Shown here: positions 1 to 64,000 of the stretch, one piece after another | Numbering within the stretch: position 1 is the stretch's first letter | Layout: each line of letters opens with the position of its first letter | DNA from: Gautieria morchelliformis | Taxonomy: Eukaryota; Basidiomycota; Agaricomycetes; Gomphales; Gomphaceae | Assembly (NCBI GenBank): GCA_015179125.1 | Contig: WHVA01000046.1 | Coordinates: 62,001-126,000 of the forward strand | Reading direction: 5' to 3' | DNA: 64,000 nucleotides | Notes under the pieces: model-generated | What the model was told of the DNA's origin: nothing | The model's input: only the letters and a program-made list of their open reading frames with translations | The model's database searches: none | Position numbers and translations under genes: made by a program

Positions 1-765
1 TCCCGGCCCCGACCCTGCGCTTCTGCTTTCCCTTGGTAAAGCTGCAGTGGACCTTGCGTGTATTGCAGTCCTGACATGCCATATTAGTCCCCTGTATGCA
101 AGGGACCTTCCGCCTGTAACAATTGTCGCAAGGGAATTCCTAAAACACAAGTCAGAACCTGAGCCGAGCCATAATGAAATACTCACTTCTTCCTCTTCCA
201 ACTCCTCCTCCATCACTTTCCGCTTCTTCACCCCCGCTGCTTTTGGCTTCGTCTTCGCCTGGTTCCGCTCCCAGGCCTGCATCAACATGAGGATCTGAGC
301 TTTCGCAGCAGCCAAATCCAAAACCACTAATTCAGGCGATGGGATCTGAATTTCTTGGCTAACCGTGGCTTGCCGCTCCCGAAACTCCTTAATCATATCA
401 TCAAGACACTTTCTTGGACGTGCATGGGTAGCTACCTCGGCATTCCTGGCCTCCTCCTCTTGGGCCTTCTTCTCGGCCTCCCGAGCCTCTTCTTCGGCTT
501 CCTGGGCTTTCCACGCTTCTTCCTCGGCTTCCCGAGCCTTGCGCTCATCCTCCTCGGCCTCCGCTTTGCGTTGCCGTTCCCGTTCCTCCTTGGCTTCTTT
601 CACCTTCCGTGCCTCATCCTCCTTCCTCTTTTTATCCGCCACGTCCTCGCGCTCCTGGGTGAGGCGATGTTTCTCCTTCAACTGTTCCCTCTTCTTCTCT
701 GCCTCTCGTTCCTCGTGCTCGAGTTCCTCGACTGTGGGCTCCTGAGCGTCTTGGATGTCTGACAT
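1..765 (-). CDS. Antisense accessory gene of LTR element: charged coiled-coil plus Cys-pair module (partial)
   Basis: The frame opens at an ATG at 763-765 (minus strand) and runs 193 codons of strongly charged, Glu/Lys/Arg/Ala-rich sequence typical of a long coiled coil (about residues 20-130). A 47-bp GT-AG interval (140-186) fits a basidiomycete intron in phase 0. Beyond it the frame continues with a Cys-rich module: CDNCYRRKVPC, then CQDCNTRKVHC, i.e. two C-x2-C-x6-C units, then a Lys/Arg-rich tail that leaves the window. The arrangement recalls fungal zinc-cluster DNA-binding modules, but I cannot assign a named family. It lies antisense between the element body and its 3' LTR. A comparable gene sits in the same place in the element at 45769-53739. 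Function unknown; nucleic-acid binding is an inference. Confidence 0.65.
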   Translation of the reverse strand, partial: MSDIQDAQEPTVEELEHEEREAEKKREQLKEKHRLTQEREDVADKKRKEDEARKVKEAKEERERQRKAEAEEDERKAREAEEEAWKAQEAEEEAREAEKKAQEEEARNAEVATHARPRKCLDDMIKEFRERQATVSQEIQIPSPELVVLDLAAAKAQILMLMQAWERNQAKTKPKAAGVKKRKVMEEELEEEEVSISLWLGSGSDLCFRNSLATIVTGGRSLAYRGLIWHVRTAIHARSTAALPRESRSAGSGPG

Positions 766-892
766 GAGAATTGATGGTGATGGGAGGAAGCAGAAAAAGA
801 GATGTGGAACAAAGCTTATGTAACACCCTCATCCCGGCAATCTCCGGGATCTCACTTATGGCCTCATGGGTTTGGCCACAAGGGGGAGGTAC

Positions 893-2241
893 TGTTAAGA
901 CCCGTTCCCGAGTCTGGACCTGAGGCCTCGGCCTTGGCTCTCACTTGGGAACCTTCAGCTTAACTCGGGTTCCCTATCGGTTCATCATTCACCCTGATCC
1001 CCTTTCCTAGATAGTCCTGTTCCATTTCTGATGATCATCCGTCGACCCTGCTTCCTGCTCAATATGGGCCAGGGCTGTCCACGAGTCCAGCTTCCTGCAG
1101 GTGACTCGCAGTTCAACCTGTGATTTTAACCTGCAGATCCAACTCCCACAAGTCCAGGTGACCTGGCGCCTAAAAACCTGCCAAGTCCAGGTTTGGCCTT
1201 TGGAATTCCGCAGGTGACTCGCAGACCTGCAAGCCTTAAATGCCAAGAATTTTTCATGTCATTTACAAGTCATTCCACTACTATTACCTCCTTCTGGAGT
1301 AGAGAAGTCGGTCATCTCAGGTATCTGCGAGCAACGATGTACCGGCTTGACCTCCTTGACTACTAGACAGTTGAATAAAGACCTGAAACACGAAAACAAA
1401 AAGAAAAAAAAAAAAAAAAAAAAGCACTGGTAGAGGAGACGGTCATCTCAGATATCTGCGAGAAATGGTCTACTAGACAGTTGAATAGAGACCTGAAACA
1501 CAGAAAAAAAACACAAACCGGTAGAGAACTCGCAGATCACCTGATATCTGCGAGTATGCCTGTTCCTCCACATTGATGTGGCAGCATTGCTGCCCACTGA
1601 TTGACCTATGTAGGGCCATCAGTTGTGCAGACTTGCAAGTCCAAACAGACCATGTGACTCACTGTCTGTTTATATGATCTGCACCTGGCCAGGGACCCGG
1701 CCGTGTCTTTCCATGGAGGAGGGCTGTCCCCGTGGGAGGAGACATGTCATGCACTCGCACTGGGTGAGTCAGCTTGGAATAATCCGGCAAGTCAGCGCAA
1801 GTCACCCGCAGGTTTAACCTGCGGGTCCAAGTCAACCTGCAGAAAAACTCAGGTCAAGTCCAGGTTCCGCTTCTGGAAGCTGGCAAACCTGCAAGTCCAA
1901 GTCCAGGTAACCTGCAGGTTGACTCGTGGACAGCCCTGATACGGGCATTGATGCCCTCCTTCCGTTCCTTGCAATTAGTATGTAAACCCCCCGTCATGTA
2001 CGCTAATTCCTGAGTTCTGATATCAACTTAGATTCCTTGTATCTTCCACTCCTCTGTCTGACCTCGTTCCGAACCTTGGCTTCTAGCTGAACCCGTTCCC
2101 GAATCCATTTCCCGAAATTAGGGTGGAACACTGTAGTGTGTGCAACCTACGAAGTTGAAGCCAAGCCCTCTGTTCCTGAACTTCGGCTAACCTCAGCTTG
2201 GCCCTTGGGTTGAGTCTTAAGTACGACTTACATTCTTAACA
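893..2241 (+). repeat. 3' LTR, interrupted by a hAT MITE
   Basis: The LTR runs from TGTTAAGACC to CTTAACA with matching inverted ends. Removing the nested MITE and one target-site copy leaves about 470 bp. A polypurine run (AAGGGGGAGG) lies just upstream. The 5-bp duplication cannot be checked because the 5' end is off the window; the right flank begins TTGAG. Confidence 0.75.
1071..1938. mobile_element. Non-autonomous hAT element (868 bp)
   Basis: The ends are inverted copies of CAGGGCTGTCCACGAGTC. They are flanked by 8-bp duplications ATATGGGC (1063-1070) and ATACGGGC (1939-1946), 7 of 8 matching. CAGGG...CCCTG ends with 8-bp duplications are the hAT signature. The subterminal regions are packed with CCTGCAGGT, AAGTCCAGGT and GACTCGCAG repeats in both orientations, probable transposase-binding sites. 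The centre holds a direct duplication (about 1296-1400 and 1431-1500) of a segment containing GGTCATCTCAG and ACTAGACAGTTGAATA, separated by an A-rich run. There is no coding capacity. It sits in the LTR at 893-2241 and so postdates it. Confidence 0.85.
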
Positions 2242-2775
2242 TTGAGCGCCTACGGCAGCACAAGCTCTACCATCGCCCTGAGAAATGCGAATTTGTGCGA
2301 ACGAAGATTGAGTACCTGGAGCTCATTGTGTCACATGGCAAGGTGGAGATGGATCCCGTCAAGGTTGCAGGTGTCATGGACTGGCCAACCCCAGCAAATC
2401 GCAAGGAGGTGCAGGCCTTCCTGGGATTTGCCACATTTCATCGCTGGTTCATCGAGGGCTTCTCACATCATGTGTGACCCCTGTTCGAGCTCACCAAGAA
2501 GGATGTACAATGGTCATGGGGTGATCACGAACAGCAGGCATTTGATGAGCTGAAGCTGCGATTCGCATCAACGCCGATCCTGCACTTTGCAGATGACAAT
2601 CAACCATACTGGGTGGTGGCTGACAGTTCAGATGTCGCCACTGGTGCAGTCCTGTCCCAGCGATCTCCAGATGACGACAAATGGCATCCCATTGCATTTT
2701 ACTCCTAGAGTCTCACTCCTGTGGTGCGAAATTACGAGATTCATGACAAGGAGATGCTGGCTATCGTGTACCTAA
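2242..2775 (+). mobile_element. Ty3/gypsy pol relic (reverse transcriptase end to RNase H start)
   Basis: The translated pieces are recognisable as Ty3 polymerase: the palm/thumb end (EKCEF, EYLELIVSHGKVEMDPVKV, GFATFHRWF) followed by the start of RNase H (NYEIHDKEMLAIV). It resembles the intact pol at about 19270-19780. It is a broken fragment with a few breaks and no LTRs of its own in view. Its left edge is the LTR end at 2241, so the LTR element probably inserted into it. Confidence 0.85.
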
Positions 2776-2915
2776 AGCGCCAGGCTGAAAAACGCGATTT
2801 TGAAGTTTTGAAATTCCACTATAGTACTTAGCTCAGTTTCTCTACACACACTAGTGCATAGTCTCCAGTCCAATTTTAGGTAAAATGTCTCGCTTCACGC
2901 TGACATGGCTTGCAG

Positions 2916-3029
2916 GAGTACGTACCTTTGCTTGAGTTCGCACTCAAAAGAAATTGCCACCCAAGCCGCGAAGACAAAAAGCACCTCGCAGACATCTCCA
3001 GGTTGTCTTATCGCCAAGTCAAGGCTTGG
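2916..3029 (+). CDS. Homeodomain-like exon (gene model unresolved, possibly decayed)
   Basis: After a plausible acceptor (GGCTTGCAG, ending 2915) 38 codons read EYVPLLEFALKRN, CHPSREDKKHLADIS and RLSYRQVKAW. This matches the helix 1 to helix 3 pattern of fungal homeodomains (P-LLE, P-S-D--LA--S-LSYRQV--W). A donor-like GTGCAT follows the Trp. At 3080-3103 a downstream segment reads QNARSQKR, like the WF-QN-R end of the recognition helix, but I could not join the two in frame with the expected Phe. Basidiomycete HD1/HD2 mating-type proteins have this pattern, but so do other homeodomain proteins. Transposon relics end just upstream at 2775. Either a short split exon is missing from my reading or this is a remnant. 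Confidence 0.5.
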
Positions 3030-3109
3030 GTGCATCTCTCCACAATAATCTGTCTTACTCGCTATAGTCCTTATGTAGTCAAAATGCCAGAAGTCAGAAG
3101 CGCATATGC

Positions 3110-4788
3110 TCAACATTGATCACTTTTTTTTGCAGACGCGCAGGTGGAAGAACTGACCGACCTCTGGGTTCGCGCCTTTGCTGGAGGTATGATGCCTCGA
3201 TATCTCCAGCTTTCGATCTTATTAATTCAGCTACACCACAGATCCACTCAGTAAAGCGTTATTAGGAGGCAATATGAGTCATGAGGACAGCATTCCATAA
3301 CGAAAACACACGAACAGCGAAGCTGCGGACATTCGCTGTGAGTTCACAGTCAACTATTGTACTGAAGCTGCTTTGAAATAGGATTAATAGGCCTTTATGA
3401 CTGCTCGCTGTTTTTAATCAGCAGTCACAGGCTATAAGAAGTGCCCGAATACTTCGAATTGCCCTCGATGTCGAGTCTCGCAGAGGTTGGAGCCTTGTGT
3501 CGGGCCATTTTTGGAAATCAAATTGCTGCGGTAGGTATTTGCTGAGTGCTGAAGCTTTCTGCGCTGACCAGAATCCTGTAGATTGCTGATGTTGGCGTTT
3601 TGTACGCCGTCTTCAATTGGCCGGATCAATTAGACTGACATCATCCATATGAATCCCGGGACATATGAAAACCCTGATGGATATGATGTGAGTCCTTCTG
3701 GTGGAGAGACAAAGATAATTACTTATGAGATACTTATGCCCGAACGATTCCTGAACGGTCGAGTGTATCGGGCACGGGACCGGGGGGAAATGTCACAGGT
3801 ATGTTGCAGCTATTTCTGCATATAGCCTTACAATACTATATATTGTGGATTAGCTCCTTTGGATGGGGTCGACGGTGCGTGTGTTAGCCAGCCGGTGACC
3901 GGTCAACTCACGACTGTCAGACAGCGTCTGCCCCGGTGCATGCTTTCCAGAACGTTGTACGTACAGCTTAGCTTAATTGAGGTCGTCGCAGAATTTACCC
4001 AGTGACTGATGCATCGGTCAGCGCTGTATATTATATATTATATATACAGTTATACCGCGGCGTGGCTCATCGATTCTGGGGCTTCACGTTTCTCGCAATG
4101 ACTTGCAGATACGTCGACAGGAGAAGAGCTGAAGCCTGACGCCTCGATGGAAACTGGGTATACCACCGGCTTTACAGTAACTGTCGTCCAGATCCGTTTC
4201 GGCTCATCTCACTGTGCAAGAAAAGGAAGCGCTTGAGGTCCTCCAGATGTATGAGGACAATTATGACTAGGCGCATGTTAAACAGTGCCATGGAGTGTTT
4301 TAGCAATGGTAACTGGTAAGGACGGTTACTGTATGCAACCTTTACATCAAGACGGAATGATTTGTCTAAGGTTACCTAACTATTATATCGTGCGTAGTGG
4401 CACATGAGACCGCCCATAGAATTATCGTCGCGCTACAGAACTCTATATCCATCAGGTACACGTTGAGGATATATTGTCATTCCTTCACGACAGCTCTGAT
4501 CTATTGTCATTGATCTCATATGACCCGAAAATTCTCCAGTACATATCCACTACTAGTATTTATTAATATGCAGTACAATTCATAACATTCTTCATTTGAG
4601 CCCTGTGCTTCGATGCAACTTGTATTTGGAATGAGTAAGGAGTAAAACCACCCACAAATCTACCTTCGACACCTAGAATTGAAGAAACAAATGCTCCAAA
4701 ACGTCACACATACACAACTTTAGTACCGCTCCCGCCGCCGCTAACCTGGCCCCCGCTAGAAATGATCCGCCCTTCGGTCGTAACGAAG
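3110..4788. other. Unassigned stretch with short open segments
   Basis: No complete gene is recognised. Segments worth noting on the plus strand are a Cys-rich one at about 3430-3535 (KKCPNTSNCPRC, then LEPCVGPF), bounded by a CAG and a GGTAGGT, and a 50-codon run at about 3650-3800 (GGETKIITYEILMPERF) ending in a good donor CAGGTATG. They could be exons of the gene that holds the homeodomain-like exon, but I cannot join them confidently. 3830-4788 is AT-richer and shows nothing recognisable. Confidence 0.3.
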
Positions 4789-7700
4789 CTATATGATGGT
4801 ATCAAGGTTAGTGAGTCCCATCTTTATGCACACCGGGGAGTATGTGTGGTCCATCTGAAAATGGAGAAGCCCAGTCCTGCAATAGTCACGAGGGAAACCC
4901 CGGTTCTGAGGGTATAGGCCGTCACTGCGATCTCTAGGCAGGAATATTCGTCAGGCAGCCGGGAGGCATTGTCACAGTAACTTACTCATGGGTCGTGGCA
5001 CCAATAACATGAGCCTTCTCGCCATTCTCATCGTCACTCATGTCTGTGAGGCCATAATCAGATGGAAAAACAAGGTAAAAACATTTCACTCACATGAAAA
5101 TTGCGTGTGAACCACCTTTCCCTCATTCTCAATGCAAGTGAAATGTGAGAAGGCGTGGAGGGTCTTATCGATAAGAGAGGCCACAGGCGCATTTCCAGGG
5201 TCGTACCCATTCTCAGTGACAACAATAGATTTGGGGCGAGGTGTGCACAGCCACTCTAACCGCTCAGATGCATTGGCATCGGGCACTCGAGCAAACTCAA
5301 ACAGCCAAGACAACTCTGGAAAATTTGCAATTGAATGATAAAGGTTCCACATATAAATGGAGCACAATGTACCTGCAACCCGAACCTGTGCTGCTGATGC
5401 CTGTGCCACGAATTGCGAGTAGAGAATGTCCAAGTCAAAGAAACGCTCCAATTCCAAACCCATATTATTCGAGAAATGTGTCTGATTCAGAACTTGGATG
5501 GCCAGATATTCCGCTGGTTCAGGTGCTCCTTGCAATAGGAGTCGACACTTGTTTGCGGTGTTACTCAGCACAAACAATAAAACATGCTACTGGATGACTT
5601 ACAGGTGTAAACTGATAGTCATTTCGATGGTAGGAGGTCATTTTATTGGAGAAGTGAATGGTAGCCTGCTTGGGAGTGACAGGATGAAACTCAATGGTGT
5701 GCCCTTCCTCGTCAAGACGGGCAGAAGTCAGGTATACAGGCCATTCCCGTGAGTCAGTAGCATTGTTGGGCAGGGACGTCTCAGAATCCTTGGGGCCTGA
5801 AGTTTGTTTGCGAGGGCTGATACCCTGTTTGAGTCGAGATGAGCATCGTAAGGCAATTTTTGGAGACAAACTTGGGTAGTTGGCATGTGGAAGCTTCGCT
5901 TTTTTAGTGTTCTTGATCGTAGTACTTGTGGGTGTCAGTCCTAAACCACGACAGATGGAATTGCAGTGGTGGTGCAGTTTAAACTCATTTATGCCATCAA
6001 CACCTTTATCACCAATACCTGAGTCGCCTGCAAGCCTACATGATCCATTATTAACATGAGCGAGGCATTTTATGAATGGCTGACATACGTGTGGGTCATG
6101 GTATCGAACAATGTCAGCTGGTTAGTGTCACGAATACCTCCTACATAAACAGGCAATTCAATCCCTAAGAGTCTGTCAGCTGGAGATTTTGTACCACAAA
6201 GTACAATTACCTTGTATGTCCACAAGCACAAGAGCCTCATTAGATATGACGAGTGAAAAATGGGCCAATGCATCCATGGTACACCCCATGAGGGATTTGT
6301 CATTCTTGCCGGCCACTGCCATCCCTGAGAACTTTGTAATACTCTGGTTTGGTAGCATGGGATCAACAAGGTAGCACCAGCCAGCCTGTGGACCTTCAAT
6401 CACTGTGGCAATCCAGCTGTCGGAAAATGTGAAGGCTGACCAATGTCCTAGAGATGTAACAGGGAAGGTAATGAGTTCATAAAGTGAAACATACCGTAAA
6501 CCTGAACCTCTTTGTCAGAGGAATCCACTTGGAAAAGCTTGCCGATGTCAGTTGCAATTATATGGCGTGAGAGTTCATGCTCAATCTGGTCACGGTTGTC
6601 ATGAATGGAGATCGGTGTGTCTGATGAGCCAAGGAAGTGAAAGGATTTGGCGGCAAAAACATCAGCCCCAATGGTCATCTAAAGAATATGATTGAGAAGT
6701 TCTCTGTGGCAGATATTAGACTGTCCCTGACATACTCTGTACATGGTCTTTGTGGTTCCAGTGGCCTGCACCTGGGTACCAATCTCCACGGCAAGTGTCT
6801 CCACAGATGTTACCAATGTGGCCGTGCCATCCTTGCCAAGCAATCCAGTTGTGCGAGTAACTTTGGTAGGTACTCCATGAACGATGGTAGTTTGGTAGAC
6901 ACGTGTAGTCAGGGGCAACCCGGGATTCGCTGAAAACTGAATTTATCAAAGCTGTCAGTTAATAGGACAGTTGTAGAAACACACCCTTGTGCCGGTGTGT
7001 AGCTGCACTTGATGACTCCTCAGGGTCAGAATCAGCACCTCCCTCCAGTTGGGCCCAACCACGTTTCTTGGCCTCACGTTTATTGAAATGGTATTCGTAT
7101 TCCTGTGTCCCCGAGAGTATGACAAATCCATAGCAATGCAGGGATCCTCGTTTGGCTTCTGTCTTGCTAACATAGGTATCCTCCATGGAAGGCTCAGTGA
7201 CAGCGGCCCATAGAGCAGATACTGTGGAGGCTGTCCATATATCGAGGAATTTGCAGCCTTTTTTACCTTTGGAGCCACCACCGACAGAAATCTGGGAGCT
7301 GTGCCGCTGGATTAATATCTGTTGGAATAAAACAAACATACCAACAAACTCATCAAGGAGCAAGGACAGACGCTTTGTAACCTCCTGCCTAATTGCAGCA
7401 GAGAAGAATTGCACCACCTCTTTCCAAGGTTGATCCATGGTGGCGACATGGGTGACTTGGCCCATTTTCCACGTCTCAGACTTCTTCCTGATCTGAAGCG
7501 TCCAAGAGTCAAGCTACTCGATAGGTTTGTGTGAATATATAGCCTGTACCAGGAAGAATCAGGCATTTTACTTGCCCACGCATGTATGTTGTGTAATTTG
7601 AGATGGTGAGCGACTTGATTGCCTGTAGCATGGGATACCTTACGCTTCTGAATACTTTGCGAGTCCCCCGCAACATTCTTGAGCACATTGACGTGTGCAT

Positions 7701-8187
7701 TATGCATTTGGAGAATGATTTCATCAGCACGGTTCACCTGCTAATATTTAGAGGCGGATAATTGAGTGAGGATCCCCTGGCTAGCATATATACTCACGTA
7801 CCTCGTGGTTAGCAGGACCCTGGAAGGCAAATGGTGCGAGAGAAGGTAGGTCAGCCCGGGGGTTTGGAGGATTGTTGACAGCATCGTTGACTTGACAGGC
7901 TAGGCCATCTTCTGGGAGAGATGTATTAAGACAGTGATGTTTAGAGTAAGACAATGATCACTGAACTCACCATATCGTTTGCAGTAGCCACAGCGAGATG
8001 GATCGGATAAACAGGTGTACATCTTGCCACACTTAGGACACTGCATCCCAGAAGCTTCCCTACCACTGTCAAGTTCCACACATCTCGCACACTTGAACGA
8101 TGTGACACTCAGGTATTGGAATGATTGAGTGCATGAGGTGCAGATCCCAGTATCGTCTGGAAGGTATTCGCTCTGTGAGACTGACAT
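4789..8187 (-). CDS. Alpha-type protein kinase (MHCK/EF2K family) with Cys-pair N-terminus and a second alpha-kinase-like domain
   Basis: This is a multi-exon gene (about a dozen exons, introns about 45-65 bp). Exon 1 starts at the ATG at 8187 and encodes a Cys-rich module: CTSC, CARC, CPKCGKMYTC and CGYCKRY. A helical middle region follows (VNRADEIILQMHNAHVNVL). The kinase N-lobe has the ATP-lysine segment FAAKSFHFL with HELSRHIIATDIGKLF. The C-lobe has LAHFSLVISNEALVLVDIQG, LTLFDTMTHT, GDSGIGDKG and CNSICRGLGL, which is the full alpha-kinase catalytic and zinc-binding set. The frame stays open past CRGLGL into about 350 more residues that look like a second copy: EYLAIQVLN, AFSHFTCIENEGKVVHTQFS, and YCRTGLLHFQMDHTYSPVC before the stop at 4789. 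In that copy the ATP lysine and D-x-Q-G appear replaced, so it is probably a pseudokinase. Substrate unknown. Splice sites were read by eye. Confidence 0.8.
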
Positions 8188-8363
8188 GAGGGGAGAAGAG
8201 TGCCTGGCGGTGCAGCAACTTCACTGGAAACAGCAAGTTCAATTGTTTATAAAGCATGGACATTTGCCACTCGATGTGGCACACTCAGTGGACACGAGGA
8301 ATCACATGATTCGAAACGGCATGTATGGACCCAGCTATGGTACGAGAGGACACACCGTCATAT

Positions 8364-8664
8364 GTCGTCTGTACATACCCATACTCTGCGAGAGACTGCA
8401 CGCACCAATTCCATATGATAAACTCAGCTTCAAATTATGAGGCCTAGGGAGACCGGCGGTTTGTATCGCAAATGGTGGCGACAAGATAGGCTCGTGCACC
8501 CGACTCAATCATGGCCGACTAGTGGCAGGAGGTACGTCATCCGTACATACCCATACTCTGCGAGACTGCATGCACTAAATTCAATACGATAATCTCAGCT
8601 TCAAAATACGAAGCCTAGGGAGACCGGCGGTTCGTATTGCAAATGGTGGCGACAAGATAGGCTC
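8364..8664. repeat. Direct duplication of a ~130-bp segment
   Basis: 8364-8493 and 8536-8664 are near-identical (GTACATACCCATACTCTGCG ... CGACAAGATAGGCTC), separated by 42 bp, with about ten differences. The unit lies upstream of the alpha-kinase gene start (minus strand, 8187), so it could be promoter sequence. 8665-9030 shows nothing recognisable. Confidence 0.8.
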
Positions 8665-9052
8665 TAGCCAGGCAGTACTCGGTCACGCCAATCAATACAA
8701 CATGCGAGGCATCTTTTGTTCGAGTGCGTGAGTGTTTCTCAGTGTGTTCTGTGAGGCCCCATTGTAACGGAACCATGCGGCAGTAGAACGCCGCATCTAC
8801 AGTACGAGGTAATGCTGTGGTATCTAAGTCTTCAGAGTACTGACGTCAGCCGGAGGGGCACTTCCATTCATAAGATAATGCCGCATTCTGCCCGCTTCAT
8901 GTCACACAATCACAACAAAAGTGGCAAGAACCAGCATGGGAGTTCAGTATGTATGTAACAGTCTGTCGAGTGTCACTGACTCTACATGTTAATGTTGAGC
9001 CATAGTAGCAGACCATGAATTCTGGACTCCAATCACTCAACATTATCTCAAT

Positions 9053-9360
9053 AAGGGCTTGAGACAACATGATATGCCAGAGCAGATTGCGAAGGACTAT
9101 GATGGGCGCAAGATCAGGTGTGTTACTTAGCTATTATTGTGAATGTTACTTCATTTATACCATGGTCCCATGCAGTACACGCTCCATTTCACGGCTTATT
9201 AACAAATATGGCTTGAAGACTGCTCGACAGCCATGCTTGTCTCTTTCAGAAATGGGTGATTCTATTCTTCAGGTGACTGAAGAAGACCCGCTCGCATCAT
9301 GGGGGATTCGACACATTCAGGAACAACTGAGGGTGAACAGCACCCACCTGCCATGGTATG
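9053..9360 (+). pseudogene. N-terminal fragment resembling basidiomycete integrase-core (rve) proteins
   Basis: Two open segments on either side of a plausible intron (about 9118-9174) read GLRQHDMPEQIAKDYDGRKI and SISRLINKYGLKTARQ ... LASWGIRHIQEQLRVN. The layout (short helix-turn-helix-like start, K-GLK linker, then D-P---GIR-IQ-L) resembles the N-terminus of the mushroom integrase-core-domain protein family. The catalytic domain is missing and the reading frame runs into the minisatellite at 9427. The family call rests on pattern memory only. Fragmentary. Confidence 0.4.
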
Positions 9361-9426
9361 CTGCCAGTTAAATTGTGGAAACTCATGCACAGCTTGACAT
9401 TTTACCTGTTGCAGCCGCTTTATCCA

Positions 9427-9570
9427 AGGTGCATTATCACAGTGCGCATTATCGCACACATTATCGCATGCATTATTGCACTGCACATTATTGCATGCTT
9501 TATCACATTGCGCATTATCGCATGCTTTATGGCAGTGCACAATATCGCATGCTTTATCACAATGTGTCAT
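9427..9570. repeat. Minisatellite, ~27-bp unit
   Basis: Degenerate tandem copies of a unit built from CGCATTATCGCATGCTTTAT-like halves (11-12 bp half-units, about 27 bp per full unit). Because 27 is divisible by three, all frames stay open; the minus strand reads CDKACDNVHCDK-type repeats. I treat the open frame as a by-product of the period. Confidence 0.8.
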
Positions 9571-9726
9571 TGGTGGCCCCTGAGGTTCTCCTAGACTTTA
9601 GCATCCTTCTGTCTTCTGTTCCGTTTATTTCCCTTCTGGTTCCAGCCCCTTCCGACATCATTCCTTCCTTATCTGTCCAGCCCTGTTATCGCTGGCGTGA
9701 TTGCTTATGTAACTTGGGCATTCGGT

Positions 9727-9860
9727 GATTGGGCTAGCATGCCCAAGTTTACTTATAGTCGTAGTTAGGTGGCAAAGGGGTTCCTTAGAGTTTTCTCTTT
9801 AGATCCCCCTTTGCCAGTTCACCGCTTGAGTGTAGAGTGTCTGCCTAGGTTGCCCTTATA
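9727..9860 (+). repeat. LTR 3' fragment (family with GGTTGCCCTTATA end)
   Basis: The sequence from GATTGGGCTAGCATGCC to GGTTGCCCTTATA matches 15222-15412, which follows a Ty3 chromodomain remnant. It is therefore an LTR fragment of the same Ty3 family. 9580-9726 may be further LTR or flank. Confidence 0.6.
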
Positions 9861-10354
9861 ATATGAGCATTTGGTATAAGTAGTCTACATTCGCATGTAT
9901 ATTCCCCAGTTCAATTATCATACATCTATCCTGTGAAAAACTTGACCTCACTGTGACCATCACCTTGAGCCCTCTCCTATAGATTCCTATCTTCAACCAG
10001 AGGAGGACTTAAGCACCACTGGTGAGTTTTCATACTTCACCTTCATTACCTTAGCCTTCGTACTATTATCTACGCTGTTGGCGAAGGGCTCCGAAGGAGC
10101 GCCTTCGCCGGCGAAAGGATTGTTGCTACTTAAACAACCTTTTCACGACACCTTGCACGTTACATCGTCAAGTGTTACAGGCTACTTCGCTATGACTATA
10201 GATAGGGTGAGCTCTGTTCGGGAAGCCCTCTTACCTTATGAACATTTGTTGGTTCATCTTATTCGCCGGACAACACACTTATTCACACAAGATATTCAGG
10301 CATTCACTGTGTTCACTAATACACGATATTAAGGCCTCAAAACCAATCTTGACA
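9861..10354 (+). repeat. Truncated LTR (3' ~490 bp of the TGTCATGA...TTGACA family)
   Basis: It is closely similar to the 3' halves of the solo LTRs at 41330-42632 and 43273-44288 (GTATAAGTAGTCTACATTCG ... CCAATCTTGACA). Its 5' part is replaced at 9860/9861 by the LTR fragment of another family. It contains the structured GGCGAAGG...CCTTCGCC segment found in all three copies. Confidence 0.8.
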
Positions 10355-10415
10355 CAGATATGAGTAGGAGTATTAGTATGTATAGCTATAATGATATAGT
10401 GTATATTAAAAGTTG

Positions 10416-10487
10416 GTAAAAATAAGAAGACGCGTAAAAATAAGAAGACGCGTAAAAATAAGAAGACTCGTAAAAATAAGAAGAGGG
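10416..10487. repeat. Tandem 18-bp repeat, four copies
   Basis: Four head-to-tail copies of TAAAAATAAGAAGACGCG, the last two slightly diverged. They lie between two LTR copies. Confidence 0.9.
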
Positions 10488-10534
10488 TAGAAATACCAAG
10501 ACGTGTTCTCATGGGTAGAGCTGCCACTTGGGGG

Positions 10535-11084
10535 TGTAAGAACCCGGCCTTTGGCCGGTTACTTACCGGTATAACTTTCTTCCGAGTCCGAGCCTTGTGA
10601 TACTCGTGCCCGAGTACATATGATTCTTATCCTGCGCCCGAGCCCGAGCCCTAGCTAGAGCTCATATCAGACCTTGATCCCATGCCCGTATCCCCTTAGT
10701 TACTGATTCCGCTCCATCACGCATCATTCATATATTACCTCGCCCTGACCTCGCCCTGATCTCCACTAATATGTTCACCCCTGACTCGTACCCTCGCCCC
10801 GTATATAAACCCCCCTGTATGCCTTCCTACTCCTCAGTCTGAAAATCAACTATCATATAACTTCGATCCTTAGTTAGTTTCTAAGCCTCGCCTCTTAAGC
10901 CAAACCTCGCCTCTTATTTGTTTGCCTCCGAAGTTGGGACTTGTGCGTAGGGTCGGCGCAGCACATAAGCTGAAGCCTAGTCCCTCTCCGACTTCCCCAT
11001 CCAAACCTCGCCCCGTAACCTCGGACCGTACCTCGGGTTTCGCTCCCGACCTCGGTCAACCTTACGACGGATCGTATCGTAACA
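10535..11084 (+). repeat. Solo LTR (TGTAAGAACC...GTAACA family)
   Basis: A 550-bp LTR of the same family as the terminal repeats of the Ty3 element at 45769-53739. Flanks are GGGGG (10530-10534) and GGGAG (11085-11089), a near-matching 5-bp duplication, so this is a recombined solo LTR. It begins with a perfect hairpin (CCGGCC, TTT, GGCCGG). Confidence 0.88.
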
Positions 11085-11784
11085 GGGAGGGACAAAAGCA
11101 AAATTATTTATACCCCCACAATAAATTGCCATATACTTTCACCCTCTTCTTTTCTATAATCTGAGAATAAAATCGGTGAAACTACATGTAATAAAAAGTT
11201 TCAACCATCCGCCCAAGTATATGCATGCACTCAGCACACAGGGCATGAATCTGTTGTTTTCTATTCTATTCCCCTGACTAGCTCTCCTGATTATGAGCTA
11301 TGTTTCATGTAGACAGGCACTTTGTATGCTATTTCCAGGTCCCTGCTTGGATAGTGATCAGCAGGATCACTATCCACATATTTGTTTCCGCTCCACAGCT
11401 GAATGCAGCCTGTGGAGCATTTCCTATGTCAAAATCCATTGTTTCAACACATTCTCTCACTATTTCATATCCTAGTAGTTACTGACATTTTAGTATAAGT
11501 AGCTAATACAAACTGTACCATACACTGGGCAATTATAGGTTGCACTCACCAGATAGTACCTACATGCATGTTTGATCACTGCAGGACTTGTTTCTTGGTT
11601 GTTCTCTCTAGTTCATCATTGAGGGTCTATTATCATTGACTACTCTATACTGTTTCAAAAGCGAACACTTTTGGACCACTTGTTCTCTTGATCACACCCA
11701 TTTTCTCATTGGTCCAGTCACCAAACTGATTTGTCAGCAGGGAAACAGTGAACCTGCTTAGTCAACCTGCACACACATTGCGCA
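11085..11784. other. No recognisable gene
   Basis: AT-rich sequence with short open frames and no motif I can name. It is probably old repeat or intergenic sequence. Confidence 0.4.
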
Positions 11785-11821
11785 CAGGGGTGCACGAAGC
11801 CATGTTTTGGGAGCTGGCTAC

Positions 11822-12466
11822 GGAGGATGTTTATAACTGTCATATATATGTATATATAGCTTAGCTCATCTATATTTCATAAAATATATCACAATTGAGG
11901 CAGTTGCCAGCATCTGTACATGCTTAATCCTAGCCCTAAAGTTCGTTCTTTCTCACAGTCTGCTGCTCCCCAGGAAAGGTTGTATACCATATTGTCTAAA
12001 CATCAATAGTGCATATCTTTGTACTATACATGCATATTATTTTAAACATACCTTCTAATCAGATCTCTCAACCATATATAATAATATAGTACAGGTATGG
12101 TCCATACTTGCTTCTATATTCTGTGATTGTACATCTAACATGTTTCATATATACTTCTAACATGTACTCATATGGTCCATACTTGCCTCTACATGCTATC
12201 ATCAGACATTTAACAAGCTTCATATATACTTTTAATATATAGTCATCCACATCCTCTCTGAAATTGCTCTGTCATCTGAATACACACCATGCTTTAGCAC
12301 ATACAACCATATTTTTCAAATATCAGAACATTCAAAAAATTTAGGATATCCACAATATACAAGTTGCTCAAAATGATGGACTATGAACTCAGTTATGGTT
12401 CATTTTTTAAAAGATATCTAATATATCCTAGAAGAATGTACATTGTTGTCAATGTGAACATCCTCC
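11822..12466. mobile_element. AT-rich MITE, 645 bp, TAC target duplication
   Basis: It starts GGAGGATGTT and ends AACATCCTCC, flanked by TAC on both sides (11819-11821 and 12467-12469). In the other copy of the surrounding repeat (about 36880-36896, opposite strand) this sequence is absent and the flanks are directly joined, which supports an insertion. A 3-bp or TA-containing duplication is compatible with Harbinger or Tc1 families; I do not choose. Confidence 0.65.
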
Positions 12467-12589
12467 TACAGATATGACAAACAGCTTGAATGCTGGGCTG
12501 GCTCACAGATACCTAGGTAGTTTTGGTATAGCATAAAATAGCTCTATACACTTGAAAATACATTTTGATGACCATATGCAAGCCCAACA

Positions 12590-12988
12590 CACTGCAGGCA
12601 TATAAAAGTTTTCTTGTCTGAAAAACTGTTGAAAAAACTGTAAAGATTCTCCAAATATTTTTAGTGTTTTTTATGTAAAAAAAAAACTATACTAAAATTT
12701 TGGGTTTTTATTAGAATTTGTTGAGCAAGACAATTGTAAAAAAATTCAAAAAAATTTTCAGGGTTTTTTGTGGGTTTCTTTGTGTTTTCACAAAGAAACT
12801 TATAAAAAGACATAAAAAACCCTGCAAAAAACTTTGAACTTTTTTACAATTTTCTTGCTCAACAAATTCTAACAAAAACACAAAATTTTATTAAAGTTTT
12901 TTTTATATTAAAAACACTAAATTTTGGAATATCTTTACAGTTTTTTGAACAGTTTTTCAGGCCAGAAAAATTTTATATGCCTGCAGTG
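12590..12988. mobile_element. Palindromic CACTA-like MITE (399 bp hairpin)
   Basis: The sequence is a near-perfect palindrome: arms of about 195 bp run from CACTGCAGGCATATAAAA to its inverse at 12971-12988, meeting near 12785. It is flanked by ACA on both sides (12587-12589, 12989-12991). CACTG ends with a 3-bp duplication fit the CACTA/EnSpm superfamily. The related repeat at 36.7 kb has a single ACA at the same place and no palindrome, an apparent empty site. The element is very AT-rich and non-coding; a transcript would fold into one long hairpin. Confidence 0.8.
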
Positions 12989-13097
12989 ACACTTCAGCAT
13001 TTTTAAACAGCTCTGCTTCAAGCCATTGCAAATCAAGCCAGCTACCAGTAGCTTGGCTCAGTGTGGAGCCAAAGCTGAGCCATGGCAACACCACCTA

Positions 13098-13521
13098 TTT
13101 GCCTATATTTTCATGTCCCTGCATTATCTTTGGTCAGATGGTTCAATCTCCACCAATGGTATGGTACCATTGTGGTATTGCCATCATTATCCCAGTGTCC
13201 TGTTTTCCGCTTTCGCCGCATACTAATCACCCCCTTTTATAAGTGTTATATTTTTATTGTCTTTTCACTGTGTACAGTGCACCTTGTCTTCCATCCTCTG
13301 AACAGGCGTCAATTTCAAGTTAAGAATGCAACCAACTGACATGTGCCTTCCGTCTTTTTACATTAATTCTTTCATCTATGAAATGCAATGCCAGATTCAA
13401 CTCTGGACTGATAGGTGTCAACAACCCAAAGGTATTGCATATGACATGTAACAAGTATTTTGGTATATCACACTTGACAGTAATTATACAAACATTGCCA
13501 CAGCCTATGAAGGTAGTCATT
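13098..13521. other. No recognisable gene
   Basis: Short open frames only, with no conserved motif seen. The stretch ends at the Harbinger fragment. Confidence 0.4.
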
Positions 13522-13955
13522 AGGGCCTATCACAGTAGCAGGTTTGATGGGGATTTGGAGAGGATTTGGATGAGGATTTGGATTTTTTATAAAGCTACGA
13601 CAAAGCCCCGAAAACCGGTTTTAACTCTGATAGGCTAGTTTTGAACTGACAATTTGACATGATTTGGATGGGGGTTTTGTTGCTCCTGGCGTCACTGGCC
13701 AGAGCGGAGACTTGAGCTGCTTGTTCTCTGTGCCAGCCATGACAAAGACTGATAGGATGGAGCTCAATGATGCCCTCCTTCAGCTTATGTTGGAGCTCAT
13801 CCTCAAGGAAGATGCTGAGCTAGATGTTTACCTTGAAGACACTGATTCTGAGACCGGTGCAAGTTCAGATAAAGACATGGAATTGCAGTGAGAATCAGAT
13901 GACGTACTGGAGATGATGGCCAACCTCCACTCCAGACATTTTCCATCGCTGGCTT
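13522..13955 (+). mobile_element. Truncated PIF/Harbinger copy (terminal repeat plus start of transposase)
   Basis: It begins at ATT|AGGGCCTATCACAGTAGC, the same terminus and preceding triplet as the complete element at 59352-62869. It continues with that element's subterminal region (AAAGCCCCGAAAACCGGTT) and the first part of its transposase (MTKTDRMELNDALLQ; EDAELDVYLEDT; GASSDKDMEL). It has diverged, contains a stop early in the transposase, and ends after CCACTCCAGACATTTTCC. The other terminus is missing. Confidence 0.85.
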
Positions 13956-14829
13956 ATATTTGAGCTCGTGTTCATAGTGTTGTTCATCATAGAGGTATGC
14001 AAAGGTTGTTTCCCTGGATGTCCAGAAATGTATCACTTGTTCATCACCACTTTGTTGGCAGACAAAAGGGGTATGGTTTTTTTGTCCATGTCATGGTTTA
14101 TTCACATAGCAACTGAATACATAGCTCCAGCATATGAAACAGCTGCGTAAGTCTGCTCATGTATAATTTTATGTACAAGGTTTGACCAACTGTGCACACT
14201 GTTATATAGCATCTTCGATGGGGAAGCCAAAGTCAAGGTTATTGCAAATGAATATTACACCATGGACAATGTATGTGTCCATGGAGGGTCAGAACACCTA
14301 GGCATAGAGCATGGCCCTGGGGAAATGCACGCTGTCGTACTTCCATGGAATTTTGGGATGTTTGCTTGTATATTCTGAGCTCTAGTACTATAGCTTGCAT
14401 TTCAGATACAAGTGACGGACTGGATGGTACTGTTGCTGTCGTCTGTGGTATATACATATCTGAAATTCAGGTAGTAATATGAAATTAATAATGTTGCTTA
14501 GCATAGATTGGCTGTGTCACTTCGATTAGTAGATCATTTGGTAAGAAGCCTGCATGGAGGATAATTACCCTCAGAAGGCTGAATTGATATGGGCAGGAAG
14601 TGTAATATATTCCCAAACTATCCATAGCATAACACAGCATATTCCGAACGACATAGCTCTATGTTTTGTCAACCCTTCTGGTCCATAACCATTCAGATGC
14701 TTTTATACCCATGCAGCTTTGTGTGATGTATCTGGGCCTGTTGCCACCTGTTCAAAGCTTCGCCAATTTGCCTAGCTGCAATGTCATCTTTGTCTTTGCT
14801 CCCCTCCACTTTTGTGTCTGTAGCAGCAG
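13956..14829. other. Unassigned open segments
   Basis: Open segments such as one at about 14212-14370 (plus; KVIANEYYTMDN, HGPGEMHAVVLPWNF) have coding-like composition, but I recognise no family and cannot build a gene. They may be remnants. Confidence 0.25.
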
Positions 14830-15412
14830 CCTCCGCCTCCGCTAGTCATTATCGATGGAGGACTGGAATACAAAATCTTGGAAATACTCAAATCCAAGCT
14901 CAACAAGTGATACTGTTGTCAACTCCAGTACCTAGTTAAGTGGGCAGGCTATGCAAACACCAACGAAGAGACTTCCTGGATTTCTGCCATGGAACTCAAC
15001 CATACCTCTGAACTCATCTCTGATTTCCACAAGGCATATCCCACCAAGCATGGACCCCTTCCCAAGCATTAAGTCATTTCTGATATCTCCAACAATTTAC
15101 TCCACCATTCCTTCTTAAGTCACCAAGTTAAATCCAATTAATAATTCCACTAATCTATTTCCAGCACCCCAAGAAATTATTTTACAAGTTTTTTCCAGCC
15201 CCTAGTCATTCTGCATGGTTTGATTGGGCTAGCATGCCTGAGCTTACTTATAGTCATAGCTAGGTGGCGAAGGGGTTCCTTAGAGTTTTCTCTTTGGATC
15301 CCCCTTTGCCAGGTATGTCTGTGTCATGTATATAGTTCTCTGTCTTACCTTTGGATCCCCCTTCACCAGTTCACCACTTGAGTGTAGAGCGTCTGCCTAG
15401 GTTGCCCTTATA
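14826..15412 (+). mobile_element. Ty3/chromovirus 3' relic: chromodomain plus LTR fragment
   Basis: 14830-15072 encodes the C-terminal end of a Ty3 integrase. It has the Pro run, VIIDGGLEYK-ILEI, then a chromodomain (YLVKWAGYANTNEETSWI), and ends in a short HGPLP tail, as in the element at 45769-53739 (compare 51480-51720). 15222-15412 is LTR sequence shared with 9727-9860. The relic is broken and 5'-truncated. It abuts copia sequence at 15413. Confidence 0.8.
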
Positions 15413-15836
15413 GAAGGAGTCCTGGGTTTGCTGTCTGAAGAAAACCCTGAATGGACTGGTCCAGTCCCCACGGCTGTGGAATGCCCACCTGAACCGGGCG
15501 CTGGTCAAGGAGTGCGGTTTCACATGGGTCACTGTTGACCACTGTGTGTATGTGGGCACTATAACTGCTCGTATGTCTATCATGGCGGTCTATGTGGACG
15601 ACTTGTGCATTGCTGCCAGTACTGTGACAGAGATGTGCAATCTCAAATCTGAGATCGGTGCCATCTTTGACCTGGTTGACCTTAGGGATGTTCACCACCT
15701 CCTCAGTATTGCTATCACCAGGGACCATGTGAACAGATCTATCTCTCTCTCAATAATTGTACATTGAGACTATCACCTGCCGCCTGAACCTTCACCATGC
15801 CTATGCCAAGTACACGCCCCTTGACCATAATGTCCT
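15413..15836 (+). mobile_element. Ty1/copia relic, left part (reverse transcriptase)
   Basis: This is copia reverse transcriptase sequence with the MAVYVDDLCIAAST active-site region, LVDLRDVHHLLSIAI and the YIETITCRLNLHHAY stretch. It is cut at 15836 by the Ty3 insertion and resumes at 22116. The relic is broken, with several breaks besides the insertion. Confidence 0.88.
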
Positions 15837-16326
15837 TGTCAGGGGACACCCTGTTTCCCATTTCCAGTTCCGACACCACACCCAGTTCCGACTCCATTTC
15901 CGACTCCGCTTCCGGTTCCGATTCCATCTCCGCCTCCGCTTTCGGAAATGATTCCGCTTCTGGGAGAACTTCCAACAGTTCTGTTCGCCTTGCCAGTTCC
16001 GCTCCAATTTCCGACTTCCACTCTCGGAACAGTGTCAGAAATCAAGCGACTCACGTAATAGGTGGCATCAAGGGTCGATCAAGGGTCAGGGAGGTCAGGA
16101 GGATGCAGGGTTGATGGTGGGTGCCAAGTGTTGTCCCTGGCTGCACAGCGTAGTATAATACGGGCTCGCTGACATTGGGGGTCCTTAGACTTTTCTCTTT
16201 GGATTTCCCCTTGTCAGGTGAGAACCCCCTCTCTTGTATACTCTGTTCATTTATACAGACTTTGGATTTCCCCTTGTCAGTTGTGTGGTAGTGTGATCTC
16301 CAGAACCAGCTAGGGTTGCCCTTACA
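15837..16326 (+). repeat. 5' LTR of Ty3 element
   Basis: Begins TGTCAGGGGACACC and ends GGTTGCCCTTACA. The U3-like half is full of TTCCG/CGGAA words. Confidence 0.95.
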
Positions 16327-16513
16327 GCAGAAAAGTCTCTCCCCTAGAGGACCGGTGGTCGTACTGTGCGTTGCATTCGCCATAGGTGCGTTCGGAATCG
16401 GAGACAGTGACTCGGAGATCGCAACCTCTTCCGCACACACAGCGTATGACAGCCCCTGTTCTTACGTCGAGCTCCCAACCCCGGAAATCCCGTCCCATAT
16501 TTCTCCTTCCGAC

Positions 16514-17560
16514 ATGGATCCGGACGATCGTCTTCAGAATATGGAGGAGGAATTGACGCGGAACCGGATGAAGACCGACGCGATTGAAACAGCCTTACAA
16601 GCGATTTTGGCTAAGTTAGATATTCCACAAAGTGGTGGAAATGAAAAATGTTGGATGATCCGGATTTCGGAAAAGCGGAAGCAGCGGAAGAGAGGATGTC
16701 CGTGAAGTTAGCAAAGGTCAAACACGCAACTCTGGCGGACTTTGACGGAGATCGGGAGAAGGGACGCGCATTCTTCAACACATGCAGCATCTACTTTGCA
16801 ATTGTCGGAGACCTCTTTCCGAACGACCAGGCTCGGACCCACTGGGCATTGTCCTTTTTCAAGTCGGACCGCGCAACCCGTTTTGCAAACAAGGTGATCT
16901 GACATGAAGCAAAGGGCAAGGGGAACTACTTCCGGGACTGGGACGCCTTTGAGAAAACATTTTCCAACCAGTTCTGCCCAAAAAACGAGCAGCTCACAGC
17001 CCATACAAAGCTCGAGGGGACAAGCTGGTACCAGGCCAAGGATCCGGTCGATGACTACATCGATCGCTTCCAGGAGCTCATCGACCTTGCGGAGTACGAC
17101 GACGACAAGACGATCGTCATCAAATTCCGACGAGGACTTGATCCAACACTCCAGAACCAAGTCGCGCTGCTTGGGGATGGGGCTCCGGATTTCGATGACC
17201 CGGAAGGGTGGTACCAAGCTGCGCAGAGGGTGTCCCAGAACAGGGAAGCAAATGAGGCCTTCATGGAGACGAACCGGAACATGATACGCAGTTCCACTCG
17301 TCCTACTCCACCTATGCCAAAATTCGGAAGTGCATTCACTCCCACACGGAAAATATTTCCGACGGTTTCTCCGCCTGCTCCTATTAGGAACCATAGCCCT
17401 CCTGGTTCGAAGAGTGGCCCTGCCCCGATGGATGTTGACCGCATGCGTGGAAAAGGCCACGGAACTATCACCTGCTTCCGATGCCGACAACCAGGTCACT
17501 ATGCTCGCGAGTGCCCCCAAGCCTTTGACATCCGGCTTATGACCACGGAGGAGAAACTCG
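16514..17560 (+). CDS. Ty3 gag region (capsid and zinc knuckle)
   Basis: Starts with MDPDDRLQNMEEELTRN. The capsid-like part contains SYWFQDKDPV-like sequence (WYQAKDPVDDYIDRFQELI; FRRGLDPTLQNQVALL). A CCHC knuckle CFRCRQPGHYAREC lies at about 17472-17513. Gag packages element RNA. Fossil rules apply: I give it as a part only and state that the gag frame is not continuous. Confidence 0.8.
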
Positions 17561-20500
17561 AGCTCCTTCCAGAGTTCCTCGCACTTGCGGACATAAGCGG
17601 AGTGCCCACTGCGGAAGTAATTTCTGAATTAAAATGCGGAACATGGCACATCGGGAGCGGAAGATGCATCGGATTTTGTGACACGCAGCGGGTGAGATGT
17701 GTGCCCCTGCTGCCTGTACATAACCGTTTTGCCTGTCTTGAAGTAGAGAATGAAAACCCCCCACTCCCCTCACTTCATACAGACCCACCGGATAAAGTCA
17801 CACAAAAACCAAATCCGACACCCCGTCCATCCCGCATCCGCCCTTGGGAGAGGTGCCTTCCGAAGCGCTATGTTGTTGCTGCCGCCCCTGGCTCCAAGTC
17901 ACTAGTCATTAAGGTGGAGATCCAGACGACAGATACTGCGGAAGTCAAATCCGGACCCGCCCTTGTCGATTGCGGGGCCACTGGTCAGTTCATAGACCGG
18001 GACTATGTGGAACGGAACCGACTGACCACGCGGAAGTTGCAATGCACAATCCCGGTGTTCAATGTGGATGGAAGCCCCAATGAGGCAGGGTCCATCACGG
18101 AGATAGTAGACACAATTCTCCGATATGATGGGCACACAGAATGCACTTCCTTCGCAGTGACCAGCCTGGGGAAGCAAGACATCATCCTCGGGTTTACCTG
18201 GCTCCAGGAGCACAACCCGGAGATCAATTGGCAGACTCAGAAGGTGCTGATGAGTCGGTGCCCAGCCAAGTGTCACATGTGCCGGTCAGAAGTGCGGAAG
18301 GAGCGCCAGGAGCAGCGGAAGACCGAACGGCTCATACAGACATGTCATTCTGGTCCCCATCCACTGCTTGCAGAAGAAGACTCGGAAGCGGAATTTGAAC
18401 CAGATCCCACTTCCAATTCCGATTCCGATTCCGATTCCGATTCCGACTCAGATGTCATTCGACTCAGCCCGGAAGAGACTCTGGCGGAGGGGGAGTGCTT
18501 GCTGTACGTAAACCTTCCACCGGAAGCGGAACACATCTGCACCACCGGAAATATTTCGCAACGCCTTTCTGAAGCCTCCAAGAAGCATGATAAAGCGGAG
18601 GTGGAAATTCCGGAGTACCTGCGGGAGTTCGAGGATGTCTTTGCCAAGGAGTCATTTGATGCCCTGCCTCCACGAAAGCTGTGGGACCATGCCATTGAGT
18701 TGGAACCTGGGTCAAAGCCCACCAACTGCAAGGTCTACCCGCTGTCACCCAAGGAGCAGGTAGAGCTCGATGAATTCCTTGCGGAAAACCTCCGTACAGG
18801 GAGGATACACCCCTCCAAGTCACCCATGGCATCTCCGGTGTTCTTCATCAAGAAGAAGGACAGCTCGCTCAGGCTTGTGCAGGACTACCGGGCCTTGAAT
18901 GCGATCACGATCAAGAACCGGTACCCCATTCCCCTCATTTCCGAACTAATCACACAACTCCGTGGGGCGAGGTACTTCACTAAGCTAGATGTCCGCTGGG
19001 GCTTCAATAATGTTCAGATCCGGGAGGGAGACGAGTGGAAGGCCGCATTCCGCACCAACCGAGGACTCTTTGAGCCGCAGGTCATGTTCTTTGGCCTCAC
19101 CAACAGTCCCGCCACATTCCAGATGATGATGAATGACATTTTCCGTGACATGATAGCAGAAGGGGTCGTCTGCGTCTACCTCGATGACATCCTCATCTTC
19201 ACAAAAACAATGTCCGAACATCAGGAAGTCGTGTGGAGAGTGCTGGAACGGCTCCGGGAATACAACCTGTGTCTCAAACCGGAAAAGTGCGAATTTGAGC
19301 GGACACGGATAGAGTATCTTGGGGTGATTGTGTCGGAGGGAAAGGTGGAAATGGACCCGGTCAAAGTTTCCGGTGTAGCGGATTGGCCTGTGCCGCGGAA
19401 CAAGAAGGAGGTCCAGTCCTTCATTGGGTTTGTCAATTTCTACCGGCGGTTCATCAAGGACTTCTCCTGCCACGCCCGTGCCCTCTTCGACCTCACCAAG
19501 AAGGAGGTTGGGTGGCGGTGGGGAGAGCCGGAACAGGCCTCCTTTGACAAACTCAAGGAGCTGATCACTTCTGCCCCGGTCCTGATATTTCCCAACGACT
19601 CTCGCCCTTATCGAGTCGAGGTGGATTCTTCTGACACAGCTACCGGAGCGGTCTTGTCGCAACAGTCAGCGGAAGATGGTGAAGGGTGGCATCTGATTGC
19701 CTTTTTCTCTAAAAGCCTTAGCCTGGTCGAGCGGAACTATGAGATCCACGACAAGGAGATGCTGGCAATCATCCGAGCGCTGGAGGAGTGGCGACACTTC
19801 CTCGAGGGTGCTCTATGCCCGTTTGAGATCTGGACAGACCACAAGAACCTCGAGTATTTCTGCACATCTAAGAAGTTGAACCGACGACAAGCATGGTGGT
19901 CCCTACACCTGTCCCGGTTCGACTTCATGCTCCACCACCACCCTGGCCGCACCATGGGCAAGCCCGATGCCCTATCCCGCCGTGCAGATCATGGAAGCGG
20001 AAGTGGAGACAACGCGGATATGACACTGCTCCGCCCAAGTCTCTTTGCAATCCGCGCCCTAGAAGGAGTGACTGCAGCTGGGGTGGAAGCGGAAATGCTC
20101 CGGGACATCCGGAGGCAGTACCGGAATGGAGAGAAGGAGGAGTTGGTGGTGAAGGCGGTGGAGGAACTTCGGAAAGGGCACTCACAGTCTGTACGGGCAG
20201 CGGAATGGTTGGAACGTGATGGACTGCTCCACTTCAGAGGCAAGGTCTATGTTCCAGGTGGGGCGGACCTCCGCCGCCACATTGTGTCCCAGCACCATGA
20301 CACACGGGTTGCTGGGCATGCTGGCAGGTGGAAGACGCTGGAGTTAGTGGCTCGGAATTACTGGTGGCCTCAGATGGCCCCCTACATTGGACAGTACGTG
20401 AAGGCATGTGACCTTTGTCTCCGAACCAAAGCGCAACGACATCCGCCCGTCGGAGAACTTGTTCCGCCCCCGATTCCTGAATCCCGCTGGGACACCATCA

Positions 20501-20949
20501 GTGTCGACTTCATCGTTGAACTCCCAGAGTCTCATGGCTATGACGCAATCATGAACGTCGTGGATTCGGTAAGCAAGGTGTCCCACTTCATTCCGACACA
20601 CACGACTATCACAGCCCTCGGGGTGGCCCGCCTGTTCCTTGCACATGTCTGGAAGTTGCATGGGCTCCCGAAGCAAGTTGTTTCCGACCGAGGTCTGCAG
20701 TCTGTCATGGAACTGACTCGGGAGCTCTACCGCCTGCTCGGCATAAAGCTGGCTACCACCACAGCGTACCATCCGCAGGGTGACGGACAGACGGAACGGG
20801 TCAATCAGGAGTTGGAGCAATATCTCCGCCTCTTTGTCAATGAGAGGCAGGATGACTGGGATGAGTTGCTTCCACTGGCGGAATTCCAATACAACAACCA
20901 TGTACATTCCGCCACCCAACAGACTCCCTTCATGCTTGACTCTGGATGA
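17230..20949 (+). CDS. Ty3 pol region (protease, RT, RNase H, integrase core)
   Basis: One open frame of 1239 codons. It covers the gag end with the CCHC knuckle, the aspartic protease (LVDCGATGQFIDRDYV, about 17950), reverse transcriptase (RYPIPLI; YLDDIL at about 19177), RNase H (EVDSSDTATGAVLSQ; YEIHDKEMLAII), the integrase HHCC zinc finger (about 20290-20440) and the catalytic core (WDTISVDFIVELP; GDGQTERVNQELEQY). An (SD)n run encoded by TTCCGA repeats (about 18414-18450) sits between protease and RT. The products replicate and insert the element. Confidence 0.92.
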   Translation: MSQNREANEAFMETNRNMIRSSTRPTPPMPKFGSAFTPTRKIFPTVSPPAPIRNHSPPGSKSGPAPMDVDRMRGKGHGTITCFRCRQPGHYARECPQAFDIRLMTTEEKLELLPEFLALADISGVPTAEVISELKCGTWHIGSGRCIGFCDTQRVRCVPLLPVHNRFACLEVENENPPLPSLHTDPPDKVTQKPNPTPRPSRIRPWERCLPKRYVVAAAPGSKSLVIKVEIQTTDTAEVKSGPALVDCGATGQFIDRDYVERNRLTTRKLQCTIPVFNVDGSPNEAGSITEIVDTILRYDGHTECTSFAVTSLGKQDIILGFTWLQEHNPEINWQTQKVLMSRCPAKCHMCRSEVRKERQEQRKTERLIQTCHSGPHPLLAEEDSEAEFEPDPTSNSDSDSDSDSDSDVIRLSPEETLAEGECLLYVNLPPEAEHICTTGNISQRLSEASKKHDKAEVEIPEYLREFEDVFAKESFDALPPRKLWDHAIELEPGSKPTNCKVYPLSPKEQVELDEFLAENLRTGRIHPSKSPMASPVFFIKKKDSSLRLVQDYRALNAITIKNRYPIPLISELITQLRGARYFTKLDVRWGFNNVQIREGDEWKAAFRTNRGLFEPQVMFFGLTNSPATFQMMMNDIFRDMIAEGVVCVYLDDILIFTKTMSEHQEVVWRVLERLREYNLCLKPEKCEFERTRIEYLGVIVSEGKVEMDPVKVSGVADWPVPRNKKEVQSFIGFVNFYRRFIKDFSCHARALFDLTKKEVGWRWGEPEQASFDKLKELITSAPVLIFPNDSRPYRVEVDSSDTATGAVLSQQSAEDGEGWHLIAFFSKSLSLVERNYEIHDKEMLAIIRALEEWRHFLEGALCPFEIWTDHKNLEYFCTSKKLNRRQAWWSLHLSRFDFMLHHHPGRTMGKPDALSRRADHGSGSGDNADMTLLRPSLFAIRALEGVTAAGVEAEMLRDIRRQYRNGEKEELVVKAVEELRKGHSQSVRAAEWLERDGLLHFRGKVYVPGGADLRRHIVSQHHDTRVAGHAGRWKTLELVARNYWWPQMAPYIGQYVKACDLCLRTKAQRHPPVGELVPPPIPESRWDTISVDFIVELPESHGYDAIMNVVDSVSKVSHFIPTHTTITALGVARLFLAHVWKLHGLPKQVVSDRGLQSVMELTRELYRLLGIKLATTTAYHPQGDGQTERVNQELEQYLRLFVNERQDDWDELLPLAEFQYNNHVHSATQQTPFMLDSG

Positions 20950-20958
20950 CACCCACGG

Positions 20959-21620
20959 ATGGGCTTTGAACCACGCCAGGCTGAGTCCCGACTCGAGATG
21001 GTCAATGAGTTCCGAGACCGCATGGACTCCACCCTTTCGGAAGCCAAGTCGGCCCTTGCAAAGGCCAAGGATGACATGGCAAGGTACTACAACCAACGCC
21101 GGGTTCCTGCCCCGGAGTACCAAGTTGGAGACAAGGTGTATCTGGATGCAAGTGACATCCGCACCACGCGCCCTTTGCAGAAGCTTGCCCACTGCTACCT
21201 TGGGCCCTTCACAGTGATGCAGAGGGTTGGACGGAATGCATACCGCCTCCGACTTCCGATGTCCATGTCCCACCTCCACCCCGTCTTCAACGTGGTGAAG
21301 TTACTCCCTATGCTTGAGGACCCAATTCCAGGTCGGAAGGCTCGTCCGCCACCTCCGCCGGAAATTGTAGATGGGGAAGAGCACTATGTGGTGGAACGGA
21401 TCCTGGACAGCCGGTTTGTGCGAGGACGACTCCAATTCCTTGTAAAATGGGAATGGTATGGGTATGAGGAGAATTCGTGGGTCCCGGAGCAAGATGTTTC
21501 CACTCCGGACAAACTCCGTGAGTTCTATAGGACACACCCCGGTGGCCCTTGCCGAATCCGCTCGCTGGCATTTCAAACCCTCGTGTCCCATGCTTCGAGG
21601 ACGCAGCACGCTAGAGGGGG
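20959..21620 (+). CDS. Ty3 integrase C-terminus with chromodomain
   Basis: It carries the GPY/F-like region (LGPFTVMQRVGRNAYRL; HPVFNVVKLL) followed by a chromodomain (VERILDSRFVRGRLQFLVKW, then GYEENSWVPEQDV). Chromodomains direct chromovirus integration to modified chromatin. The stretch ends just before the purine tract. Confidence 0.88.
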
Positions 21621-21625
21621 GGTGA

Positions 21626-22115
21626 TGTCAGGGGACACCCTGTTTCCCATTTCCAGTTCCGACACCACACCCAGTTCCGACTCCATTTCTGACTCCGGTT
21701 CCGGTTCCGATTCCATCTCCGCCTCTGCTTTCGGAAATGATTCCGCTTCTGGGAGAACTTCCAACAGTTCTGTTCGCCTTGCCAGTTCCGCTCCAATTTC
21801 TGACTTCCACTCTCGGAACAGTGTCGGAAATCAAGCGACTCGCGTAATAGGTGGCATCAAGGGTCGATCAAGGGTCAGGGAGGTCAGGAGGATGCAGGGT
21901 TGATGGCGGGTGCCAAGTGTTGTCCCTGGCTGCGCAGCGTAGTATAATACGGGCTCGCTGACATTGGGGGTCCTTAGACTTTTCTCTTTGGATTTCCCCT
22001 TGTCAGGTGAGAACCCCCTCTCTTGTATACTCTGTGCATTTATACAGACTTTGGATTTCCCCTTGTCAGTTGTGTGGTAGTGTGATCTCCACAACCAGCT
22101 AGGGTTGCCCTTACA
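21626..22115 (+). repeat. 3' LTR of Ty3 element
   Basis: 490 bp, the same length as the 5' LTR, with about ten substitutions between them. Confidence 0.95.
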
Positions 22116-23080
22116 GTCCTTTTATCTATGGACATGTGCCCCTGTACCAAGAAAGAGAAGAGGGAGATAAAAAAATTCCTGTACCTCACTGCCATCAGCT
22201 CCATCATGTATGCTGCCATGGGTATGTGGCCTGACGTCTTCTTCAGTGTCACCCATCTGAGCCAGTTCAAAGCCAACCCCGGTCTGGCTCATTGGATGCA
22301 AGCTCAATGCCTCATCACATACCTATACACCACTCGCAATGTCTGCTTGGTACTGGGTGGCAATCATATGTCCTTGTCTGGATATGTCGACTCTGACTGG
22401 GCCTCGGGTCGTAATGATTGGAAATCTATTGCTGGCTACCTATACTCCTTAGGGAGGGACCCAATCTCTTGGAGCTCAAAGAAGCAGCCGACTGTGGCAA
22501 CATTGAGCATTGAAGCTGAGTACATTGTGTGCAGTTAGGCTACAAAGGAAGCTCTCTGGCTGTGGAACCTCCTCAAACTTATTGGCTTTGAGAAGAAGGG
22601 CTCACCAATATTCGTATGACAACATGGGTGCCATCATCCTTACTAAAGATCCATCTTTTCATGCCAGGTCCAAGCACATCAACATGGCTCATCATTTCAT
22701 TCGGAATCATGCCTCATGTGGCAAGGTTCATTTCACACATGTTCCTATGCATGAAAACTCTGCCGATATTCTCACCAAATCCCTTCCCTGTCCCATTTTT
22801 TCCTACACCACTCCGAAGCTTGATTTGCACAGATACACTGGCATCATGGTCACCACTTGAGGGGGTTGTGTTGGAATTACAAGTGTGACCTTGCTGCATC
22901 CACAAGCACCCACTTGCCTGGTGTCCATGAGATGCGAGTTGGAGTTTCACGGTTTTCCCTCAGTCTTATCATACATATTGTAGACTGAGAACTAATCTTG
23001 TAGTACAGTCATACAGTCTCCAATACTCCTGTCCTTGCAGGAGTTGGTCCCTATATTTATTTTGGCAGTTAGACAATACA
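22116..23080 (+). mobile_element. Ty1/copia relic, right part (RNase H, 3' LTR start)
   Basis: This continues the copia element: SSIMYAAMGMWPDVFF, SLSGYVDSDWASGRNDW, then IEAEYI and ILTKSLP are copia RNase H landmarks. A purine run and TGTTGGAATTAC at 22869 mark the probable start of its 3' LTR, whose end I place only roughly near 23080. The relic is broken, with few breaks on this side. Confidence 0.85.
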
Positions 23081-24056
23081 AAAAATAAAAATAAAAACCA
23101 TACAAAAGGAGTAAAATAATGTTTTAATTTATGTTTTTGAAGATTAAGGTTTTATTAAGGTTATGTTGAGGTAGAATTAAATTATGGATTTGGGAACTCC
23201 ATAACCATTAGGATTAAATTAAAATATGGCCCAAAATATAATTTAATTATAATTGGACAGCCCTAGTGGGGGGATATTTGTGGTGTACTCCACCCACCAT
23301 TCACACAGGGTCAAGCCCTTGGGCCAAGAGGTGGTGTGGATTAGGACACATATGGGTTTCAATGTGTGTTATCCGGTTTTGCTCTTCGCTAGTCCACCTC
23401 CCTGTCATTTCATGTTCGTATCAAACTGTTAAGTGTCTTGTCTATTATGTATCCCAGACATTGGTGTCCTCACATGCATCAATCCGCCACGCTGGTTAGA
23501 ATTCACTTCACAGGCCCACACAGGTAGGTACTCACGGATCATGCCATGGGCACCATGCCACTAGTCTAGGGTCAGAGGAGAGCATAGATTGTACTCTACA
23601 TACCAAAGCTTGTCACCCAGTTATTATGACCTTGGGTGAATCATTAGCTTACATGTAGATGTGGTGCAGGACAGACTTTGCCCAAGACAGACTATTGGAG
23701 GGTGACTGCATGTACAATATATATGGAAGTCAGATCACTATGATAGGAGATGTAATATCCATGTGTCAATGAGTGGCTGACCACGGACACTCATGTGGCC
23801 CCTCTGCATTGTGTCCATGAAGTCCCATGCTCAAACCAGCTGAGATCAAGCTTTGTGGACCCCTTCTTGATGACAGCGGTATTCGCAGGCCGCCACAGAC
23901 CTGACTGAGACCACGGTGGTACCCAGAATAAAAGTTCAGCAGACGAGTTGAGTAACCAGCCATTTTCTAGCCGTGAGTCATTTCGAAACCCAGTCCATTC
24001 GGCTGTTCAAAGGATATCAATACATTCCGCCATGTTCAGACAAATCAAGGTAACAG
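23081..24056. other. No recognisable gene
   Basis: AT-rich start (23081-23260), then unremarkable sequence up to the NLR 3' end. I see no coding motif. Confidence 0.4.
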
Positions 24057-27000
24057 CTACTGACTATTTTCTTGGCCTGCGAGTGGTCGCGAACCCACGA
24101 TGGCGGCTTCCGTATCCCACACACGGATCGCCTTGTCAATGGACCCTGAGACAATGCGCTTGCCGTCCTGCGAGAACGCCACCGACGTGACCCAGGCAGT
24201 GTGGCCTTCCAATGGTGTTGAAATGACCTCCCCGGTGTATGCATTCCACACACGGATGGTGGTGTCATAAGACCCGGAGACGACATGCTTGCCATCATGC
24301 GAGAACGCCACCGATGTCACGCAGTCGGTGTGGCCTTCGAATGGTGCTGAAATTACCTCCCCATTGTCTGCATTCCACACACGGATCGTCTTGTCATCAG
24401 ACCCGGAGAGGATGCGCTTGCCGTCCTGCGAGAATGCCACTGAGTTGACGCGGTGGGTGTGGCCTTCAAATGGTGCTGAAATGACCTCCCCGGTGTCTGC
24501 ATTCCACACGCGGATCGTGTTGTCTTGAGACCCGGAGACGATGCGCTTACCGTCCTGCCAGAACGCCACCGACGTGACCCAGTCGGTATGGCCTTCAAAT
24601 GGTGCTGAAATAAGCTCCCCGGTGTATGCATTCCACATACGGATGGTGGTGTCATAAGACCCGGAGACGATGCGCTTGCCATCCTGCGAAAACACCACCG
24701 ACTTGACGCAGCCGGTGTGCCCTTCGAATGGTGCTGAAATGACCTCCCCGGTGTCTGCATTCCACACACGGATCGTGTTGTCATGAGACCCGGAGACAAT
24801 GCGCTTGCCATCCTGCGAGAACGCCACTGACGTGACCCAGGCGGTGTGGCCTTCGATGGGTCCTGAAATGACCTCCCCGGTGTCTGCATTCCACACACGG
24901 ATCGCGTTGTCATAAGACCCGGAGACGATGCGCTTGCCGTCCTGCGAGAATGCCACCGACGTGACCCTGTGGGTGTGGCCTTCGAATGGTGCTGAAATGA
25001 CGTCCCCGGTGTCTGCGTTCCAGACACGGATGGTGGCGTCATAAGACCCGGAGACGATGCGCTTGCTGCCCTGCGAGAATGCCACCGACGTGACCCTGTG
25101 TGTGTGGCCTTCGAATGGTGCAGAAATTATCTCCCCGGTGTCTGCATTCCACACACGGATCGTGTGGTCATAAGACCCGGAGATGATGCGCTTGCCGTCC
25201 TGCGAGAACGCCACCGATGTGACGCAGTCGGTGTGGCCTTCGAATGGTGCTGAAACTACCTCCCTGGTGTCTGCATTCCAAACACGGATCATCTTGTCAT
25301 CAGACCCGGAGATGATGTGCTTGCCATCGTGCGAGAACGCCACCGATGTGACGCAGTCGGTGTGGCCTTCGAATGGTGCTGAAATTACCTCCCCAGTGTC
25401 TGCATTCCACACCCGGATCATCTTGTCATCAGACCCGGAGACGATGTACTCGCCATCGTGCGAGAACGCCACCGATGTGACGCAGTCGGTGTGGCCTTCA
25501 AATGGTGCTGAAATTACCTCCCCGGTGTCTGCATTCCACACACGGATCGCCCTGTCAGCGGACCCTGAGACAATGCGCTTGCCGTCCTGCGAGAAGGCTA
25601 CCGACATGACGCAGTCGGTGTGGCCTTCGAATGGTGCTGAAATGACCTGCCCGGTGTCTGCATCCCACACACGGATCGTCTTGTCATAAGACCCGGAGAC
25701 GATGCGCTTGCCATCCTGCGAAAACGCGACCGACCTGACGAAGTCGGCGTGGCCCTCGAATGGTGCTGAAATAACCTCCCCGGTGTCTGCATTCCACACA
25801 CGGATCGTCTTGTCAAAAGACCCGGAGACGATGCGCTTGCCGTCGTGCGAGAACGCTACCGACATGACGGGACCGGTGTGGCCTATCAGAATGGCTTGAA
25901 TAGGGAGCCATGTCATTTCTTTCCCGGTCTCGATGCGGAGTAGTCGCGGAAATTGTGGGAGGTAAGTCTCGCATAGTTTCGACCGTTCAGGTGCAAACGG
26001 GAGTGCCGACAAATAGAGATGGGGAACACTTTGAGAGATTACACTCCCAAAGGCACCTACAAAATTCCGGGTATCCATTACGAATGCTGTAATGTCATTA
26101 TCCTGAAGTTCATTAGACTCCCGTCAGAGCTCATAACAACTTGGGCACTCACCTCACTCCAGTCCATTATTGACGAGAGCGCTGCTGTTGTATCGGGTAC
26201 CTTCTTGATTAAACTCAACACTTCTAGCCAATAGAGTAGCTTAGTCTCGAAGAACTCCTTGACCTTTGCACCTATCCCCGGCGTAAAGGTAGTGGCGCAA
26301 ACATGGTCCACCCAAAAACGGCAAGAGTAGGAAAGTTGTGGGGATATATACTTCTTGGTCCGTGTCGCCAAGTCGACCACATCATCGTTGCCCAGATGCG
26401 AAGTTTCAAGCTGACAAATGTTGAAACAAAGTTCTTCCATCATCACGCGCAAGCATGAGAGTGCAAGGCCGTCATGGTGTGAAGATGAATCGATGTAGTA
26501 TGCTTCACTCCGGTCGCGATCTGTCAAGAAGTCACGAAAAGACGTGTGCAGCAAGCTGATTGTGTCAGATTCTCGAATAGGACGGCTCAACAGAGCGCCC
26601 ATGGGCCCAACAATAGCATGAACCTCGGCACCCGACTCGACTCCATGGCACAGCTTCTCCAGGGCAGACATCGAGAGCGGTTCTCTGGCAGTCAGCAGGC
26701 AGCCCATCACCAAGCGAAAGCGACACTTGATATCGTCCGTCATGTCATCGCCATGCCCGAATATCTGCTCGAGTATACCGCGATAAAGTTGATTCATCCC
26801 ATCGAGGTTCTTGACTAAAATTTCCTCCAGTTGCTTAGCGGGGACGTGACCACGCTTCCCACCGCCTTTAACAAATAGGCAAGCAGTGGACGCCCATTGA
26901 AAGTGACCTTCAGATTTCTCAACCAATAATCGACACCAGCCCTCGTTAGGCCATTTGCGCTCGAGGTCCGTAATGTTACCTAATTGGTCCTTCACAAAGC

Positions 27001-29162
27001 GGGTGACGGCATCGGCAGGGTTCGGGTCAATATCCTTTAAGGACCTGGAAAGGACATGCTTCTGCCCAAGAAGGGCGTCCAGGATGTCTTCTTCGGCACG
27101 GGAGGTGACGAGAACACGGAAGTTGGGCGGCAATTCTGCAGCTTCGCTGCCAAGGACAGACAAGAGACCCTGGCGAGATTTCAGGTCTCCGCTCTCATCC
27201 AATGCATCAATAACGATCACCGTTGGTCCGACGGTCGTTAGCCCATGGGCCGTGTCTAAAATGAACCTTTGGAACTGCTGATGAGCTATGCGTGTGGTCC
27301 GAAGGGCTCTCTGCTCTGCCACCACTTTCACCAACGATGCTTTGCGTTGTGGGTCCAGATCAGCCAGATCACGAGCAATAGTGCTAAAGATATTGTCGGG
27401 GGATCGCTCGGCCGGATGGTCGCGGTTAAAACAGTACGAGGATCCGAGACGTTTGAGCCTGGCAAATCGTCGAGCGACCTCGTGAGCAATTGCAGATTTA
27501 CCGGCACCTGCAACATCGTTCAAAAAAAATATCCGGGGGGTGTCGTCGCTATCCTGGTTGGCCCAATCGCAGATCTCCTCAATAACTTTCTCGCGTGTAC
27601 CCGGCAAACAGCCTTTTTTAGGATCGCATCCAGCTCCATGTGCATAGGGCATGTCATTAAGCTGAACTTCCACGGCTGGTTATAACGCGTATTAGACTGG
27701 GGAAAACCATCAAACCAGAAAATCACAGATGTCAATGATGATATCCAGAACACGTAGTACAGTGATTTCAGTATGAATCACGGCATGTTGTTGTAACTCC
27801 GCCTTGAGTCTGACGAAAGATTTCTCGTATTGTTTGACTATGCTGTCGACATCCGACACTACATTTTTCGCGGTTCCTTTCCCTAAACAAAGATCGTCAA
27901 CTATGGCCACCTGACGGTGGATTCAACATACAAGATCCCTTGTTTTTTGTGTAGGCACGGATAAAGTAGCTGCACTCTAACGTCTGCTGCTCCAAGGCTA
28001 AGATAATTGGCTTCTGCGATTCGATTTTCCTCAACGGCTCTGCCAGATGGATGAATGCATAGGTGTCTCCCATAATTTTCGCCAGACCATGAATCCTATC
28101 GTTCCGGTCCATCTGAGCAATGATTGTCTAATAGAGTCAACCCCAGATGTCAGCTGTGTCTATCCGGTTAATGTATGTCATAGATGTACCGTGTGAGCAA
28201 GAGACAGGATGGACCATGCCATTTTCGTATAAGGATGGACCTAGAATTAAATCACGCCATGTCAATGAGATGACCTGGTCGACCCCCGGTGTTTGAACTA
28301 TACCTCGGAGGCCTTATCCACGATCTTGGTAAACAGCTTGATATTGTTCAGGAGGGGATCCCAAGCCGCCACTATTGGGTCGATAGTATTGGTGGTCGAA
28401 GTGACCCGGTTGACTATATTCCGTACAAAAGGGATTAGAGACGGCGGCGAGTGCATATTATCGACCACTCTCGTTCCGCTGACGGCTTCGTTCAACTGGG
28501 CCTCCCGCGCCTCGTCGGACGTCGCGAAAGACGTCAGGGTGAACTCTAGGACAGTCCGAACCTCGCGCATATTCCCTGCATCATCGTATTTACGCAGTGT
28601 GCGAGCAACGGCTGCTGTGTTCGATGATTACAGGTGCATTCCGTCGATGAGCGAAGAGGACTGACCTGCATTTGCTCCTTCTGCAAGAAGCGACTCAATG
28701 CTTTCCCTCGCGCCACCTATGTAGTAATCACGTGTAAAGATACGGTGCACGTAGACATCGATTCCTAATACGGAACCACCACCCAAGTCGTTGCTGGGCA
28801 TGGATGTAAGATCTAGTGAAGATAACACTGGAATTAAACGGACAAATAGAACGACTCATTCCACGACGCAGTACTGCCGCTCGCAGGTAACGCAGTCTTC
28901 TTCACATCCTTATCGACAAAGAGTTTTACGTAGTAGTCACCAGGACATATGCAGAGCAGTTCGACAGTGGGAAGGTGCTCGCATTTCAGGCCTGTTGTCG
29001 ATCAGCAAAAGTCAGCATGCAAATAGGCAGCGCAAACGAAAGAGTCTTTCCAGCAACTTTGATTCCTGCAGGAATACTTCTGGGTGGAGAGTGAACAGTT
29101 GGCTCACTAGAGAAGCGATCGTGGACTTACGCTGCTGCCCAGGGGCCCTCAACGTTGTTCAT
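24057..29162 (-). CDS. NLR/STAND protein: C2-like domain, helical N-terminal region, NACHT NTPase, 14 WD40 repeats
   Basis: This is a multi-exon gene (about nine exons); the proposed start is the ATG at 29162 (uncertain). N-terminal exons (about 28990-28640) spell a C2 domain: [24 protein letters not shown], then [20 protein letters not shown]. Next come basidiomycete NLR N-terminal signatures ([37 protein letters not shown]). The NACHT domain starts [17 protein letters not shown], with Walker [17 protein letters not shown], Walker [11 protein letters not shown] and a sensor-like [11 protein letters not shown] 50-bp intron (26103-26152) leads to the WD40 exon (24057-26102) with fourteen 43-residue repeats, enough for two seven-blade propellers. 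Such proteins act in non-self recognition and programmed cell death; this protein's ligand is unknown. The frames are open, so it appears intact. Confidence 0.88.
24100..25920 (-). repeat. WD40-coding tandem array (129-bp unit, 14 copies)
   Basis: Fourteen units of about 129 bp encode [36 protein letters not shown]-type blades. DNA identity between units is very high, and differences cluster at a few codons: the two residues after GHT and those around GS-D. This indicates recent unit shuffling or gene conversion. Confidence 0.92.
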
Positions 29163-29395
29163 CGTGCGCAGTGTTCCGGTGGGTTGTAGATGGACGAGAG
29201 GCGTACTGCGGACCTGTCATCGAAGACATGGCACTAACACCGAAGCCCACGTGTTCCCGGCGTCAATATGAAGAGCCCGTCGATTTGGCACCGTAAGTCC
29301 TCGGCCGTCTTCGTAAGTAGACAATATTAGTTATTAGTTGCGGAGTACGCCGAACTGCTAATCCTATCCTACGGGCGCGTGAGAAAATATTAGCA

Positions 29396-30597
29396 ATGTC
29401 GCGTCCACTCCAGCCCACACCCACGCGTCCATTCCAGCCCACCACCGCGTCGTATGTGAGTATGCAGCCAATCCCGCCCGCTGTCTTTTATAACACCCCT
29501 AGCACTCCGATCGCGTCACAAGCAGGTGGGATTGAGAGAAGGCTCAGTCCCGCCCTTTTCCCTAACTCTACTAACGCGCCCCATCCACCGGCTGTCGCCC
29601 TCTCCCTCGTTACCTCAGTCGCTGCACCCCCTAGCACACCTGACAAGTCATCGAACACCGGGTTGGGTGCGTCAGGTGTGCTAGGGTCACAACCCATATC
29701 TTCACGCAAGGCGCGTGAAGCCTTTTCTTTGCGTGCCCTTGACCAACTCCTCTGCGCTGTGATCGAGGTCAACCCGTACATGGCACCACGGGCAAAGCTG
29801 GGTGAACACTGGAAAGAAGTGGCCAGGCGCATGCAAGAGAGTGGGTCTTGCCTGAACCGTGAGCCGGACACACTCAAGAACAAAGTGGCATCCCTGCTCA
29901 CTTGGGTGGAGGTGCATCCTAGCATAATTATTTTATCTAAATTGCACACTGACTAGAAGAGAGTAGGGGGGAAAAAAGAAGACTCCCTGGTCTGCTCTTG
30001 GTAAAGAGTGGGAGCGCGATCCATCCCTGTTCGCCTCGCTCTCAGGGAAGCTGGATGCCGTGCAGCATCTCAAGTTGGAGGCGAAAGGGACCAGGGAGGA
30101 GCAGAAGGAGCGCGAAAAACAGGTGAGTGAAGGGCTTTGTTCATGATATTTATTGGCTACTAACTATCTAATCAATAGGTTCAGAACGCGGCGAAGGATG
30201 TGGGAGAGACTATGCGAGACGCCATGGTGATATGCCAGCGACCTAGGCAGAAGCAAGGATGCTCCCCATCTCCATCGGTTGGGATTTCTGAGGAGGAGAA
30301 TGATGGCAGTCAATTGGCGAGCATATCTGGGACAGATACGCATGAGAGCTTCGGACGGAAACGTTCCTGTGTGGGAGGGAGGCGGAGGACTGAAACTACA
30401 CGACTGGTCGAGCTCCTGGAGGAAGCACGTGCAGAGACATGCAAGATGTGCAAAGAGGACCGCAAGTTGCGTGAGGTGGAACGTGAGGAGGGAAGGCACG
30501 CCAGGCACTCCTTGAGGAGACACATCGTGCGAATGACCAGCAGGAGAGGACAAGCACAGCGCTCCTGGATATCTTGCAGCAGGGGCTCCTTAATTAG
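29396..30597 (+). CDS. PIF/Harbinger Myb/SANT-like companion protein
   Basis: Exon 1 is 29396-29911, exon 2 is 29967-30122 and exon 3 begins at 30179 (introns of 55 and 56 bp). After a Pro/Ser-rich start, residues about 103-170 form a Myb/SANT-like domain (LDQLLCAVIEVNPY; LGEHWKEVARRMQE; LKNKVASLLTWVE). A linker (WSALGKEWERDPSLF) and a charged coiled-coil C-terminus follow. Near 30490 the frame that best continues the family pattern (LLDILQQGLLN then stop at 30595-30597) is shifted relative to the upstream one, so the gene is probably broken by one small indel. It converges with the transposase at 30866. In Harbinger systems the Myb-like protein helps bring the transposase to the nucleus and ends. 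Confidence 0.7.
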
Positions 30598-30740
30598 TTT
30601 GAGATGTCTCACTTGCAAAGTATTGTTTTCTTGGACAAAATTGACAAATTATTTGTTTCTTGGCAAAAAAAAAGGTTTTCATGAAAAAAAAAATTATTAG
30701 TTTGAGATGTCTCACTTGCAAAGTATTGTTTTCTTGGCCC
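30593..30740. repeat. 103-bp direct repeat with A-rich tracts
   Basis: ATTAGTTTGAGATGTCTCAC starts at 30593 and again at 30696; the second copy is partial. The unit is rich in GTTTTCTTGG and A runs. It lies in the intergenic gap between the two convergent Harbinger genes. Confidence 0.75.
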
Positions 30741-30865
30741 AAAAATTTGTTTTCTTGACAAAAAAAAAGGTTTTCTTAAAAAAAAAAAAAGACCTAAAAA
30801 TTGTTTGTTGGCTCTACAAACAGGGACAGGGGTGGTATACATGCATAAACTGCTAGAGAACATGA

Positions 30866-32160
30866 CTATTCATGGAAGTATTCTTGGAGGAAAGGGGGAG
30901 GACATGAATAACGAAGGGAAGTCTGATTCAGCTCCAAGCACGAATGCGCAGTTGTGAGGAGAACACCAACGCGGTACATGGTGCCACACACATTCCCCCA
31001 TATCTTGTGCTTCCAAAAGGCATGGAGGAATGGCCAATCTTGCAACACAAGGCCGAAGCCGTGCTCCACGGATATCCGTACCCCACCCATTGCCGTGTTC
31101 CATGCACATTGTTCTGGGGTAAGCGCATTCACGGTGGAATAGGGACTCACGATAAAGGGGCTCACCCCATAAGCTGAATCACTGTAAACCTGGAAATAAC
31201 GATCCCCGGGTGCATCCCCTTCCCGTGACCCAGGCTGAATTGCATACCGCTTGAGATGCTGGAGCAGTGAGCTTTCCTTCAGGACTCCAGCATCGTTCTG
31301 TGGGGCCCTGTATGGGCCAGCTAGATGCGCAATCAACCCGTTGGGGACGACAACCCCCTGAAACTTCATGCCATGACATTTCTTGTAACTGGTGTAGGCA
31401 AGCTCCTGATACATCCCTGGCCGGCACGTCTGCCGGATCGTGCAATCGATTAAGCCGAAGACCCTGCGACAGGGTGCTCTGAAATCGTAAAGGGCATCGG
31501 CGTACTCGCCCAGCTTCTCCGGGGACAAAAGCCCATGCCGGTCCCAGTCAAGGAGAAAGCCCCACCGGGCATTGATGAAAGAGGCCGTCTCGTTGGTGAT
31601 TTGGGAGATAGTGGACTGAGGACGGTGGTACTTCATGGATAAGGACCACTGGTCCTCTGGGCTCCACAGGCGTGCACAAAGAAGTGAGATCGCCTCGAGG
31701 GCACTTGCGCGGCTCCCGGCGGCTGTGATGAGAGGTTTCGGGAGCTGCAAAAGATCCACAAGGAGCTGAAGTTCCCCTGCTGTAAACCTAATGTGGTTTT
31801 TGTGAGTTTGTTCAAGTGTTCACATGTAGTGTATACTCACCTGAACCTCCAGATGCACTCAGCCTCACTCATCTGCCAGAGGTACTCCGGCGTTATCCGC
31901 TCGCCCCCCTGTTCTGGGTGTGGGACCACTTTGGGCAAAGAACTGCAGACGACTGAGATGGAGAGTGTGTCGTCAGGGGTCAGGTCATCGGTTGGTTCAG
32001 CGGTTGTGGCACCAGAGGGGTGAATTCCAGAGCCAGGAGTACGTTGTTGCAGGAGGAGGAGGGGCACAACAGTGGCAAGAAGAGTCTTTCGCTGGTGGAG
32101 GTTGACAGGAGGCATAAGGAGAGCAGCGAGGATGGAGCAGCGTGTTCGGAATATATGGTC
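30866..32160 (-). CDS. PIF/Harbinger DDE transposase
   Basis: The main exon (31785-30866) carries the DDE_4-type landmarks: first Asp in FGLIDCTIRQTCRPG, second Asp in VYSDSAYG and Glu in SVEHGFG. A 52-bp intron (about 31785-31836) joins it to an upstream exon (PEYLWQMSEAECIWRFR, then FTAGELQLLVDLLQLPKPL). The first codon is unresolved (ATG at 32115, or an exon further upstream behind the acceptor at about 32164). Transposase cuts and pastes the element. No terminal repeats were found at either side (about 29250-29390 and 32165-32350), so the element is probably immobile or its ends are too diverged. Confidence 0.78.
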
Positions 32161-32164
32161 CTAA

Positions 32165-33339
32165 ACACGCGTCAGTCACGTGCATCTAATAAGTTATAAC
32201 TGTGGGAAAGATTATTTCCCTGGGCGGCAATATTATTGTACGATAATCTCGTACATAATATATACTACAAACTAATATACTCTAGTACAGCTGGGCCGTG
32301 TCTCAAAGGCAACAAGCGTATATATCATGTCGGGCATTGCAGTGACCTGGGCAAAGTTTCGTAGATCCGTTGTCGGGCCTACATCACGTGCATCACCGCA
32401 AGTAAGTTCAACCTATCCCGCACTTATAGGTATGAGGCCACACGCGCGGTTTTGACATCTCCCCAGATACCATCCTCAAAGCAGTCCGCTACCAGACCTA
32501 CAAACGCGGCACTTGTCCCTCCGGTCCATCTCCCCTCCCAACTTTTCCAGCCAGCCTAAACCCTCTAATGCCCCATGTCGCGCTTCATCAGTAATCCTTA
32601 ACGGACAGCGGCCGTATAGTCATAGGGACTCCTCCTCCAAATCTTATCAATCCCCGAGAGCGTCCATGGCCATCCACTTCCGAACCGTCCAGTACCAATC
32701 CGCTCGCAAGTGGCTCACCCTCCGTTCCCCGCCAGTGTGTCCCTCTATGACCCCTCAAACCCGCTGTCTCTACAGGCGTTTCACCAGCCCCGCCAGCCAA
32801 AGCCAACACCTCCAAGCCCCATACCCAGCACAATCCTCAAATCTCCAACGACTTCAACAACTGCGCCTGATGGGCGCCTCACAAAATATAGCGCCACCCT
32901 CCTAATGGCTCCAATAATCCCTCGCCCAATCATCCGTGGCGGTATAGGCTTCGATTTTATTCATCACATCTCCTGTGCGTCTGGCAGTTCCCGCAACCTT
33001 CCAGCGCTGTATTCTCCGTCCGCTTCTCTGCCGACGGGTAGGTCCCCACGAGTGGCGCCGATTATAGGACACGGTCATCGGGGAAAGCCCTGTACACGCG
33101 CGGCACGAAGCCACGCGAGAGGTACACAACCCCCCGCCACGTCCAATCCGACACTGTCCAGTACCAAAAACAAACACAAAAAACAACAACACAACGAAAC
33201 GCGACTCCAAACCCTGGCCCATCACGCCCGCCGCAGCCAACAACGCAATATCCACGCGCGGTCTAGAATTCGCCGCCGAGGATAAGGTTGAGGACGTACG
33301 CAGGTTGTGGCACCTGGGGATGCGAGACATCGTCTAAGG
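32165..33339 (+). other. Unassigned, possibly an exon-rich hypothetical gene
   Basis: An ATG at about 32327 opens MSGIAVTWAKFRRSVVG and ends at a good donor (CAAGTAAGT). Proline-rich open segments follow (32710-33000), then a WD40-like snippet CVWQFPQPSS, AVFSVRFSADG (about 32970-33040), and a segment ending KVEDVRRLWHLGMRDIV with a stop near 33337. I cannot join them into a convincing gene. Confidence 0.25.
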
Positions 33340-36039
33340 GTGAGCCGCCAAATCCGCATATACATCGATAACCATGCCCATCTGCGTTCCCTCTAATTCA
33401 TATCGACAACTCCCGTCAGAAACGGAACCACCCGGCACGACAAAGACGCGGGCCGGGGTATGACTGGGCGTAGTTGGGTCGTCCAGTGTGCGGGCCATGT
33501 GGGGACAGCGTCAGCAGAAGCTTTGGGGAGGCTGGCACACGCACATCAGCGTTCTGGCTTGGCATCGGGGCGACGAGTTCGAGTGCGCGGTCGTCCTCTG
33601 GGCGGACGTTGGGCGGGAGGGGCAGTTTCACGTCGAGGGAGGGGTGGTGTGCACCGTGCGGGTGCTGCTGGCACGGAATGTCGCTCGGGAGGGGTGGAGG
33701 GGTGGGGGCGTACGACATTGTGTCCTGCTGCTGTGCCTGTCACGCTCCGTCCTTTGTCTCCGGCGTTGCTTCCAATCATAAAGCACCGCGCAATGGAACC
33801 CTTTCACCCCGTCTATCCCTCCGTCTCCCTTATGAGCGACTGCGCGTTGTCGTCTGCGAATCCCCTCCTTCGCCCGCACGGGCCGGGGGTCTATTTTGGT
33901 GGTATGACGTCGCCCCCCATCATGGTTGATCATGGTTGCAGGGGGGGTATGTATCCGACTGTCTGCGGTTGTTTGTCGTTCTCCCCTATACCTGCCTCTT
34001 ACTCTCTGCCGTGTCCTCTCCCATGAACCCCTTCACTCCTTTTCTCATGATGGTGGGAAGGGGTACCGTGTGAGGCTGTGGCCCGTTCTCCGGTATCCCC
34101 TGCCTCTGACACTGCGCTTCATCCGACCTCAGCGCCTTTCCAGCCGTGGAAGCAGGCTTGGTTTCGGTATTATCTAGTCCATGGACGACAACATCATGCA
34201 GTATCTAGTGCGCGACTCTGCGGCCATCTCCTCTACCCTCTGCTTCTGTCCTGCGGTTCGAGTAACCTGACCACACATCTGGAGAGACACTTAGCCCTTC
34301 AGACCGTGAAAGAAAGCTCGGTCTGAAATAGTTAGCTCTTAGACATCAAGGTCGTGGTGCATCTAGTGTGCGACTCTGCGGCTAAGTTACTGTAAAGTCT
34401 GGATCTACAAAGCTACCCTACGAAAACGACAAGGGTCCACACATCTAAGATTGGAGTCTATGCTCCTACCATTCTCCCCAGTCAGTGGTACGCTCTTTTT
34501 GCAGACATCTTATTTACTCCAGTTTCTGTTGGACAGTGCTTGCTGTGTACTGTAAGTAAACTAGCAGCGTTAACGCTAGTGCACCACGGTAAACAGACAA
34601 CGCCCAAAGCCAACGCCCACATTTTCCGCTCTGGGCCCTGGAGGGTGGAGGTGAGGGAGCGGAGAGGCTACGGTACCAGCCTGCCGTGGTAGCAGCGTAC
34701 AGATCATTAGTCTGTCCATGTCTGAGCACGCAGTTGCCCGCAGAAGCACGAGCGCGGTGGCTGCGCGGAACCCAAGGCCTTCAGGCTCACTCTTGGAAAT
34801 CGTACGTTTACAGTATAAGTTCCTACGTTCCCAGTGACGGATGGGGTCTCGTGCCGCGCACTCAGAACGATCAGTCACCCCGATGGACAAGAAGTGCAAC
34901 CAAATCTTAGTACAGAAAAGCTTGTAAGGCGTCTAGTCACAAGATTGGACGCAAGTGCCAGTCAGCCTCCAGGTTTCCGTCCAGGCAACGACGCTCTGCA
35001 GTCGTCGTATGACTCACTCCACGGTGTAAACGGAGTGCGTCACGACACAGTATGAGCGATGGTCATCTAACGCCCACTCGATGGGGTAGAGGGATATGAT
35101 TATGCAAGGCAGGATCCAGACCGTGACCGTGTGGCGTACCGGTGAGACACTTGTCCCTCAGGATTTAGTCGAGTTCTACACGAGTAGCGACAGACATGGA
35201 AACGGGCCACGTGGGCCCACTAGAGCGGTGGACGCATGGGTATGGCAGCCGAAAGGGAGGGGATGAGAGGCGAGCGTGCAATTGTCGCCTAGGAAACTAC
35301 CAAGGGCGCCAGGCTAAAACAGGTATTGCGCGAGTAGAGACCGTCACGAAGATCCATCGGGCTCACAGCAGGATGATTTCACAGCGCGGGTACGCAAGTA
35401 CGCTGCGAGGGTTCAGGCCCAGGGCGACCATCCTCGTCACCCAGGCAAATGCCAGTGCTACGGTTTGCCAATACGGAGATGCCTCTCCATGCATGTGCCA
35501 GTTCAGCTGGGCGGTCCAGAGAGAGGAAGTAGCAGGTCTCCTACTAGGACGAGGCAAGACATGCGAGCGGACCTTAGATTCTAGGGGGATTTATAAGTTG
35601 AGCCTGAGTGGCGAGCTGAGAAGACAAAGGTAAGGGTTGTCATAACATCAATGAACTATTTAAACTTCCTCTAATTTCCTACCATTTTTTATCATCATCA
35701 AAATCCCCTTGCTCTGCTAGGGCTCTCCCACTGGAAAATCGTGGGATTTAGTGACTTGACCAGTGTTGACTTGTATTGGCATTACAATTTAGTGACTTGA
35801 CTATTGTTGACTTCAAAGGAAAGGTACAGCAGCGTAGTGCTCTCCCTTACATCATACAGGGATGGTATAGCACTGGCACGCGTCCCTGCGCTGCTCGTAC
35901 AGCGCATATGTTGCGATATGGCCGTGCTCTTGGCTGCTCTTGGCCAAACTCCACTTCTTAACGGAGCCGGCGCGAGCGGTGAAAGACAATTTGTGAACTT
36001 AAAATTGAAGGGCATCCTCATCTCCACTTTGAGTAGGTG
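33340..36039. other. No recognisable gene (GC-rich first half)
   Basis: 33460-34030 has overlapping open frames in both directions, an effect of GC-rich composition. A short phrase TCTAGTG-GCGACTCTGCGGC occurs at about 34202 and 34357. TTTAGTGACTTGAC-ATTGTTGACTT is duplicated at about 35745-35815. No family is recognised. Confidence 0.4.
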
Positions 36040-36571
36040 TGGTACGATACGATCCGTCGTAAGGTTGACCGAGGTCGGGAGCGAAACCCGAGGTACGGTC
36101 CGAGGTTACAGGGCAAGGTTTGGATGGGGAAGTCGGAGAGGGACTAGGCTTCAGCTTATGTGCTGCGCCGACCCTACACACGAGTCCCAACTTCAGAGGC
36201 AAACGAATAAGAGGCGAGGCTTAGAAACTAACTTAAGGATCGAAGTTATACGATAGTTGATTTTCAGACTGAGGCGTAGGAATGCATACAGGGGGGTTTA
36301 TATACGGGGTGAGGGTATGAGTCAGGGGCGAACATATTAGTGGAGATCAGGGCGAGGTCAGGGCGAGGTAATATATGAATGATGCGTGATGGAGCGGAAT
36401 CAGTAACTAAGGGGATACGGGCATGGGATCAAGGTCAGATATGAGCTGTAGCTCAGGCTCGGGCTCGGGCGCAGGATAAGAATCATATGTACTCGGGCAC
36501 GAGTATCACAAGGCTCGGGCTCGGGAGAAAGTTATACTGGTAAGTAACCGGCCAAAGGCCGGGTTCTTACA
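36040..36571 (-). repeat. Solo LTR, inverted (TGTAAGAACC family)
   Basis: Reverse-complement copy of the LTR family at 10535-11084 and 45769/53178, flanked by a perfect 5-bp duplication AGGTG (36035-36039 and 36572-36576). Confidence 0.9.
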
Positions 36572-36652
36572 AGGTGCCAGCAACTATCTAGTGTGCAATG
36601 TGCATGGAGAGGAGCAAAAATTAAAACAAAAAATAAAAAGGATGGCAGATAT

Positions 36653-38595
36653 TGTTGCTGGCTCCACTTTGGCTCCGTTCCGAGCCATGCTACTGGTGGC
36701 CGGCTCAATTTGTGATGGCTTGAATCTGAGCTGCTTAAAAATGCAGAAGCATATATTATTTTCATTGTTGAGGCTTGCATATGATCCTCAGAATGTGTTT
36801 TTGAGTGTATAGAACTATTTTATGCCATACCAAAACCACATAGGTGCCTGTGAGCCAGCCCAGCGTTCAAGCTGTTTGTCATATCCATAGCCATCTCCCA
36901 AAACATCGGATAGCAGTCAGACGCTGGCGGTTTGAATCATATGCAGCCCGTTGTAAATTACATGTACGACCTGCTGTAAAATACATGGGTGTGAAACTCA
37001 GACGCCCGTGCCTATGCCTCCACCTGCGGTTCCCCTGAACCATCCCCTCACATCCTCAGTACGGTGCACGTGCACCGTATCCCGCTGCCCCTCAGTTTGG
37101 TGCACGTGCACCGTATCCCGCTGCCCCTCACAGCACGGTGCACGTACACCGTAGGCCGCTGCCCCTCCGAATGGTGCATGTGCACCGTATCCCGCTGACC
37201 CTTTGTACGGTGCAAGTGGACCGTATGCTGCCGCCCATCCGTACAGTGCATGTGCATCGTAGGCCGCTGCCACTCAGTACAGTGCAGGTGCACCGTATGC
37301 CGCCGCCCCTCCAAACGGTGCATATGCACCATATCCCGCTGGCCCTCCATATGGTTCACATGAATGGTATCCCGCTGCCCTCAGTATGGTGCAGGTGCAC
37401 CATAGGCCGCTGCCCCTCCGAATGGTGCAGGTGCACCGTATCCCGCTGACCCCCTGTATGGTGCAAGTGCACCATATGTTGCCGCCCATCCGCACAGTGC
37501 ACGTTCACCGTAGGCCGCTGAGCCTCCGTGCAGCGCACATGCACCGTATCACGCTGCCCCTCAGTATGGTTCAGGTGCACCGTAGGCCGCTACCCCTCCC
37601 TATGGTGCACATGCACCATACGACGCCTGTTGGTATGGTGAATATGCACCATACCTGGCCTGAGAGGACGGTGCATGTGCACTGTACTGTGAGGGGCGGC
37701 GTATGGTGCATGTGCATCGTACGGAGGGGCAGCGGCCTACGGTGTGTGTGCACCGTACTGAGGGGCAGCGGCCTGCACATACGGTGCATGTGCCCCGTAC
37801 TGAGGGTCAGTGGGATATGGTGCACGTGTACAATAACTGTGATGCACCGGGTTGAGGGATGTGAGCTTGGTTGGACATATCATGCACCATAGGCCGCATG
37901 CAGCCCGTCTGTGCGGTGCACATCGCGCGCACCATACGCTGCCCGTCCGTACAGTGCACGTGTATGATAACTGCGGTGCACCGGGTTGAGGGTTGTGAGC
38001 TTGGTTGGACAGATTAGAGCAGGACAACGATCTGCAAGACAATGTAACCTCTGGCACATTCTCCAAACGCCACCACCCCACCCCGTAGGCCACCCCTCAG
38101 TACGGCGCACGTGCTTGAGGCCTATGAGAGTGGTTGGACAGATTAGAGCGCAACAATGATCTGCAAGACAACTTACCCTCCTGTCCATCTACCACATATC
38201 ATGTCGAAACCTTCCCACGGAAAGGGCATCGTTTCTTGGACCTTCCACATGCACCGTTCGGAGGGGCAGTGGCATACGGTGCACGTGCACCGTATGGAGG
38301 GTCAGCGGGATATGGTGCGTGTGCACCGTACTGTGGGGCAGCGGCATACGGTGCGTGTGCACTGTACTGAGGATGCGAGGGGATGGTTCAGGGGAACCGC
38401 AGGTGGAGGCATAGGGACGGGCGTCTGAGTTTCACACCCATGTATTTTACAGCATGTCGTACATGTAATTTACAACGGGCTGTATATGATTCAAACCGCC
38501 GGCATCTGCCGCCTGCCCCCAAAACATGGCTTGGCTTGACTAATTTTCAGCTAAGCTCATGGCTTAGCTGGAGCTGCACCAAGCCAGCAGCAACA
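36653..38595. mobile_element. Second, inverted copy of the hAT-like repeat, split by a long-inverted-repeat element
   Basis: 36653-36896 and 38528-38595 are the two halves of a repeat related to 11785-13097, in the opposite orientation. The shared phrases are CTATTTTATGCCATACCAAA and CCAGC-TTCAAGCTGTTTGTC. It lacks both MITEs found in the other copy, but carries its own insertion (36907-38517). The outer limits are approximate. Confidence 0.5.
36907..38517. mobile_element. Long-TIR element made of head-to-head minisatellites (MULE-like or foldback)
   Basis: The outer ~150 bp on each side are inverted copies (e.g. GGCGGTTTGAATCATAT at 36926 and its inverse at 38485-38501). Inside them, arrays of a ~36-bp unit with a GGTGCACGTGCACC-like core run in opposite orientations (about 37050-37680 versus 37690-38360). 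The element is flanked by a 10-bp direct repeat CCCAAAACAT (36897-36906 and 38518-38527). Duplications of 9-10 bp with long terminal repeats point to Mutator-like elements, but a foldback origin is also possible. Both strands read open 12-residue repeats (VHVHRIPLPL-type) because 36 is divisible by three; I do not call them genes. Confidence 0.7.
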
Positions 38596-39208
38596 CTAGG
38601 GATTGGCACCATAACCGTAAAATGGTTCCTATGGTATGGGACCTATGGTTATGGTGCTGTCTTCATAATATGGTTTGACCACATACCACCCATAACACTG
38701 CAGCTCTGGTAGTACAACACATATGGTACCATATGTTACGGCCATCTATGGCTGTAATATAGGTCATCTGAGGGTGGCACTGTGCACCTATAATGGCATA
38801 GCCACATTGCAGCCCTATGGGCTGGTTTTAAGTATAGCACATGCTGCTCGGACTCATGGCCTCAGATGATCAGTTGGCCAGGGACTACATATAGGTCAGC
38901 AGAGCCTAAGGTCTATTTATATCCTTTTTCTTGTCCCATTGTTGCCATGCTGAAACATACAGCAGTGACTTCACCTCACTCCTCAGGGTGAGTTTCTACT
39001 CTTTCAAACCGGCTTCAGGACCCTTCAAAGTGTGCTCAACCTGAACACCCATCCCATGTGGTGAAACTGGCACAGTCCACCCATATGGTCACCACTTTGC
39101 ATGTTGAAAGCCCCAGGGAAGTCAAGCCTGAAATGGATAGCAATACTGACAGCTCAGGTGACAGTAACTTCATGGGCTCACTGGGCTCCAATTGAGGAAC
39201 CAAATGAA
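38596..39208. other. Palindrome-rich stretch without a gene
   Basis: 38596-38760 contains many short inverted phrases (ATGGTATGGGACC, CATAACC, TGGTACCATATG), perhaps a decayed MITE. The rest is unremarkable. Confidence 0.35.
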
Positions 39209-39457
39209 ATGGAGGAAGAGCTTCACATGGTGAACATAAAGGTGGGTCAGAATGTTTTGGTACAGAAATTTTAACTAACCCATCATTAGATCGCAGAATT
39301 GTTGCCTCGCCAGATGGCACCACTGCCTACAAAGCGCCGCAAAATATACAGAAAGTCCAAAGGCAAGGGACATCGAGCAAACAAAAAAAAGAAGTGCAAA
39401 CCAACCGTTGATCCAGAGGAACCAGTGAGAAAAAGAATCAAGCAGCAGGATATGTGA
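39209..39457 (+). CDS. Possible small basic protein (two exons)
   Basis: ATG at 39209 gives MEEELHMVNIK. A 48-bp GT-AG interval (39242-39289) joins it in frame to a segment of 55 codons with TKRRKIYRKSKGKGHRANKK and VRKRIKQQDM before the stop. The product would be 66 residues with nuclear-localisation-like basic clusters. There is no family match, and it may be the end of a longer or decayed gene. 39458-40083 shows nothing recognisable. Confidence 0.25.
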
Positions 39458-41329
39458 CAGTTTGCTAGGGTCCAAATTACTGTTCCCTTGTGCTATGCAA
39501 GGTACGAGTGAGCCAGTTAATGATGATGTGGATGATATGAAGGTGTGTAATTTTCTGGATGATGTGACTCATGGAAGTGATTTGCTTCGCAGCAACCTAC
39601 ACGGAATAATCCCATTTAGTTTGTTTATGGGGATACACAGAAGAATGCCTTTGGTCAATGAGGTGAATGTAAATACGGATATTTACCTGTATTGCCTCGA
39701 GGCAATACATAATACTTGGTAGCTTACATAGTGCCAGTGGGTCCTCATGGACCCACTGAATAGTTCTTGCGTGGGAACCCTCCGGGATTCCCCAGCTCAA
39801 CCTTACTTGTAACCATCACTATGTTGTACTAGAATCACCACCAATTGGTTGAGTTCTGTTACCTTGTGATAACCCAAATATTAAGCCAAACCTCTTACAC
39901 TTTTTTGAACTTCCAACGACTGTTTGCCTAGCAAACAGTTGAAGATTGGTTCCTGCAGCATCTTAGACAAGATCACTGTGCTGACAATTAGAAAATCATC
40001 AGAAAATGAACGTAGTACAGCATAATACATTCGACTGTGCGCCTGCGATGTACCTGCTCAGTTGAACAACGGGATCAAGTAGTTTGCACAACAAAACCCT
40101 GGTGCAACCTAGTGACACCATGGCTGATGCTACCTTAGGCTCAGGGCCCAAGGAAGTAGAAGATGGGGAAGTCATAGACCTGGCCGCAGACACAGACACT
40201 GTCAACCACGTGTCTCTGAGCATGGACGAAGTGGATGAACAGGATGGGGATAAGTCATGGTCCCCATCCCGCTCACCCCCGCCTTGTGACAAGGGAAAGG
40301 GTCGAGCCAAATCGCCTGTCGGCAACGACAAAGGCTCAGCATCGGACTGGACGTCCCGACAAGTAAAGAGCCACGATGCAGCCCCCCAGCCGAAAGATCA
40401 GATAACCGCTGTTCCTCCAAAGGAACAATGTCAAAATCGATGAGCACCTGATGACAGTCAGGACTCCGAATACTTGAGCTCAAGTCGAAAGAGCTTGAGG
40501 ACAAACACCATTGATGAGACAACGGTAGCAGTGTGGCTGAATAACCAGCTGCACGAAGCAACCCAGCACATCAGGCATGCCGATGCGAGGAACAAGCAGA
40601 TAGGCCACGATCTGGAAAACGTGGCAGACGGAATTGCCGGCATAGTCACGATGGCACGCGGAGTAGCAAAGTTGTTCGTGGGTCTACAGGTGTCGTTGAC
40701 CAAGTCCCACACGGACGTGCGCCAGAGCAATACAGAGATTGGCAGCGTGAGGGCGACGCTGCAAGCTCTCGAAGACAAGAATGAGCGCTGCTGTCACTGA
40801 GGTTCGCACCGAGCGACAGACAGTGGGCATGAAAGCGCTGCTGAGGAACAGCGCAAGCAAGGTGCACGACCAGTGACGAATGCCGCTGCCGAACATCCTG
40901 TCTGTGCAGGACATACAGTTCAGAAATGAACCGAGGAACCGCGGGACCAACATGGCCCCAGTGAAGGATGGCAAAACAATCCAGCAGGCGATCTGCAAGC
41001 AGGTGGCCTCAGAGATCGACTCCAAAGACACAGCCCTGAGCCTGGAGCTCGAAGTCGAGCACTGGCAACGGAAGGAGGCGTGCGCCGCCCATCGCTATAC
41101 GCATGCCCTGGAGCTGCACAGACAGCATGCCGAAGAGGCAGTGAATTGAGCGCAGGCCATCCAGCTGCCAAATGAACAGCAAGAACGTGTTGTTCAGGAG
41201 GCTAAACAAGCACGCTCTGCTCTCTCAAGCAGACTATGGGTCCAGAACGCAGGATTAACAGGGGATATCCAACATCAATCCCCGCGAAGCAGTGAGCAGA
41301 TAGATACTGCCACACCATGCACAGCTGTG

Positions 41330-42632
41330 TGTCATGACGCGTTTATTTCCCATACTCAGATGCTCTGTTCTCCTATTTCTCACTCCACCTTCGTGTTCGT
41401 TCCGATCGCCCTTGCCGTGTTCAGCAACCGATCCTTGCTGTTCGCACCATTTACCATGGCCACGCCGTCAAAGCACGATCGACGTCCCTGAACTAACTTA
41501 GCAGTCATTGCTGGGCCTATCACCTCCTTTGCTCAAACCTCTTTCAATGGTGTTCCTATGATCGGATTGTCATGACTTGTGTATTTCCTGGACCTTGTTA
41601 TCCCATTTCCCCTTTTGCCACTCCTCCCCCTTTGTTCGCTCGGCTTTTCCCTCCACTTCAACCACTTCTCCCCTATGTCATTCCCGTTCGCCCTTCCTTG
41701 CATTTCTCCGAACCGCTATTCGCTGCTCGCACATTTTGCCAGCAGGCACGCCATCAAATACGATCAATACCATTTACCAGGCACGATGGTTCATCACTAA
41801 CCCCATCATCTTCTTAATCCAACCCCTTTGGGTGTTCATATGGCCAAAGTGTGTTCACAAGACGTCCCTTCTGTAGGTCGTGCAGGGTAGCATGTATGCG
41901 GGTCCCAAGACATGGTTTTGTACATGAATTCCTTCGCCACCTTTACTCTTTCCATAAGCGCCAAGCGCTTCAAGCACTCTAATTGATTAACTCACTCACT
42001 CACCTTTACTCTCCGTCGTTTCATGTTCGCACTCTTCCCTCACTCTATTGTATGTTTATTCCATCTACTTAGTATCATGACTGCGCACCCCTATCCAACC
42101 CTGACTCGCGACGGCCTCTTTCCTATTCGCTGATGCCTTACGAGCATTCAATATAAGTAGTTTACATTCACATGTATATTCTCCAGTTCAATTATCATAC
42201 ATCGTCCATCTTGTGCAAACTTGACCTCGCTGTGATCATCATCTTGAGCCTTCTCTTGGAGATTTCTATCTTCGACTAGCCGAGGACCTAGGCATCACTG
42301 GTGAGTTCTCACACTTCATCTTCATTACCTTAGCCTTCGAACTATTTTCTGCGCTGTTGGCGAAGGGCTCCGAAGGAGCACCTTCGCCGGCGAAGGGATT
42401 GTCGCTACTTAGACAGCCCTTCCGTGACACCTTGCACGTTGCATCGTCAAATGCCACGGGCCATTTCGCTACGACTGTAGATAGGGCAAGCCCCGTTCGG
42501 GCAACCCTCCTATCTTGTGAACATTCATTGGTTCACATATTCGCCGAACGGCATACTTATTCGCACAAGTCATTCGGGAATTCGCTGTGTTCACTAATAC
42601 ACGATATTAACACCTAAAAACCAATCTTGACA
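41330..42632 (+). repeat. Solo LTR, 1.30 kb (TGTCATGA...TTGACA family) with internally duplicated 5' end
   Basis: It begins TGTCATGACGCG and ends CCAATCTTGACA, flanked by a perfect CTGTG duplication (41325-41329 and 42633-42637). A second LTR-like start, TGTCATGACTTG at 41568, repeats the first ~240 bp, so the copy is longer than its sister at 43273. Confidence 0.85.
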
Positions 42633-42696
42633 CTGTGCAGCTGCATGAAAGGTCTGTTGCCTTGACCTTCAGTCAAGGCATCCCGGACCAGATTGA

Positions 42697-43146
42697 TGTT
42701 GGGTGCATTTATGCTCCTGCACCAAAATCAAGCCCAATAAATTCCACCATTTCTATTTCTTTCAATTTTGACCTGAAATTATGCTGACATTCATTCTATG
42801 ATTTGTCAAATTTTTCTTTAATTTTTTGAAGCTGTATTATCACTTCTTTTCATGTTCTGTCCAACCGACCCTTTGTGGGTGGTTATGGACATGTTTCCTT
42901 TTTGAGCTGCAGCGGTTCATTGACGTGCTACGTTCCACAGGCGCTAAAGAGCCGGGCAGTAGTATATGCACGGTGAGACACATTTCCCCCTCTCTCAGTG
43001 ACAACCAAATTCACTGAGAGAGGCAAGTACAGTAGTCTTATTCTTCTTTGATTTGTTGACCCAAAAATCTTGTAGTGAATTGATTTCTAGTCTATTCTTT
43101 TGAGCACCAGGTCCAGTCCTACTGCCTATAATTCCTGTCCTCTACA
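42697..43146 (-). repeat. Solo LTR, 450 bp (TGTAGAGGAC...CCAACA family)
   Basis: The ends are TGTTGGGTG and CTCTACA, flanked by a perfect ATTGA duplication (42692-42696 and 43147-43151). It is an inverted copy of 46392-46827 (shared phrases GTGCATTTATGCTCCTGCAC and CTCTCTCAGTGA). Confidence 0.9.
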
Positions 43147-43272
43147 ATTGAAGGCCTGCAGGAGCCATACGATGGTGTCACACGGATGATCCGTGTAGCG
43201 CTCATGGACGCCACAGACACGGACCCAGAAAAGTCTGTGCTCGCAATAGCCAGCGTAAAGCTGGCACACCCC

Positions 43273-44288
43273 TGTTATGACTTGTTTTATTTCTTGTACC
43301 CAGCTATCCCTATTTTCCCTTTCACCACTCCTCCTCCATGTTCGCTCAGCTTCGCCCTTCCCTTCGACCACGCCTCCTCTATGTTCGCCGCATTCACCAA
43401 ACAACCATTCACTACTTGCATCATTTGCCAGGAGGCACGCCATCAAATATGATTGACATTCTTTACCCGGCTTGATGGTTCATCACTAGTCCCATCACCT
43501 TCTCGACTCAACCCCCTTTGGGTGTTCCTATGGCCGGAATGCATTTGCGGGATGTCCTACCCCTGGATCATGTGGGATCAACCCAGCAGACCAAGAGTCC
43601 GTGCAGGGTAACATGTATGCAGGTCTCAAGGTGTGTTTTCGTACATAGATACCTTCACCCTCTTTCCTCCCTGTCATTTCATGTTCGCACTCCTCCTGAT
43701 TTCTATTGCATGTGTGTTTCACCTATTTGTATCCTGACGGCGCACCCCTATCCAACTCTGACTCAAGACGGCCTCTTTCCTATTCGCTGATATCATATGA
43801 GCATTCAATATAAGTAGTCTACATTCGCATGTATATTCCTCAGTTCAATTATCATATGTCTATCTTGTGCAAAACTTGACCTCACTGTGACCATCATCTT
43901 GAGCCCTCTCCTGTAGATTCCTATCCTCGACCAGAGGAGGACTTAAGCACCACTGGTGAGTTTTTGTACTTCACCTTCATTACCTTAGCCTTCATACTAT
44001 TATCGGTACTGTCAGCGAAGGGCTCCAAAGGAGTGCCTTCGCCGGCGAAAGGATTGTTGCTGCTTCAACAACCTTTCCATGACACCTTGCACGTTACATC
44101 ATCAAGTGTTACGGGCTACTTCACTACGACTGTAGATAGGGCGAGCTCCGTTCGGGCAGCCCTCTTACCTTCTGAACATTTATTGGTTCATCCTATTCGC
44201 TGAACGGCACACTTATTCGCACAAGCTATTTGGGCATTCGCTGTATTCACTAATACATGATATTAACACCTAAAAACCAATCTTGACA
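43273..44288 (+). repeat. Solo LTR, 1.02 kb (TGTCATGA...TTGACA family)
   Basis: Starts TGTTATGACTTG and ends TCTTGACA, flanked by a perfect ACCCC duplication (43268-43272 and 44289-44293). Gag-type sequence lies on both sides. Confidence 0.92.
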
Positions 44289-45768
44289 ACCCCAAGCCAT
44301 ATGCCAGAGGTTTGGACCTCGAGGAGTTCGAGGGATTCATAGCTGGCATCTTGAGATGGCTCAAGATGAACTGCCTATTAGGGCCAACCACAGTGCGGAT
44401 GCAGGTGGATTACCTGGGCACTCACCTAACCGGCAAGGCCCAAGAATGGTTTGTCTGAAACATTGAGTGTTTCAATCGTCAGGTCCGTGAATGGACCTTG
44501 GAGATGGCTATGCAAGGGTTACAGAAGAGATTCATGCACACCCTAACATATCACCATATGTAGAATAAGTTCGACATGGTCGTGCAAGGCACGAAAACTG
44601 TTCAGGAAATGCTGAACAAGCTCATGAAATACTTGGTGTGGATGGTACAGCCACCCAATGAATACACACTCTGAAGATGGTTTGTGTCAGCATTGCGTGA
44701 TACATTGCGCAATGAAGTCCTAAAAAAGGGCTACAACGCTGAGTCCAGCTCAATTGAGCAGCTCTTTGAAGCTGCCTGTATGATAGAGGACGCATCCCGG
44801 TAGAATCATGGGATGCACCAGGCAGAAACCGCGGCCACAATGGCCATCACATCATGGATCGGGACAAGCAAGCTGACCACACAGTCGGGCTTTAACAAGC
44901 CCACTGCATTCCAGGCAAACAACGCCTTCCGACAACCTATGGCAACAAAGTCACTGCAATCATGTCATCCGCCTCAGGCATTGGGGAGCTTGGCTTTGCC
45001 GAGCTACCCGCAAAAGCCATCTGGCTGCCCCCCAGACCGGCCACAGAACACACACAGCAGCGCAAGCTGCTTTGAATGTGGCCAGACAGGTCACATCAAG
45101 GTGAACTGCCCATGCCTGAAGCCAAAAGTATGGACAGCGGCCATATGGCAAGATGATGATGGGGATCCGGAGGATCCCATCGGCACCTCTCTTCAAGAGA
45201 TTGAAGAGGGGGAGGGTGATCCTCAAGAAACTGAGGATCAGGACAGGAATGGTGAGCCAACAGAGGCCTGGGAGTGGAGCCATCCCAATACTATGATGGG
45301 GATGAGGTCATGGCAGCCACTCAAACTGCCTACCGATCCAGCGCGATGAGAATCATGCTGGTAGATGAGACAACCAAAGTCATGGCTGCTCGAACAATGG
45401 CCCCAGACAAGGCAGCCGAGAATACGGTGAAGGATGTGATGCCCTTCCCAGATCAAGATGTCATCAGGGGCGATGTCACTTGCTGTAAATACAGGAGGAA
45501 AATCGATATGTCTGAGGCATATAGGCAGATCCATATCTGTCCTGAAGACGTCCCAAAGACAGCCTTTGCAACAATCCCTGGCATGTTCAGGAGCCAAGTG
45601 ATACAGAGCGAACGCCCATAGTAACTCAGCTATTTGCGCATATTTGGACTACAAATACTAACCCACAAAATGCGGTGAGTGGAACTTATGAGGCGCATGT
45701 CACGGGGTGCCATCTCCGCTTGAATTCTTTTATGGGGACTTAGAATTTGCAGGCGTGTCCTGTGAAAG

Positions 45769-46305
45769 TGTAAGAACCCGGCCTTTGGCCGGTTACTTAC
45801 GGGTAGAACCTTCTTCCGAGCCCGAGCCTTGTGATATTCATGCCAAGCACATATGATCCTTATCCTGCGCCTGAGCCCGAGCCCGAGCTTGAGTTCATAT
45901 CCAACCTTGATCCCATGCCCGTATCCCCTTAGTTACTGATTCCGCTCCATCACGCATCATTCGTATATTACCTCGCCCTGACCTCCACTAATATGTTCAT
46001 CCCTGACTCGTACCCTCGCTCGTATATAACCCCCCTTGTATGCACTCCTACTTCTCAGTCTGAAAATCAACTATTGTATCCCTTCGATCCTTAGCTAGTT
46101 TCTAAGCCTCGCCTCTTAAGCCAAACCTCGCCTCTTATTCGTTTGCCTCCGAAGTTGGGACTCGTGCGTAGGGTCGGCGCAGCACATAAGCTGAAGCCAA
46201 GTCCCTCTCCGAGTTCCCCATCCAAACCTCGCCCAGTAACCTCGGACCTTGCCTCGGGTTTCGTCCCCGACCTCGGTCAACCTTGCGACAGATCGTATTG
46301 TAACA
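45769..46305 (+). repeat. 5' LTR of Ty3 element
   Basis: 537 bp; begins with the CCGGCC-TTT-GGCCGG hairpin. Rich in CCTCG/CCTCGCC words. Confidence 0.94.
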
Positions 46306-46391
46306 GTATTTTCAGACTGCTTACACCCTACATATCCCTTTTCTCCACTATGTCCATGATAACTCGCTCTCGCACCCTTCGGGGTATATCA

Positions 46392-46827
46392 TGTAGAGGA
46401 CAGGAATTATAGGCAGTAGGTATGGACTTGTTGTTCAAAAGAATAGACTAGAAATTAATTCACTACAGAGAATTTCTAGGTCAATAAATCGAAAGAACAC
46501 TAGACTAATTTACTCGCCTCTCTCAGTGAATTTAGTTGTCACTGAGAGAGGGGGAAATCTGTCTCACTGTGCATGTACTACTACCCGGCCCTTTAGCGCC
46601 CAAGAGCTCGCGCGTCAAGTCATTTCAGACTCCGCTGCGTGCAGCCACTTGTGAAAATAGAAATAACAAGATGAAATGGAGAGGTAGGGAGTGACAGGAA
46701 AATTTCGAAAATAATCAGAGAAATGGGTGCGTGGTACAAAAACAATGTGAGAAGAGATTGAAACACCATACAGCAAATCGAATATATTATGCTTGATTTT
46801 GGTGCAGGAGCATAAATGCACCCAACA
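46392..46827 (+). repeat. Solo LTR, 436 bp, nested in the Ty3 leader
   Basis: Starts TGTAGAGGACAGG and ends GCACCCAACA, flanked by a perfect TATCA duplication (46387-46391 and 46828-46832). Same family as 42697-43146. Confidence 0.92.
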
Positions 46828-47079
46828 TATCAGAACAACGACGTTTCTCGGAAGCCCCCGATGATTCACCACCGTCCCCGGGGATACCCCTCACAGACCC
46901 CGCCGAGCCTAGTAACAAAGGCAAAGGTAGGGCTAACCCCGGTGATCCTTCAGGTGATCCACGAGATGGCTCTGGAGGCTCCAACAACGATCGGGACCTC
47001 CCCAACCTCCCACCCGAGGACCTCGGTGACCTCGAGGACAACGAGCTTATGCGTTGAGTGTTCATCAAACTCACGAATC

Positions 47080-47990
47080 CACGCAAGTCCGAAGCATGAG
47101 CCAAGGTCAAGGAACTGGATAGTTATGACGGTACTGACCAGGCCAAGCTTCGCACCTTCTTCCTTCAATGCGTGCTCAACTTCCAAGATCACCCCACAGC
47201 GTTCAAGATTGGGGCCTCGAAGGTGCAGTATGCTATTTCTTACCTGTCCAGCTCAGCTTTACAGTATTTCGAGCCGGCGATCCTCGGCAAAGTCCAACCC
47301 GAGCCAGATTGGCTCGAGCACTGGGACAGCTTCAAGGCCGAGCTCGAGCTCAACTTCGGCTCATATGACAACGCTGCCCAAGCCGAGATTGACCTCGAGA
47401 AGATCGTTATGAAAGAGCACCACAAGACCGCGCGATTCTTTGCCCGAGCTTCGACTCGGACTCAGTGGAACGATGCGGCCCTCCGACACTTCGCCTACAA
47501 GGGCTTGGCCAAAAGAATCAAGGACGACTTACTTCACTTCCCTCGATTCCGCAGCCTCGCCGAGCTTAGGAACTTCGCACTGGAATGCGACAGCCATTAC
47601 TGGGAGCGTAAGGAATATGACTCCATGATCAATGGTCGTAGCTCCCAGCCTGCACGCACCGCTAATCAGTCCAGCAGCAATGCCACTAACAACAACCAGT
47701 CCTCCAGCGGTTCCAATAACAATAAGAACCGCAACAAGGCTAACAACAGCGGCAAGGGTTCCAACAACAACTCTTCAAACAACAAGAGCCAGCCCGACAT
47801 TCAAGCAAGCTCGGGAAGGATGGCAAACTACTTCCCGAGGAGCGCCAACGTCGGGTCGACCAAGGCCTTTGTCTGCTTTGCGGCACCAAGGGCCACATCG
47901 TCAAGGACTGCCTGAAGAACAAGTCTACCAACAGTAGCGGTTCTAACGGTCGGGCAGCGAAGACCCCTAACGAGGGAACTTCGGCCTCCA
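47080..47990 (+). CDS. Ty3 gag region
   Basis: Capsid-like sequence (SYDGTDQAKLRTFFLQCVLNF; FGSYDNAAQAEIDLE; FARASTRTQWNDAALRHF), an Asn/Ser-rich spacer (about 47650-47790), then a CCHC knuckle (CLLCGTKGHIVKDC, about 47875-47915). Described as a part of the fossil element only. Confidence 0.82.
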
Positions 47991-48121
47991 TTACGGAGAA
48001 TAGGTAGCAACCTCGGAACCACACGATCCGAGGATTGCGGTAACCTCACCCGTGTGCTCAGACTCAGTGCCGCTTCTCATTCATTGTCCAAGATTCCCTT
48101 AATGTAGATCTAACCTCGCCT

Positions 48122-51100
48122 TTGCTTCCCAACGTCACTTTTGTGGCATTAGTTGACTGCGGGTCCTCAGATTGTTTTATTGAATCCAGATTTGTCCAGA
48201 AGTACTCTATGCCTGTTTATCCTGTCTCTCCTATACCCTTGAAACTATTTGACGGTAGTACTAACACTACCATTACCCAAGCTCTAGACCTCTGCATTTA
48301 CTTTCCGACTGGCGAACAACAATGGGTAACCTTCTACATAACCTCGCTCGACTCAAGTTGCTCGGTGGTACTTGGCCACAACTGGCTCACCCGCTACAAT
48401 CCGTCGATTGACTGGGTAATGGGCAGTATTACTTTCAAGACCATCGACCTAACAACGACTCCAGCGACCCCGGCGACGTCAGCCCGCTCAGCTTCGGCTA
48501 CGACTTCGACCTCGCCTACGGCATCTTCGCCCCCGCCTCCGACCTCGCCTCCAAACTCGCCTCCGAAGTTGCAAGCACCGCTCGTTTCCCTAATAAATGC
48601 ACCCGCTTTCATGCACGCATCTAGATTGGAAGGGTCCGAAGTGTTTCAGCTCAATCTGGCTTCGCCTGAGCTCCTTGCCAGAGGGGCAACATCGGGAGAA
48701 AGTTCTTCCGAGCTTTCTGAGAACGTTAAGAAACATGTTCCCGAAGTATATCACGAATTTGCAGATGTGTTCAGCAAAGCACGCGCTGACACTCTAGCTC
48801 CCCACCGACCCCACGATATCAAAATCAACCTTGAAGAAGGGACCTCGCCGCCTATCATTCCCATCTACTCTCTCTCGGCTTCCGAACTCAAAGCACTTCG
48901 CGAGTTCATCGACGGGCACTTGAACATCGGTTTCATCCGACCTTCACCCTCACCTCATGGTGCACCGGTATTGTTTGTTCACAAAAAAGATGGCTCACTT
49001 CGGTTGTGTGTCGACTTCCGAGGCTTAAACAAAATCTCGAAAAAAGATCGGTATCCATTGCCATTGATTGCTGACTTACTTGATGCTCCAAAGAATGCTC
49101 GCATCTATACGAAGATTGACCTTCATCACGCTTACCACCTCGTACGGGTGGCCGAGGGTGACGAATGGAAAACCGCCTTCAGGACTCGCTATGGGCCTTT
49201 TGAATGGTTGGTTATGCCATTTGGTCTCACTAACGGCCCTGCTGCTTTCCAGAGATTCATGAACAAGATTTTCGCCGACCTTTTGGACGTTTGTGTGGTG
49301 GTATACTTGGATGACATTCTAATCTACTCCAGTGACCCCTCCAAACATGTTGAACATGTCAAGGAAGTCTTGCGATGACTGTGACTCAACAACCTCTTCG
49401 CCAAAGAAGACAAATGCAAGTTTCATTGCAACTCAGTTGAATTCCTCGGCTACATACTCTCTCCCGAGGGCCTCACTATGGCGGATGATAAGGTAAAGGT
49501 CATTCAAGACTGGCCTGAACCTCACAAAGTTCGCGACATCCAGTCCTTCTTTGGTTTCACCAACTTCTACCGACGTTTCATTCACAACTACTCCGACATC
49601 ACCATTCCTCTCACCCGACTCACCCACAAGGGTACCCCTTGGAACCTTTCCGAGGATTGTCGGCAGGCCTTCAACTTGTTGAAGAAGGCGTTCACTGCCG
49701 CTCCTATCCTTACCCACTGGATTCCTGACCTTCCACTAATCGTAGAGACTGATGCTTCAGATTATGCCTTAGCGGCAATCTTATCACTGCAAACCTCGGA
49801 AGGCGAATTCATCCAGTCGCTTTCCACTCCCACACATTCACCTCTACCGAGCTCAACTACGATGTTCATGACAAGGAGCTCCTAGCAATTTTTGAAGCGT
49901 TTCAACGCTGGCGACACTACCTCGAGGGCTCTGGCGACCCTGTCGACATTATCACCGACCACAAGAACCTTGAATACTTTTCAACAACGAAGCTCTTGAC
50001 CCATCGACAAGCTCGGTGGTCAGAATACCTTTCCCAATTCAACCTCGCCATCCGTTTGCGACCTGGTCGCCTCGGAACGAAGCCTGACTCTCTCACTAGA
50101 CGATGGGATGTCTACCTTAAAGAGGGGAATAGCGACTATGCCACCATAAACCCACAGAACCTACGGCCAGTGTTTACTCAACACCAGCTGGCATCGTCCC
50201 TTAGAGCTACTAACCTCGCTCCCGTCATACTCCAAGCCGCTTCGATGCTTGATACCGAGCTGATCCGAGCTGACATACTAGCGAACCTTCCCTCGGACCC
50301 CATAGCCAAGTCGCACCTCGGCTTGGTTAATGACCCGAGGTGGACCACAGACCCCAGGGTTTTCTCAAGCTTGACAACCGAACCTATGTTCCAGCGGCCC
50401 AAGACCTTCGACTTCGCATCCTGCAATACAAGCACGACCACATTCTCTCGGGACACTTCGGGGTCAACAAGGCCTTGGAGCTGATCCGACGAGACTATAC
50501 TTGGCCAGGGATTAGATCCTTTGTCAAGGAGTATTGCAAGACATGTACCACTTGTATGCGAAGCAAGCCGCAACGTCACAAGCCCTATGGTCTCCTCAAA
50601 CAACTTCCCGTTCCCGAGAAGCCTTGGAATTCCATCTCTATGGATTTCATTGAGCAGCTTCCCCCTTCATCCGAGTTCACCTCCATACTAGTGATTGTTG
50701 ACCGCTTCACTAAGCAGGTTATCTTCATTCCAACCACCGACAAGATAACCTCGCAAGAGCTCGCTCACCTCTTCGTCCTTCATGTCTTTTCCAAGCATGG
50801 AGTCCCCTCGCACGTCACCTCGGACAGGGGTTCCGAGTTCGTCTCGCACTTCTGGCGTTCTCTAGGGAAAGCCTTGGACATGCGGTTGCATTTCACCTCG
50901 GGATATCATCCCGAGGGTGACGGTCAAACCGAGCGTGCTAACCAGACCTTGGAATAGTACCTCAGGATATATTGCAACTATCAACAGTCCAATTGGGCTT
51001 CACTCCTTCCCCTCGCCGAGTTCGCTTACAACAATGCGCCTAGCGTAACCACTGGCATGTCCCCATTCTTTGCTAATAAGGGTTATCACCCGAACCTCGC

Positions 51101-51722
51101 AGTCCACCCCGAGCACAACCTCGCCTCGGCACAAGCTCGAGACTTCGTGGTTGACCTGGACGAGCTACGCCAAGAACTTCGCCACGCCATCCTCGAAGCT
51201 CAGAAGACCTACCAAGCCTCGGCCGATGTTCGCTGCAAACCCGCTCCTGATTTCCAAATAGGATCCCTCGCCTTTGTAAAGGCACAGTACTTCCAAACAA
51301 CTCGGCCTACCAAGAAGCTCACCGAGAAGTTTTTGCGTCCTTTTGAGATCATTTCCCGAGCGGGTACTCACTCCTTCACCCTTCGACTTCCAGAACACAT
51401 GCATTCAGTCCATCCAGTATTCCAGGTATCCATGCTCGAACCAGCCTCACCCAACACCATCCCGAACCAAGTTCAGCCTCCTCCACCCCCAGTCATTATC
51501 GACGGCGAACCCGAGTTCGAGGTTTCCGAAATCCTCAACTCGAAGATCGATAATAGACGCAAGAGCTGTAAGTTACTCTATCTTGTTAGGTGGACTGGTT
51601 ACGAAGGTACCGACGAAGAAACCTCGTGGATCCTCGCTTCTGAGCTTGATCATGCCTCGGAGCTGGTCACTGACTTCCACGAGTCTTACCCGGCCAAGCC
51701 AGGACCTTTGACTGCCCTATGA
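48122..51722 (+). CDS. Ty3 pol region (protease to chromodomain)
   Basis: Protease ([15 protein letters not shown], about 48150), reverse transcriptase ([23 protein letters not shown] at about 49300), RNase H ([27 protein letters not shown]), and an integrase HHCC finger ([19 protein letters not shown], then [13 protein letters not shown]). The core ([23 protein letters not shown]) and a C-terminal chromodomain ([23 protein letters not shown]) ending near 51720 complete the set. The region is not one open frame; a few breaks are present. Confidence 0.88.
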
Positions 51723-51839
51723 CCGTTTCCTAGTTTAACCCCCATGACCCCAGTAGTTAGATAACAAAAAAAAATCCTCGCAATCGAATCACAAAATCAA
51801 TAAAAGACCAAGAAAAGATTCCATTATTCCATTAGTAGA

Positions 51840-53005
51840 TTACTCTAACATCCTCACATCCTCTTCCGCGCTCTCCTCCCTATCTTTGCCCGACTCCTCC
51901 CCATTACTACTACTACTTCGCTCCACTAGACCCCCATATCCCCCATACTCCACCAAATCTCTCGCGTCCTGCAGACGTCTCAAGTAGTTCCTCTGCCTCC
52001 TTATCCTCATGAACTCTATGTCCGCCCTGTTCATCCTGTCATTCGCCGCTCTAAACTCCCCCAACAACTCGCACACCCTCTCCCCAACCTCGCCCACCTT
52101 CTTTCCCACATCCCTCACCGCCGCTATCAACTCCCTCATCTCCGCACTTCGCTCCAACCTTTTCGTCTTCTTATCCTTCTTCGCCCTCCGACCTTCCACC
52201 TCGGTTTCTTCCACCTCGGCTTCCTCTACCTCGGCTTCCTTCCCCTCACTCTGCCCCGCTTCCCCAACCTCCCTCCCCTCGCTCTGCCTCGCTCCCCCAG
52301 TCTTCTTTCCCTTCTCCTCGCTCAACCTCGGTTCCATCCTCTCCACCCTCGTCTCCAAGTTCCGCTCGACCCAGTCGCTTGAGTCGTCCTCCTCCTCAAC
52401 CTCGTCCCGAGCCTTGGCCTCCTTCCTTGGCCTCGGCCCTCCTCGCTATCCTCGCTCCTCGCCCGCTTCTTGCCCACTGCGCTCACCTGACTTTTCCCAG
52501 GGGTCGCCTTGCTGCGACGACCTAAGGCTATACTACAGCCTAAAGACCGCGTCCTGCACCATATGCAGGCCCCCTGGTCGGCGACGCCGAAGTCGAGGCT
52601 CACCTGGCGAAGGCACGTGTAATCACACTGTTCGCAGCATGCGCACCTCGCCTCGGGCTTCACCCCAAGCTGCCATGCTCGAGGACCCCCGTCAGCGAGC
52701 TTGTACCCGTATAGGGTCTAGTCTGTCGGGTGGTAAGCGAAGAGCATTCGCTTGTACTACTCAAGTCAGCGAACAGCAAAATATGAGGCTACCAAACGAC
52801 TCACCTTTTTGCCATTTGGCCCTTCCTGCCACGGCTGCCGCATGTCGATGGCCCCCGCCTCATCAAATGCCCCAACTTCGGGTCGATCCTCGGGCATAAC
52901 CTCGCCCGAGGCTCCGTTCTCCTCAGACAGTAGTGTCTGGTCGAACACATTGTTCGTGCTGTTCTCGTCAACGGCTGAGTTGAAGAGGGCTTGAGGGCGC
53001 ACCAT
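51840..53005 (-). CDS. Antisense accessory gene of Ty3 element: Cys module plus coiled coil
   Basis: Minus-strand gene between pol and the 3' LTR, starting at ATG 53005. It consists of three open segments (53005-52805, 52699-52487, 52445-51840), separated by GT-AG intervals of 105 and 41 bp that keep the frame; the total is about 339 residues. The first segment is acidic (MPEDRPEVGAFDEAGAID). The second carries a Cys module: CACCEQCDYTC, then CIWCRTRSLGC, then a basic stretch. The third is Glu/Lys-rich with a long coiled coil (MRELIAAVRDVGKKVGEVGE; RRQRNYLRRLQDARDLVEYG). The same elements, in a different order, occur in the antisense gene at 1-765. It appears intact. Function unknown; a nucleic-acid-binding or regulatory role is an inference. 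Confidence 0.7.
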
Positions 53006-53177
53006 ATTTCGTTGGCACTTGGTTCACTGCCTCCTACCCACCCTTTTATCTAACCTCGGCTACGATTTAAGTTTCGCCTTTCCGGCTACTTAACATCGGG
53101 CCGGGATCTAGATTCGAGGATAGGCGAACCTTGTTCATATTATGGCCTCGAGGGTCTCGGCCATAAGGAGGGGATAC

Positions 53178-53739
53178 TGTAAGAACCCGGCCTTTGGCCG
53201 GTTACTTACTGGTAGAACCTTCTTCCAAGCCCGAGCCTTGTGATATTCGTGCCGAGCACATATGATCCTTATCCTGCGCCTGAGCCCAAGCCCGAGCTTG
53301 AGTTCATATCCGACCTTGATCCCATGCCCGTATCCCCTTAGTTACTGATTCCGCTCCATCACGCATCATTCGTATATTACCTCGCCCTGACCTCGGCCTC
53401 CTGACCTCGCCCTGACCTCCACTCATATGTTCGTCCCTGACTCGTACCCTCGCTCCTATATAACCCCCCTTGTATGCATTCCTACTCCTCAGTCTGAAAA
53501 TCAACTATCATATCCCTTTGATCCTTAGCTAGTTTCTAAGCCTCGCCTCTTAAGCCAAACATCGCCTTTTATTCGTTTGCCTCCGAAGTTGGGACTCATG
53601 CATAGGGTCGGCGCAGCACATAAGCTGAAGCCAAGTCCCTCTCCGACTTCCCCATCCAAACCTCACCCGGTAACCTCGGACCTTGCCTCGGGTTTCGTCC
53701 CCGACCTCGGTCAACCTTACGACGGATCGTATCGTAACA
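53178..53739 (+). repeat. 3' LTR of Ty3 element
   Basis: 562 bp; matches the 5' LTR apart from about 25 substitutions and an extra ~25-bp CCTCGGCCTCCTGA-type segment. Confidence 0.94.
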
Positions 53740-53744
53740 GAAAG

Positions 53745-54559
53745 ACTAAGAGCTGTCGGTAGTGTGGTGAATTGCGAATAGGATTCAGACTTCTACTTGA
53801 AATCGAATTGAGTAGGATCGTAAAAGTAGAGAGTAGAGATGCAGAGAAAACACGGCGTGTGTATTCTCTTTAGTTATAGCTATGCAAGCCTGTGCATCAC
53901 AGAGTTCCAAGACGTTTCGAAAGTGTGAGTTCTAATTAACTGACTTGATACGATACATGGATTGACTACTTATCTAAGGCGTAGGATGGGCTAGGACATA
54001 TGGGGTTGGGGGTACATGAGAAGGAGTGTATGTGCGGCTCGGGGATTGATGTGCCGGGTGCTGCAGTGAGTGTGTATGGAACTAGTTGATAGAGAAATAT
54101 TATATGTGATTGAGAGGATCAGAAGAGAGGGGAGTGTGTTTGGAATAGGGAATGGAAAGAGAGAAAGAAAGAACGTATGCGGCGGACTAGCCGTCGACTT
54201 GTTCCTCAGATCAGTGTGTCTCGGGCTCGGGCTCTATCTTGGTTCAGTGGTGGATCCACGGGCCGCTGAGTCGGCTGCGTGTTCGTGGGTCGATGGGGCG
54301 TTGTGGTGTATCGTGTGGATGGGTATGTGTTCGAGGGGGGAGCTGAAGATCAGTGGCACGGACGTGTCGCAGGTGGGAAGGATTGGATGGGGTGAAGTAA
54401 ACTGATAGTAGTGTTTTGGAACAGGATTATGACATGTCCTACTACAACAATCACGTGTTCCTTATGTAAGTTCAACCGACATCCACGTGACTTCGGTTGG
54501 CTTGAGAACGCATACGCATGACTTCGAGCTTAGAGTTTCCTCTCCTTGAGGAAACATGG
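53745..54559. other. No recognisable gene
   Basis: The open frame at 54070-54405 has no recognisable domain, start context or homologous motif, and I regard it as chance. Confidence 0.4.
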
Positions 54560-55940
54560 GATATGATTGACAGGTCTGTACTGTGCAATGAAGCAAGCCC
54601 AGTTACAACTTCCAGCTTCAAACGCTGATCTTTCCACCAATGAAGATCCTCGATCGACGGGGAACTCTTTCGAAAGGTCTGGCTGCCCTGCGAGGCATAT
54701 CTTCATTCTCGCGGATACACGCTCGCGTATCCTGCTTCGGACGCGTACCGTTCCATATACCAGAACTGGCCTGCCATACCCAGGAAAGCGCGCCTCAGGA
54801 TCCCTTCCATCCGCAGCACGATGAGGCGTTCTGCTTCATCCACGACAGACTCAAAACGATCCGAGCACCGGAAAACGTTCACGGCACGCTGTTTCCGGTA
54901 TGGGAATGCTTGTTCGGTAATTCACACCGCACTCTGATCGAAAGAATCACCGCCCCAGACACCCTACGCGCACCCCGCGCTCGACTCGCGTGGCCGCAGG
55001 GTCATTCTCAAGGCTGTTCCCGCCTCAAGCATGGAGCTCAAAGTTATTCAACTCCTCTCATCTCCACCGCTGCGCGCGGACCCCCGGAATCACACCATCC
55101 CGCTCTTGGAGGTCCTTGACGCGAGGGAGTGGTCAATCATTGTCACTCCCGAGTGTGGGTTTGGCCACTGGGAACGGTGTGCATCCGTCGAGGAATATCT
55201 TGAATACGCGCGACAGCTCTTCGAGGTGCGTAAGCTTCGTAACCTGTTTCGTGGGCTACGCAGACTCACCGCCCCTGTGGCATAGGGCCTAGCGTTCATG
55301 CACCAGAAGGGGATCATCCACGGCGTGAGTCCCATGAGTCTGCTTATAATTTAATTTTAACACCCTTTATGCAAACCACCCGAACAGGATATCCACGAGG
55401 TGAACGTGGTCACAAACATGCTTGAAAACGACAGCTCTGGCGTCTTCGACTCGTTGCCAAGAAATTACGGTCCATGTGGAGCCAAGTACGCCTTCATTGA
55501 CTTTGGCGAGTCGCATATCGTACGCACCGAGGACGATGCTATACGGCACCCAGACGAACTGTGCTTCTATCCCAAAGCGCCGGCGCCGGAGCTCCTCAAG
55601 GACGACCCTGTCAATCTCTTCTCTTGTGATGTGTACGCTGTGGGTGCCCTTGTGAGGGATCAATAAAAGCTTTTGGAAGCATAGTAAGTAGCACCGTTCT
55701 ACTCTTGCTTCATGCTAGTCAACAAATGTCTCAAATTTGTATCTCAAGGAGCCACAAAGCTCTGCGTCTATCCTGATGAGTTCCCTGCCATACAAGCAGG
55801 TGATTGATGCCATTACACATGATGAGCCTCAGAGGAGACCTACTGCTGCAGAAGCACTTGCACTTTTCGAAGGGTTAATACACACTACAGATTTAACAGA
55901 TTCAATTATAGTTGGAACTCAAGTCTCCAAATCCTCATAA
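54560..55940 (+). pseudogene. Decayed eukaryotic protein-kinase gene (Agaricomycete expansion family)
   Basis: Kinase landmarks in order: RRVILKAVPAS (VAIK-like Lys) near 55015, RADPRNHTIPLLEVL, and REWSIIVTPECGFGHW. Then GLAFMHQKGIIHG followed after an intron (about 55326-55388) by DIHEVNVVTNML (catalytic loop), YAFIDFGESH (DFG), KAPAPELLKDDPVNLFSCDVY (APE/subdomain IX) and YKQVIDAITHDEPQRRPTAAE (subdomain XI). The DIH and DFG residues are present, but the catalytic-loop Arg appears as Gly (HG-D). The 5' part (54600-55000) keeps family-like phrases only by changing frame, and the open frame closes early near 55665 before the last segment, so I call a pseudogene with at least two breaks. It could still be expressed in truncated form. 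Confidence 0.6.
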
Positions 55941-57821
55941 CTCTCCTGTAGTGTTCTTTGTCAAAATCTTTACCACGATGGATGAACCCCAGTGAGAATC
56001 ATCTCGTCGCAGATTGTACAAAATCAACTTGCCAGCACAAATTCCAGGGGACATCTGCTCTCCTCTGATGACACTGTGACTTCGCGGAGCACTTGCAAAG
56101 ACTTTCGGCTCTGGATTGCTATTTTCTGTGCAAACGCATGTTATGTATAAACTCGGCAGTACAAATCCTCCGGTTTTCCAACTAACTGGCCGAGTTCTGC
56201 TGAAGTATGTAAGAGCTATGCACTTCTGTCTAAACACCGGATCCTTATACAATCGTTATGATGGTCATACTTGTTGTCAAGCAAGAAACCGGGCAATTTG
56301 CAGTGTGACGCATGAATGCAATGTGACATGCACCTCTTGGCCACAGCCTTCATTACGGCTCCGATACACACCTAGCCCTTTGAATACTGGCACACGTCCC
56401 AGAACCAATATAGTATTCCAGTAGAAAAACTAGATCTGTCACATGATGCGTCCGGCAATGATGGGCAGCATCGGATAGCTCTTATTGAACCAGGTCGTGT
56501 CACCTTAGCCAGTCGGTCCGCTCAAACGGACATCACGAACATATTTAGCCACCTATTCAGGTGCTGTGCAGGAAGAGGATCCGGACTGGTTCAAGGAAGA
56601 ACACCGTGCGCAGGTAAGCATGTGCTGACATGTCGCATTTGTAGCGAGGAACAACGTTCGAGGAGCTGTCCTATAAGATGCAGAGGGTCTTCCTCCATGC
56701 CATGAATCATCCGACATGTTAGACCCCGGTGAAGACATGTGCCGCCGCTATTCGGTCACGGTGCGCATCACGCTCTGGCATTGTCAGGCATACGACACTC
56801 GGGTTGGTGGTGCACCCCAGTCCTGGTCACTTAGCCATGTGCAAATTCGGTAAGTGTGATGATATTGAACACATATTTTGAGATAGTTTCGTACACTGGA
56901 CCCTTTATCTTGTCATCTTGTTCAATGCTGTCGTCATCCCTACTCGTGCTGCGTTCCTCGCCACAAGTATAAGTGCGGCGTATCTTGCAGGAATAGGCTC
57001 ACTCCATGAACATAGATATATGTGCCGCAATGATAGGTGGACATCCGTGCGTACAAACCTTGCGTCGGCTCAAACATCAACACTACAATCTCACTGTCAG
57101 GTTCAATGTGTTTTGCTTTGGTGTATGTCTTTCGATGTTCTTTCATATTTTTATTTCTAATCTGTGTATAGTTGTACAGTAGTGTAAGTATCGGCCACAA
57201 GCAAACTGTGTCGAACCGAGCGTGCACCGCACTGCTCGTGGCCAAGTTTTGCTTCATTGATCACCCTTGATCGTTTCTGTTGCGTGCTCGTACTTTTACT
57301 TGCGCCCATTTACAGGAATGGCGTCCTTGTGAACACGCTGACTGTGAGCAAGTACTGCTGGGATCGGATTATATTGTAACCAAGTCCCTAAGAAAATACA
57401 ATAGATGTCGTCCGATCTCGTACTGTCAGAGCACGACTTCTGTGCCATTTCGGCGGACGTGGTCGGGCGTGCGTGTACTAATATTGCAGGTACCATTTGC
57501 GACGATGTCGTCCGAGCAGCGCAGTGTGGATTCTCACCGGGCTTAGGGCTCAGCACCACGAGTCGGGGTACTGATACGCAAGTGATGGTAGGGTAAGGTG
57601 CCGATCCTTATTATTTACTATCATTCCTCTGCTCGACGCATGCTCCAAACGCACGCACGCACACCCGTGTCCCGTCTCTCGGATGTCGCCATTAACTCAG
57701 GCATTCTGCCTGCCAGCAAAGACCTACATTTAACACCCTATGCTCGTGGAGGCGTCTAGTGAATTGGTGCGCTCGGATTTAACACTTTTTCACTGATTAT
57801 ATACAGGCGATGGGTGTCGCC
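55941..57821. other. Unassigned stretch
   Basis: Small coding-like segments occur (plus strand about 56564-56730: AVQEEDPDWFKEEHRAQ, an intron-like gap, then TTFEELSYKMQRVF; plus 57405-57515: VLSEHDFCAISADVVGRA). I recognise no family and cannot assemble genes. Confidence 0.25.
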
Positions 57822-57884
57822 GGGACCGCCAGTTGTGTTCCCGTGTGCTTACCGCAAGCACATGGGAACACAACTGGCAGTCCC
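57822..57884. repeat. Near-perfect hairpin, 29-bp stem with 5-nt loop
   Basis: 57822-57850 (GGGACCGCCAGTTG ... TGTGCTT) pairs with 57856-57884 across the loop ACCGC, with one mismatch and one G-U-type pair. It is compact enough for a small-RNA precursor, a terminator-like structure or a tiny foldback. No flanking duplication was noted. Confidence 0.8.
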
Positions 57885-57901
57885 ACTCCTGCTCGCAGTG
57901 G

Positions 57902-59115
57902 GTTTTCCGCTCTATTCCTCATTGGGAATCTGGCCTCACCACGAGTTACTTGTTTGATGCACGCACAATCCAAGAACTCACTACGCCCCATGCACCCTGG
58001 ACACCAATCTGGAGAAAGATGGCGCTAGCGGATAAACCTCCAAATCCGGACCACAAAGGTATGAAGGGTAAGACGATGGACAATATATATTATGAGTCAA
58101 AGTCTAGCTCACTGAGCTGCGATGAGACAAGGAAATACTGGGAGGCATATAAGTAGAGAGGGTTCAAACTTGCTCAGTTTGTTGGTCGGCGGCTTCCCAT
58201 TGTGCGTAAGCTGCCGGCCAACAGACTGAGATATCCCTCCTGCGAGTGCACCGCCTCTGGCATGCATGTTGCCATGGTGGCCCAAGTCAGAAGAAAGCCC
58301 GGGCTTCCATCTGACTTGTCTACCACGGCAACAACAACGACTCGCTGCATCGAGTGAGCGCATATATGCACGTACCTCGGGCTGCACGGTGGACGCTGCC
58401 GAGTCCGCCATTCCCTTCAGCCTGTGGCGAACGACGAGCAACCAGCGCTGCTCATCGCCGCGGACAGCGTGCACCCTGTTCTAGGGTGACGGGCGACGTC
58501 AGAGATGGGGATTTGGAATCGAGGACTCGATGGCGTTTTTGAAGGGAGCGAGGCAGACTTTATACAGTTTTGGATGGGGCCGTGTCGCCGTGGCGGCAAG
58601 CGGAGTTACTAAACGGGAAATGAATGGCGAGGATCTGCGTCGATCGTGTACGGAGTTAGCCGCGGAGATACCGCGCACAGTCGTCTTCTATATTTAGACA
58701 CCCCACAGGCAGTTCCCGCATCTGAACGGAGCGGCGATCGGTCATGTCAAGGGATGGTCGCCATTTATGGTATATGCATGTCCTATATCCGGGCCCACAT
58801 AGGACGGAGCACACCCGGTTTTGTGGGGTGGATTGGTTGGGCGCTAACGCCCCCAGACCCTGCGTGTGTAAAATGGCAGGTGTGTTGCAAGCGAAGAGAA
58901 ACTTAGCTGTCTGGGGCCTATACTCGAGCGTGATCCCGCTGGACGTGGAACCGACCTGCGCGCCCCGCGGATTTGGAGGTTTATCCGCTGGCGCCATCTT
59001 TCTCCAGATTGGTGTTCAGGGTGCATGGGGCGTAGTGATTTCTTTGATTGTGGGTACATTAAACAAGTAACTCATTGTGAGGCCATATTCCCAATGCGGA
59101 ATGTAGCGCGGAAAG
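57902..59115. mobile_element. Inverted-repeat element with ~148-bp arms
   Basis: 57902-58049 (TTTTCCGCTCTATTCC ... ACCTCCAAATCCGG) is repeated in inverse orientation at 58966-59115, with moderate divergence. The ~915-bp interior has no recognisable transposase. At the right edge a smaller palindrome (59097-59206; GCGGAAAGCG-GGGGTG and its inverse) overlaps the arm. No target duplication was identified, so the superfamily is open. Confidence 0.6.
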
Positions 59116-59586
59116 CGAGGGGTGAAAGTTCATTGAGCAAGATGCGAATTTCTCCCATCTTCCTCCGAGGACGAAATTGCACCCCCCGCTTTCCGCACTA
59201 CATTTCCTAGCTGGCGCCAGAACTCACCAGAGGCGCTTTTCACTGGGACCGAGTGGCAATCACACACCTGGTAGGCTTCAGAGCGCGGGTCCTTCGTCGA
59301 TGCTCCATGCGGACAGGCGCTGCGGACAGATTTAGTCAAACCAAATACATTAGGGCCTATCACAGTAGCGGTTTTGATGGGGATTTGGAGTGGTTTTGAT
59401 GGGGATTTGAGAAGGCGTTTCGTGCCCGAAACTGACCCAAATTCCCAAAGCGCCTCTGGAGGCGATTTGGAAAAGTCGCGTCGTTTTGGATTTGGATTTC
59501 GGCCGGCACACCTAGCGGAGCTCCAAAGGCTGTCGCCATCTGCTACACCTTCTGAGCTGCCACATCATCGCATCGCCTTCCGAGAT

Positions 59587-61342
59587 ATGAGTCCCAGGAA
59601 GCGCAAACGTGCTGAACCTGTCACAACAGCTACGATAGACACCCTTTCTGTTCCACAGCTGGAAGCTCTGCTCCATGCAGCTAAGGTAAAAAAAGCTGAC
59701 TCCTCCATGAACAAAAGGCCTCGTAAGCCCAGTGCGAAGGCCGCTGCTATGACCAATGATGATATCGAAGAACCCGAAGCAAAACCTGCCCTTGTTAAGC
59801 CGGGACATAAGGCGGAGGGCAAGAAACTCAGGGGAGATGAAGCCTCGATCCCCCCAGTGCCGTGAGTGTGATCTTCTGTAATGAAGCGCTGTTACTAACG
59901 TTGCCACCAGCTGGGCTAAGGAGCATGATCTCACAGACATGCTCCTAACGGTCCTTGAAGATGACCCAGTCATGCGAGCAGCGTTCAGTATGGACAAGGG
60001 CGCCGAGAGCAAGAACAAGAGCAGTGCGAAGACTGTTGCTGATCATCATCACTCCCTTGCATTACGAGTCCTTATCCCTCATCACTCAGGCTGCTGGAAA
60101 GATGCGTCATTGGTACAGATGGGGAATGTAGTTAAAAACTGTGTCAATGCGTAAGTTCTTCTGTTCAGGTAGCCGTTGTAAACTAATATCTTGATTTAGG
60201 ATCAAGAAGTCTTATATGTCTGAAAAGACACTGCTTGGTGAGACTGGTGCTGGTCTGGTAGAGACCGAAGATACGGAAAAGGAAATCATAGTAGGTAGTG
60301 CTATCGACAACTTGTGGGGTGCGTCTAACTTTACCTATATCTGATTGCGTTCTTACTGCCTGCAGGGGAAATCAAGATCCGGTTCCCTTGGTTTCGGCGA
60401 ATGCAGTGGCTTATGGGCACTAGTCCCTTGGTTATTCGGGATGCCGTTGCGCATTCCATCTCGCAGCTCAATTTAGACATCCTTGACCGTGTGTCTGCAT
60501 CAAAGGTAGTGAAGAGCCCGGCAGAGAGCTCTCTGTTGGTATGTCACAGTGTGAATTGTGGTTATTGAGATAACTAACCAATAATGAAGGTAATAGACAA
60601 CGATGGCGAACCCAGTATTGAAACAAGCGAAGATAACACACGGTACTCACCCTTTTCCTTTGATGCCACCCTTCCCTCTGAGGATCCCAACGATACCTAC
60701 AATGAACAAAGCGGCTCCTCAAGCAGAAGCAAACAGGTCACTGTATCTATGCAGAAGGCTAACATGAAGCCCGAGACTGTCACACGGGTGGCATTGAATT
60801 CCACAACGGCAACCCGTCGCAAGGGTCTGCTTGATGGTCTGTCAGAAATGCAGGAGGCACGGCGAGCCACTACGGAGCGACTTGCAGGACAGCTAAACCG
60901 GTCCAGGGAGGAGCGGGTGAGAATACAGGTACTAGCTGACTTTGAGAAGGAGAAGTTAAAACTTGAACACCAAGCCCACAAGGAGGAGCTAGACCGTGCA
61001 CATGCATTAACTATGCAGCGGGAGCACTATGGGTTAGAGATGTCAGCACGATATGGAACTATCAGGTCTAGTAGCCGAGTTCCCCTGTCAGCGTCGAGCT
61101 CCCGGGATGGACAAAGCATGGCTAACCACGGAATGTCAGACATGCCGGAGACTTTTACAGGGGAAGATTGGCACGCGGACTTCCCTGGAGGTATGTCAGG
61201 AGTATGGTACGTCTATTCATAATCTAGTCTTGCTAACAGAGCGTTCTTAAGGTCCTCTCGTTTAACTTTCCTTCCAACAGAGCTACCTCTGGAGTTGCCT
61301 CCTGTACCTCTGCCAGAGCCGCTTCTCCACCCATCCCTATAA
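59587..61342 (+). CDS. PIF/Harbinger companion protein
   Basis: Starts at ATG 59587 (MSPRKRKRAEPV), a basic, nuclear-type N-terminus. Exons are separated by introns of about 50-60 bp (e.g. 59862-59910). The second exon opens PWAKEHDLTDMLLTVLEDDP, a Trp-containing helical start like the SANT-type region of Harbinger companions. A conserved GEIKIRFPWFRRMQWLMGT follows, then a charged coiled coil (about 60840-61020; ERLAGQLNRSREERVRIQVL). The product probably ends at the stop at 61340-61342 after LELPPVPLPEPLL, about 20 bp from the transposase stop. Its role is inferred from the family: DNA binding and nuclear import of the transposase. Confidence 0.72.
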
Positions 61343-61361
61343 CACTCTCCTCCTCTATAAT

Positions 61362-62652
61362 TCATAGTCCCTCACGAAAGAAATCATCGCTTGTGATGTC
61401 TGTACCTGCCTCATGTGACATAGCATACGTATGAACTGCAATACACGCAGTAATCCAAAATGTGGTGATACCCAATTGGTGAACCTGGTTTATTTGTACA
61501 CGAAGGCCTTGCAGGGAGCCGAACCGCCCTTTGATGAATCCAACGCAGTGCTCAGACTTCACGCGTACTCGAGAAACCCAGTAATTGAACCGTGCATTCT
61601 CTGGGGTATCCTTCTCAGGTCTAAAGAGCACTTGTAAGGTACAGCTTAGAGATTGAGCTGGTAGCTTACTTCTTGTACGGCGTGCATAGCCACTTCTGCA
61701 ATGGATACACAGAGTCCGCCCATATCCACTCACCTTCCCGCAATAATGTAGCATGCTCCTTCGGTAAGCGAGTCTCGTTCCAGGCACGAGCGTCGTTCTG
61801 ACTTCCTGGTAATCCAACACCATAGTCAATGATGCGGAGGTCAGGGGTAGAGATGAGCTAGAGTAGCAGTTAGCTATACGCCTATTTATTTATGAGAGAA
61901 CTTGCCTGCACGTTCATTGAGTAATTGCTCTTCCTATCGTACCACGTATTTCCGTAGAACCCTGGTCGCTGGAATAAGGGCACTAGCGTACCATCAACCA
62001 TCAACCAGCCGTCACGCCACTCGGGGCCTGAAGCTTCCTCAACCCACTGCTTTGCTCTCTCCCTCTCTTCATCGGTTGGCCACTTTACAGCTACACGGCG
62101 GAATTCAGGGCGGCATAGAGCCTTGATTACACGGCGTGTGCTTCGGTCGACAGTCCCAAAACCCCAACCGGCCCACAGAGCGACCTCCTGCATACTCACT
62201 GCATTCCCAAAGTGGCCAAAGCGATAAAGTGCTACGGCAAGCTGATATGCAACGGGGAGCTGGGCGTTGTGAGAGTTGTTATTGAATACGGTGTCACCTT
62301 GTATCCTTTCAACGATGGCATCGAACGTCTGAGGCCAAACCCGCAAGTATTGTCGAAATATCTCGGGCCGGCTATATCTGTAGTCGGAGAGGGTGGTCAT
62401 AAGGAGCGACATCGGCTTGTTGACTTTAACCCGGGAGTGAAGGTATCGTCTGGAGTGGAGGTGGGCCATCATCTCGAGAACCTCATCTGACTCTAACCGC
62501 AATTCGATGTTTTCATCTGAACTTGCACCAGTCTCAGAATCAGTAGTGTCTTCAAGGTAGACATCTAGCTCAGCATCTTCCTCAAGAAGGAGCTCCAACA
62601 TAAGACACTGAAGGAGGGCATCGTTGAGCTCCATCCTATCAGTCTTTGTCAT
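61362..62652 (-). CDS. PIF/Harbinger DDE transposase
   Basis: ATG at 62652 (MTKTDRMELNDALLQ). Three exons: 62652-61906, 61857-61670 and 61620-61362. The total is about 397 residues and all junctions are in frame. Intron 1 appears to use a GC donor (CAG|GCAAGT). The acidic N-terminus is followed by a helix-turn-helix-like part (QLPVAYQLAVALYRFGHFG; SMQEVALWAGWGFGTVDRST) and the DDE core: Asp in LMVDGTLVPLFQRPGFYG, Asp in IWADSVYPLQKW, Glu in SEHCVGFIKGRFGSLQGLR. All three catalytic acids are present. Excises and inserts the element. Confidence 0.9.
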
Positions 62653-62872
62653 GGCGTTGGCAGCAGAGAACAAGAAGCTAGAGCCGCTCTGGCCGGTGAC
62701 GGCAGGAGCAACAAAAGCCCCATCGAAATCATATCAAAACGTGAGTTCAAAACTAGCTTATCACAGTTAAAACCGGTTTTCGGGGCTTTGTCGGAGCTTT
62801 ATAAATGTTTCAAATCCTCGTCCAAATCCGCTCCAAATCCCCATCAAAACCGCTACTGTGATAGGCCCTATT

Positions 62873-64000
62873 GTTGCACACGGTTTCAGCGCAATCGCAT
62901 ACATTGGCGAATAGTGTGGAATGGTCATAAGTGTGGAATGGTCATAAATGGCTGAAAAAAGAATAATGGTGGTATGATGGCATATGAAGTCCATTCGAGT
63001 CTGGAGCGTGATCCCGCTGGACGTGGACCCGTCCTCGTACGTCGCGGCCGCTGTGCTGCTCGCTGACCCTCACACTGACCTGCGCGCCCCGCGCGCTGCT
63101 AGGAGCGAGCTATGGCTGCTATGGTGGAGTGTGGAAGTGTTCGGCACGACGTGCAACACAGCACTGTCCGCTGACGTGGCGGCACCGTGATCTCGTCGCT
63201 GCAAGGTTGCGGTAACGTCACACACACCCCGAACACGCACACACGCGTGCTCACCGCACCGGATGAGCAAGGTGGACACGGCAAGGTGAGGGGTATATGT
63301 GGTGTGGCTGGGGTGGTTCAACTCCTGGAGTCGCTCGCGCACTGGCGAGGGGGCGTGCTTGATCGACAGGGAGGGGGGCGGTTTGGAGCACGGGACGAGG
63401 AGGGGAGGAGGGTGGCGGCGGGGAGGGGAACGGACAGCGGGTGGCGGACGGACGGGATCGTGGCGAGGTGCGTGGTGCAGCCTGCGTTGTGTGACGCATG
63501 ACTCACGGGCGTGGCAGCAGCAGCGGGAGTGCGGTGCGGCGGCGGGGGTGCGGAAGCGTGCGCGGAGCTCGAACGCGGGCGGGGGAAGCGGAAGCGGCTG
63601 TCGGTGGCGCGGCGGGCAGGGGTCGTCGCGGCTGCGGGTGGGCCATGTTTGGGACCTACTGGGAGGCGGCGTACGGTTCGTGTGCACCGTGAGCCTAGGG
63701 GACGGTGATCCGTATGTGCAAGTGTATGAATAGAATACCCGTATATTTTACAACAGAACACCCGGAGTCTGACTCCTATCCGCTGGCCGACCTTCTTAGA
63801 GAAGATCTCGCTACGTCGGAGCCGTGACTCGGAACACTTATCAACTTCCCCTACCCCCTCTGCCCCGTAGAAATATATTAAAGAGCTGTACAAACCCCAT
63901 CTGGTTTGTACGGGTCTGTAATATATAAATGATTTATGTAAGATATTAGATGACTTTCCATAGCCCCAAAATCCAAAAATCCTTTCCCTCAGCCGGTAGC
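62873..64000. other. GC-rich stretch without a clear gene
   Basis: 63070-63700 has long overlapping open frames on both strands (Arg/Pro/Ser-rich), an effect of high GC. The phrase GAGCGTGATCCCGCTGGACG at 63003 also occurs at 58928, as does CCTGCGCGCCCCGCG nearby, so part of it is a repeat. No motif was recognised. Confidence 0.4.

What the first reader, a model, noticed from the sequence alone, without database searches (positions are those of the whole stretch)
51840..53177. Antisense, intron-bearing Cys-module/coiled-coil gene between pol and 3' LTR of a Ty3 chromovirus
Seen: a minus-strand frame of about 339 codons in three segments with in-frame GT-AG gaps lies just upstream of the purine tract and 3' LTR. 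It has paired C-x2-C...C units and a long coiled coil, and it is open although the element's pol is broken. Known: canonical fungal Ty3 elements carry gag-pol only; antisense extra genes are known from some plant and animal LTR elements. Inference: this is a maintained accessory gene with its own promoter, perhaps controlling element expression or targeting.
Basis: partly seen in the sequence, partly recalled or inferred. Interest (0 to 1): 0.85.

Follow-up and report, generated by a model that had tools for sequence, protein, structure and literature searches.

The report
Antisense spliced gene in fungal retrotransposon
A family of virus-like jumping genes in this fungus carries, on its opposite strand, an extra spliced gene for a nuclear-looking protein with zinc-type cysteines and a probable coiled coil, kept by natural selection about as strongly as the element's own enzymes.

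Summary
It lies between pol and the 3' LTR of a chromovirus: a first exon of about 69 codons, one 48-nt intron (52757-52804) with conserved splice sites, and a second exon of 284-314 codons in intact relatives.

Relatives settle it. At least 150 stretches in the 122-Mb genome match; 85 of 150 listed have an open frame of 280 aa or more. Of the 40 best pol copies, chosen without regard to the gene, 34 have a listed gene match beside pol on the opposite strand. Purifying selection acts on this frame (omega 0.22, and 0.18 at dS >= 0.5; pol 0.18).

Six conserved cysteines have the spacing of the fungal Zn2Cys6 cluster (Pfam match below cutoff); a basic stretch and a long predicted helix follow. 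By transversions the gene is 3-4 times more diverged than pol or LTR in the same copies.

Antisense extra genes are known (plant Grande and Retand, Botrytis brtn). This spliced, zinc-cluster-like form is a new variant. Best guess: a nuclear regulator of the element, working like HTLV HBZ. Function is untested.

The parts
45764..45768 (.). target site duplication GAAAG, left
   Evidence: sequence
45769..46305 (+). 5' LTR (TGTAAGAACC...GTAACA)
   Evidence: direct repeat with the 3' LTR: 95-96% without gaps, 91.5% over 563 aligned columns counting indels
46797..48007 (+). gag region, broken into frames in this copy, with a zinc-knuckle-like CxxCxxxGHxxxxC stretch (read by eye)
   Evidence: no Pfam hit for 47100-47912; the knuckle stretch itself was not scanned
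48044..51722 (+). pol (protease, RT, RNase H, integrase, SH3_Tf2-1, chromodomain), broken by stops and frame breaks in this copy
   Evidence: Pfam on five separate pieces; frames
51840..52756 (-). antisense gene exon 2 with stop codon; this copy carries a premature stop (52718-52720) and a frameshift near 52440
   Evidence: intact in relatives
52535..52645 (-). six-cysteine module C-x2-C-x6-C-x15-C-x2-C-x6-C
   Evidence: each Cys kept in 40 or more of the 41-43 copies that cover it
51930..52210 (-). long C-terminal helix, probable coiled coil (approximate limits; no coil predictor was run)
   Evidence: AlphaFold2 model of the relative L012: helix 177-267, pLDDT 75-84 for residues 201-260 and 53-65 for 181-200
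52757..52804 (-). 48-nt intron, GT...CTGAC...AG
   Evidence: GT 42/43, AG 43/43, CTGAY or TGATTTG 42/43; interior different in L049-L051
52805..53005 (-). antisense gene exon 1 (67 codons here, 69 in most intact relatives), ATG at 53003-53005
   Evidence: ATG in 43/43 copies
53043..53050 (-). TATA-like box GATAAAAG upstream of the antisense ATG
   Evidence: 43/43 copies; function not tested
53165..53177 (+). polypurine tract against the 3' LTR
   Evidence: sequence read by eye
53178..53739 (+). 3' LTR
53740..53744 (.). target site duplication GAAAG, right

Best explanation
This is a resident accessory gene of a high-copy chromovirus family, encoded opposite to gag-pol and tail to tail with pol, between pol and the 3' LTR. 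Shown: a two-exon coding gene under purifying selection, with an intron whose splice signals are conserved on the antisense strand, found next to most of the closest pol copies. Inferred from anatomy: it is transcribed towards pol from a promoter just inside the 3' LTR, spliced, and translated into a protein of about 360 aa that enters the nucleus, dimerises by its coil, and contacts nucleic acid by a Zn2Cys6-like cysteine cluster and a basic stretch. Its likeliest job is to set the level or fate of the element's own RNA or DNA, by acting on the LTR promoter or by binding the genome, as HBZ does for HTLV-1. Because the intron is antisense, the genomic RNA cannot lose it by splicing, which explains how a retrotransposon keeps an intron.
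For: Copies: 42 DNA matches in 40 copies (40 candidates scored); at least 150 protein matches for each of three queries (150 scored). Place, not chosen by the gene: of the 40 best DNA matches to the last part of pol, 34 have a gene match listed or 70 within about 2 kb past pol, on the opposite strand (one of these, C539:9348, only to exon 1); 5 have none listed and 1 lies at a contig end (my comparison of the lists). Place, chosen by the gene: 40 of 40 flanked copies have an LTR start within 10 nt of the leader; 36 of 40 keep pol sequence on that strand. Splice sites. Selection: omega 0.216 over 903 pairs, 0.182 at dS >= 0.5, 0.53-0.56 below dS 0.1; five inter-group intact pairs 0.16-0.22, upper bootstrap limits 0.32 or less; pol in the same 33 copies 0.178 against 0.204; other frames. 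Architecture: cysteines, helix 177-267, Zn_clus as top Pfam model for 4 of 4 isolated modules but below cutoff. HBZ: spliced antisense regulator (PMC3185765, passages).
Against: No expression, splicing or protein data. No significant Pfam or NCBIfam family. Zn_clus scores 11.0-15.8 bits against a cutoff of 21, and 2 of 10 shuffled controls reach 16.1 bits on other cysteine-rich models. Nuclear entry, dimerisation and nucleic-acid binding are read from the sequence; no predictor was run for them. No relative found outside this genome in IMG/VR, GTDB genomes or plasmids, but no fungal collection was on hand. Fold confidence is low outside the helices (mean pLDDT 49). Only 10 of 43 fetched copies are strictly intact. 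In 5 copies of one group exon 1 reads on through the intron to 160 codons, and in L041 to 366, so splicing is not the only way to a product there.
Confidence: 0.5

Rival explanations
1. The protein is a structural or packaging accessory: it binds the genomic RNA or cDNA (perhaps through the dispersed strand-specific CCTCG motif) and helps assembly, nuclear import or integration-site choice, rather than regulating transcription.
For: ACCTCG is 40 to 2 in favour of the sense strand in the element (shuffle mean 3.4) and 959 to 88 in the matched parts of 40 copies, which looks like an RNA-level feature; basic stretch and long helix.
Against: No link between motif and protein was tested; extra conservation of motif sites is modest and mixed.
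Confidence: 0.25
2. The antisense transcript, not the protein, matters: it pairs with genomic RNA and tunes silencing or copy number; the frame is incidental.
For: Antisense RNA regulation of retrotransposons is discussed for plant aORFs (PMC7264820, passages).
Against: Constraint is codon-shaped and strongest by far in one frame; ATG 43/43 and six cysteines conserved.
Confidence: 0.08
3. Artefact: an open frame opposite a constrained sense coding region or low-complexity sequence.
For: Sense frame +1 also has omega 0.42 (exon 2) and 0.37 (exon 1), and a 303-codon opposite frame exists in the window.
Against: That sense frame has 16.6 and 9.0 stops per 1000 codons against 1.35 and 1.02; a lowered omega is what overlap with a constrained opposite frame gives. 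An intron with kept splice sites and a different interior in L049-L051 is not expected from a sense frame.
Confidence: 0.02
4. A host gene recently captured by one subfamily.
For: No similar protein was found in the libraries searched.
Against: dS between intact copies of different groups is 0.43-0.54, deeper than for pol, and 34 of the 40 best pol copies have a listed gene match beside them.
Confidence: 0.05

Closest known systems
brtn of Botrytis cinerea Boty-like retrotransposons (Zhao et al. 2011, Virology; paper not held, seen through passages in PMC7264820, PMC8365987, PMC4227169)
   Same: Antisense extra gene in a fungal gag-pol element with chromodomain; the review names it among antisense ORFs between pol and 3' LTR.
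   Different: Ascomycete host.
Plant aORF-3R genes: maize Grande gene23, rice RIRE2, Silene Retand ORF4 (PMC7264820, PMC11963269, passages)
   Same: [quoted passage not shown] Grande's is transcribed from its own promoter and its protein is nuclear.
   Different: Retand is a non-chromovirus lineage and its antisense proteins mostly carry TRP28 (PF04195), which was not matched here.
HTLV-1 HBZ and APH proteins (PMC3185765, passages)
   Same: Spliced antisense gene at the 3' end of a retroelement, nuclear product, dimerising coil in HBZ; it serves as the analogy for mechanism.
   Different: bZIP rather than cysteine cluster; exon 1 with its ATG lies inside the LTR; no homology claimed.
Fungal Zn2Cys6 (Gal4-type) regulators, PF00172
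   Same: Cysteine spacing CX2CX6CX15CX2CX6C fits the recalled consensus CX2CX6CX5-16CX2CX6-8C; a long helix lies further on.
   Different: Below the Pfam cutoff; no basic run between the second and third cysteine, which is recalled as typical.

Membership tests
Ty3/gypsy chromovirus (the host element) | RT, RNase H, integrase then chromodomain, between LTRs with target duplication | tested here: met
   Pfam RVT_1, RT_RNaseH, rve, SH3_Tf2-1, Chromo; LTRs and GAAAG duplication
Antisense additional ORF between pol and 3' LTR (aORF-3R class) | opposite strand to gag-pol, between pol and 3' LTR | tested here: met
   LTR start within 10 nt in 40 of 40 flanked copies; pol sequence on the same strand in 36 of 40
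Antisense additional ORF between pol and 3' LTR (aORF-3R class) | present in most copies of the family | tested here: met
   34 of the 40 best pol matches have a listed gene match beside them, 5 have none listed, 1 at a contig end; older subfamilies not tested
Antisense additional ORF between pol and 3' LTR (aORF-3R class) | conserved about as well as other element proteins | tested here: met
   omega 0.204 against 0.178 for pol in the same 33 copies
Antisense additional ORF between pol and 3' LTR (aORF-3R class) | transcribed in antisense | not testable with these tools
   no RNA data held
Boty brtn | sequence homology with BRTN | not tested
   BRTN sequence not available; original paper not held
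Fungal Zn2Cys6 cluster (PF00172) | six cysteines with the cluster spacing | tested here: met
   C38-x2-C41-x6-C48-x15-C64-x2-C67-x6-C74 in L012 exon-2 numbering, conserved; consensus recalled, from no call
Fungal Zn2Cys6 cluster (PF00172) | score over Pfam gathering cutoff (21 bits) | tested here: not met
   11.0-15.8 bits on four isolated modules, nothing on the whole exon at E up to 1; not filed as a member
Retand TRP28 antisense proteins | PF04195 domain | tested here: not met
   no such Pfam match at E up to 1

The most novel reading that the evidence does not exclude
The gene is a retroelement-encoded, element-specific recognition protein, a fungal counterpart of HBZ built on a zinc-cluster fold. 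Its alleles are old and diverse (three to four times the transversion divergence of the pol and LTRs that carry them) because they decide which elements recognise or exclude each other, and its target is the strand-specific CCTCG motif scattered through the element's own genome.
Probability: 0.1. Interest if true: 0.88.

Novelty: new variant of a known kind. Interest (0 to 1): 0.62.

Why it matters
Antisense accessory genes are described in plant elements and in an ascomycete element, with functions that the review seen here calls unknown (PMC7264820, passages). This family offers at least 150 matched stretches in one genome, a clear intron, a testable zinc-cluster-like module, and pol in the same copies as a yardstick. 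It makes the question 'what do antisense genes do for retrotransposons?' directly testable, and gives a fungal parallel to HTLV antisense regulators.

Tried and rejected
Tried without result: Pfam and NCBIfam on the protein; PDB by sequence (nothing significant); IMG/VR and GTDB genomes; plasmids; rDNA patterns to name the organism (no match). The host is called basidiomycete-like by judgement only; it was not identified.

Zn2Cys6 membership: four isolated modules and ten shuffled peptides, five of them keeping the cysteine places. Zn_clus came up in 4 of 4 real modules (close relatives, not independent) and in 0 of 10 shuffles, but 5 of 10 shuffles hit other models and two of these reached 16.1 bits, so I hold it as a resemblance. 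A search of the whole genome with PF00172 listed 17 places; I saw none of them at a place of the gene in my lists (compared by eye).

CCTCG motif as a selected site: five comparisons in 34 copies. Four favour conservation (97.1% and 99.0% against 94.3%; 85.4% against 76.4%; 83.6% against 80.9%), and the closest-matched one is level (83.6% against 83.8%). Sites and copies are not independent. Undecided.

Cassette exchange: each of four segments (pol, exon 2 with spacer, exon 1 with intron, leader with LTR) rejects the others' trees by KH and SH in 25 copies. By AU all are rejected except the LTR tree on exon-2 data (p 0.107); the program warned of too few replicates. Yet exon-2 groups still follow pol clades (5 changes, minimum 4), and exon-1 distances follow pol and LTR (rank correlation 0.58-0.64). 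Free shuffling of the gene is not shown.

Papers: ten searches (one search was on HTLV). Among the entries listed (for example 25 of 147) I saw no title or abstract start reporting a basidiomycete antisense gene of this kind; the library is open-access only. Seen as passages: PMC7264820, PMC11963269, PMC8365987, PMC3248453, PMC10787394, PMC4227169, PMC5987419, PMC3185765; others as listings only.

Full report
What the window holds. The element runs from 45769 to 53739, with LTRs at 45769-46305 and 53178-53739 and the same five bases GAAAG on each side. Between them lie gag, pol with RT, RNase H, integrase, SH3 and chromodomain (Pfam), and then about 1.45 kb before the 3' LTR. Pol is broken in this copy by stops and frame breaks. 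The antisense gene fills the last stretch on the minus strand, tail to tail with pol.

The gene model. The window's genome is held (G000, 122 Mb, 1113 contigs) and is full of relatives: 42 DNA matches in 40 copies (40 candidates scored), and at least 150 protein matches for each of three queries (candidates scored). I fetched 40 copies with flanks, the window's own among them, and three more of the gene alone. Of the 150 rows listed, 122 have no stop inside the match and 85 have, besides, an open frame of 280 aa or more (hand-copied and counted). A first exon of about 69 codons is joined to it by an intron of 46-50 nt. All 43 copies start with ATG and have AG at the intron end; 42 have GT (L035 has AT) and 42 a branch-like motif. 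In L049-L051 the intron's inside is quite different while donor, branch and acceptor stay. That is how an intron behaves, and it marks the antisense strand as the transcribed one. By a strict test 10 of the 43 copies are wholly intact, with second exons of 284-314 codons. In one group (L035, L039, L040, L042, L043) exon 1 can be read on through the intron to 160 codons, and in L041 to 366; in the other 37 copies unspliced reading from the ATG stops at 22-85 codons.

Selection. Over 903 pairs dN/dS is 0.216. It falls with distance, from 0.53-0.56 below dS 0.1 to 0.18 at dS 0.5 and above, the mark of a gene that is constrained while elements multiply and decays after insertion. Five intact pairs from different groups give 0.16-0.22, with bootstrap limits from 0.115 to 0.318. 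On exon 2 the five other frames give 0.42-1.34 and 8 to 44 times as many stops; on exon 1, 0.37-2.2 against 0.18. For the C-terminal pol segment in the same 33 copies the ratio is 0.178 against 0.204 for the antisense gene. The gene is thus about as constrained as pol.

Position. In all 40 flanked copies an LTR starts within 10 nt of the gene's leader, on the strand opposite to the gene. On that strand 36 keep pol sequence; L027, L028, L044 and L046 do not, and L034 keeps only an upstream piece. These copies were the best DNA matches to the window's gene and leader, so presence of the gene in them is given, not found. To avoid that circle I searched with the last 762 bases of pol: of the 40 best pol copies, 34 have a gene match listed or 70 within about 2 kb past pol and on the opposite strand (one of them exon 1 only), 5 have none listed (C420:112871, C281, C139, C902, C158:24427), and 1 lies at a contig end (C982) (lists compared by eye). 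The lists are capped, so the five may still hold diverged or cut copies. A second chromovirus in the window (about 15.8-22.0 kb) has its pol ending inside its 3' LTR repeat and shows no such gene, so the gene does not belong to every chromovirus here.

The protein. By eye, exon 1 is acidic. Exon 2 starts with a conserved stretch and six cysteines spaced C-x2-C-x6-C-x15-C-x2-C-x6-C, each kept in 40 or more of the 41-43 copies that cover it. A basic stretch, an acidic repeat of variable length and a long helix follow. AlphaFold2 draws helix 177-267, with pLDDT 75-84 for residues 201-260; the rest is poorly predicted (mean 49). No library names it. Cut out alone, the cysteine module has Zn_clus as best Pfam model in 4 of 4 trials, at 11.0-15.8 bits against a cutoff of 21. 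Ten shuffles never hit Zn_clus, but two of ten reached 16.1 bits on other cysteine-rich models. I therefore say Zn2Cys6-like, not Zn2Cys6.

A divergence island. Along the last 4.3 kb of the element, mean pairwise difference is 0.03-0.07 in pol, 0.04 in the leader and 0.06 in the LTR, but 0.07-0.13 across the antisense gene. Median dS is 0.39 for the gene and 0.14 for pol in the same copies. The excess holds for transversions (0.039 for exon 2 with spacer and 0.036 for exon 1 with intron, against 0.010 for pol and 0.013 for leader with LTR, 25 copies) and for third-position transversions (0.047-0.051 against 0.014-0.017), so CpG decay does not explain it. Choosing copies by similarity of this very region works against the effect. 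Distances in exon 2 follow pol and LTR poorly (rank correlations 0.23-0.28), while pol and LTR follow each other (0.52-0.69) and exon 1 follows both (0.58-0.64). Trees of the segments conflict, but exon-2 groups still track pol clades. The likeliest reading is that old lineages of the gene ride on younger backbones after recombination. Why is open.

Mechanism. A retrotransposon that copies itself through RNA should lose its introns; an intron on the other strand is safe, since the sense RNA is not spliced there. A GATAAAAG box, 38-45 bp before the ATG in the window copy, is present in 43 of 43 copies, so a promoter between the ATG and the LTR is plausible; it is not shown. With a cysteine cluster, basic stretch and probable coil, a dimeric nuclear nucleic-acid-binding protein is the natural guess. 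HTLV-1 HBZ shows that a spliced antisense product can act on sense transcription (PMC3185765, passages). I give this reading about 0.5 and an RNA or cDNA packaging role about 0.25.

What is known. [quoted passage not shown]). So the kind is known. In ten searches of an open-access library (listed under Tried and rejected) I saw no report of one in a basidiomycete, with an intron or with this cysteine module; the brtn paper itself was not available, so I cannot say that brtn lacks these.

Limits. If the assembly holds both nuclei of a dikaryon, copy counts are inflated. No RNA, no protein data and no fungal collection were on hand.

Noticed in passing
45769-53739 and L009-L048: The hexamer ACCTCG (core CCTCG) is strongly enriched on one strand of this element: 40 against 2 in the window copy (shuffle mean 3.4, max 9 of 200) and 959 against 88 in the matched parts of 40 copies; it lies in LTRs, gag, pol (mainly two reading phases) and the antisense gene. 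The other chromovirus in the window has 2 against 3; the stretch 1-15800 has 11 against 2.
   Followed up: partly
15837-22008: Second chromovirus with 98% identical terminal repeat stretches and a long gag-pol frame (1348 and 317 codons), chromodomain frame reaching into the 3' repeat, no antisense gene.
   Followed up: partly
24060-27679: Minus-strand NACHT-type gene (NPHP3_N, AAA_16 in 26081-27679) next to a 688-codon frame built on 129-nt direct repeats, 73-83% alike.
   Followed up: no
42696-43146 and 46392-46828: Stretches of the element's 5' leader recur inverted about 3.2-4 kb upstream, 85-94% complementary, outside the element.
   Followed up: no
42004-42632 and 43662-44288: Direct repeats 76-92% alike about 1656 bases apart, perhaps LTRs of another, short element.
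   Followed up: no
L035, L039-L043: In this group exon 1 reads on through the intron: 160 codons from the ATG in L035, L039, L040, L042 and L043, and 366 in L041. An unspliced product would be possible there.
   Followed up: partly
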